A stretch of 37,253 nt of DNA from Candidatus Krumholzibacteriia bacterium (GTDB lineage Bacteria; Krumholzibacteriota; Krumholzibacteriia; JAJRXK01). Position 1 is the stretch's first letter, and each line of letters starts with the position of its first letter. The notes under the pieces are model-generated. The model was not told where the DNA came from. It was given only the letters and a program-made list of their open reading frames with translations, and searched no databases. Both the position numbers and the translations under genes were made by a program. Shown one piece after another: positions 1 through 37,253 of this stretch. The stretch is from NCBI GenBank assembly GCA_035268685.1, contig DATFKK010000022.1:1-37253 (forward strand), read 5' to 3'.

Positions 1-2398
1 CCACCGTCCGTACGATCTCGGCCCCGTCGTCGCGCACGATCCGGACCAGGTACATGCCACTGACCACGCGCTCGTCGACCACGTTCCGGGTGTCCCACGC
101 GCGGTCGCCATCCTGTACACCGCGGATCCTGTGCACGAGGCGACCGCTCAGCGTGTAGACGAACAGTTCGACCTCGCCCTCGAAACCGGTCACGCGCAGT
201 TCGTCGTCGCCACTGCCGATCGGGTTCGGTCGCAACGTGACGTCGAAGGCATCGGCGGTTCCCCTGCCGGTGTCGTCGATCCGGACCCGGGCCACACCGG
301 CATCGGTGCCGACGTAGAGGAGCCGGCGCTCCGCGTCGTAGTCGAGCGCCCGGACGCCGGTCCCCGGCAGTGGGGAGAGGATCTCGGGTCCGAGTCGCCC
401 CAGGTCGAGGTCGAGGAAGTTGGCCGCGTTCGTGAAGGCGCGGATCTCGGGCCCGTCGTCCACCACTGCGAGCCGGTGCAGGCCTCCTTCGCCGCCGGAC
501 CACACGAAACCGGCGCTGCCGACCTCGAGGACCCGCTGGGTGTTGGTGATCAACGAATTCGCGAACTCATTCGTCGCGAAGCGTTCGACGTCGGAGTCCC
601 CCACCGCGAACCCGTCGAAACGGAAGGCGAAGGTCCCCTGGTCCTCGGTCGCGACCCAGATGCGGCCGTCGGGTGCGACCTCTACGTCCACGGCCGCGGT
701 CAGGGGTGTTCCGAGTGCGTTCGTGGGCAGCGAGCGCAGTGTGCGCCAGCGGGTGCTGTCGGCGCTGGCGGTGAGCAGGTCACCGGGGCCGTCGACACCG
801 TCGAGATCGAAGCGCTGCACCCCCACACCACGCACGGCCACCCACAGGTAGCGATCCCCCTCGAAGGCGAGGGCCGGAACGTCGTCGCCCGCGAGCGCCG
901 AGGCGTCGGCCGTGATCTTCACCCACGACGCCGGTTCGAGCGGCCGGTCGAGATCGACGAGGACGTCGAGCCCGAGGTTGCGTCGACCGTTCGGTGTCAC
1001 GCCCCCGTCGCTCGACACCCATATCCAACCGCGTGGACCGGACGAGAGATCCAGGATCCGGCGTGTCTGGAGCACGTCGTCGCTCACACGGAGATTCAGG
1101 TACTCGCCCGCGGGAGCCTCGGCGTCGGGATCGGGACGGAAACGCGTCAGTCCGCCGACGTCGGCGAAGGCCGCCACCCACAGGTCACCCCGCGCGTCGC
1201 GCTCGATGGCCCGTTTGACGCCGTTCAGCCAACCGTCACCCGGTCCTTCGTCCTGCTCGGCGTCCGCCCGTGCGTATACGCTCACACGACCGTCGGCACG
1301 CCAGTGGGTCACACCGTCCTCGGGGGGAAAACTCCCGATCCACACACCCCCTTCGCCGTCGGCCTCCAGGCTCCATGCCCGGCTGCCGTAGAATGCGTCG
1401 ACGGCCGGTGAGCGCCCGCTGTCGGGCGACCAGAAGACCGGCGTGTTGATCACTTCGTCCTGCGACAGGTCGATCCGCCGCCCCGCCGACCATGTACTTC
1501 CGTCGGGGCGCAGGGACAACGCGAGCAGTTCGACCTCGGCCCGGGTCTCACCGAACTCCTCCCATGTCGTCGCATCGAGATCGCGCTGCCGGATGCGGCT
1601 CTGACTCAGGAGGACCGCGATCCGGCCCGACTCGACCTCGAGGTCGAGGACCGGGCGCCCCGCGCCGACGTCGACGAGAGACCAGACCGGTGCCGCGGGA
1701 TCGGACTCGTCGAGACGGTAGACGTCGTCGCCCACCGCCACGAACACTCCGTCGGGCCCCGCCGCCACGTCGACCACGGCGAGCGAGGGCAGGCCGCTGT
1801 TCAGAGTCCCGACCGAATTCTCCCGGCGATCGAACACTCCCACGCCCGCCGGAGTGGCGAACCACGCCCGGCCGTCGTGGGCGGCCACGGCGACCACGTT
1901 GTTCGAGGGGAGCCCGAGGTCCGCGGTGAAGGCCTGCTCGGGAAAGCCGTTCGCGACTGCGCCCCCACCCGAGGGGGAGCCGTAGTAGAGGAAGTTGCCG
2001 TCGACGGCCAGCGATCGGATCCGTCCCTGGTCCTGCAGGCTGGTGATGGCCCGGACGACGAAGCTCGGCTCGACGAACAACAGGCCAGCGTCGGCCGTCC
2101 CCGCCCAGAGGCGTCCGTCGTCGTCGACGACCAGCGACAGGATCCGGTTCGACGTCAGTCCATCGGTTCCGTCGAGCGGCTCGAGGGTCGACGCCTCGGG
2201 GTCGTACAGGAGGATCCCGGCGTCCTCGTCGGCGCCGGCGACCCGACCGTTCCACTCGACCACGTCGACCAGGCGGGTCTGGGGGAGCAGGAGCTCCCAA
2301 TCGGTGTCGTCGAATTGCGCGGCGGCCTGACCGCCAACGAGGACCAAGAGCAGGAGCGTGAACGACGCGCAGCCGGGCGCCCGACGAATGCGATGCAT
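1..2398 (-). CDS. Secreted beta-propeller protein with C-terminal FlgD-like/sorting-like domain (3' end cut by window)
   Basis: An open frame of 799 codons starts at the ATG 2398-2396 and runs off the left edge without a stop. Residues 1-27 are a signal peptide (basic start, then a Leu/Val-rich core ending AAA-Q), so the protein is exported. The body is built of repeats of the two-component-regulator-propeller kind, with blades such as DDDGRLWAGTADAG, PDGRIWVATEDQG and RGWIWVSSDGG. From about residue 722 the sequence changes to LRPNPI, then VYTLSGRLVHRI, WDTRN and SGMYLVRI. That is the pattern of FlgD-Ig-like/type-A C-terminal sorting domains found on secreted proteins of FCB-group bacteria. 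A GAGG lies 6 bases before the ATG. The gene sits 19 bp behind the glycosyltransferase fusion and is the last visible member of that operon. No catalytic motif was seen; a surface or structural role, possibly as a glycosylated passenger, is inference. Confidence 0.85.
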   Translation of the reverse strand, partial: MHRIRRAPGCASFTLLLLVLVGGQAAAQFDDTDWELLLPQTRLVDVVEWNGRVAGADEDAGILLYDPEASTLEPLDGTDGLTSNRILSLVVDDDGRLWAGTADAGLLFVEPSFVVRAITSLQDQGRIRSLAVDGNFLYYGSPSGGGAVANGFPEQAFTADLGLPSNNVVAVAAHDGRAWFATPAGVGVFDRRENSVGTLNSGLPSLAVVDVAAGPDGVFVAVGDDVYRLDESDPAAPVWSLVDVGAGRPVLDLEVESGRIAVLLSQSRIRQRDLDATTWEEFGETRAEVELLALSLRPDGSTWSAGRRIDLSQDEVINTPVFWSPDSGRSPAVDAFYGSRAWSLEADGEGGVWIGSFPPEDGVTHWRADGRVSVYARADAEQDEGPGDGWLNGVKRAIERDARGDLWVAAFADVGGLTRFRPDPDAEAPAGEYLNLRVSDDVLQTRRILDLSSGPRGWIWVSSDGGVTPNGRRNLGLDVLVDLDRPLEPASWVKITADASALAGDDVPALAFEGDRYLWVAVRGVGVQRFDLDGVDGPGDLLTASADSTRWRTLRSLPTNALGTPLTAAVDVEVAPDGRIWVATEDQGTFAFRFDGFAVGDSDVERFATNEFANSLITNTQRVLEVGSAGFVWSGGEGGLHRLAVVDDGPEIRAFTNAANFLDLDLGRLGPEILSPLPGTGVRALDYDAERRLLYVGTDAGVARVRIDDTGRGTADAFDVTLRPNPIGSGDDELRVTGFEGEVELFVYTLSGRLVHRIRGVQDGDRAWDTRNVVDERVVSGMYLVRIVRDDGAEIVRTV

Positions 2399-2417
2399 GA
2401 AGACCTCTCGGAAACGG

Positions 2418-4544
2418 CTATCGCGTCGACACGACGCGGGGCCAACGTTCGTCGTCGAGAAGGAGGCGAGGCAGAGCGCTCAGGAAGAAGTCCGCGTCCC
2501 GCGCGAGGGACCAGTGCTCGATGTACTCGAGATCGTCACCCGCGAGGTCGGCGACCTCGACGTCTCCCGACCGGCTCCGCCAGGGACCGGTCAAACCCGG
2601 TTTGACCGCGAAACGTAGCAACCCGACCGATCCGAGTTCCTCCTCGGTCCCGAGAGGAAGGGGAAAGGGGCCCACCAGACTCAGCCGGCCCGCCGCCACG
2701 GCGGCGAAGAGCGGCGCCTGGACCAGGCCCGGAAGGGCCCGCCCGCGCCGGTCCACGAGTTCGGTCCATGCCACCACCCGGCGGCGCTGGCCCAGGACCT
2801 CGACCCGGCGTCCCCGGACCCCGAACGGGCGACCGAGAGCGGAGCATAGCAGATGCCCGGGAAGCGCGACCAGGGTGAGGATGGCCCCGATCGCACGGTC
2901 CGACAACCACTTGGACGCCGCCGCCTCGCTCAGGGCCGGAGGTCGCCGCAACCGCCACCACCGGCGACCCCAGCGGTCGGTCTGCTGCTCGTCGGGCCCC
3001 AGCTGCGCCGCCCAGGGCTGCTCGACGAGAACCTCGATCCCGTCGGCGGCCAGACGCCGGAGAACGGCTCGACGTCTCGCGTCGGGTTCGTTCACGCCGG
3101 ACACCAGGACCTCGCCGATCCGGTAGCGGTCGACCACCGTGTCCAGGTCGTCGAGCCGTCCGAGCACCCGGTGGCCCCGGACCCTGTCCTCGTGCCGCGC
3201 CGCATCGGACACCCCGTCGTCGGTGACCACGGCCCCCGCCAGTCGGTCCCGTCCGCGACCGGCGACCAGGGTTTCGAGGAACCGCGGCAGATCCGCGGCC
3301 GGTCCCAGGACCAGCGCACGGTGTGCCACCGGCTGGGCTCGTTCCAGTCCGCCCAGCACGCGCTCGCGCACGGCTCGCACCAGCCCGAGAGCGACCAGAT
3401 AGGCCGGGACGAACAGCAGGATCACCGCGCGGCTGAACGTCCGCGTGTACGACAGATAGACCCCGGCCATCACCACGAGGGTCACGAAGAAAGTCGCTCG
3501 CAACTCGCGCAGGCCCCGCTGGACGGGCCCCGCCCTCTCCTGGTCGTGGTACCGGCCGACGAGCGGCAGGACGACGAGCGAAACGAGGTTCACCGACAGG
3601 ATCAGCGGCCAGTAGTGGACGAGATCGAACAGCGGCTGCGGGAACAGCGGATCCATGGCGCGTCGTGCGTAGAACGCGGCCAGGAAGGCCAGGTTGAGCG
3701 CGACGAGATCGCCGAACACTGCCGCGGCCACCCGCCAGGTCCCCTGGAGCCGGCGCGCCACGTAGACCAGCGCTCCCCATTTGTCGTAGAAGCTCAGGAA
3801 GCTGCGCAGGTGGTGCACGAAGCTGCGTCCGAACCGCGTGCTCGTGCGCTGGAACTCGTGCACCAGCTGCACGTCGGGCACCAGGTGGACCTCCCAGCCT
3901 CCCTCCCACATGCGGTAGCACCAGTCGACGTCCTCGAAGTACAAGAAGAAACGTCCATCCATGGCACCGACGTCGTCGAGTGCTTCGCGCCGTACGAGCA
4001 TGAAGGCACCGGTGATCCAGTCCACCGGTCCGGGACGGTCGAGATCGTCGTCGAGCATCAGGTGACGACGCAACTCGGGATGGTCCGGGCGCAACTTCCC
4101 CAGGGGCGTGCGCCGCAACAGGATCGTGGTGAGCGAGTAGAAACGGCGCGCGTTGCGCTGGACCGTGCCGTCGGGATCGAGGAGCTGGACGCCGACGAGT
4201 CCGACCTCGGGATGCGACCGCAAGTAGTCGAGCGCACGGTCGACGGCCCCGTCCGCGAGCTCGACGTCGGGATTGATCACGAGCACGTGCTCGCCGTGGG
4301 CCTCGGCGATGGCCGCGTTCACCGCCCGGGCGTAGCCCAGATTCCGCGGCATCGGGAGCACGCGAACGTCGGGGCGACTCGCGCGCAACCAGTCGGCCGT
4401 CCCGTCCCCCGGCGCGTTGTCGGCGACGAGCACCTCGTGGCGAGCACCGATCGGGTGTGCGTCGAGACTCTCGAAGAACCGCCGCAGCGGCGCTTCGCTG
4501 TGGAAGCTCACGAGCACGAGGGTGACGTCGAACGAGCGCGTCAC
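2418..4544 (-). CDS. GT2 glycosyltransferase fused to a degenerate polyprenyl-phosphate sugar phosphotransferase
   Basis: The protein has 708 residues and the start is GTG at 4544. The frame is open further upstream, but the GT2 fold begins right at this GTG, a GAGG lies just before it, and the preceding gene stops 8 bp away. Residues 7-235 are a rhamnosyltransferase-type GT2 domain with NPDVE (91-95) and FEDVDWCYR (203-211). About four membrane segments follow (275-395), then a nucleotide-binding-like region (407-510) of the kind found in WbaP/EpsE-type initiating transferases. Residues 545-700 resemble the phosphoglycosyltransferase catalytic domain, with SDR at 548, SLVGPFP (622-628), KPGLTGPW (648-655) and YIEHWSL (674-680). 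The usual LDELPQL segment is missing, and its D-E pair aligns with V608-Q609; the KFRSM motif is also gone. The GT2 half looks active. The C-terminal half may be non-catalytic and serve as a membrane or lipid-carrier binding module (inference). Confidence 0.85.
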   Translation of the reverse strand: MTRSFDVTLVLVSFHSEAPLRRFFESLDAHPIGARHEVLVADNAPGDGTADWLRASRPDVRVLPMPRNLGYARAVNAAIAEAHGEHVLVINPDVELADGAVDRALDYLRSHPEVGLVGVQLLDPDGTVQRNARRFYSLTTILLRRTPLGKLRPDHPELRRHLMLDDDLDRPGPVDWITGAFMLVRREALDDVGAMDGRFFLYFEDVDWCYRMWEGGWEVHLVPDVQLVHEFQRTSTRFGRSFVHHLRSFLSFYDKWGALVYVARRLQGTWRVAAAVFGDLVALNLAFLAAFYARRAMDPLFPQPLFDLVHYWPLILSVNLVSLVVLPLVGRYHDQERAGPVQRGLRELRATFFVTLVVMAGVYLSYTRTFSRAVILLFVPAYLVALGLVRAVRERVLGGLERAQPVAHRALVLGPAADLPRFLETLVAGRGRDRLAGAVVTDDGVSDAARHEDRVRGHRVLGRLDDLDTVVDRYRIGEVLVSGVNEPDARRRAVLRRLAADGIEVLVEQPWAAQLGPDEQQTDRWGRRWWRLRRPPALSEAAASKWLSDRAIGAILTLVALPGHLLCSALGRPFGVRGRRVEVLGQRRRVVAWTELVDRRGRALPGLVQAPLFAAVAAGRLSLVGPFPLPLGTEEELGSVGLLRFAVKPGLTGPWRSRSGDVEVADLAGDDLEYIEHWSLARDADFFLSALPRLLLDDERWPRVVSTR

Positions 4545-4552
4545 GGTCGACC

Positions 4553-5260
4553 TCAGCGCCCCTGGAACAGTCGTAGGCGCCAGACCATCCACACCGCTTC
4601 CCAGATGATCTTCTTCGACATCTTGCTGACACCCACCGCTCGGTCGGTGAAGACGATCGGGATCTCCTCGATCCGCAGTCCCTGCCGGTGCGCGTGCCAG
4701 TTGAGCTCGATCTGGAAGGAGTATCCGTCGCTGCGAACGCGGTCGAGCGGCAGCTTCTGCAAGGTCTCGCGGCGGAAGCACTTGAAGCCTCCGGTGCAGT
4801 CCTTGAGCGGCAGTCCGGTGACGATACTGGCGTAGATGTTCGCGCCGACGCTGAGGATGAGCCGGGACAACGGCCAGTTCACCACCGTGATCCCGTACAG
4901 GTAACGGCTGCCGACCACGAGGTCGGCGTCCTCGATCGCGTCGAGGAAGTCCGGGATCGACGCCGGGTCGTGCGAGAAGTCGGCATCCATCTCGAACACG
5001 TAGGCCGCGTCGCTCTCGTTCAAGGCCCAGTGGAAACCGGCGATGTAGGCCGAGCCCAACCCGCCCTTTCCTTCGCGGTGCAGCACGTGCAGCCGCGGTT
5101 CGTGCTCACGCATCTCGTCGACCACCGCACCCGTGCCGTCGGGACTGCTGTCGTCGACCACCAGCACGTGCACGTCGGGGTCCTGGGCCAGGACCGCCGG
5201 AACGATCCGGCGGATGTTGTCGGCCTCGTTGTAGGTCGGAATCACGACCAGCGCCTTCAT
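4553..5260 (-). CDS. Polyprenol-phosphate-mannose synthase-like GT2
   Basis: This 235-residue protein has the size and motifs of Dpm1-type soluble polyprenol-monophosphate hexosyltransferases. The motifs are PTYNEADNI near the N-terminus, VVDDSSPDGT (34-43), the metal-binding EMDADFSHDP (90-99), and the conserved GSRY and DCTGGFKCFRR segments. These enzymes move mannose (sometimes another hexose) from a nucleotide sugar to undecaprenyl/polyprenyl phosphate on the cytoplasmic face, making the donor used by GT-C enzymes on the outer face. There is no C-terminal membrane domain, so it resembles the short class. Its ATG overlaps the stop of the YfhO gene by 4 bp (ATGA), so translation is probably coupled. 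Two possible users of its product, the YfhO protein and the DUF2723 protein, are in the same operon. The sugar cannot be read from sequence. Confidence 0.9.
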   Translation of the reverse strand: MKALVVIPTYNEADNIRRIVPAVLAQDPDVHVLVVDDSSPDGTGAVVDEMREHEPRLHVLHREGKGGLGSAYIAGFHWALNESDAAYVFEMDADFSHDPASIPDFLDAIEDADLVVGSRYLYGITVVNWPLSRLILSVGANIYASIVTGLPLKDCTGGFKCFRRETLQKLPLDRVRSDGYSFQIELNWHAHRQGLRIEEIPIVFTDRAVGVSKMSKKIIWEAVWMVWRLRLFQGR

Positions 5261-7803
5261 CCGGTGTCCCTCTCGCTCCGGACGGATCGGCCGTCCCCGT
5301 TCTCGCCACCGCGACGTCGCCGCCAGCTCTGCACCGGCGTCCAGGCGAAGCCGGCCAGGACGAGCAGCAACGCCAGGTTCGAGACCGTGCGGCCCGTACG
5401 GTAGCTGGAGTCGTCGACCGCGAACTCGACCGTGTGCTCGCCGGCCGGAACGGCGACCGCCCGCAGGGCGAAGTTCGCGCGTAGCATCCGCGCCTCCTCG
5501 CCATCGATCGTCACCGTCCAGTGCGGATACCAGACGTCCGAGACCACGAGCAGTCCGTCGACCGGTGTGTCGACGCGTAGCTCGATACCATTGTACCGCT
5601 CTTCGACCACTTCGACCGAGCCTTCCGTCGCCCCGGGCTTCGGGGCGGGATCGGGTTCGGCCGACACGATCGCGGTCGAGCGGGGGTCGAAACCGGAGCT
5701 CGCGACCCGGGCCAGTACCGCCGACCGGGGCAGTTTATCGGTCGTGTCGACCCCCGACCGCTCCCGCTCGTGGTCACCGACGAGCCACGCCCGCGGCAGG
5801 GCGCTTCGATTCTCGTAGACGGTGCCCTCCTCGGTGACCAGGGCCGGCGGTTCGGCGAGGTCCAGACCGAGCTGCCGCAGCTGCTCCACGGTCTGCTGCT
5901 CGAAGGGTCGAGCCGCCACGACCCAGTCGGCCGAGAACAGGTTCGCCAGCCGCAGGGCGGGCGGACGTCCGCCGTACATCTGCTCGCGCAGCCGCTCGTA
6001 GACGTCGAGCTTCGCGGCGTGGTAGCCGCCCAGACTGACGATCCCCCGGGCAGCCAGACGGTTGTCGCTCTCCCATCCTCCGATCGGGAACACGCGTGGA
6101 CGCGGATCCCGTTCCCGCAGCCAACGCGTCAGCTCCGCGTCGGCCGTGTAGTCGCGCAATCTCTCGGGATCGTGGATCATCGGCGGAGAGTCGACCGCCA
6201 CCACCCGGTTGCCGGCCCGTTGGGCGTGCGGCAACGTTCCCTCGGGATGGATCAACGGCATCTGGACCCGCCACAGGTCGAGGAAGAGCAGGAACGCGAT
6301 CAGACCCATGGCCCACGGAACCGGCAGACGACGCATGGCCACCGCCACGAGCACGAGAGGGATGGCGGCCAGGATCGCTCCCACGCGCAGGGCATCGGCC
6401 ACCGCCAGGTCGGCCGCGGCGCGCACCGCGTCGGCGGGCGGAACGGGTCGCCCGAACTGCTGCGCCATGTCACCCCAGTTCGTGGCCATCGAATCGCGCA
6501 GGGCATCGGCCCCGATGCTGCCGAGCAGCAACAGGACGAGGGCGACGCTCAGCGACACGACGAGCGTCGGACGCCCCAACCACCGCGGACGCGTCCGCGC
6601 CGCCGCCGACGAGACCAGCGCCTCGAGCCCGTGCGCCGCGAGCACGATCACCGCCAGATGGTGCACCGCGAGGATCATCGAGGGCACCCGGAACTTGTCG
6701 AAGCCGGGCAGGAGCTCGTACAGTACCCGGTAGAGGAAGAAGTCGTCGCCGAGCGCGATCAACAGCGACAGGACGGCCAGGGCCATCATCGCCCACAGCG
6801 TCCGATCGCGCCGGAGCAGGAATCCGATCAGCCCCAGCACGAGCAGCGGAAGACCGATGTAGTTCGGATAGTCGGTGAAAGGCATCCCCCCCACGTACGC
6901 GCCGCGGCCGTAGCCGGCCGTCGTGGGCCACCAGAGCGTCGCGATCTCCGACCACGACAGACTCCAGTTGGTCGCGTATTCGAACGCGGCGTCCGCATCG
7001 CCTCCGCCACCGGCCCCGGCCGCGCCCCGGATCGAGAAGCCCTGGTACTCCAGGACGGGCAGCACGAGGACCAGGGCGATACCCAGACCCACCAGACCTG
7101 CCACCGCGATCCAGCCGGTGCGGATCAGCACCGGCCGCCGACGCTCGTCCGACCGCAGGTCGAAGATCCACCACACCACGACCATCACGGCGATCGCGAG
7201 CACGGCGTAGTAGGTGATCTGGATGTGCGCACGCAGGAGCATGAGCCCCACGAACAGCGCGAGTCCCGCCGCCCAGGCGACGCGCCCTCGACGCAGGACC
7301 GCCTCGGCGAACCACAGCGCGAAGGGCATCCACGCAAAGGTTCCCAGTTTCGTGCCGTGTCCGTAGGCGCCCCAGGCCGACATCTTCGGCAACGCGAGGA
7401 CGAGGACTCCCCCCGCGATCGCAGCCGGCCACGGAACGCATCGCCACCGCAACCAACCCGTCACTCCGAGCGCGGCGACGAGGTAGTGCACGAGCAGCCA
7501 CGTCATCGGGGGCAGGCCGAAGCCCTCGCGCAGCAGCCTGATCGGTCCGGTCAGCGGATAGGTCCGGGGATTGTAGGCCAGGCTCCCGTAGGAAGGCATT
7601 CCGCCGAAGACGAACGGATTCCAGTGCGGGAACTCCCCGGCCTCCAGGGCGTCGTCACCGGCGCGCTGGAAGGCCGCGGCTGCCTGCGAATCGCTGCTGC
7701 TGTACACCTTCCCCTGCAGTGCGATCTCCGGATGCACGAAGACCGTGGCCACGGCCAGCACGGCCACGGCGATCGCCACGAAGAGGACTCGGTTGCGCAG
7801 CAT
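5257..7803 (-). CDS. YfhO-family polytopic membrane protein
   Basis: The product has 848 residues. A membrane segment lies at about 5-25. After it comes the family-typical extracytoplasmic stretch SSSDSQAAAAF ... HWNPFVFGGMPSYG, then about a dozen hydrophobic segments to residue ~530, a soluble region, and a C-terminal beta-rich domain (WYPHWTVTIDG, then VPAGEHTVEF at about 800). A final membrane helix ends the protein. YfhO proteins are GT-C-like; the Firmicutes member is implicated in lipoteichoic-acid glycosylation, where a polyprenyl-phosphate sugar is the donor. The next gene downstream encodes just such a donor synthase and overlaps this one by 4 bp. The length matches the family and the only convincing start is the ATG at 7803. 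Its acceptor is unknown. Confidence 0.87.
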   Translation of the reverse strand: MLRNRVLFVAIAVAVLAVATVFVHPEIALQGKVYSSSDSQAAAAFQRAGDDALEAGEFPHWNPFVFGGMPSYGSLAYNPRTYPLTGPIRLLREGFGLPPMTWLLVHYLVAALGVTGWLRWRCVPWPAAIAGGVLVLALPKMSAWGAYGHGTKLGTFAWMPFALWFAEAVLRRGRVAWAAGLALFVGLMLLRAHIQITYYAVLAIAVMVVVWWIFDLRSDERRRPVLIRTGWIAVAGLVGLGIALVLVLPVLEYQGFSIRGAAGAGGGGDADAAFEYATNWSLSWSEIATLWWPTTAGYGRGAYVGGMPFTDYPNYIGLPLLVLGLIGFLLRRDRTLWAMMALAVLSLLIALGDDFFLYRVLYELLPGFDKFRVPSMILAVHHLAVIVLAAHGLEALVSSAAARTRPRWLGRPTLVVSLSVALVLLLLGSIGADALRDSMATNWGDMAQQFGRPVPPADAVRAAADLAVADALRVGAILAAIPLVLVAVAMRRLPVPWAMGLIAFLLFLDLWRVQMPLIHPEGTLPHAQRAGNRVVAVDSPPMIHDPERLRDYTADAELTRWLRERDPRPRVFPIGGWESDNRLAARGIVSLGGYHAAKLDVYERLREQMYGGRPPALRLANLFSADWVVAARPFEQQTVEQLRQLGLDLAEPPALVTEEGTVYENRSALPRAWLVGDHERERSGVDTTDKLPRSAVLARVASSGFDPRSTAIVSAEPDPAPKPGATEGSVEVVEERYNGIELRVDTPVDGLLVVSDVWYPHWTVTIDGEEARMLRANFALRAVAVPAGEHTVEFAVDDSSYRTGRTVSNLALLLVLAGFAWTPVQSWRRRRGGENGDGRSVRSERDTG

Positions 7804-7827
7804 GATCTTCCTCCGCCCGGGCGACGT

Positions 7828-8745
7828 TCAGACGTCGCCGCGCAGTTCGCGGGTCGGGTGACGCGGCTCCGCGCTCGGCGCTTCGAACACCGCCTCGAAC
7901 ACCGCCCCGGCCGCCCCCGGTGCCCCCCGCAAGAGCAGGAATCCGGCCAGCGCCGCATCGTACAGGAAGCCCGTGGGTCCGGCGAGGAGACCGTGGGCAT
8001 GGCGACGGGCCAACTGCCGACGAGAACGGGTACGGTGATAGGCCTTGAACCGCGACATGCGTCCGCCGACCGAGGCGCTGACGGCATGGTGGAGGACGGC
8101 CGCGGGTACGTAGGCGACCGACCAACCGGCCGCGCGGGCCCGCAGGCAGAAATCCACGTCCTCGGCGTAGATGTAGAACTCCTCGTCGAGTCCGCCGAGT
8201 TCCCGCCAGACCTCGGCCCGGACCGCGAGCGCGCACCCGGTGACCCAGTCGGTCGGACCCGCCGGATCGGCGCCCGCACCGACGCGCGCGCGCAGTGCCC
8301 GATGGCGCGCGAAGCCCCAGGCCGGGTCGAAACGACCGCCCCCGTACCAGATCCGCTCGGGGCGGTCGGCGTGCACGACACGCGGACCGGCGATCCCTAC
8401 GGCGGGATCCTCGAAAGCACCGTCGAGCGAACGCAGGAAGCCGGGCGTGGCTTCGGTGTCGTTGTTCAGGATCAGCAGTACGTCGGCTCCACGCTCGAGC
8501 GCGTGCGCGGCCCCGGCGTTGTTCCCTCCCGCGAAGCGCCGGTTCTCACCGAGTTCCAGGATCTCGACACCGGGGAACCGCGTGCGAACGAAGTCGGCGC
8601 TGCCGTCCTCGCTCCCGTTGTCCACGAGCACCACGAAGTGGTCGGGATGATCCTGCTCGGCGAGCGAGGACAGGCAGCCCTCGAGATAAGGCCGGCCGTT
8701 CCAGTTGAGGACCACGACCCCCATGCGTCGGGTCGGGACCGTCAC
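7828..8745 (-). CDS. Rhamnosyltransferase-type GT2 glycosyltransferase
   Basis: The protein has 305 residues and starts at GTG 8745, which overlaps the stop of the upstream GT2 gene as GTGA. An in-frame ATG seven codons later (8724) is the alternative, and GAGGAC upstream fits the GTG. The GT-A fold is clear: VVVLNWNG at the start, VLVDNGSEDGS, the DXD-type LNNDTE, and AEDVDFCLRARAAGW, the ED/R motif of RfbF-like rhamnosyl- and related transferases. A weakly hydrophobic stretch near residue 270 (GFLYDAALAGFLLL) may touch the membrane. The enzyme would add a sugar to a lipid-linked or surface glycan in the cytoplasm; donor and acceptor cannot be determined. It is one of four GT2 domains in this operon and lies 24 bp before the YfhO gene. 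Confidence 0.88.
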   Translation of the reverse strand: MTVPTRRMGVVVLNWNGRPYLEGCLSSLAEQDHPDHFVVLVDNGSEDGSADFVRTRFPGVEILELGENRRFAGGNNAGAAHALERGADVLLILNNDTEATPGFLRSLDGAFEDPAVGIAGPRVVHADRPERIWYGGGRFDPAWGFARHRALRARVGAGADPAGPTDWVTGCALAVRAEVWRELGGLDEEFYIYAEDVDFCLRARAAGWSVAYVPAAVLHHAVSASVGGRMSRFKAYHRTRSRRQLARRHAHGLLAGPTGFLYDAALAGFLLLRGAPGAAGAVFEAVFEAPSAEPRHPTRELRGDV

Positions 8746-9758
8746 CTCTCGTCGTCCTCGTCCTCGTCGCGCACCTGGTACTGACTCGTGGTGTCGCGGG
8801 TCGCCACGAAGAGTTCGCCCAGCAGTCCCAGGCTCACGAATTGCACCCCCACGAGCACCAGCGCCACGCCGAACAGCAGCATCGGACGGAGCCGCAGCGC
8901 CTGCTCGACGATCCATACCCCGAGGAACCAGGCCAGGACCAGGGTCCCCACCCCACCGAAGAGCAGTCCGAGGCGGCCGAAGAAGTGCAGCGGTGACGTC
9001 CGTTGCCGCGTCAGGAAGACGACGGTGAGCAGATCGAGCAGCCCGTTGACGAAACGCGAGCGCCCGAACTTGGTCACGCCGAAGCGTCGCTCGTGGTGAC
9101 GCACCGGGAGTTCGGTCACCCGGAAGCCCTGCACATGGGCCATCACGGGCAGATAGCGATGCAGCTCACCGTACACCCGCAGCGATCGGGTCACCCGACT
9201 GCGGTAGGCCTTCAACCCGCAGTTGAAATCGTGGAGGTGCAGACCGCTGACCCGGCGTGTGACGGCGTTGAACAGCTTGCTGGTACTCGTCTTCACCAGC
9301 GGATCCTTGCGCTGTTGTTTCCACCCACTCACCAGGTCCCAGCCCTTGCCCAGTTCGGCGATCAGGGCCGGGATCTCCTCGGGGTCGTCCTGCAGGTCCG
9401 CGTCGATGGTCACCACGACACGGCCCCTCGCCTCGCGGAAACCGACGGCCAGCGCCGCGCTCTTGCCGTAGTTGCGGAGGAAGCTGATCGAGCGCAGCCG
9501 CGTGTGCTCGGTCCGGAGTCGACGGAGTTCACCCCGCGTACCGTCGTCGCTGCCGTCGTCCACGACCAGGATCTCGTAGTCCGTGGTCACCCGGTCCAGG
9601 ACCGACTCCAGCCTCTCGGCGAGGGACGGAAGGCTGTCGATCTCGTTGTACGCGGGAACGAGCACGGTGACGGCGCACTCACCGGGTCCGTGCGCCAGGA
9701 CAGTGCGCACGCGCTCCGGATCGAACCGGACCGGAGTCGAGCCCTCGGCCCCGCTCAC
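8742..9758 (-). CDS. Membrane-anchored GT2 glycosyltransferase (GtrB/ArnC-like)
   Basis: The 338-residue protein has an N-terminal GT2 domain with LVPAYNEIDSL, VVDDGSDDGT and the metal site DADLQDDPEE, plus the NYGKSAALAVGF segment common in this group. Two hydrophobic hairpin segments follow at about 260-320 (LLFGGVGTLVLAWFLGVWIV and LLFGVALVLVGVQFVSLGLL), and a charged tail ends in DEDEDDER. This layout is that of GtrB, ArnC and related transferases, which load glucose or an amino sugar onto undecaprenyl phosphate. It is therefore a second candidate donor-maker in the operon, separate from the Dpm1-like gene. The start ATG overlaps the stop of nothing downstream, but the gene overlaps both neighbours by 4 bp (ATGA with the epimerase, GTGA with the next GT2). 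The sugar is unknown. Confidence 0.9.
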   Translation of the reverse strand: MSGAEGSTPVRFDPERVRTVLAHGPGECAVTVLVPAYNEIDSLPSLAERLESVLDRVTTDYEILVVDDGSDDGTRGELRRLRTEHTRLRSISFLRNYGKSAALAVGFREARGRVVVTIDADLQDDPEEIPALIAELGKGWDLVSGWKQQRKDPLVKTSTSKLFNAVTRRVSGLHLHDFNCGLKAYRSRVTRSLRVYGELHRYLPVMAHVQGFRVTELPVRHHERRFGVTKFGRSRFVNGLLDLLTVVFLTRQRTSPLHFFGRLGLLFGGVGTLVLAWFLGVWIVEQALRLRPMLLFGVALVLVGVQFVSLGLLGELFVATRDTTSQYQVRDEDEDDER

Positions 9759-10783
9759 TCCGATCGCCTCCGCGCCGCGACCCAGCGCGCCTCGGCGTCC
9801 AGCCCTTCGGCCAGAGGGATCCGGGCCTCGAAGCCCAGGTCCTCGCGAGCCCGGCTGCCGTCGGCGTAGGTGTGTCGCACATCACCCTTCACGGTCTCGT
9901 GGTGCTCGATCTTCACCTCGTCGGCCACTCCGTGCTCGATCGCCTTCGTCTGCAGCACCTCGAGGGCCTCGCGCAACGAGATGCGCGCGCCGCCGCCGAT
10001 GTTGTACACACCGCAGTCGCTCGGGTCGTCGGCGGCCAGTAGATTCGCGCGCACGGCGTCCGCCACGAACGTGAAGTCGCGCGTCTGTTCCCCGTCGCCG
10101 TACACGACCCACGGACGACCGTCGGCCGCCGCCTCGAGGAACTTGCGGAAGGCCATGTCGGGCCGTTGACGGGGCCCGTACACCGTGAAGTAGCGCAGAC
10201 TACTGCTGGGAACACCGAAGTTCGCGGCGTAGAGCACGCAGAGGTGCTCGGCAGCGAGCTTGCTCACGCCGTAGGGGCTGAACGGCTGCTTGGGCACGTC
10301 CTCGACCACCGGATAGTGCTCCTGATTGCCGTACACACTGCTCGACGAGCTGTACACCAGCCTCCGGAACGGGGCACTCCGACGCCGCAGCTCGACCAGG
10401 GCCTCGAGCAGTCGCTGGGTCGCTCCGATGTTCGAATGGAGGTAGACGTCGAACTCCGCGCCCCAACTCGCACGCACGCCGGCCTGCGCCGCGAAGTGGA
10501 ACACGACTTCCCGGTCGGCGACGATGTCCACGAGGTCGACCGCGTTCATGTCGGCCTCGACCAGCCGGAACCGATCGGAACGGCGCGCGGCCTCGACGTT
10601 GGCTCGTTTCAGTGCCGGGTCGTAGTAGTCGCTGAAGACGTCGATCCCGGTGACGTCGTGACCGTGGGCGAGCAGGCTGTCGACCAGAGTGCTGCCGAGG
10701 AAGCCGGCGCAGCCGGTCACGAGCACGCGGCGCGGACGCCCACGCCACGCATCGGGCACGTCGACGTCGACCCGATCGATCAT
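9755..10783 (-). CDS. NAD-dependent nucleotide-sugar epimerase (UDP-glucuronate 4-epimerase-like)
   Basis: This is a 342-residue extended short-chain dehydrogenase. The Rossmann motif GCAGFLG lies at 24-30, and the catalytic YGVSK (Y171, K175) follows a serine-rich SSSSSVYG strand. Other family marks are HFAAQAGVR (96-104), SLRYFTVYGPRQRPDMA and YGDGEQTRDFTFV. The AAQAGVR and YGPRQRPDMA wording is closest to UDP-glucuronate 4-epimerases, although UDP-glucose 4-epimerase is a real alternative. It would act in the cytoplasm to supply one of the nucleotide sugars for the surrounding transferases. A short extra N-terminus (about 18 residues) precedes the Rossmann strand; the ATG at 10783 overlaps the preceding stop by 4 bp, which supports this start. 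Confidence 0.9.
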   Translation of the reverse strand: MIDRVDVDVPDAWRGRPRRVLVTGCAGFLGSTLVDSLLAHGHDVTGIDVFSDYYDPALKRANVEAARRSDRFRLVEADMNAVDLVDIVADREVVFHFAAQAGVRASWGAEFDVYLHSNIGATQRLLEALVELRRRSAPFRRLVYSSSSSVYGNQEHYPVVEDVPKQPFSPYGVSKLAAEHLCVLYAANFGVPSSSLRYFTVYGPRQRPDMAFRKFLEAAADGRPWVVYGDGEQTRDFTFVADAVRANLLAADDPSDCGVYNIGGGARISLREALEVLQTKAIEHGVADEVKIEHHETVKGDVRHTYADGSRAREDLGFEARIPLAEGLDAEARWVAARRRSE

Positions 10784-13383
10784 TCGCCTCCACCCCGGAT
10801 CGTGCCCTCGATCTCCTCCTCGACCGGCCCCAACGTGTCCGACTCGAGGCGCTCCAGTTCACGGAGGAAGCGGTCGAAGACTCCGCGCGCCGAGGTGTCG
10901 CCGGTCCTCTCCACGTAGGCGTCCACCTCCGCCTCGGCCTCGGCCGTGCGGCCGGCGAACAACAGCGAGCGGATCAGCAACTGCGTGTAGTCGACCGCGT
11001 CCGGTGCCTCTTCGACCAGATCGCGCGCCCAGGCCACGGCGGCGGTGTCCTCCCGCATCTTCAGCAACGACTCGCCGAGGTTCAGCAATGATTCGTTCGG
11101 ATGCTCCTGGTGCGGCATCAGCCGGCGACCGGCGTCGAGGGCCGACTCGATGTCGTTGCGCTGCAGGTACACGATCGGCAGCACGTCGACCGTCACCGGG
11201 AAGGTCGGGTCGAAGCGATAGGCCATCTCGAGGGCTTCGATCGCGAGATCGTAGTCCCCCGCGCGCGCACTCACGAAGCCCACCCTCGAGAGGGCCGCCG
11301 GGTAGTTGCGGAGCAGGTGCGCGGTCTGGGCGTCGCGGTAGATCGAGTCGTCCGCGTAGCCCTCTTCGTCGAGCACCGAGCGGAAGTCGTAGACCTCGGT
11401 GAAGGCGTGCCAGATCCGATCGGAGTTCCAACGGGGATTGCCGTCGTCACTGCGCTCCGGTGTCAACCGGTAGACCATGCCCTCCATCTCGAGGAAGGGT
11501 ACGAACATCCCGATGTTCTGGTTGGGCACGGTGATCGCGTAGTAGATCGGGCGCTCCCACTGGTTCTGCTGGACCACGTGCCACATGGTCTTGTCGCGGA
11601 TGTAGGCCACGCTCCCGTCGGGCAACCGCTCGGCCACGAGCAGCGTCGTGATGTTCCGGAAGCGGATGTCGGCCCGGCCCTCGATCTGTTCGTCCGTCCA
11701 CGTGATCGGCAGGCTCGGCTCGTAGTCGCGGAGCTGCTTGATGTACCAGGGCAGGTTGATCAGACTCAGGTTGACCACGCGCACGTCGGTGCGGAAGCCC
11801 TCGACCTCCTGCAGGTACCACAGCGGGAAGGTGTCGTTGTCACCGTTGGTGGCGAGGATTGCGTCGGGCGGCAGACTCTCGAGGATGTTCTTGGCGTAGG
11901 TGTAGGCGATCCAGTTCTCGCTTCGATCGTGCTCGTACCACTTCTGATGGTTCACCGGGGCCATGAGCACGGGCAGGACGGGCAACAGGAGCAGGACGGC
12001 CGTCGCCCCCTTCACGAAGAGCTGACTGCCCGCACGTCGGCCCGACCACGCGGCGCGCAGGAGACCTCCGGCACCCAGGCCGAGGAACAGGGCCGCGAAC
12101 TGGAAGAATCCGAAGTAGAAGTAGTCGCGATCCCGGACCTCGCTGTCCGTGAAGTTCAGCAGCAGGAGCAGTCCGACCGAGTTCACCAGCAGTGTCGTCA
12201 GGAACGCGACGCCCAGCCGCCAGTGGTTCTGGAGCTGGTAGACGATGCCCATCAGCCACAGAGCCGTCGGAATCGCGATGTCGGCGAAGGTGGGACTCTT
12301 CGCCGGCAGGAAGGTGAACTGCTGGATCAGCCCGATCACCTGTCGCCCGGCCAGCTGGCCCGTCTGCCAGATCGAGGTCCCCCACAGGTGACCGACCTGC
12401 CAGGCCAGCGGCGCCTCGCGCTCGAAGACACTGCGCGGCGGGTACTGCTCACGCCGCAGCACGCTCATGAGCGTGTCCCAGGTGGTGGGATCGGTCTGGT
12501 TGATCATCGGGTCGTGATGGGCCCGGATCAGCATGAAGAGGTGGACCGACAGCCCGACGACGAAGAGACCGATCCCCGCGAGGGCGAACCAGCGGTTCTG
12601 CTCGATCTCGTCCTTCTCTCCCCAGGTGATGCTGCGATAGGCCGCCCCCAGGATCGCCGCGCCGAAGAGGAACAGGACCAGCCCGTCCGGCGCACTCATG
12701 GTCGAGAGCACGAAGCCCCCAACGACGAGCGCCACCAGGAACATGTCGACGAGGCTCAGGGCGCGGCGATCGGCCAGGACCACGAGCACGAAGACACCCG
12801 GGAAGACGAGGATCGACCCCAGGTGGAACCCGACCGCCATGCCCATGAGATAGACGATCAGCAGCATGATCGTGGCCGAACTCGCCCGCTCCCGGATCTC
12901 CCACCAGCACACGGCCAGGAAGCTGACGAAGGCCATGGTGAAGGCGGACAGCGCGTAGACCTCGGCCTCGACGGCGTTGTTCCAGAAGGTGTAGCTGAAC
13001 GCCAGGAAGAGAGCCCCGACCGCTGCCCCGGCACGCGGGATCCAACCGGGGCTCGGGTCCTGCTTCTCGCTGGCCCAGTTCCGCTGCAGCCGCACCCCGG
13101 TCATGTACATGAAGGACACGGCCAGGGCCGAGAAGACCGCGCTCATCAGGTTGATCTTGTGCGCGATCCCGATCCCCAGTGGCAGCAGGCTGAAGACCTT
13201 GCCGACCAGCACGTACAGAGGGGTTCCGGGCTGGTGGGGAATCCCCAGCGTGTGCGACACGGCCACGAACTGCGCGCAGTCCCAGAAGTTGATCGTAGGA
13301 CTCATCGTGAGCGCGTAGACGGCCAGGCTCAACGCGAACAATGCCGCGGCGATCCGGTGGTCGGTGTCGGCGAACCAGCGCAT
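10780..13383 (-). CDS. DUF2723 polytopic membrane protein with C-terminal TPR region
   Basis: The product has 867 residues. The start chosen is ATG 13383: a GGAG lies 5 bases before it and the first membrane helix begins about 10 residues in. The frame stays open far upstream, but that part has no protein character. The N-terminal loop NFWDCAQF ... HQPGTPLY is the hallmark of the Bacteroidetes-type DUF2723 family (related to eukaryotic TMEM260, a protein O-mannosyltransferase); the D of WDC is the expected catalytic-type acid. A dozen or so membrane segments follow. The later GDNDTFPLWYLQEVEG and VVNLSLINLPWYIKQL motifs are also family-typical. From about residue 690 the protein becomes TPR-like helices. 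It probably transfers a sugar from a polyprenyl-phosphate donor to exported acceptors (inference). It is the first gene of the glycosylation operon. Confidence 0.88.
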   Translation of the reverse strand: MRWFADTDHRIAAALFALSLAVYALTMSPTINFWDCAQFVAVSHTLGIPHQPGTPLYVLVGKVFSLLPLGIGIAHKINLMSAVFSALAVSFMYMTGVRLQRNWASEKQDPSPGWIPRAGAAVGALFLAFSYTFWNNAVEAEVYALSAFTMAFVSFLAVCWWEIRERASSATIMLLIVYLMGMAVGFHLGSILVFPGVFVLVVLADRRALSLVDMFLVALVVGGFVLSTMSAPDGLVLFLFGAAILGAAYRSITWGEKDEIEQNRWFALAGIGLFVVGLSVHLFMLIRAHHDPMINQTDPTTWDTLMSVLRREQYPPRSVFEREAPLAWQVGHLWGTSIWQTGQLAGRQVIGLIQQFTFLPAKSPTFADIAIPTALWLMGIVYQLQNHWRLGVAFLTTLLVNSVGLLLLLNFTDSEVRDRDYFYFGFFQFAALFLGLGAGGLLRAAWSGRRAGSQLFVKGATAVLLLLPVLPVLMAPVNHQKWYEHDRSENWIAYTYAKNILESLPPDAILATNGDNDTFPLWYLQEVEGFRTDVRVVNLSLINLPWYIKQLRDYEPSLPITWTDEQIEGRADIRFRNITTLLVAERLPDGSVAYIRDKTMWHVVQQNQWERPIYYAITVPNQNIGMFVPFLEMEGMVYRLTPERSDDGNPRWNSDRIWHAFTEVYDFRSVLDEEGYADDSIYRDAQTAHLLRNYPAALSRVGFVSARAGDYDLAIEALEMAYRFDPTFPVTVDVLPIVYLQRNDIESALDAGRRLMPHQEHPNESLLNLGESLLKMREDTAAVAWARDLVEEAPDAVDYTQLLIRSLLFAGRTAEAEAEVDAYVERTGDTSARGVFDRFLRELERLESDTLGPVEEEIEGTIRGGGE

Positions 13384-13571
13384 TCGATCTCCGGTGACGA
13401 GCCCTCGGGAACGGCCTTCGGCGGCGCCTCGACCCCGCTCGAAGCGCCCGGCGCCGGCCAGGGCGGAGGGCCCCGGAGCGCACACGAGGGCGTAAGGTAG
13501 CACAGGCCACGCCAGGGCGACAGCGCGGGCCCGGCACTGCAACGTCGGCCGCCCGAATGGGTTCCGGCCGC
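13384..13571. other. 188-bp intergenic region between two minus-strand units
   Basis: No gene was found here. It contains the candidate promoter at 13494-13523. Just downstream of the flippase-like gene there is an imperfect GGCCG/CGGCC hairpin with an inner CCC/GGG stem (about 13546-13570). The hairpin lacks a T-run, so intrinsic termination of the upstream unit is uncertain. Confidence 0.4.
13494..13523 (-). promoter_or_regulatory. Candidate promoter of the glycosylation operon
   Basis: Reading on the minus strand, the extended -10 element TGCTACCTT has its hexamer TACCTT at 13499-13494. Eighteen bases upstream is a poor -35 (CTGTCG, 13523-13518). It would give a leader of roughly 100 bases before the ATG at 13383. 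The same TGnTAnnnT shape recurs before other genes in this window, which is the main reason for reporting it. Confidence 0.4.
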
Positions 13572-14582
13572 TCAGTCCTCCGTCCGTCGCCGGCGCAGCC
13601 GCAGGCGGCCGCGCACGAACATGACGGTGAACACGATCCCTCCGGCGAGGCTCACCGTCACCTGCACCAGGTAGGTGATCAGCTGCATCACCACCGCGCT
13701 GTCGGGATCGATGCCGATCTGCGGCATGAGCCGATAGGCCACCAGTTCGCGGATCCCCAGACCGTTGAACGAAATGGGCAGGACCACCGCCATGCCGAGC
13801 ACGGGAACCAGGACGTAGAGCTGCAGGACGCGCTCCCAGTCCAGGGACAGGCCCATGGCCAGGGCCACCAGCAGGTGGGTCGCGATCCGGAGGCTCTGCA
13901 CCAGGAGAGCCAGCAGCCCGAGCCGCAGGACGAAGGGAGGATCGCTCCGGTAGTCCTGGAGCACGCCGAGGAGCGCCCGGATCCGGCCCTTGCCGTGGCC
14001 TCCGCGCAGGCGTTCGGACACGCCGACCAGCAACCGTCCCATTCGTCCCGACAGGATCGCCACCGTCCCGGCGATCACGGGAACGGCGACCACCGCCAGC
14101 GCCCACCAGGGCAGCCCGGCGGGTGTCCCGCTCCCGAGCACCGCCCCGGCCACGAAGGCCAGGCCGGCCAGGGCGCTCAGCCCGAGCATCCGGTCGAGCA
14201 GAGTGCCCGCGATCGGGCGCGCCACCCGTCCGGTCTCGACGGCCACGTCGGCCACCTTGACCAGATCTCCACCCACGTTCGTGGGCAGGAAGTTGTTGAA
14301 GAACAGACCGACCCAGTACAGGGCGTGCAGGCGCCCGGCCGGAACGGTGAGTCCGGCGCGCCGCAGGATCAGGGTCCACTGCCAGGCACCCAGCACGGTG
14401 CTCAGCGCGAACACCAACAGCGGCGGCACCAGCAGCCACGGCGAGGTGGTGAGCACGCGGCGGACCTCGACCTCGAGTTGCCCACGGAGTTGCGCGTAGA
14501 GCCACCACAGCAGCGCGACGCTCACGGCCAGACGCAGGCCGGTCGCGAGGATCCCACGGACCCGCGGACTCAGCGCCGGCAT
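13572..14582 (-). CDS. Flippase-like membrane protein (LPG-synthase TM / UPF0104 family)
   Basis: The protein has 336 residues from the ATG at 14582, which lies inside the end of the upstream GT4 gene (13-bp overlap). The frame is open further upstream, but that part is Arg/Pro-rich shadow sequence, whereas from this ATG the hydrophobic protein starts at once. Seven to eight membrane segments are visible. They include VALLWWLYAQL, the family segment GLFFNNFLPTNVGGDLVKV (about 95-113), and PISFNGLGIRELVAYRL near residue 275. The family comprises the membrane half of MprF and stand-alone relatives in glycan and lipid loci, where lipid flipping is suspected. Standing behind a glycosyltransferase, a lipid-linked glycan is a reasonable substrate, but this is inference. 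No clear Shine-Dalgarno sequence is present, so translation probably depends on coupling. Confidence 0.85.
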   Translation of the reverse strand: MPALSPRVRGILATGLRLAVSVALLWWLYAQLRGQLEVEVRRVLTTSPWLLVPPLLVFALSTVLGAWQWTLILRRAGLTVPAGRLHALYWVGLFFNNFLPTNVGGDLVKVADVAVETGRVARPIAGTLLDRMLGLSALAGLAFVAGAVLGSGTPAGLPWWALAVVAVPVIAGTVAILSGRMGRLLVGVSERLRGGHGKGRIRALLGVLQDYRSDPPFVLRLGLLALLVQSLRIATHLLVALAMGLSLDWERVLQLYVLVPVLGMAVVLPISFNGLGIRELVAYRLMPQIGIDPDSAVVMQLITYLVQVTVSLAGGIVFTVMFVRGRLRLRRRRTED

Positions 14583-15679
14583 CGTTCCAGCATCCGCTCG
14601 GTCTCGACGGCGGCGTCGTCCCAGCTGAACGACCGGGCCCAGCGGACCGCGTTCTCGCTCATCATCCGCCACAGGGGCGGATCGGTCAGCAGGCTCAGCG
14701 CCTTGTTCGCGAAGTCCTCGGGATCGCCGTAGTCGGCGAGCAGGCCGGTCTCGCCCTCGCGTACCGAGTCCACGAGACCGGGCCGGCGGCTGGCCACCAC
14801 CGGAACCCCGCACTCGTTCGCTTCGATCACCGTCAGCCCCCAGCCCTCCTTCGGACTCGGGTTGAGGAAGAGATGGCTGCGGTACAGCGTCTCCACGATC
14901 TCGGTACGCGGAAGATGGCCGTGGAAGTGCACCGCCCCGGCGAGCCCCAGGGACGCGGCGACCTCGATCAGACGCAGACGGTCGGGACCGTCTCCGATCA
15001 CGTCCAGTTCGGCATCGGCGAAGACCTCGCGGATCCGGGCCAGGGCCTCGAGCACCACGTCCACGCTCTTGTAGCGGCGCAGGCGACCGAGGTGCACGAT
15101 CCGTGGTGAAGAGGCCCGCGGCGGTGGGTCGTCGAGCACGTAGCGTTCGTGATCCATCCCGCAGTGCACGACCTCGATGCGTTCACGGGACACGCCCCGG
15201 TGCACCAGGTCCTCGCGCGTGCTGTCGCTGATCGCCTCGAACCAGCAATTGCGGTAGATCCACGACAGCGGTTGCTCGCTCAGCCACACGTAGGTGGCGA
15301 AGGCGGGATTGGTCTCGCGAAAGACGGTGCGTCCGAACAGGTGCGGGATCACCGCCAGCACCGGAAGATTCGTGAACAGCGGCGCGTAGAAGGGCACCTT
15401 GTTGATGTCCTCGAGCACCACGTCGTAGGAATTGCGCTTCAACTCGTCGCGCAGCAGCGGGATCACGTTGAAGTTCGTGAAGGCCCAGTGGCCGCGCCGG
15501 CGGTAGCGGATTCCGTCGTCGGCGACCTCCTCGGCGGCGGCGCCGGGATAGCTGCAGCACAACCAGGTGACCTGGTGGCCGCGCTGCACCAGACGCCGCA
15601 GGATCTCGTGCAGGTGGACCTCGGCCCCTCCGGCCATGGGGTCCACGCGGTCGCGCCAGTTCAGGGCCAGGATCCTCAC
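14570..15679 (-). CDS. GT4-family glycosyltransferase (retaining, GT-B fold)
   Basis: The 369-residue protein starts at GTG 15679 (M-R-I-L-A-L-N-W), with a GGAG about 10 bases upstream. The N-terminal half has the glycine-rich AGGAEVHLHEILRRL segment (16-30) that receives the acceptor. The C-terminal half has VHLGRLRRYKSVDVVLEAL (195-213), GDGPDRLRL (229-237) and the EX7E motif, E278 and E286 in KEGWGLTVIEANE. These mark a GT4 retaining transferase such as those building mannose- or glucose-containing surface glycans. It is predicted to be cytoplasmic and membrane-associated. It lies 94 bp downstream of the methyltransferase and overlaps the flippase-like gene by 13 bp, so all three probably share a transcript. 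Donor and acceptor sugars are unknown. Confidence 0.9.
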   Translation of the reverse strand: MRILALNWRDRVDPMAGGAEVHLHEILRRLVQRGHQVTWLCCSYPGAAAEEVADDGIRYRRRGHWAFTNFNVIPLLRDELKRNSYDVVLEDINKVPFYAPLFTNLPVLAVIPHLFGRTVFRETNPAFATYVWLSEQPLSWIYRNCWFEAISDSTREDLVHRGVSRERIEVVHCGMDHERYVLDDPPPRASSPRIVHLGRLRRYKSVDVVLEALARIREVFADAELDVIGDGPDRLRLIEVAASLGLAGAVHFHGHLPRTEIVETLYRSHLFLNPSPKEGWGLTVIEANECGVPVVASRRPGLVDSVREGETGLLADYGDPEDFANKALSLLTDPPLWRMMSENAVRWARSFSWDDAAVETERMLERCRR

Positions 15680-15687
15680 GGGGCGGT

Positions 15688-15715
15688 CGCTCCGGTGCAG
15701 GGGGCGGTCGGAGCG
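15688..15715 (-). promoter_or_regulatory. Hairpin covering the ribosome-binding site of the GT4 gene
   Basis: On the minus strand CGCTCCG (15715-15709) can pair with CGGAGCG (15694-15688) around a 14-base loop. The only plausible Shine-Dalgarno sequence for the GTG at 15679, GGAG (15693-15690), lies in the 3' arm. The element sits in a 94-bp gap otherwise without features. Pairing is seen in sequence; a regulatory role is speculative. Confidence 0.25.
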
Positions 15716-15773
15716 CGGCCGGCCGGGCGCGCGCGGACCACCGGGACGAAGAAGGACTCGGACTGCGCGCCGC

Positions 15774-16604
15774 TCAGACGGCGCTCGTGGCGACCTCGCG
15801 GCTGCGCTCGGTGGCGGGGGTCGCGGTGACCGGTTTGCGGCCGAAGACCCCGATCACGATGGTCGTGTACAGACTGGCCCGTTTGCTCCCGAACCACCGA
15901 CGCCAGGCCCGGTCGATCGGGCCGATCACCGGCAGTGGACGCGGATACATGGGCAGGCGCCAACCCACGGTCTTCAGCAGGACCTTGCGCAACGCCCGGT
16001 AGAACAGGTTGGGGACCATCCAGTCGCCGTAGGCGTGGGTGGGCTCCAACCCGGCGCTCCGCATCAGGTCCTCCAGCTCGCCCACGCTGAACTCGGTCTC
16101 CCATCCCGCGAACCACTTGTCGAAGGCCATGAGCAGGTGCTTGCCCACCGTGTAGTAGTGCCAGCGCTGCGGAACGTCCACCAGAAGAAGTCCGCCGGGC
16201 TTCAGCACCCGCACGTGCTCGCGGAGCATGGGCATGGGATCGCGGAAGTGCTCGAGCAGTCCCTGGTGGAACACGAGATCGAAGCTGCCGTCGGGAAAGG
16301 GCAGCGCGAGACCGTCGCCGCCGACCATCTCGACCTCGACCCCGGCCCGCTCCGCCGCCTGCCGGATCAGGTCGAGACTGCGCGGGGCGTAGTCCAGCGT
16401 CACGACACGCGCCCCGGCCCGGGCCAGGGCGATGCTGTCGCGGCCGGTCCCGGCGCCGACCTCGAGCACGCGCATCCCGGACGGATCGCACACCTCGAAG
16501 ATCTCGCGCAGGATCCGCCCGCCGTTGTCGTAGACGTCGTCGAGCGACAGCCCCTCGGCCTCCGTCCAGAAGGCCTCCCAGTGTTCTTTCCGCGATTCCC
16601 TCAT
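15774..16604 (-). CDS. Class I SAM-dependent methyltransferase
   Basis: The product has 276 residues from the ATG at 16604. The frame remains open another 40 codons upstream, but that stretch overlaps a good promoter and looks non-coding. Motif I, VLEVGAGTG (46-54), is followed by the acidic strand end VTLDYA, then FDLVFHQGLLEHF and LKPGGLLLVDVPQ, the usual post-I, II and III motifs of Methyltransf_11-type enzymes. The C-terminal third (WYGD-like region, then RALRKVLLKTVGW and a basic tail) has membrane-proximal character and probably sets the substrate. Together with the GT4 and flippase-like genes behind it, it could methylate a surface sugar or a lipid intermediate, though the substrate is a guess. 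Transcription is probably leaderless (see the promoter entry), which also explains the missing Shine-Dalgarno sequence. Confidence 0.87.
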   Translation of the reverse strand: MRESRKEHWEAFWTEAEGLSLDDVYDNGGRILREIFEVCDPSGMRVLEVGAGTGRDSIALARAGARVVTLDYAPRSLDLIRQAAERAGVEVEMVGGDGLALPFPDGSFDLVFHQGLLEHFRDPMPMLREHVRVLKPGGLLLVDVPQRWHYYTVGKHLLMAFDKWFAGWETEFSVGELEDLMRSAGLEPTHAYGDWMVPNLFYRALRKVLLKTVGWRLPMYPRPLPVIGPIDRAWRRWFGSKRASLYTTIVIGVFGRKPVTATPATERSREVATSAV

Positions 16605-16610
16605 CCTGTG

Positions 16611-16640
16611 AGTATAGGTTTCGTGACGCACCCCGGACAA
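16611..16640 (-). promoter_or_regulatory. Promoter for a leaderless methyltransferase mRNA
   Basis: On the minus strand there is TTGTCC at 16640-16635, an 18-base spacer, and TATACT at 16616-16611. The hexamers match the sigma-70 consensus at 4/6 and 5/6 positions. Only six bases (CACAGG) separate the -10 element from the ATG, so a start site seven bases downstream would fall on the A of the start codon. Confidence 0.6.
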
Positions 16641-16665
16641 GGGCGGGAATCGCGAAGACGTGGAC

Positions 16666-17937
16666 TCAGTCGCGGTAGCGGGCCCGCAGGGCGCCGAAAC
16701 TCGTGGTGTCGGTGGGCACCGCACCGACGTAGCGGATCCGGTGGAGCGTCCCGTCGCCGAGCGACACGTACACGACCGAACCGTCCGGCGCGATCGCGAA
16801 GTCGGCGGCCGTGCTCAGTCCGTTCGCCCAGTCCTCCGGGCCGGGCTGACCGTCGACGGGCGCGGCGATCTGCCACTCCTGCCCCGCACCCGTCAGCCGG
16901 CGCAGGTCGTTGCGGAAGAAGTCGGCGAAGAACAGGTCGCCCTCGTAGGCCGCCGGCCAGGGGTACTCGGCCCCTTCGGGCGCGCGGACCACGAAGCCCG
17001 CGACCACCGACACGCCCTCGGTGCGCCCGTAGTCCCAGATCGGCTCGACGAACTCGGCGCCGCCCGGGTCGTCGCAGCTGCCGGGTGGTTGGATGGGCAG
17101 ACTTCCCTCGCGGAAGGGCCAGCCCAGGTTCTCGCCTCCGTCGGCCACGCGGCTGATCTCCTCGCGCGAGACCTCGCCGACATCGCCGACGAACAGCTCC
17201 CCGGTCGCCACGTCCACGGTCATGCGGTAGGGATTGCGCAGGCCCAGGGCCCACACCAGCGACGCGATGCCTCCCTGCCCGGCGAAGGGATTGCCCGCCG
17301 CCACCAGGTCGGCCGTCGACACCGGGCCGTTCGCGCCGAGGTCGGCCACGTCGAGCCGCAGCACCTTGCCCAGGGGACTGTCGAGGCGCTGCGCCGCACA
17401 GCGGTCCTCGTCGTCGCCCACCGAGAAGTACAGGAAGCCATCGGGTCCGAAGAGCAGTGTGCCCCCGTTGTGGTTTCCGAAGTCGTCGGGGATCCCGTCG
17501 AGGACCACCAGCGCCGACGCCGGGTCGAAGCCCAGGTCGTCACCGTCCGGGGCCGTGAGCGAGCCCGTCGCGGCGTAGCGGACCAGGCGCATCTCCCGCG
17601 GACTGCGCGCGGTGAAGTGCACGTACACGTAGGGCCGCTGCGGCCAGCCGGGATCGACGGCCAGGCTCAGCAGACCCGCCTCGTTGTTCGCGGTCTCGAG
17701 GTCGGGAACCGTCAGCACGGGCGCGGACACGAGCGTGTCGTCGGCCAGGACCAGACGGAGGTTGCCCGTCTTCTGCTCGGCGACGAGCAACCGACCGTCG
17801 GGGAGGTGGGTCAGCGCCACGGGCGCGTCGAGTCCGCCGAGGACCTCGCTCTGCTCGAAGTCGGTGGGCACGGCGGCGGGCACATCGACCGCGACCGCGG
17901 CCAGCAGGACGAACAGGACGGAACTCCACTGTCGCAT
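16666..17937 (-). CDS. PQQ-dependent sugar dehydrogenase-like protein (GSDH family)
   Basis: This is a 423-residue exported protein. Residues 1-22 form a signal peptide ending VPAA-V. The rest is a six-bladed propeller of the soluble glucose/aldose sugar dehydrogenase family. Its marks are LLVAEQKTGNLRL, GLLSLAVDPGW (88-98), the NHNGG motif with the catalytic-type His (N155-G159), FGPDGFLYFSVGDDED, WALGLRNPYR, and VGDVGEVSREEISRV followed by GENLGWP. Such enzymes oxidise sugars in the periplasm with PQQ as cofactor; the family also has members whose substrate is unknown. A good GAGGAG lies 7 bases before the ATG. The gene stands alone: its 3' end is 61 bp from the methyltransferase promoter and it is divergent from the nuclease gene. 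No PQQ synthesis gene is in the window. Confidence 0.85.
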   Translation of the reverse strand: MRQWSSVLFVLLAAVAVDVPAAVPTDFEQSEVLGGLDAPVALTHLPDGRLLVAEQKTGNLRLVLADDTLVSAPVLTVPDLETANNEAGLLSLAVDPGWPQRPYVYVHFTARSPREMRLVRYAATGSLTAPDGDDLGFDPASALVVLDGIPDDFGNHNGGTLLFGPDGFLYFSVGDDEDRCAAQRLDSPLGKVLRLDVADLGANGPVSTADLVAAGNPFAGQGGIASLVWALGLRNPYRMTVDVATGELFVGDVGEVSREEISRVADGGENLGWPFREGSLPIQPPGSCDDPGGAEFVEPIWDYGRTEGVSVVAGFVVRAPEGAEYPWPAAYEGDLFFADFFRNDLRRLTGAGQEWQIAAPVDGQPGPEDWANGLSTAADFAIAPDGSVVYVSLGDGTLHRIRYVGAVPTDTTSFGALRARYRD

Positions 17938-18077
17938 GGGCGCGCTCCTCGCGTTGGGGGCAGTCGGACACTAGCACGAAGTCGGTGGCCGGCGCCGACC
18001 CGGGGCTGCCACCGCGCGCGCATCGGTGCTATCCTGCCCGGCCGCCGTACCCCTCCTCCCACCGGGACCGCACCGTC
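17938..18077. promoter_or_regulatory. Divergent promoter region between the dehydrogenase and nuclease genes
   Basis: For the plus strand, CTGCCA (18006-18011), an 18-base spacer and TATCCT (18030-18035, in the extended form TGCTATCCT) make a plausible promoter with a leader of about 35-40 bases. For the minus strand, TGCTAGTGT (hexamer 17973-17968) has the same extended -10 form but no recognisable -35. Both are tentative. Confidence 0.4.
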
Positions 18078-19865
18078 GTGAAGCACGTATCGTCCGCGCC
18101 CCGCGCCCTTCCGGCTTTCCTGTTCGTCGTCGCGCTGGTCACCCTGGCCTGGACGGCCACGGGCTGCGACGCCACCGCCGACGCCACCACGCCGATCCCC
18201 GCGATCCAGGGGGCCGGCCACCGCTCCCCGTTGGCCGGCGAGCGCGTGGTGACGACCGGGGTGGTGACACGGGTCCTCGACGACGGCTTCTTCCTGCAGG
18301 ACCCGGAGGGCGATGACGATCCACGCACCTCCGACGCCATGCGCGTGTTCGACGACGCGACGAGGGCCGAGGTCGGGCAACGCCTGCGGATCGAAGGCAC
18401 GGTCGCGGAGTGGAGACCGGGCGGCAACGAGACCAACCTGACCGTCACCATCCTGCGCGACGCGCGCATCGGGATCCTGGACGAAGACGTCGAACTGCCG
18501 ACTCCGGTCGTCCTGGGCCGCGACGGACGCATGCCGCCGACGGCGGTCGTGGACGACGACGCGCTCGAGGAGTACCAACCCGCGCGCGACGGCATCGACT
18601 TCTACGAGAGCCTCGAGGCCATGCGCGTGCGCGTGGACGACGCCGTCGCGGTGTCGGCGACCAGCCGCTACGCCGAGGTCTGGGTGCTCGCCGACGGCGG
18701 TGCCGGCGCTACCGGGCTCAACGACCGCGGGGGCATCACGCTCACCGAGGGCGACGTCAATCCCGAGCGGATCCAGATCCAGTTCCCGTCGCGGGTCGTC
18801 GCGCCCGCGGTCGGCATGGGCGACCGTCTGGGCACGCTCGTCGGACCCTTGGACTACGCCTTCGGCAACTACGAGGTGCTCGTCGCCCGCCGCCCCGAGG
18901 TGCGCCGGGCGGAGACCGGTCCCGACGTCACCTCGCTGGGGTCGTCCGACGACGCGATCACGGTGGGCACCTTCAACGTGCTCAATCTCGGCGGCGACGC
19001 CGAGCCCGAGGCCTTCGCCGTCCGCGCGCGTGTGATCGTGGAGCGCATGGACGCCCCGGCGATCGTCGCCCTGCAGGAGATCCAGGACGACGACGGCGCC
19101 GCCGACAGCGGCGACCCCTCCGCCGACCGGACCTTCGAGCGCCTGATCGGGGCGGTCGTCGACGCCGACGGCCCGCGCTACGCCTACGCGCAGATCGATC
19201 CCGTCGACGGCGCCGACGGCGGCCAGCCCGGCGGCAACATCCGGGTGGGCTTCCTGTACGACGAAGAGCGGGTGGCCCTGCCCCGCCGCGGTGACGCCGG
19301 CCCACTCGACGCGGTGGCCGTGGTCGACGGACCACACCTCGAGCCCAATCCGGCGCGCGTCGACCCCACCGCCGACTGCTTCGACGACAGCCGCAAACCC
19401 CTCGCCGCGGAGTTCGTCGTCGACGGCGTGCCACTCTTCGTGATCGACGTGCACTTCTCGAGCAAGGGGGGCAGCACCCCACTCTTCGGCGCGGTGCAGC
19501 CTCCGGTGAACGGCCGCGAGGAGGCGCGACGGGAGCAGGCCGGCCGGGTGCTCGCCCTGGTCGAGGCGATCCGGGCCGAGGATCCGCGGGCGAGGATCGT
19601 GGTGCTCGGGGACTTCAACGAGTTCGCCTTCGAGGAACCCATGCGGGCCCTCGTCGCCGGCGGTGCACTGGAGAACCTGATGCTCGAGCTCGAACCGACG
19701 GCGCGCTTCACCTACGTGTACCAGGGCAACTCCCAGGCCCTCGACCACGTCCTGGTGGGCACCGGCGGCTTCCGGTCGACCGAACTCGACGTGATCCACG
19801 GCAACGCGGGCTTCCGCGGAGGGGCCAGCGACCACGACGCGATCGTGGTGCGGCTCGGTCTCTGA
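18078..19865 (+). CDS. ExeM/NucH-like secreted endonuclease/exonuclease/phosphatase lipoprotein
   Basis: The protein has 595 residues from GTG 18078, which puts the signal sequence at the N-terminus; the extra 31 codons open upstream have no signal-peptide character. A hydrophobic core ends in WTATGC, a loose lipobox, with Cys at about 29. An OB-fold-like N-terminal domain follows, with IPAIQGAGHRSPLAG and VVTTGVVTRV, then GFFLQDPEGDDDP. This is the usual first half of ExeM-type extracellular nucleases. The second half is an EEP catalytic domain: TFNVLNLGG (about 297), ALQEIQDDDG, HFSSKGG, GDFNEF (about 511) and SDHDAIVVRL (about 583). It probably cleaves nucleic acid or another phosphodiester outside the cytoplasm. 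It is the only gene in its transcription unit and converges on nusB with 22 bp between stops. A Shine-Dalgarno sequence is not obvious. Confidence 0.85.
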   Translation: MKHVSSAPRALPAFLFVVALVTLAWTATGCDATADATTPIPAIQGAGHRSPLAGERVVTTGVVTRVLDDGFFLQDPEGDDDPRTSDAMRVFDDATRAEVGQRLRIEGTVAEWRPGGNETNLTVTILRDARIGILDEDVELPTPVVLGRDGRMPPTAVVDDDALEEYQPARDGIDFYESLEAMRVRVDDAVAVSATSRYAEVWVLADGGAGATGLNDRGGITLTEGDVNPERIQIQFPSRVVAPAVGMGDRLGTLVGPLDYAFGNYEVLVARRPEVRRAETGPDVTSLGSSDDAITVGTFNVLNLGGDAEPEAFAVRARVIVERMDAPAIVALQEIQDDDGAADSGDPSADRTFERLIGAVVDADGPRYAYAQIDPVDGADGGQPGGNIRVGFLYDEERVALPRRGDAGPLDAVAVVDGPHLEPNPARVDPTADCFDDSRKPLAAEFVVDGVPLFVIDVHFSSKGGSTPLFGAVQPPVNGREEARREQAGRVLALVEAIRAEDPRARIVVLGDFNEFAFEEPMRALVAGGALENLMLELEPTARFTYVYQGNSQALDHVLVGTGGFRSTELDVIHGNAGFRGGASDHDAIVVRLGL

Positions 19866-19887
19866 ACGTCGGGAATCGGCGCGCGCC

Positions 19888-20304
19888 TCAGGCCGGGCGC
19901 ACCTCGCGCGCGAGCCGGTCGAGCACTCCCTGGACGAAGCGCACCGAGTCGCTGGTGGAGAAGGTCTCGACGAGGTGCTGCGACTCGTCGATGACCACGG
20001 CCACGGGGATGTCGTCGCGATGCATCAGCTCGACCAGTCCGAGCTGGAGGATCGCGCGCTCGACGGCCCCCACGCGCTCGGCCGCGCGCCCCTGGACGAA
20101 CTCGTCGATCCGTGCGTCGAGGGCCTGGAGCTGGTCGTCGAGCAGCGGCTCGAGCTCACGGACGTACTGCAGCGTCTCGGTGTGCGGCCGTCGCCGCTCC
20201 ACCTGGTCGACGATCGCGTCGGGCAGGGGCCGTCCCCCCACCCGACACGAGTACAGGGCTTGCACGAGCAGTTCGCGCGCCTTGCGACGCCGGGCGGAAT
20301 TCAA
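19888..20304 (-). CDS. nusB: Transcription antitermination factor NusB
   Basis: The 138-residue protein starts at TTG 20304, which overlaps the ribH stop as TTGA. No ATG or GTG is available near the N-terminus, and from this TTG the family start [16 protein letters not shown] follows at once. The later helices match Nus[33 protein letters not shown], then [20 protein letters not shown] and [11 protein letters not shown] at the end. NusB binds boxA RNA with NusE/S10 and supports antitermination, chiefly on rRNA operons. The ribH-nusB junction is common in bacteria. It is the last gene of the selA-to-nusB unit. The TTG start with overlapping stop suggests that its level depends on ribH translation. 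Confidence 0.93.
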
Positions 20305-20777
20305 GACTTCGGCTCGATCCGTGAGAGGACGTCGGCGGTCTCGAGCGCGGCCATCGCCGCGTCGAATCCCTTGTTGCCGGCCTTCGTACCGGAGCGCTCC
20401 ATGGCCTGCTCCAGCGAGTCGGTGGTGAGCACGCCGAAGATCACGGGCACGTCCTCGCTCAGACCGACCTCGGCCACGCCGCGGCTGACGGCGGTGGCCA
20501 CGTGTTCGAAGTGCGGCGTGCCCCCGCGCACCACCACGCCCAGGGCGATCACCGCATCGTAGTTGCCGGTGCGCGCCATGCGGCGGCAGGTGAGCGGGAT
20601 CTCCCAGGCGCCGGGCACCCAGGCGACGTCGACGTCGTCGTCGGCCACGCCGTGACGCCGCAGACCGTCGAGACAACCGTCGAGCAGCTTCTCACCGAAC
20701 AGCGCGTTGAACCGGCCCACCACCACGCCGAAGCGCTTGCCCTTGCCGTGGTACTGCCCTTCCAGAACCCTCGCCAT
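20301..20777 (-). CDS. ribH: 6,7-dimethyl-8-ribityllumazine synthase
   Basis: The protein has 158 residues from ATG 20777; AGGAGG lies 7 bases upstream. A GTG one codon earlier is also possible, but its spacing is too short. RibH condenses the ribulose-derived butanone phosphate with the pyrimidine product of RibD. Family motifs are [39 protein letters not shown] (including the catalytic-type His) and [28 protein letters not shown]. The start shares its A with the ribBA stop (TGATG), giving close coupling. The enzyme normally forms icosahedral or decameric shells in the cytoplasm. Confidence 0.97.
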
Positions 20778-22078
20778 CACTGTTCCTCCTGACGGTCGGT
20801 CGAGGTCTCGGCGCCGGCGATCTCGCTGGCCCCGTCGATATCCTGCAGCAAGTGCCCCATCTTGTCGCGCTTCACCTGCAGGTAGCGCAGGTTGCGCGGA
20901 TTCGGATGCATCTCGATCCCCACCCGTTCGACCAGTTCCAGTCCGTAGGCCTCGAGGCCGACGATCTTCTTCGGGTTGTTCGTCAGCAGGCGCATCTGGC
21001 GCACACCGATGTCCACGAGGATCTGTGCACCGATCCCGTAGTGCCGCAGGTCGGCCGGGAAGCCCAGCTTCTTGTTGGCCTCGACCGTGTCGGCTCCCTG
21101 GTCCTGCAGTCGGTAGGCCCGCAGCTTGTTCCGCAGACCGATGCCCCGACCCTCCTGGCGCATGTACAGGAACACACCGCTACCCGCGCGCGCGATCTGG
21201 TCGAGCGCGGCCTCGAGCTGATCGCCGCAGTCACACCGCAGCGAGTGGAAGAGGTCGCCCGTGAGGCACTCGCTGTGCACACGGACCAGGGCGGGCTCGT
21301 CGGGACGGATGTCGCCGATGACCAGCGCCACGTGCTCGTCGTCGTCGATGCGTGTGCCGTAGAGACGCATGGAGAACTCCCCGAAACGCGTGGGCAGCGG
21401 GACGCGCTCCAGTTCCTCGACGAGCTGCTCGTGGTGTCGCCGGTACTCGATCAGATCGTGGATGGTGATGATCGGAAGCCCGTGGGTCCGCGCGAAACGG
21501 CGCAGGGCCGGAACCCGCGCCATGCTCCCGTCGTCGTCCATGATCTCGCACAGCACGCCTTGCGCGCCGAGTCCCGCCAGGCGGGCGAGGTCGACGGCGG
21601 CCTCGGTGTGGCCGGCACGCGTCAGCACCCCGCCGCGCGCCGCCTGCAGCGGGAACACGTGACCGGGGCGCGCGAGCTTGTCGGGTGTGGTCCTCGGGTC
21701 CACGAACTGCCGGATGGTCTCGGCCCGGTCTCCGGCCGAGATGCCGGTGCTCGTGCCCTCGACCGCATCGATGCTCACCGTGAAGGCGGTGCCCAGCCGG
21801 GAGGTGTTGCGGTGGACCATCGGGTGCAGCTCGAGCCGTTCCAGGTGCTCGCGCTCGGCCGCCACGCACACGAGTCCGCGCGCCTCCTTGGCGAGGAAGT
21901 TGACGTGGTCGGGCGTGACCCTCTCGGCGGCGAAGATCACGTCGCCCTCGTTCTCGCGCTCGGCGTCGTCGACCACGATCACCATGCCACCCTCGCGGAT
22001 GCGGTCGATCGCCACGGCGATCGGGTCGAATCCCTCGGTCGTCTGGTCGTGACCGCCCTGCGGCTTCGATTCGCTCAT
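20777..22078 (-). CDS. ribBA: Bifunctional 3,4-dihydroxy-2-butanone-4-phosphate synthase / GTP cyclohydrolase II
   Basis: This 433-residue fusion carries out the two entry reactions of riboflavin synthesis. The N-terminal RibB domain (about 18-220) has the acidic site [10 protein letters not shown], plus [29 protein letters not shown] and RAGHTEA. The C-terminal RibA domain has the zinc-binding cysteines in [19 protein letters not shown] and the active-site [11 protein letters not shown], then [10 protein letters not shown] and [17 protein letters not shown]. All key residues of both domains are present, so both activities are expected. Its start overlaps the ribE stop by 4 bp (ATGA) and its stop overlaps the ribH start. 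Confidence 0.97.
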
Positions 22079-22749
22079 TCGTACCGGCCTCCCCCGGAGT
22101 CCGTGTCCCAGCCCGCGGCACCCAGCGAATCCCAGGTGATGCCCGCGGATCCGCCCACCTGACCGAGGTAACGCAGCACATACTTGCCGAGAACGTCGGT
22201 CTCGAGGTTCACCCGGCCTCCCGTCTTCTTGCGCGCCAGCCCCGTCACCTCGGCCGTGTGGGGGATCAGGTAGACCTCGAAGGTCGTGTCGCCCACCACC
22301 GGGCCGACCGTGAGGCTGATGCCGTCGATCGCCACGCTTCCCTTGGGAACGAGCTGGCGGACGAGTTCGGCATCGGCCTCGAAGCGATAGGTGATCGACT
22401 CGCCCCTGGGTTCGACGGCCAGCACGCGCGCGATGCCGTCGACGTGTCCCTGGACGAAGTGACCCCCGAGCGGATCGCCCGCTCCGAGCGAGGTCTCCAG
22501 GTTCACCGGATCGCCCTCGCGCAGGTCACCGAGTGTGGTCACGCGCAGGGTCTCGGCGATGGCGTGGACGTCGAACTCCCCCTCGGCGAGCCGGGTGACC
22601 GTCTGACAGACGCCGTCGAGGGCAACGCTGGCCCCCAGAGTGAGGCGACCGGCGACCTCGGCCGGACACGTCACGGTGAGATCGCGGTCCTCGGCGCTGG
22701 CGCGCACGCTCCGCACGATTCCCTGAGCCTGGACGATTCCGGTGAACAT
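22075..22749 (-). CDS. ribE: Riboflavin synthase, alpha subunit
   Basis: The 224-residue protein has the standard start MFTGIVQAQG and two lumazine-binding repeats (about 1-97 and 98-200). The first includes GASVALDGVCQTV, the second GSVAIDGISLTVG; GGHFVQGHVDGIA joins them. It dismutates two molecules of ribityllumazine to riboflavin, normally as a trimer. Family length is about 200-220, so the tail here is slightly long. An AAGG lies 6-9 bases before the ATG. It stands between ribD (28-bp gap) and ribBA (4-bp overlap). The symbol follows the ribDEBAH naming; ribC is used for the same enzyme in Enterobacteria. Confidence 0.95.
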   Translation of the reverse strand: MFTGIVQAQGIVRSVRASAEDRDLTVTCPAEVAGRLTLGASVALDGVCQTVTRLAEGEFDVHAIAETLRVTTLGDLREGDPVNLETSLGAGDPLGGHFVQGHVDGIARVLAVEPRGESITYRFEADAELVRQLVPKGSVAIDGISLTVGPVVGDTTFEVYLIPHTAEVTGLARKKTGGRVNLETDVLGKYVLRYLGQVGGSAGITWDSLGAAGWDTDSGGGRYE

Positions 22750-22777
22750 GTCCGCCTTCGGGGGACGCGCGCCGCAC

Positions 22778-23902
22778 TCAGCCCGGCGGCATCGGGAGAT
22801 CGTGCCGGCGCAGGATCCATTCGAGGTCCTCGCCCACGCGTCGGCTGCGCCAAGAGCGGTATCGCTCTTCGAGCGCAGTCGGGGCCACCAGGCCCGGCCC
22901 GTCAGGGCCGAGAATCCGGGGGGCCAGGAATAGATGGAAACGATGTGCGCGGCCGGTCGCCAGCAGATCGGCGGCCAGCGTGGGCCCGGCTTCGACGAGG
23001 ACCGTCCCGAGACCCCGCTCGGCCAGCGCCGGAAGAATGGCCTCCCAGTTCAGCCGGCCCGGGCCGGTCCGGTCGACCGGGACGACCTCGACGCCCGCCG
23101 CGCTCGCCGCGGAGGAGCCCTCGGGACCGCAGAAGAGCAGGGCGTGGTCCGGCAGCCAGGCCGGATCGAGCCGCCCCCGGGAATCGAGGACCACCGGGCG
23201 CGGGTCGCCGGGAAGCCGGTCGCCGTCGTCGACCCCGCGGACATCGAGCCGTGGCCGGTCGGCCTCGACGGTGCCGCTCCCCACCATGACCGCCGACGCC
23301 CGAGCCCGCATGCGATGCACCCGCCGACGGGCCCGGGGCCCGGTCACCGTGCGCCGCGAGGGGTCCTCGACGCGTCCGGTGCGCGGTGCGAAGCGTCCGT
23401 CGAGACTCAGGGCCACCTTCACCGTGAGGTGGATCTCCGTGTCGGCGGACGTCTCGAAGAAGGGGTGGTTGAGCTCCCAGGCAGGTCCTGCGAGCAGCCC
23501 CGCCTCGACCTCGATCCCGTGCTCGCGCAGGCGTCGGGCTCCCCCTTCGTGCCCCCGCGCGCTCAGATCGGCCACCGCGTGGACGACGCGCCCGACGCGG
23601 GCCTCGATCAAGGCGTGCGAGCAGGGAGGTGTGCGTCCGTGGTGGTCGCAGGGCTCGAGCGTGACGTACACGGTCGCGCCCTCCGGATCGATCCCCCGCT
23701 GCCGCAGGTCGCTCAGCGCCGCAGCTTCGGCGTGGGGCCCCCCGGCCCGCTCGTGCACCGCCTCGGCCAGCAATCGCCCGTCGCGGACGATGCACGCGCC
23801 GACGGTCGGGTTGGGCCACGTCCGTCCCGCCCGGCGCCGGGCCAGCCGCAGGGCACGCCGCATCCAGTAGGCGTCTCCCGGATGCAGGGCGGCGGCGGCC
23901 AC
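22778..23902 (-). CDS. ribD: Bifunctional pyrimidine deaminase / reductase RibD
   Basis: The protein has 374 residues from GTG 23902, 4 bp after the ftsY stop and 9 bases behind a GAGG. The open frame continues upstream inside ftsY, but that part is only shadow sequence. The N-terminal deaminase domain carries the zinc ligands and proton donor in PHAEAAAL and EPCDHHGRTPPCSHAL. The C-terminal reductase domain begins near residue 150 (PFFETSADTEIHLTVKVALSLDGRFA) and has the VMVGSGTVEADRPRLDVR segment and GTVLVEAGPTLAADLL. It performs the second and third pyrimidine steps of riboflavin synthesis. All expected catalytic residues are present. Confidence 0.95.
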   Translation of the reverse strand: MAAAALHPGDAYWMRRALRLARRRAGRTWPNPTVGACIVRDGRLLAEAVHERAGGPHAEAAALSDLRQRGIDPEGATVYVTLEPCDHHGRTPPCSHALIEARVGRVVHAVADLSARGHEGGARRLREHGIEVEAGLLAGPAWELNHPFFETSADTEIHLTVKVALSLDGRFAPRTGRVEDPSRRTVTGPRARRRVHRMRARASAVMVGSGTVEADRPRLDVRGVDDGDRLPGDPRPVVLDSRGRLDPAWLPDHALLFCGPEGSSAASAAGVEVVPVDRTGPGRLNWEAILPALAERGLGTVLVEAGPTLAADLLATGRAHRFHLFLAPRILGPDGPGLVAPTALEERYRSWRSRRVGEDLEWILRRHDLPMPPG

Positions 23903-23906
23903 GGGC

Positions 23907-24848
23907 TCAGTCCTCGTCGTCGGTGTCGAGCGTGAACAGACCCTCGGCGAAGGCCCCCGCGTCGAAGGGGGCGAAGTCGTCCGCCGTCTCCCCGGTCCCG
24001 ACGTAGCGCACCGGCAGGTCGAGTCCCCGCGCGATCGCCACCACGATCCCACCCTTGGCCGAACCGTCGAGCTTGGTCAGGAAGATCGCGTCGAGGGGAA
24101 CCACCTGCGCGAACTCCCTGGCCTGAACGATTCCGTTCTGCCCGGTGTTGGCGTCGAGCACGAGCAGGGTCTCGTGGGGAGCCTCGTCGACCTGCTTGCC
24201 CACCACACGCCCGATCTTCTCGAGCTCGCGCATGAGACCTTCCTTGGTCTGCAGGCGCCCCGCCGTATCGATGATCACCACGTCGTGGCCACTGGACTTC
24301 GCGTGCGCTATTGCGTCGTAGGACACCGCCGCCGGATCGGCGCCCATGTCCTGCTTGACGATGTCGACGCCGACGCGCTCCGCCCACAGTGACAACTGCT
24401 CGACCGCCGCGGCACGGAAGGTGTCGCCGGCGGCGAGAAGGACCCTGTGTCCCCGACTCCGGTACCAGGCCGCGAGCTTGGCGATCGAAGTGGTCTTGCC
24501 CACGCCGTTCACACCGACCATGAGCACCACGTGCGGGGGGCCTCCGGGCGCCGGAGGTTCCGAGGAAGCGCCTCCCAGCAGCTCGGCCACTTCCTCCTGC
24601 AACACCGCCACGACGTCCTCGACCGAAGCCGCCCCACCCTTCCCGCGGAGCCGCTTGCCCAGTCCCTCGGTCAGTTCGACGGCGGCGTCGACACCGACAT
24701 CGGCACCGATCAGGACCTCCTCGATCTCCTCGAGGAACTCGTCGCTGAGGAAGACCTCGCGCTTGACCACGGCGCTGAGCCGCGACACGAGGTTCGAACG
24801 GGTCTTGCCGAGACTCTTCTTGAGCTTCCGCAGGGCACCCAGGACCAC
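23907..24848 (-). CDS. ftsY: Signal recognition particle receptor FtsY
   Basis: The 313-residue GTPase starts at GTG 24848, preceded by GGAGGG at good spacing and 3 bp after the smc stop. It consists of the NG domain only, without the long acidic A domain of E. coli FtsY. The N domain helices run to about 100. The G domain has G1 GVNGVGKT (112-119), [12 protein letters not shown] (141-152), DTAGR (194-198), [10 protein letters not shown] (258-267) and the closing [13 protein letters not shown]. It would dock SRP-ribosome complexes at the membrane. A basic start with [15 protein letters not shown] could serve as the membrane-contact helix. smc followed by ftsY is a well-known gene pair. Confidence 0.97.
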
Positions 24849-24851
24849 GGA

Positions 24852-27800
24852 TCAGCCCTCCCCGTTGGCGGCCTGCAGACGCGCGGCCGGGTCACCGCGC
24901 TGCGCCTCGCGGTCGCGGGCAATGTCCTCGAGTGCGGCGATCGGATCGGCCTTGTCGAGCTGTTCGAAGCTGACCGACACGAGGCGACTGACGCCGTGCT
25001 CCTCCATGGTCACGCCGTAGAGGTGATCCGCCGACTCCATCGTCAGCTTGTTGTGCGTGATCACGATGAACTGCGTGCGCTCGGAGAAACGCTCGAGCAG
25101 CCGCACGAAGCGACCCACGTTCATGTCGTCGAGCGGGGCGTCGACCTCGTCGAGCAGACAGAACGGACTCGGCTTGATCAGATAGACCGCGAACAGCAAG
25201 GCGATCGCGGTGAGCGCGCGCTCGCCACCCGACAGCAGACTGACGCTGTCGATACGCTTGCCCGTGGGCCGTGCCACGACCTCGATCTCGCCCTCGAGTG
25301 GGTCGTCGGCGCGATGCAACACGAGATCGGACTCGCCGCCCTGGAAGAGGGTCGCGAAGATCTCCTTGAAGTTCGCGCGCACCTGCTCGTAGGTCTCGCG
25401 GAAGAGATTGCGTGCCGTGCGGTTGATGCGGTCGATGGCCTGGAGCAGATCTTCCTTGCTCTGCAGCAGGTCGTCGCGCTGCTTCTCGAGGAACTCCAGG
25501 CGTTCCTTCTTCTCGTCGTACTCCTCGAGCGCGACGAAGTTGACCGGACCGATCTGGTCGAGCTTGCGCTGCCGCTCGGCGAGCATCTCCTCGACCTGGT
25601 CCATCTGCACGGTGCCGAGTTCCTTGGCTCCGTCGTCGGCCTCGCGCACCAGCTCCTTCGGCAAGGCTTCCAGATCGAGGGAGACGAAACCCTCCTCGAC
25701 CGTCGTCTGGAACTTCTCGGTGATCCGGTCGGTCACGTTCCGGGTCTGGTACTCGAGTTCCGTGCGGCGTGTCTGCACCTCGTGCAGGGCGTCGCCGCGT
25801 TCGCGGCGTCGTTTCTCCACCGCTCGCAGTGAATCCTGGACCACCTCCACCTCGGCGCGGCGGGTCTCGATCGCTTCCTGGGCCTCGCGTAGGCTCTCCC
25901 GTCGCTCCTCGCGCTCGCGATGCATGCTGGTGACCCGTTCGGCGTTCTCGTCGACCGTGGCCCGCCACGTGATCAGATCCTGGTCCAGCGACGAGTCCTC
26001 GGACTGCAGGCGCTCGATGCGACCACGCAGGTCCTCGGACATGTTGGCCAGTCGCTCGAGGCGGCTGGCCAGCTCGCGGTCGGTGCCACGATCGTGGGTG
26101 AGTTGCAGACGCGCTTCGGACAGCGCCTGCCCCGCGGCGTCGCGCTGTTGCTCGAGATCCTGCACCTGCTCGGTCAACGCGGCGACACGCTGCTCGCTGG
26201 CCTCCTGATCGGCTCCGTGTCGGCCCAGCTCGCGGCGCATTCCGTCGACGCGCTGCATCAGCTCGTCGATCTCGCCGTGCACGCGCGTGCGTCCTTCGAT
26301 CGCGCGTTCGAGCTGTTTGTCCTCGCGCTCGAGCACGCTGCGGCGCGTGGCGAGCTCATGCGTGAGCTCGCCCACCGACTGCTGCACGTGGACGAGGTCG
26401 CGCCGGCACTGCTCCACCCGTTGCCGGGCGGACTCGACCTGGGCCGCAGCTTCGTGCTGCGTGCGCTGGCGCGACGCGACCATCTCGCGCTGCCGCTCGA
26501 CCTCGGTGGCGAGTTCCTCGACCTGGTCCTGCCGGCCGAAGAGCGCGAGCTGACGGCGCGCGCCGGCACCACCGCGCACGAGCCCGTCCTGACGCAGGAA
26601 CAGACCTTCGCGCGACAGGAAGCTGTATCCGTCGCCGGCATGGCGGATGGAAGCCTCGACCGCCTCGTCGTTCGTCTCGACCACGCGCACGCGATCGAGC
26701 CAACGGCGGAGCAGAGGAGACGCCTCTTCCTCGAGCCGCGCGAGATCCAGAGCCGGTCGGCCAGGCAATGAAGGATCGTGGCCGATGCCCTGACCACCCG
26801 CGCCGGTGTCGGCCAGGAAGCTGGCCATCCCCAGGCCTCGCTGCGCCAGGTGATCGGCCAGTTCCCGGGCATCGCGAACGTCGCCCACGAGCAACGCGTC
26901 GGCGTCCTCTCCGAACACGAGCTCGAAGGCGGCCTCGTAGCCGGGTTCGACCTTCAGCCGCTCGGCCATGGCGCCCCGCGTGCGCTCGCGGTGATCGGGA
27001 TCGCGCAGCAGCGCGGCCGCGCCGGCGCGGTAACCCTCGAGCTCGTCGGCGATGCGCGTAGCGATCTCGTGTCGACTCTCGAGACGGGCGAGTTCGTCGG
27101 TCGCCGACTCGCGCTGCTCGCGCGCATGTTGCAGAGCGTCCTCGGCCGCGCCCACGTCCTCCTGGGCCGCCCTCACCGCGCGCTCGACGTCGCTCTGCTC
27201 ACGCGTGGCGGACACCACGCGCGTCTCGAGATCGGCCAGTTCCTCGCGCAGGTTCCGCTTGGAGGTCTCGGCCTCCTGCACGGCGTGGTCGAGGCGCTCG
27301 GCCTCCTCGCGCAGACCCTCGAGGCGCGTCTCCGCGGTGGCGATGTCGCGCTTGTGGTCGGCCTCCTCCTTGAGGAAGCCCAGCGACAACTGCTGCGCCG
27401 CGGCGAGCTGGTTGCGTGCGTCCTCGTACTGCTCGAGCACGGCCCGAGCGCGCTCGTCCAGCTCGCGCACGAAACGCTCCCGCTCCTCGATCGTGGCCGA
27501 GGTCTCGTCGCGTTCCTGGCGGGCCGCGTCGTGCTCGTCGTCGATGTCCTGCAGTCGCGTGCGACTCCGATCGACGTCCTCGGCGATCTCGCTGCGCCGC
27601 CGCGTGGCAGTGTCGATCTTCTCGCGCAGCACCATGAGTTCGCCCTCGATGGCGTTGATCCCCGCCTCGAGTTCGCTCACCGCGTGGGCACGATCGCGAC
27701 GCGTCTGCTCCAGGGCATCGAGCTCGGGGCGCATCGTCTCGAGCGACGCGCTCAGCCGTGCGGCCTCGGCGTCGTCCCCCGCACCCTCGGTGCTCAGGGA

Positions 27801-28547
27801 CTGTTCGCGCTCGGTGAGTTCGTCGATCTGCCGGGCCAGGTCGCGCAGACGATGGTGCGCGCGGATGAGTTCGAGCCCGCGCACCTCGCCGAAGAGCCGC
27901 TGGTGACGCCGGGCCTTGCCGACCTGCCGGGCCAGGCTGCGCACCTGCTTGCCGATCTCCTCGATGATGTCCTCGACGCGCAGCAGGTCGCGCTCGGTGA
28001 GGTCGAGCTTCCGCAGGGCTTCCTTGCGCTTCACCTTGTAGCGCACGATGCCCGAGCCCTCTTCGAGGATGGTGCGGACCTTGTTCTCGTTCGGGTCGAG
28101 GACCTGCCCGACCACCTCCTGCTCGATCACCGAGTAGGCGTTGTTGCCCACGCCCGTGTCGTAGAAGAGGTCGCGGATGTCCTTGAGCCGGCACGGCGTC
28201 TTGTTCAGGAAGTAGTCGCTGTTGCCCGAGCGCGAGACGCGGCGGGTGATCGCCACCTCGTCGTAGGGCACGTTCAGACGCTGCGCGCTGTTGTCGAAGA
28301 CGAGACTGACCTCGGCCATCGACAGGGGCTTGCGCTTGCGCGTGCCCTTGAAGATGACGTCTTCCATCTTCTCGCCGCGGAGCTGTTTGGCGCTCTGTTC
28401 CCCGAGCACCCATCGGACCGCGTCGACCACGTTGCTCTTGCCGCATCCGTTCGGCCCGAGCACGGTGGTGATGCCGTCGCGGAAATCGAGCACGGTCCGG
28501 TCCATGAAGGACTTGAAGCCGATCATCTCGACACGCTTGAGTCGCAT
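24852..28547 (-). CDS. smc: Chromosome segregation protein SMC
   Basis: The protein has 1231 residues and the classic layout. The N-terminal ATPase half has Walker A GPNGCGKSNVVDAVRW at about 32-47. A first long coiled coil runs to about 500 and a hinge spans roughly 510-670 (LKVEPGYEAAFELVFGEDADALLV, SFLSREGLFLRQDGLVRGG). A second coiled coil follows. The C-terminal half has the signature LLSGGERALTA (1104-1114) and Walker B FCLLDEVDAPLDD (1128-1140). It would condense and align the chromosome with ScpA/ScpB, which are not in this window. The ATG at 28547 follows AGGAAGGA, and MRLKRVEMIGFKSF is the normal family start. An 89-bp gap separates it from the SPOR protein gene. Confidence 0.97.
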   Translation of the reverse strand: MRLKRVEMIGFKSFMDRTVLDFRDGITTVLGPNGCGKSNVVDAVRWVLGEQSAKQLRGEKMEDVIFKGTRKRKPLSMAEVSLVFDNSAQRLNVPYDEVAITRRVSRSGNSDYFLNKTPCRLKDIRDLFYDTGVGNNAYSVIEQEVVGQVLDPNENKVRTILEEGSGIVRYKVKRKEALRKLDLTERDLLRVEDIIEEIGKQVRSLARQVGKARRHQRLFGEVRGLELIRAHHRLRDLARQIDELTEREQSLSTEGAGDDAEAARLSASLETMRPELDALEQTRRDRAHAVSELEAGINAIEGELMVLREKIDTATRRRSEIAEDVDRSRTRLQDIDDEHDAARQERDETSATIEERERFVRELDERARAVLEQYEDARNQLAAAQQLSLGFLKEEADHKRDIATAETRLEGLREEAERLDHAVQEAETSKRNLREELADLETRVVSATREQSDVERAVRAAQEDVGAAEDALQHAREQRESATDELARLESRHEIATRIADELEGYRAGAAALLRDPDHRERTRGAMAERLKVEPGYEAAFELVFGEDADALLVGDVRDARELADHLAQRGLGMASFLADTGAGGQGIGHDPSLPGRPALDLARLEEEASPLLRRWLDRVRVVETNDEAVEASIRHAGDGYSFLSREGLFLRQDGLVRGGAGARRQLALFGRQDQVEELATEVERQREMVASRQRTQHEAAAQVESARQRVEQCRRDLVHVQQSVGELTHELATRRSVLEREDKQLERAIEGRTRVHGEIDELMQRVDGMRRELGRHGADQEASEQRVAALTEQVQDLEQQRDAAGQALSEARLQLTHDRGTDRELASRLERLANMSEDLRGRIERLQSEDSSLDQDLITWRATVDENAERVTSMHREREERRESLREAQEAIETRRAEVEVVQDSLRAVEKRRRERGDALHEVQTRRTELEYQTRNVTDRITEKFQTTVEEGFVSLDLEALPKELVREADDGAKELGTVQMDQVEEMLAERQRKLDQIGPVNFVALEEYDEKKERLEFLEKQRDDLLQSKEDLLQAIDRINRTARNLFRETYEQVRANFKEIFATLFQGGESDLVLHRADDPLEGEIEVVARPTGKRIDSVSLLSGGERALTAIALLFAVYLIKPSPFCLLDEVDAPLDDMNVGRFVRLLERFSERTQFIVITHNKLTMESADHLYGVTMEEHGVSRLVSVSFEQLDKADPIAALEDIARDREAQRGDPAARLQAANGEG

Positions 28548-28636
28548 TCGGTTCCTTCCTCACCGCGGGGTCCGGTTCCGGGCCTCATGCCCGTCCTCGG
28601 AGCCGACGCGGCTGCCAGCGAACGGTCCGCCGATCC

Positions 28637-30283
28637 TCAGCGGACGCGGACGACCCCCACCCAGTCGAGATCGAGGATCCCTCCGATGGGTGCTCGGGCC
28701 GCGAGGGCGTCGGCCCGCGAGTCGAAACGACCCACGAGCACTCGGTACCACTGCTCGCCGTCGATCACGGCGCTGCGCACGTCGGGCTGCCAACCGTGCG
28801 CGCTCTCGAGGCGCCGCGCCGCACCACGCGCGGCGGCCTCTTCGGTGAAACTCGCCACGTGCAGCGCATACCCCGGACCGACCGGGCGGGCCATGTCGCG
28901 TTCCCAGTCGGCGAGGCGGGGCTCGGTCTCGACCGGCTCGGGTTCGGGGAATTCGTCCTCGCTTCCGGCCGCCGGCGCCGGCGACTCCACCGACGCGGCG
29001 GGTTCCTCGGCCGCGGCTTCCTCGGCCTCTCCCCCGGCCGGGGGGGTGGGTGGAATCTCGCCTTCGCCCGTCGGCGTGCCGGCCACCGTCTCGTCGCCGC
29101 TCGCGACGGGCTCCTGCTGGGTCTGCGCGGCCGGATCGACCTCCGGGACCTCGTCCTCGACGACCGGCGGTGGCGCGACGGCGACGTCCACGGGAGGCGT
29201 GTCGTCGCGGGACGAGAGCCCCCACCATCCGACGAACGCGACCAGCGCGACGAGAGCGATCACGGCCACCACGCGGAACACCGTCGACGAGCCCCCCGCG
29301 TCGTCGGTCGGCTGTTCGAGCGCGCGTGGCCGCGACTCGGGCCATTCCCCGGCCCCCTGTTCCTCTCCTGTGCCACCGGTCTCCCGGTCGGACGTCGCGG
29401 AGAAGGGCACGGGGCGCTCGGCGGTCTCGTCGGTCGGAGCGTCCGTGGGCTCCGCGAGCGGCTCGGGTTCGTCCGGTCCTTCCGTCACGCCAGGGTGCTC
29501 CGCGGCCTGCCCGGCCTCGACGTCGAACACGTCGTCCACGCGCCGTTCGGCTGCATCCGGTCCAGCGTAGGTCATCAAGCCCGCCACCGGGACGTTGAGT
29601 CCGTGCAGATACTCCAGCAGTTCCTGCAGGCGCTCGCCGAGGCTCCGATCGAGGTGAAGACTGACGATCACCGAGTCGGCGTGCACGAGCAGGGGGTGGA
29701 AGCGGTCGTCGGCGATCCAGGCCGGTGCGAGGATCAGGACCACGTCGGCCTCGCCCCGGACCTGACCCACGAGGCGGAGCAGGTCCTCTTCCTGGAAGAG
29801 TCCCGCGTCGTCGGGCCGGTACGATCCCACGCTCACGAGGTCCACGCCGTCGACCGGGCCGTGGCGACGCACGGCCGACACCGAGGCCCCGTACTGCAGG
29901 ACGTCGACCAGGCCCTCGGCATCGAGATCCCGATCGGAGGCCCAGCGCGACAGTCCGACGTGACGGACGTCGGCATCCACGATCAGAACGCGTTGACCGC
30001 GCTCGGCCATGCGGCGACCCACGAGCACCGCGGTCTGCACGCGGGCGACGGGGTCCTCCTCGACGTCGGTGACCACGGCCACCCGGGCCTCGCCCTCGGC
30101 CGTCGGGTGGAGGTGGTCGACGAAGGCCTTCAACTCGTGGTGACGGACGTCGACGCTCCAGGGATCGCCGCGCTCGACCACCGGCCGCAGCGGGGAGTTC
30201 ACCACGGTGAAGTGACCGTGGCCGCCGTCGAGGTGCTTCAGGCGATCGTCGAGCCAGTTGCGCTCGGGGGAGGCGTCGTCCAT
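28637..30283 (-). CDS. P-loop-like (MinD/BY-kinase-type) protein without Walker A, fused to TM and SPOR domain
   Basis: The 548-residue protein has three parts. Residues 45-255 resemble the MinD/ParA/BY-kinase fold: VAVVTD strand (68-73), VLIVDADVRHVGLSRW (99-114, as in Walker A' of BY-kinases), and GVDLVSVGSYRPDDAGLF. The nucleotide-binding loop is replaced by TDVEEDPVA without the Gly-Lys-Thr/Ser, and the Walker B Asp is absent (VVLILAPAW). An acidic, Pro-rich stretch, a membrane helix (335-356) and a periplasmic Pro/Glu-rich linker follow. The protein ends in a SPOR domain (470-548, GYALHVASFTEE ... YRVLVGRFDSRADA). SPOR domains bind denuded peptidoglycan at division sites. I infer a non-ATPase cytoplasmic sensor or adaptor linked to septal cell wall. 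It begins 5 bp after selA and precedes smc. Confidence 0.85.
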   Translation of the reverse strand: MDDASPERNWLDDRLKHLDGGHGHFTVVNSPLRPVVERGDPWSVDVRHHELKAFVDHLHPTAEGEARVAVVTDVEEDPVARVQTAVLVGRRMAERGQRVLIVDADVRHVGLSRWASDRDLDAEGLVDVLQYGASVSAVRRHGPVDGVDLVSVGSYRPDDAGLFQEEDLLRLVGQVRGEADVVLILAPAWIADDRFHPLLVHADSVIVSLHLDRSLGERLQELLEYLHGLNVPVAGLMTYAGPDAAERRVDDVFDVEAGQAAEHPGVTEGPDEPEPLAEPTDAPTDETAERPVPFSATSDRETGGTGEEQGAGEWPESRPRALEQPTDDAGGSSTVFRVVAVIALVALVAFVGWWGLSSRDDTPPVDVAVAPPPVVEDEVPEVDPAAQTQQEPVASGDETVAGTPTGEGEIPPTPPAGGEAEEAAAEEPAASVESPAPAAGSEDEFPEPEPVETEPRLADWERDMARPVGPGYALHVASFTEEAAARGAARRLESAHGWQPDVRSAVIDGEQWYRVLVGRFDSRADALAARAPIGGILDLDWVGVVRVR

Positions 30284-30288
30284 CGGGG

Positions 30289-31758
30289 TCAGTCTCTTCG
30301 TTCGAGAGCCTTGGAGCCGCGGGCGGGCGAGATCTCCGAGAAGGCCCGCTCCATGCCCGCTGCCAGTTCCTCGAGTTCGTCCTCGCGTACGGAGCGCAGG
30401 TCGAACTCGACGCGATCATCGTCGATCCGCGCGAGGATCGCGGGGTCTCCGCGTCGCAGCGCACGGTGCAGGGCCTCGGCGGCGCGCCCACTGGGCGCGA
30501 CGCACTCGACCTGCGCGCTTTCGACGGGGTGTTCCGCGAAGGACCCACCGCCGATCGAGGCCGTCGATCGGGTGGCGGCGATCCGCCACCCCTCCGGTGT
30601 CCGTGGGGCCAGACGATCGGCCAGCGCGCCAGCGCGCCGGCGGAGCTCGGCCACGGAAGTCCCCAGCGCGTCGAAGAGGGGCAGAGCGGGCTTCGCGCGT
30701 TCCGGGGCTTCGGCGTAGCTGGCGAGGGTCGTCTCCAGCGCGACCAGGGCCATCTTGTCGAGCCGCAGCGCCCGCATGAGCGGGTGCCTGGCCATGCGCT
30801 GGACGAGTTCCTCCCGCCCGACCGCGAGACCCGCCTGGGGACCGCCCAGGAGCTTGTCCCCGCTGAAGGTCACGAGGTCGGCTCCGGCCTCGAGGGACTC
30901 GGCGACCGTCTGCTCCCCCGAGAGCCCGAACTGGCCGTAGTCATACAGGCTTCCGCTCCCCGCGTCAAAGACCAGGTGAGCTCCGCGCTCGCGGCAGATC
31001 GCCGCCAGGTCGGCGAGCGAGGCCTCTTCGTGGAAGCCCTCGATGCGGTAGTTGCTCGGGTGCACCTTCAGCACGAGGTCGCCCTCGGCGACCACCGCGG
31101 CGTAGTCGCGCGCCGAGGTCTTGTTGGTCGTGCCGACCTCGACCACGCGCGCGCCGGTGGTGTGCATGAGTTCGGGCATCCGGAAGCTCCCGCCGATCGC
31201 CACCTGTTCGCCGCGCGACACGATCATCGACCGGCCCCGCGTCGCCAGGGCCCGGACCGCCAACCACAGTGCGGCGGCCCCGTTGTTCACGGCCACTCCG
31301 GCCTCGGCGCCGGTGAGCAGCTGCAGCCACTCGCCCACGCGCGCGTTCCGGCTACCGCGTCGGTTGCTGCCGATGTCGATCTCCAGTGCACACGGCTCAC
31401 CGGCCACACGCCGGACCTCGTCGGCCACGCGCTCGGACAGACGCGCCCGGCCGAGATTCGTGTGCAGGATCACGCCCGTGGCGTTCAGGACGCGCCGCAA
31501 CTTCGGACGGGACAACGACTCCAGGCTCTCACTCAAACGTCTTTCGCAATGCCCGAGAAGGGCCTCCCGCGTGGGCTCGTCCTGTCCGTACCGCCGGGAC
31601 AGACCCCGACCCCGACGCAGAGCGCTCCGCTCTTCGTCCAGGATCCCTCGCGCCAGGTTCACGATCACGTCGCGCCGCCAGTGGCGGAGCAGGCCCTTGA
31701 CGGTGCGACGTTCGAGAAGCGCGTTCAGGGAGGGAAGTCGACGCAGCAGTTCCTGCAT
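30289..31758 (-). CDS. selA: L-seryl-tRNA(Sec) selenium transferase
   Basis: The 489-residue PLP enzyme starts at ATG 31758 (MQELLRRLPSLNALLE, the usual SelA N-terminus). The frame is open another 44 codons upstream, but that part runs through a repeat and the promoter. SelA converts Ser-tRNA(Sec) to selenocysteyl-tRNA(Sec) with selenophosphate. Key segments are RRVLNATGVILHTNLGRA (88-105), NNGAAALWL, HPSNYRIEGF, FDAGSGSLYDY, and SGDKLLGGPQAG, where K302 is the expected PLP lysine. Its presence implies that the organism decodes UGA as selenocysteine, but selB, selC and selD are not in the window. It is the promoter-proximal gene of the nine-gene unit ending with nusB. Confidence 0.96.
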   Translation of the reverse strand: MQELLRRLPSLNALLERRTVKGLLRHWRRDVIVNLARGILDEERSALRRGRGLSRRYGQDEPTREALLGHCERRLSESLESLSRPKLRRVLNATGVILHTNLGRARLSERVADEVRRVAGEPCALEIDIGSNRRGSRNARVGEWLQLLTGAEAGVAVNNGAAALWLAVRALATRGRSMIVSRGEQVAIGGSFRMPELMHTTGARVVEVGTTNKTSARDYAAVVAEGDLVLKVHPSNYRIEGFHEEASLADLAAICRERGAHLVFDAGSGSLYDYGQFGLSGEQTVAESLEAGADLVTFSGDKLLGGPQAGLAVGREELVQRMARHPLMRALRLDKMALVALETTLASYAEAPERAKPALPLFDALGTSVAELRRRAGALADRLAPRTPEGWRIAATRSTASIGGGSFAEHPVESAQVECVAPSGRAAEALHRALRRGDPAILARIDDDRVEFDLRSVREDELEELAAGMERAFSEISPARGSKALERRD

Positions 31759-31773
31759 GGATCGAGGCCACCG

Positions 31774-31825
31774 GTCCGTCGGAGCGAGAGGCCGGAGCTG
31801 GAAGCCGGAACCAGAGGCCGGACCT
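31774..31825 (-). repeat. 13-bp imperfect tandem repeats in the selA leader
   Basis: On the minus strand four adjoining 13-base units lie between the selA promoter and its ATG: AGGTCCGGCCTCT, GGTTCCGGCTTCC, AGCTCCGGCCTCT and a weaker CGCTCCGACGGAC. The first and third differ at one base. The common core is TCCGGC-YTC. Function is unknown. Confidence 0.6.
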
Positions 31826-31861
31826 GGAGGTAGGTCGAGTCCCGGGCCGGTCGGCCGCGGC

Positions 31862-31890
31862 AAGCTAACACACGCCCGACGGGGGGTCAA
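31862..31890 (-). promoter_or_regulatory. Promoter of the selA-nusB unit
   Basis: Reading on the minus strand, TTGACC (31890-31885) is followed by a 17-base spacer and TAGCTT (31867-31862); the -10 is extended (TGTTAGCTT). The -35 matches the consensus at 5/6 positions. The predicted leader to the ATG at 31758 is about 98 bases and contains the 13-bp repeats. Confidence 0.65.
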
Positions 31891-31900
31891 ACGGGCTGCG

Positions 31901-31929
31901 TTGACACCTGCCGACCTGCGGACTAGCTT
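31901..31929 (+). promoter_or_regulatory. Promoter of the tonB-like gene
   Basis: A perfect -35 TTGACA (31901-31906), a 17-base spacer and TAGCTT (31924-31929) precede the GTG at 31967 by about 37 bases. The arrangement mirrors the selA promoter, with only 10 bp between the two -35 elements. Confidence 0.65.
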
Positions 31930-31966
31930 CCAGTTGAACTCGCAACCCCCTGGAACACGGTGAGTT

Positions 31967-32701
31967 GTGGCCGATCACGGCAGACGGGGATCCTACGTGG
32001 GACGGCTGGCGATCGCCACGATCGCAGCCGTTGGTGTCGGGCTCCTGGTGTCGTTGCTCGGCCCCGACGCGAATCCCGACGGCGACTGGTACGTGCACAC
32101 CGGCGTCCAGGGCGAGGTGCGTGTTCTCGATGCGATCGAAGTCGTCCCCGACGAGGATCCGGTGACCATGCGCGAGGCACGGCGCATGGCCGGTGCGACG
32201 CAAGGCGTTCGATCGCCGATCACCGAGAAGGTCGTCAATCCCGACAACCCCACCCCCGTGTCGCCCGAGCAACCCCTCGGGCGTGAAGACGCATCTCCCG
32301 ACGTGATGCGCCGCGTCGATCCCGAGGCCCGCGTCGCGCTGCAGGAAGACGAGTACGTGGAGATGAACCGCCCCTCGCAGCAGAGCGAGGACTTCGTCGT
32401 CCTGCACTCCGTGGAGCCGCGCTATCCACCCGACGCGCCGCCGGCGCTGCGCACCCGCGACGTCGTGGTCCGCGTGAACATGTACGTGGACGAGACCGGT
32501 CACGTCACCCACGCCTACGTCGATCGCAACGAAGGCGGGCCCCGCTTCGAGACGGCGGTGATCGAGGCGGTCACCCAGTGGGTCTACCGCCCGTTCGAAC
32601 ACGAGGGCGAGCCGAGCGGCTTCTGGGACACGATCTACTTCGTGTTCCGTGTGGGCCCCGGTGCGGAGATCCGACCGAACGAACTGCCGATGCGCGGCTG
32701 A
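31967..32701 (+). CDS. TonB-like energy transducer protein
   Basis: The protein has 244 residues from GTG 31967; a second GTG ten codons later (31997) is an alternative start. One membrane helix lies near the N-terminus (about 12-32, GRLAIATIAAVGVGLLVSLLG). A disordered middle with short Pro-containing stretches (NPDNPTPVSPEQP) spans to about 135. The C-terminal TonB-type domain follows: SVEPRYPPDAPPALRTRDVVVRV, DETGHVTHAYVDRNEGGPRFETAVIEAVTQWVYRPF and a final strand. TonB proteins reach across the periplasm to energise outer-membrane receptors with ExbB/ExbD, which are absent here. The usual long (Pro-Lys/Glu) spacer is lacking, so a non-canonical partner or another role is possible. The gene stands alone and converges on the LpoA-like gene with 10 bp between stops. 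Confidence 0.82.
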   Translation: MADHGRRGSYVGRLAIATIAAVGVGLLVSLLGPDANPDGDWYVHTGVQGEVRVLDAIEVVPDEDPVTMREARRMAGATQGVRSPITEKVVNPDNPTPVSPEQPLGREDASPDVMRRVDPEARVALQEDEYVEMNRPSQQSEDFVVLHSVEPRYPPDAPPALRTRDVVVRVNMYVDETGHVTHAYVDRNEGGPRFETAVIEAVTQWVYRPFEHEGEPSGFWDTIYFVFRVGPGAEIRPNELPMRG

Positions 32702-32716
32702 GTCGGCGCCCTCAGC
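32697..32716. terminator. Short hairpin containing both convergent stop codons
   Basis: GCTGAG (32697-32702) pairs with CTCAGC (32711-32716) around an 8-base loop. The stop codons of the tonB-like gene and of the LpoA-like gene both lie in the arms. There is no T-run on either side, so it is at best a weak bidirectional terminator. Confidence 0.3.
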
Positions 32717-34556
32717 GTGACTCGAAGTCGTCGCCGAAGGGCACGCGCAGGGTGTCCGACGGGGCCGGCGCCGGGGCTCCGGCGGGGAACAGTTCGACCG
32801 GGAAGGCCGCCACCTCGCTGTCCTCGATCATGCGCAGACGCTCCAGTCCGCGCGCTCCGTCGGCCTCCTCCACCGATCCCGCCATGAGACCGGTCTCGAC
32901 GCGGTCGCGCAGCCGGGTCCGGGTGTTGCCGCTCTCGCGGTCCAGACCGGCGATCACCCGGCGCACCGCGTAGTAGGTCTTCAGATCGATGCCGTTCGGA
33001 TTCCGCGGCGTGGCACGGTGGCGTCGCGACCACAGGGTGTCGAAGTGCGCCTCGTCGGACTCCGAGATCAGCGCCGCGCTGCTCGGGAAGATCGCCCGGT
33101 GCATGCTCGGACCCACCTCGCGCGTGAGCAGTTGGTTGTCCCAGCTCGACATGCCCAGCAGTTGGGCGCGCACGTCGTGGAACACGAGCTGGGGCGCGAT
33201 CAGACGCATGACCCGCGTGCCGGCCGGCACGAACAAGGCCTCGGGCGCGAACGCGCGGATCTCCCGCATGACGCCACGGAAGTCCGTGGCGCTGGGATCG
33301 AAGGGACGGCGCACCACCACGCGGCCGCCCAGACGCTGCACGTCGGCCGCGAACCGGTCGGCGAGCAGCTCCCCGTCGGCGCCCTGCGGGTACAGGATGC
33401 CGTACCGGGTACGTCGCAGCGCCTCCACCCCGGCCCGGGCCAGCATGGCGGTCTCGACGTCGTCGGTCAGCGTGGTCTGGAAGACGAACTCGCCGAGTTC
33501 GGTGATGGTTTCCTTGGTCGCCGTCGGCGAGATCAGCGGCACGCCGCGTTCCTGGCACAGCGTGGCGACGGGAACCGTCGTCGACGACAGGAGGGCGCCC
33601 ACGACGGCGATCACGTTGTCGTTCTCGATCAGGCGCCGCGCGGCCTTCACGGCCACGACCTCGTCGCTCCGCGTGTCCAGGGCCACCAGCTGCACGTTCT
33701 CGCCGGTGGCGCGATTGTGCTCCTCGACCGCGAGCATGGCGCCGTCGAACATGGCCTGTCCGAGCACGGCGTTGGGTCCCGAGAGCGGCGCGAGCAGACC
33801 GATGCGATCGGCGAGTCCCACGTCCAGATCATCGGCGGCGTCGATGCCAAAGTCCTGACCGATCTCGGCGATCAGGGCACGGGCATCCTCCACGAACCGG
33901 CTGCGGGGATACTGGCGGACGAACCGCTCGAGACGCTCCACGACGCGCTCGGGGGCCTCGCCCTCCTCGTAGCGCCGCTGCGCCACGATCCAGGCCGCCG
34001 TGCTTCCGATCACCGAGCGCGGATGGCGCTCCCAGAGTTCTTCGATCTGGTCGGTGGCGAGGGTCTCCTCGAGCAGGGTGCGCAGTCGCTCCCGTGCCTC
34101 GACACGGCGCGGGTCTTCCGACTCCGCCGCTTCGTAGAAACGCACCAGGGCGTCGGCCTCGTCGAGCCATCGTCCGAGATCCTTCGCGACCACCGCCTGG
34201 CTCCAGCGGCTCTCGGCCAGGTACTCGGACTCGGGGTACAACCGCCCCAGACGATCGAACAGGCGCACCGCCAGGTCGAGATCTCCCGTGCGCGCCGCGG
34301 CCCGGCCGGTCAGCAGCAGGACGTGGTCCTCGTTCCGGGCACCCGCGTAGCGATCGAGCCAGATCAGACCGGCCTCGCGCAGGGCCAGGGCGTCCTCGTA
34401 GGCGGGATCGGTGAGGAGCGCCCGGTAGGACGTCGCCGCTTCGCGCTGGGTCGCCGGATCGAGCTCTCCGGTGATCGCCCCCCGCCGCCCGGGCGGGCTG
34501 GTGCAGCCCGACACGACGGCGACCGCGAGCAGGCCCATCAGGGCCAGGCGGCTCAT
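32712..34556 (-). CDS. LpoA-like lipoprotein: TPR region plus periplasmic-binding-protein domain
   Basis: The 614-residue protein starts at ATG 34556 with a lipoprotein signal (LLAVAVVSGC, Cys18). The long frame open upstream lies in other genes. Residues ~35-245 are helical TPR-like repeats (RLYPESEYLAESRWSQAVV, QYPRSRFVEDARALIAEIG). From about 265 a type-1 periplasmic-binding fold follows: IGLLAPLSGPNAVLGQAMFDGAMLAVEEHN, VVGALLSSTTVPVATLCQERGVPLISPTAT, and AEALFVPAGTRVMRLIAPQL-like strands. This TPR plus binding-domain order is that of LpoA, the outer-membrane activator of penicillin-binding protein 1A. A solute-binding role is less likely because no ABC transporter is nearby. It overlaps the carbonic-anhydrase-like gene by 4 bp. 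Confidence 0.82.
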   Translation of the reverse strand: MSRLALMGLLAVAVVSGCTSPPGRRGAITGELDPATQREAATSYRALLTDPAYEDALALREAGLIWLDRYAGARNEDHVLLLTGRAAARTGDLDLAVRLFDRLGRLYPESEYLAESRWSQAVVAKDLGRWLDEADALVRFYEAAESEDPRRVEARERLRTLLEETLATDQIEELWERHPRSVIGSTAAWIVAQRRYEEGEAPERVVERLERFVRQYPRSRFVEDARALIAEIGQDFGIDAADDLDVGLADRIGLLAPLSGPNAVLGQAMFDGAMLAVEEHNRATGENVQLVALDTRSDEVVAVKAARRLIENDNVIAVVGALLSSTTVPVATLCQERGVPLISPTATKETITELGEFVFQTTLTDDVETAMLARAGVEALRRTRYGILYPQGADGELLADRFAADVQRLGGRVVVRRPFDPSATDFRGVMREIRAFAPEALFVPAGTRVMRLIAPQLVFHDVRAQLLGMSSWDNQLLTREVGPSMHRAIFPSSAALISESDEAHFDTLWSRRHRATPRNPNGIDLKTYYAVRRVIAGLDRESGNTRTRLRDRVETGLMAGSVEEADGARGLERLRMIEDSEVAAFPVELFPAGAPAPAPSDTLRVPFGDDFESR

Positions 34557-35089
34557 GCGTGCTCTCCGCTCGCGCGCTGGGCGAGATACACGGCCGCCAT
34601 CTCCCGGTACTCGGCCGCGTGCTCCCGCCGCGCTTGACGGTTCTCCGCCGGCAATTCCTTCTTCACCTTGGCGGGAATGCCCACGACCAGGGAATCGGGC
34701 GGCACTTCGAGACGCTCGGGGACCATGGCCGCCGCCGCCACGATGCTGAAGCTCCCGATGACGACCAGGTCGAGGAGCGTGCTCTTCATGCCGACGAGAG
34801 CTCCCTCCTCCACCCGCGCACCGTGGATCACGGCCTGGTGGCCGACGGTGACGTCGGGGCCGAGCCAGGTCTGGGAATGGCCCTCGGTCGCGTGCAGCAT
34901 GCAGCCGTCCTGCACGTTGCTGCCCTTGCCCACGTGGATCCGGCCGCAGTCGCCGCGGAGCACGCTGCCCCACCAGATCGAGGCGTCGTCCTCGATCACG
35001 ACGTCGCCGATCAGCACCACGTCGTCGGCCAGGTACACATTGCGACCGATCCGGGGAACCATGCCCTTGTAGGGCAGCAGGATGGCCAC
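34553..35089 (-). CDS. Gamma-carbonic-anhydrase-like hexapeptide-repeat protein
   Basis: The 178-residue protein starts at GTG 35089, with AAGGAGG 7-8 bases upstream and the preceding stop 2 bp away. Left-handed beta-helix repeats run from about 13 to 125, then a C-terminal helix. The three zinc-ligand histidines are present: H66 in MLHATEG, and H84 and H89 in VTVGHQAVIHG. The RGDCGRIHVGKGSNVQDGCMLH segment is standard for the YrdA/PaaY/CaiE branch. Many members bind zinc but have weak or no carbonic anhydrase activity, so the name is a family label. The protein is cytoplasmic. Its place between a DUF151 gene and a lipoprotein gene gives no clear clue to substrate. Confidence 0.92.
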   Translation of the reverse strand: MAILLPYKGMVPRIGRNVYLADDVVLIGDVVIEDDASIWWGSVLRGDCGRIHVGKGSNVQDGCMLHATEGHSQTWLGPDVTVGHQAVIHGARVEEGALVGMKSTLLDLVVIGSFSIVAAAAMVPERLEVPPDSLVVGIPAKVKKELPAENRQARREHAAEYREMAAVYLAQRASGEHA

Positions 35090-35091
35090 GC

Positions 35092-35670
35092 TCAGTCCTC
35101 CTTCTCGTCGTCTTCGTCGTCTTCGTCGGCTTCGTCGGCCGGCTCCTCGCCCGCTCCCGCCTCGCCTCGCTCGACCTGGCGCATGAGTTCCTCGAGCGAG
35201 TCGTGGACCGCGCCCTCGGGCTCGGCTTCGGCGGCTGCACTCTCCGGAGGCGGCGCCTCCTGGATCTCGATCAGGTGGTCCTGCTGACTCTCGAGCAGTG
35301 CCTGCGTGAGATAGATGGGACACTTCACCCGTACCGCGAGGGCGATCGAATCGCTCGGCCGCGCGTCGATCGACAGGATCTCCTGGTCGCGCTCGAGGAA
35401 GATCCGAGCGAAGAAGGTGCTGTCCTCGATCGTGGTGATCACCACGCGGGCCACCACCGCCCCGAGGCCGTGGATCACGTGTTGCAGCAGATCGTGCGTC
35501 AGCGGGCGTTCGAAGACCTGGTTGCGCAGCGCCATGTTGATCGAACTGGCCTCGGCAGGACCGATCCAGATCGGTAGATAGCGTGTCACGCCCGGGATCT
35601 TGAGCAGCAGGATGTGACTGCCCGGGTTCTTGGGGTCGGGCAGCAGACCGCCGACCTTGACCTCGACCAT
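35092..35670 (-). CDS. Bifunctional nuclease (DUF151) family protein
   Basis: The protein has 192 residues from the ATG at 35670 (MVEVKVGGLLPDPKN). Twelve further codons are open upstream but add nothing family-like. The single DUF151 domain covers about 1-135: HILLLKIPGVTRYLPIWIGPAEASSI, RPLTHDLLQHVI, IEDSTFFARIFLE and SIDARPSDSIALAVR. Plant BFN1-type and Thermotoga relatives gave the family its name, and nuclease activity is not established for most bacterial members. Residues ~140-192 form an unusual Ala/Glu-rich then strongly acidic tail (DEADEDDEDDEKED), probably disordered. It sits 16 bp behind the DUF2914 gene. Confidence 0.92.
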   Translation of the reverse strand: MVEVKVGGLLPDPKNPGSHILLLKIPGVTRYLPIWIGPAEASSINMALRNQVFERPLTHDLLQHVIHGLGAVVARVVITTIEDSTFFARIFLERDQEILSIDARPSDSIALAVRVKCPIYLTQALLESQQDHLIEIQEAPPPESAAAEAEPEGAVHDSLEELMRQVERGEAGAGEEPADEADEDDEDDEKED

Positions 35671-35686
35671 CTCGTTCAAACCGCGA

Positions 35687-36097
35687 TCACTCCACCGTGA
35701 AGGCAAGGGTCTCGAGAACGGCTCCGCCAGCGGTCATGATCTTGACCTCCCAGGAGCCGGTCCAGGACGGCAGCAGGCGTTTGCTGCTCCACGTACGCCA
35801 ACGATCGGCCCCGATGTCGAGTTCCACGCGGGCGCGGGTGGTGCCCTCGTGGATCCAGACGTGGACGATGGTCTCGTCTTCGGCACCGCGGACGTCGGTG
35901 AAGCAGAACAGTCGCTCGGTGCCGGCGGGGAAGGTGTCGTCCGCACCCACCGGAGCCCGTTCCTCGACCGAGAGGCACACGGCTGCTTCGGCGAGGCGGG
36001 GACCGTCTCCGGACGCCTCCTGGGCGCCGAGGGGTCGCGGCAGGAGGGCGAGCGAAATCAGGACGGAGAGCGTGAGCGTTCGAAGAGCGGGACGCAT
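35687..36097 (-). CDS. Secreted DUF2914 protein
   Basis: The 136-residue protein starts at ATG 36097, preceded by GGAGG at good spacing. The signal peptide ends near LGA-Q (residue 25). The mature part is a single DUF2914 domain: AEAAVCLSVEERAPVG, ERLFCFTDVRG, IVHVWIHEG, DRWRTWSSKRLLPSWTGSWEV and a final hydrophobic strand. The function of the family is unknown; it is often attached to membrane or lipoprotein sequences. The frame is open upstream through the terminator, but only this ATG yields a signal peptide. It is the first gene of a four-gene unit (this gene, DUF151, gamma-CA-like, LpoA-like). Confidence 0.88.
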   Translation of the reverse strand: MRPALRTLTLSVLISLALLPRPLGAQEASGDGPRLAEAAVCLSVEERAPVGADDTFPAGTERLFCFTDVRGAEDETIVHVWIHEGTTRARVELDIGADRWRTWSSKRLLPSWTGSWEVKIMTAGGAVLETLAFTVE

Positions 36098-36138
36098 GCT
36101 CGAGGGCCTCCGGTCTCGGGGAATCGAATGACGCCGGT

Positions 36139-36167
36139 AGGTTGGGCAGACGCGGCACCGATGGCAA
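36139..36167 (-). promoter_or_regulatory. Candidate promoter of the DUF2914-LpoA unit
   Basis: Minus-strand TTGCCA (36167-36162, 5/6 to consensus) is followed after 17 bases by the weak hexamer CAACCT (36144-36139). It would give a leader of about 35 bases. The -35 lies only a few bases beyond the preceding terminator, which fits compact spacing, but the -10 is poor. Confidence 0.35.
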
Positions 36168-36171
36168 GCGG

Positions 36172-36200
36172 AAACCGCCCCGGGTGGTACCCCGGGGCGG
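36172..36200 (-). terminator. Intrinsic terminator downstream of the parvulin gene
   Basis: A perfect 10-bp GC-only stem, CCGCCCCGGG (36175-36184) with CCCGGGGCGG (36191-36200), encloses a 6-base loop. On the minus strand it is followed by only TTT. It lies 28 bp past the stop of the parvulin gene, so it should end that unit. Confidence 0.7.
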
Positions 36201-36227
36201 CTCCGACCCCCGTCGTCGACCGCGGAC

Positions 36228-37253
36228 TCAGCGCAGGGTCTCGATCCGGTCGACCGCTTCCTCGGCCGACTTCGGCATTCCACCCTCACGCAGAGCGCTC
36301 TGGACCCCCCCGAGGTTGCCGAGCATGTACTGCGCGTCCTCGACGAATTCGCTGTCCGGGTAGTCATCGAGGAGACGCCGGAAGAACATGGCCGCCTCGC
36401 CTGCACTGAACAGTTCTTCGCTGGCCACGAAACCGGCCATGAACAGCGCGTCGTCGGCTCGTTCGTGCTCGGGATAGTTGTCGATGAGCGACCGGTAGTA
36501 CTCCAGCTTGGCGTGCTTGTTCATGCTCTCGCCGGCCAGCTGGTACAGCTCCTCGGCGGTCCGCTTCTCCTGCTGGTCGAACTCGCCGAAACGCTGCACG
36601 CCGTGCCGGGTTTCCAACTCGGCCAGGGTGTCTTCGTAGGCCTCCTGCTGGAAGCGCGGCTTCAGTTCGCGCTCGATGCGGTCACGCACCTCGTCGAAGG
36701 TCTGGACCTGGCCGTCGTAGCGCGGACCGGTCTTGATGATGTGCCAGTTCTCGCCGATCCGGACCGGTGGGTTCGTCGTCTCGGCCGGAAGGTCGAAGAC
36801 GATGTCGGTGAATTCCTCGTCGAAGCCGCGCCCGAGCACGTAGCCGTCGGGGTTGACCCAGCCGAGGGTGCCGTGATCGTCCTTCGTCTGCTCGTCCTCG
36901 CTGTACTTCGCGGCCATCCGGGTGAAGTTCGCCCCCTCCTGCAACTCCTCCCAGGCTTCCTGGATCTCTTCCTGGTTCGCGTTCTGGATGTGGTGCACGA
37001 GTACCCGACCCATCATCCGGTAGTTGTCCTGGAAGTTCTCGTAGTGTTCGCGCAGCGCCGCCTCGGGAACCTGGAGCTGATCCTGGAAGTGCTTCTGGTA
37101 GTAGGCGCGGAAGAGCTGCTCGCGACGCAGCTCGTCGAGCTTCCACCGGGTCTCGCGCTCGCGGTGCAGGTTCTCGGTCTCGGCCTCGATCGAGACGAGC
37201 ATCTCTCCGACCAGTGCGTCGAGGAAACGCGTCTGCCAGTCCTCTCCGCTGAA
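36228..37253 (-). CDS. Parvulin-type peptidyl-prolyl isomerase with repeat-rich C-terminus (5' end cut by window)
   Basis: The reading frame enters at the right edge and ends at 36228, so 341 C-terminal residues are visible and the start and signal region are missing. Residues ~30-85 look like the helical chaperone part of PpiD/SurA proteins. A rotamase domain follows: VLVHHIQNANQEEIQEAWEEL, ANFTRMAAKYSEDEQTKDDHGTLGWV, FTDIVFDLPAE and WHIIKTGPRYDG. From about residue 235 the sequence becomes TPR-like, with YYRSLIDNYPEHERADDALFMAGF and FFRRLLDDYPDSEFVEDAQYMLG. The combination would fold exported or outer-membrane proteins while contacting a partner through the repeats. A strong hairpin terminator lies downstream, so it belongs to a separate unit reaching out of the window. 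Confidence 0.85.
   Translation of the reverse strand, partial: FSGEDWQTRFLDALVGEMLVSIEAETENLHRERETRWKLDELRREQLFRAYYQKHFQDQLQVPEAALREHYENFQDNYRMMGRVLVHHIQNANQEEIQEAWEELQEGANFTRMAAKYSEDEQTKDDHGTLGWVNPDGYVLGRGFDEEFTDIVFDLPAETTNPPVRIGENWHIIKTGPRYDGQVQTFDEVRDRIERELKPRFQQEAYEDTLAELETRHGVQRFGEFDQQEKRTAEELYQLAGESMNKHAKLEYYRSLIDNYPEHERADDALFMAGFVASEELFSAGEAAMFFRRLLDDYPDSEFVEDAQYMLGNLGGVQSALREGGMPKSAEEAVDRIETLR

Follow-up and report, generated by a model that had tools for sequence, protein, structure and literature searches.

What protein is encoded by the gene that lies between selA and smc in Candidatus Krumholzibacteriia, and what could it do there? The window analysed, 37,253 nucleotides of contig DATFKK010000022.1 (assembly GCA_035268685.1), carries this gene at 28637..30283 on the minus strand. 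Re-derivation of the reading frame, strand and coordinates gave a protein of 548 amino acids which, like its orthologues, consists of a pseudo-BY-kinase domain, an acidic linker, a transmembrane helix, a further linker and a C-terminal SPOR domain. The only strong helix is the most hydrophobic 19-residue stretch of the protein (residues 334–352 approximately; 29228..29284, minus strand; mean Kyte-Doolittle hydropathy 2.56), its position is conserved in all members, and it agrees with the helix placed at 335–356 in a preliminary description made from the sequence of the window. We read the family protein as a type II (N-in) protein of the inner membrane, and the architecture supports the bitopic topology, with the SPOR domain outside, given in that description.

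The identity of the cytoplasmic domain (residues 46–245; 29549..30148, minus strand) emerged from its family. The single sequence matched Pfam AAA_31 weakly, below the cut-off both as the whole protein (E = 0.02) and as the domain alone (E = 0.0014), and relatives were therefore brought in. A profile of the N-terminal domain built from 40 sequences recovered the BY-kinases BceF (4.3e-15), VpsO (7e-10), CapB (1e-9) and Wzc (5e-9) from the PDB, whereas MinD/ParA structures scored 2e-3 or worse. Besides a generic AAA model, the most frequent NCBIfam matches were BY-kinase models (TIGR01007, 2.5e-8), all of which stay below their curated cut-offs for the window protein. Two AlphaFold models (four sequences each) reached a mean pLDDT of 69.5 with a pTM of 0.75 and a mean pLDDT of 62.1 with a pTM of 0.66; the first Foldseek matches of both are BceF, Wzc, CapB and VpsO, and the model with the higher pTM matches BceF and Wzc at 9e-10 to 6e-9. 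The confidence of these models is moderate, yet sequence and predicted structure concur on a BY-kinase fold. The preliminary description had called the domain MinD/BY-kinase-like and had proposed both a profile search and a structure prediction. The search found a relation to P-loop folds with BY-kinase structures on top, and the models match the same structures; the BY-kinase half of the description therefore stands, while MinD as the closest family is ruled out by the profile and fold scores. The deviant Walker A of MinD-type proteins, KGGxGKT, is absent from the family, in whose alignment no Walker A is found.

The state of the nucleotide-binding motifs was read from a joint alignment of 50 family homologues with 12 BY-kinase paralogues of the same phylum. 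At Walker A, all 12 paralogues read GEG(K/T)(S/T), two of them with Thr in place of the Lys, and all 12 possess the Walker B Asp; none of the 50 homologues has GK(S/T) at the aligned columns, and none has the Walker B Asp. In the window protein, the lost Walker A loop falls at residues 73–87 (DVEEDPVARVQTAVL; 30023..30067, minus strand), where PVARVQ (78–83) occupies the positions of GEGKST and Arg81 that of the Lys, and the lost Walker B falls at residues 179–195 (29699..29749, minus strand), where Leu185 replaces the Asp. The Walker A' strand VLIVDADVRH (residues 99–108; 29960..29989, minus strand) is retained, its Asp103 being present in 50/50 homologues. Both the retention of this strand and the loss of the GK(T/S) loop and the Walker B Asp had been noticed beforehand in the one sequence, and both now extend to the family. 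Since the same losses occur alongside the same retained Asp103 in all 50 homologues, they reflect more than chance. In one lineage a glycine-rich relic of the loop persists without its Lys (e.g. HEPGE, EPGQG), pointing to an active enzyme as the ancestor. Residues D103, G124, D127, S134, G153 and S154 (window numbering) are invariant in the 40-member alignment, Ser134 closing a family signature, YGAS in the window protein and YGSS in many members (residues 131–134; 29882..29893, minus strand). Many of the BY-kinase paralogues end in tyrosine-rich tails of the YYYDYKYYGY type; in the family, the linkers of 40 members contain 15 Tyr in 2743 residues, and the window protein has none. The family is homologous to BY-kinases yet fails their catalytic definition, and it should not be filed under that name.

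From these losses we infer that the cytoplasmic domain has given up nucleotide binding. Because the Walker A' Asp is retained and many members have Arg in the column of the Walker A Lys, unusual ligand binding is conceivable: the domain might still bind a nucleotide or another phosphorylated ligand non-canonically, through Arg81 and Asp103, and switch conformation in the manner of TadZ/CpaE. The Walker A of TadZ is itself deviant, yet TadZ, an atypical member of the MinD family, binds ATP (PMC13170226), and a hand count of the alignment places Arg in the Lys column of 36 of the 50 homologues, all 50 of which share Asp103. However, 14 of the 50 lack that Arg, no member preserves a complete glycine-rich GK(S/T) loop and the Walker B Asp is lost in all, so that we regard such binding as unlikely.

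The SPOR domain (residues 466–548; 28640..28888, minus strand), previously placed at 470–548, is recognized by Pfam PF05036 over residues 471–531 (E = 5.8e-11; 43 bits against a cut-off of 21). All of the 40 aligned members whose C-terminus is complete carry it, preceded in each by one transmembrane helix and a linker, and the family SPOR profile recovers the SPOR domain of FtsN (1uta) at 6.4e-5. The FtsN residues used for comparison concur with the 1uta alignment. Septal localisation of FtsN SPOR requires Q251, S254, W283 and R285 (PMC6895207). The Ser, Trp and Arg of this face are retained in 39/39, 38/39 and 39/39 family members, respectively; the glycan-contacting Gln is His in 36 of 39 (His475 in the window protein) and Trp in the other three. 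This replacement is a caveat for glycan binding by the family SPOR domain, which, judged from the sequences, is likely though not assured because the main-chain contacts and a basic residue would remain.

The protein is fixed throughout Krumholzibacteriota. A search with the single sequence found it in 48 of 58 relatives, and the N-domain profile detected the gene in 74 of 80 genomes of the phylum at E-values of 2e-16 or better. In three further genomes, all of one family (G006, G010, G017), a divergent copy ending in SPOR lies between selA and smc; the apparent absence from one family (f4) was rejected, three of its four genomes having such divergent syntenic copies. Three genomes were scored as having a broken or missing locus and not as true absences: in two, smc lies at a contig edge or on a very short contig (G014, G066), and in the third smc was not found (G040). 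Outside the phylum, 26 genomes yielded no match above 71 bits and no equivalent; one of their matches, read through, is a conventional kinase of the Wzc type that has HEGKS as well as a Tyr tail. None of 101 genomes from the phylum of a Fibrobacteres locus gave a match at 1e-20, in a search with no positive control inside that group. In all, about 126 genomes from beyond Krumholzibacteriota yielded no equivalent, in a sample that did not extend to the close sister phyla Eisenbacteria, Latescibacterota and Zixibacteria.

Conservation extends to the gene order. In the window, selA (30289..31890) lies upstream, its stop ending 5 nt short of the gene's start codon, smc (24852..28547) is the next gene downstream and ftsY (23907..24848) follows smc, all on the minus strand and identified by Pfam and synteny; the best relatives of this smc in named genomes are from Krumholzibacteriota MAGs (61% and 55% identity). 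The preliminary description had remarked on smc and ftsY and suggested looking beside smc in related genomes. Their adjacency proved real and conserved, and selA can be added to it: the gene sits between selA and smc on the same strand in 39/39 fetched loci in which both are readable, and ftsY follows smc in 32/32 testable loci. In one single-contig genome (G015) the gene seemed to be separated from smc, which is explained by a run of N inside smc (L190 8059-8157). Another match to smc lies some 450 kb from there, so that the assembly has a scaffold gap or mis-join at this point. This conserved order may reflect co-transcription only. Elsewhere in the window, a protein of 842 aa that matches periplasmic-binding proteins and LppC is encoded upstream of selA (32712-35240, minus strand), two reading frames of 848 aa (5257-7803, minus strand) and 426 aa (131-1411, plus strand) have no Pfam match at 1e-5, and a 1242-aa TMEM260-like (protein O-mannosyl-transferase) membrane protein (10780-14508, minus strand) belongs to a cluster of glycosyltransferase and epimerase genes that spans about 2418-15679.

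The same gene order bears on a second explanation, that the protein acts at the septum to control the synthesis of envelope polysaccharide or of peptidoglycan, for example as a pseudo-subunit in rings of active BY-kinases. BY-kinases govern polysaccharide assembly, a putatively glycan-binding SPOR domain is fused to this one, ordinary BY-kinases occur elsewhere in these genomes and the window itself contains the glycosyltransferase cluster (2418-15679). The gene is tied, however, to selA, smc and ftsY and not to polysaccharide genes, and SPOR proteins act in division generally; known ones all function in division or morphogenesis (PMC6895207). We consider a role of this kind distinctly improbable.

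Covariation between the protein and its neighbours was also considered. At full length, the partial distance correlation between the N-domain and SMC was 0.59, above that with SelA or FtsY. With alignment length matched, it was 0.49, against 0.42 for FtsY and SMC and 0.35 for SelA and SMC, differences within error that do not single out SMC, and distance covariation was dropped as evidence for an SMC link. The N-domain diverges more quickly than its neighbours do, at a mean distance of 1.95 compared with 1.16 for SMC. This divergence, which is very strong in one family, might be expected if the domain served chiefly as a folded spacer in a plain SPOR protein of the FtsN/DamX/DedD type working in the periplasm, but no genome whose locus could be read has lost the domain, and its invariant polar residues D103, D127, S134 and S154 would be superfluous in a spacer, making this the least probable explanation and a very doubtful one.

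From the established architecture, fold, motif loss, conservation and synteny, we infer a septal, catalytically inactive protein and propose, as a somewhat probable reading, that it is an adaptor of the divisome and not an enzyme, localised by its SPOR domain and binding a cytoplasmic partner through its inner domain. By binding denuded glycan where the septum constricts, the periplasmic SPOR domain would concentrate the protein there. The BY-kinase-derived domain would no longer phosphorylate or hydrolyse ATP; its fold and its conserved Walker A', GxxD, YGxS and GxGS elements would be kept as a protein-binding surface, with which it could recruit or restrain a cytoplasmic partner at the septum. 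The identity of this partner is a matter of speculation, the most plausible candidates being the ParB-SMC or FtsZ/FtsA machinery. SMC, ScpB, ParA and ParB are encoded in the same genome. In S. pneumoniae the active BY-kinase CpsD has a septal location and interacts with ParB (PMC4574921), and this precedent, together with the adjacency to smc, makes a chromosome-segregation partner plausible by analogy. No MinC_C domain scored above the Pfam cut-off in 78 Krumholzibacteriota genomes, which gave short sub-threshold matches only, while control genomes were positive. A bolder and rather unlikely extension of the adaptor model is that, in a phylum without recognisable MinC, a transmembrane pseudo-BY-kinase couples the septum to the chromosome, its SPOR domain reading septal glycan on the outside and its inner domain keeping hold of ParB-SMC or the Z-ring, as a catalysis-free analogue of CpsD and ParB. 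If the adaptor model is correct, a BY-kinase has lost its catalysis, become a septal adaptor and been retained across an entire uncultured phylum, offering one testable protein for the coupling of septation to chromosome organisation where MinC is absent. Annotators also gain a family name for the gene that has stood without annotation between selA and smc.

What is new here is a SPOR-type envelope protein bearing a pseudo-BY-kinase; a literature search found no paper naming both “SPOR domain” and “BY-kinase”. The cytoplasmic domain shares its fold and sequence family with the BY-kinases Wzc, CapB/CpsD, BceF and VpsO, but it has no Walker A, Walker B Asp or Tyr tail, its membrane helix follows the domain, and SPOR replaces the Wzz-type periplasmic domain. 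FtsN, DamX and DedD of E. coli are likewise bitopic and N-in, with one transmembrane helix, a low-complexity linker and a C-terminal SPOR domain; to this plan the family adds a folded BY-kinase-like cytoplasmic domain of 200 residues, and it has His for the glycan-contacting Gln. A second protein combining an ATPase-fold domain, a transmembrane helix and SPOR is encoded in the same genome (G000:C163, L156 328-1812, plus strand), but it is of another AAA class, ExeA-type, with an intact GLGKTT loop, and lies directly upstream of a BY-kinase. The Walker A of that BY-kinase reads GEGTTT, with Thr in place of Lys. TadZ/CpaE, atypical MinD/ParA proteins, also belong to the P-loop superfamily and use a deviant Walker A in localisation (PMC13170226); unlike the family, TadZ still binds ATP, serves pili and is not linked to SPOR. 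The CpsD-CpsC system of Streptococcus pneumoniae also places a BY-kinase-fold domain at the septum, a location that is predicted for the family, and its CpsD binds ParB (PMC4574921). CpsD, however, is active as a kinase, has its membrane partner in a separate protein and controls capsule, whereas the Krumholzibacteriota family has lost the catalytic motifs and has its putative septal anchor fused to the domain itself.
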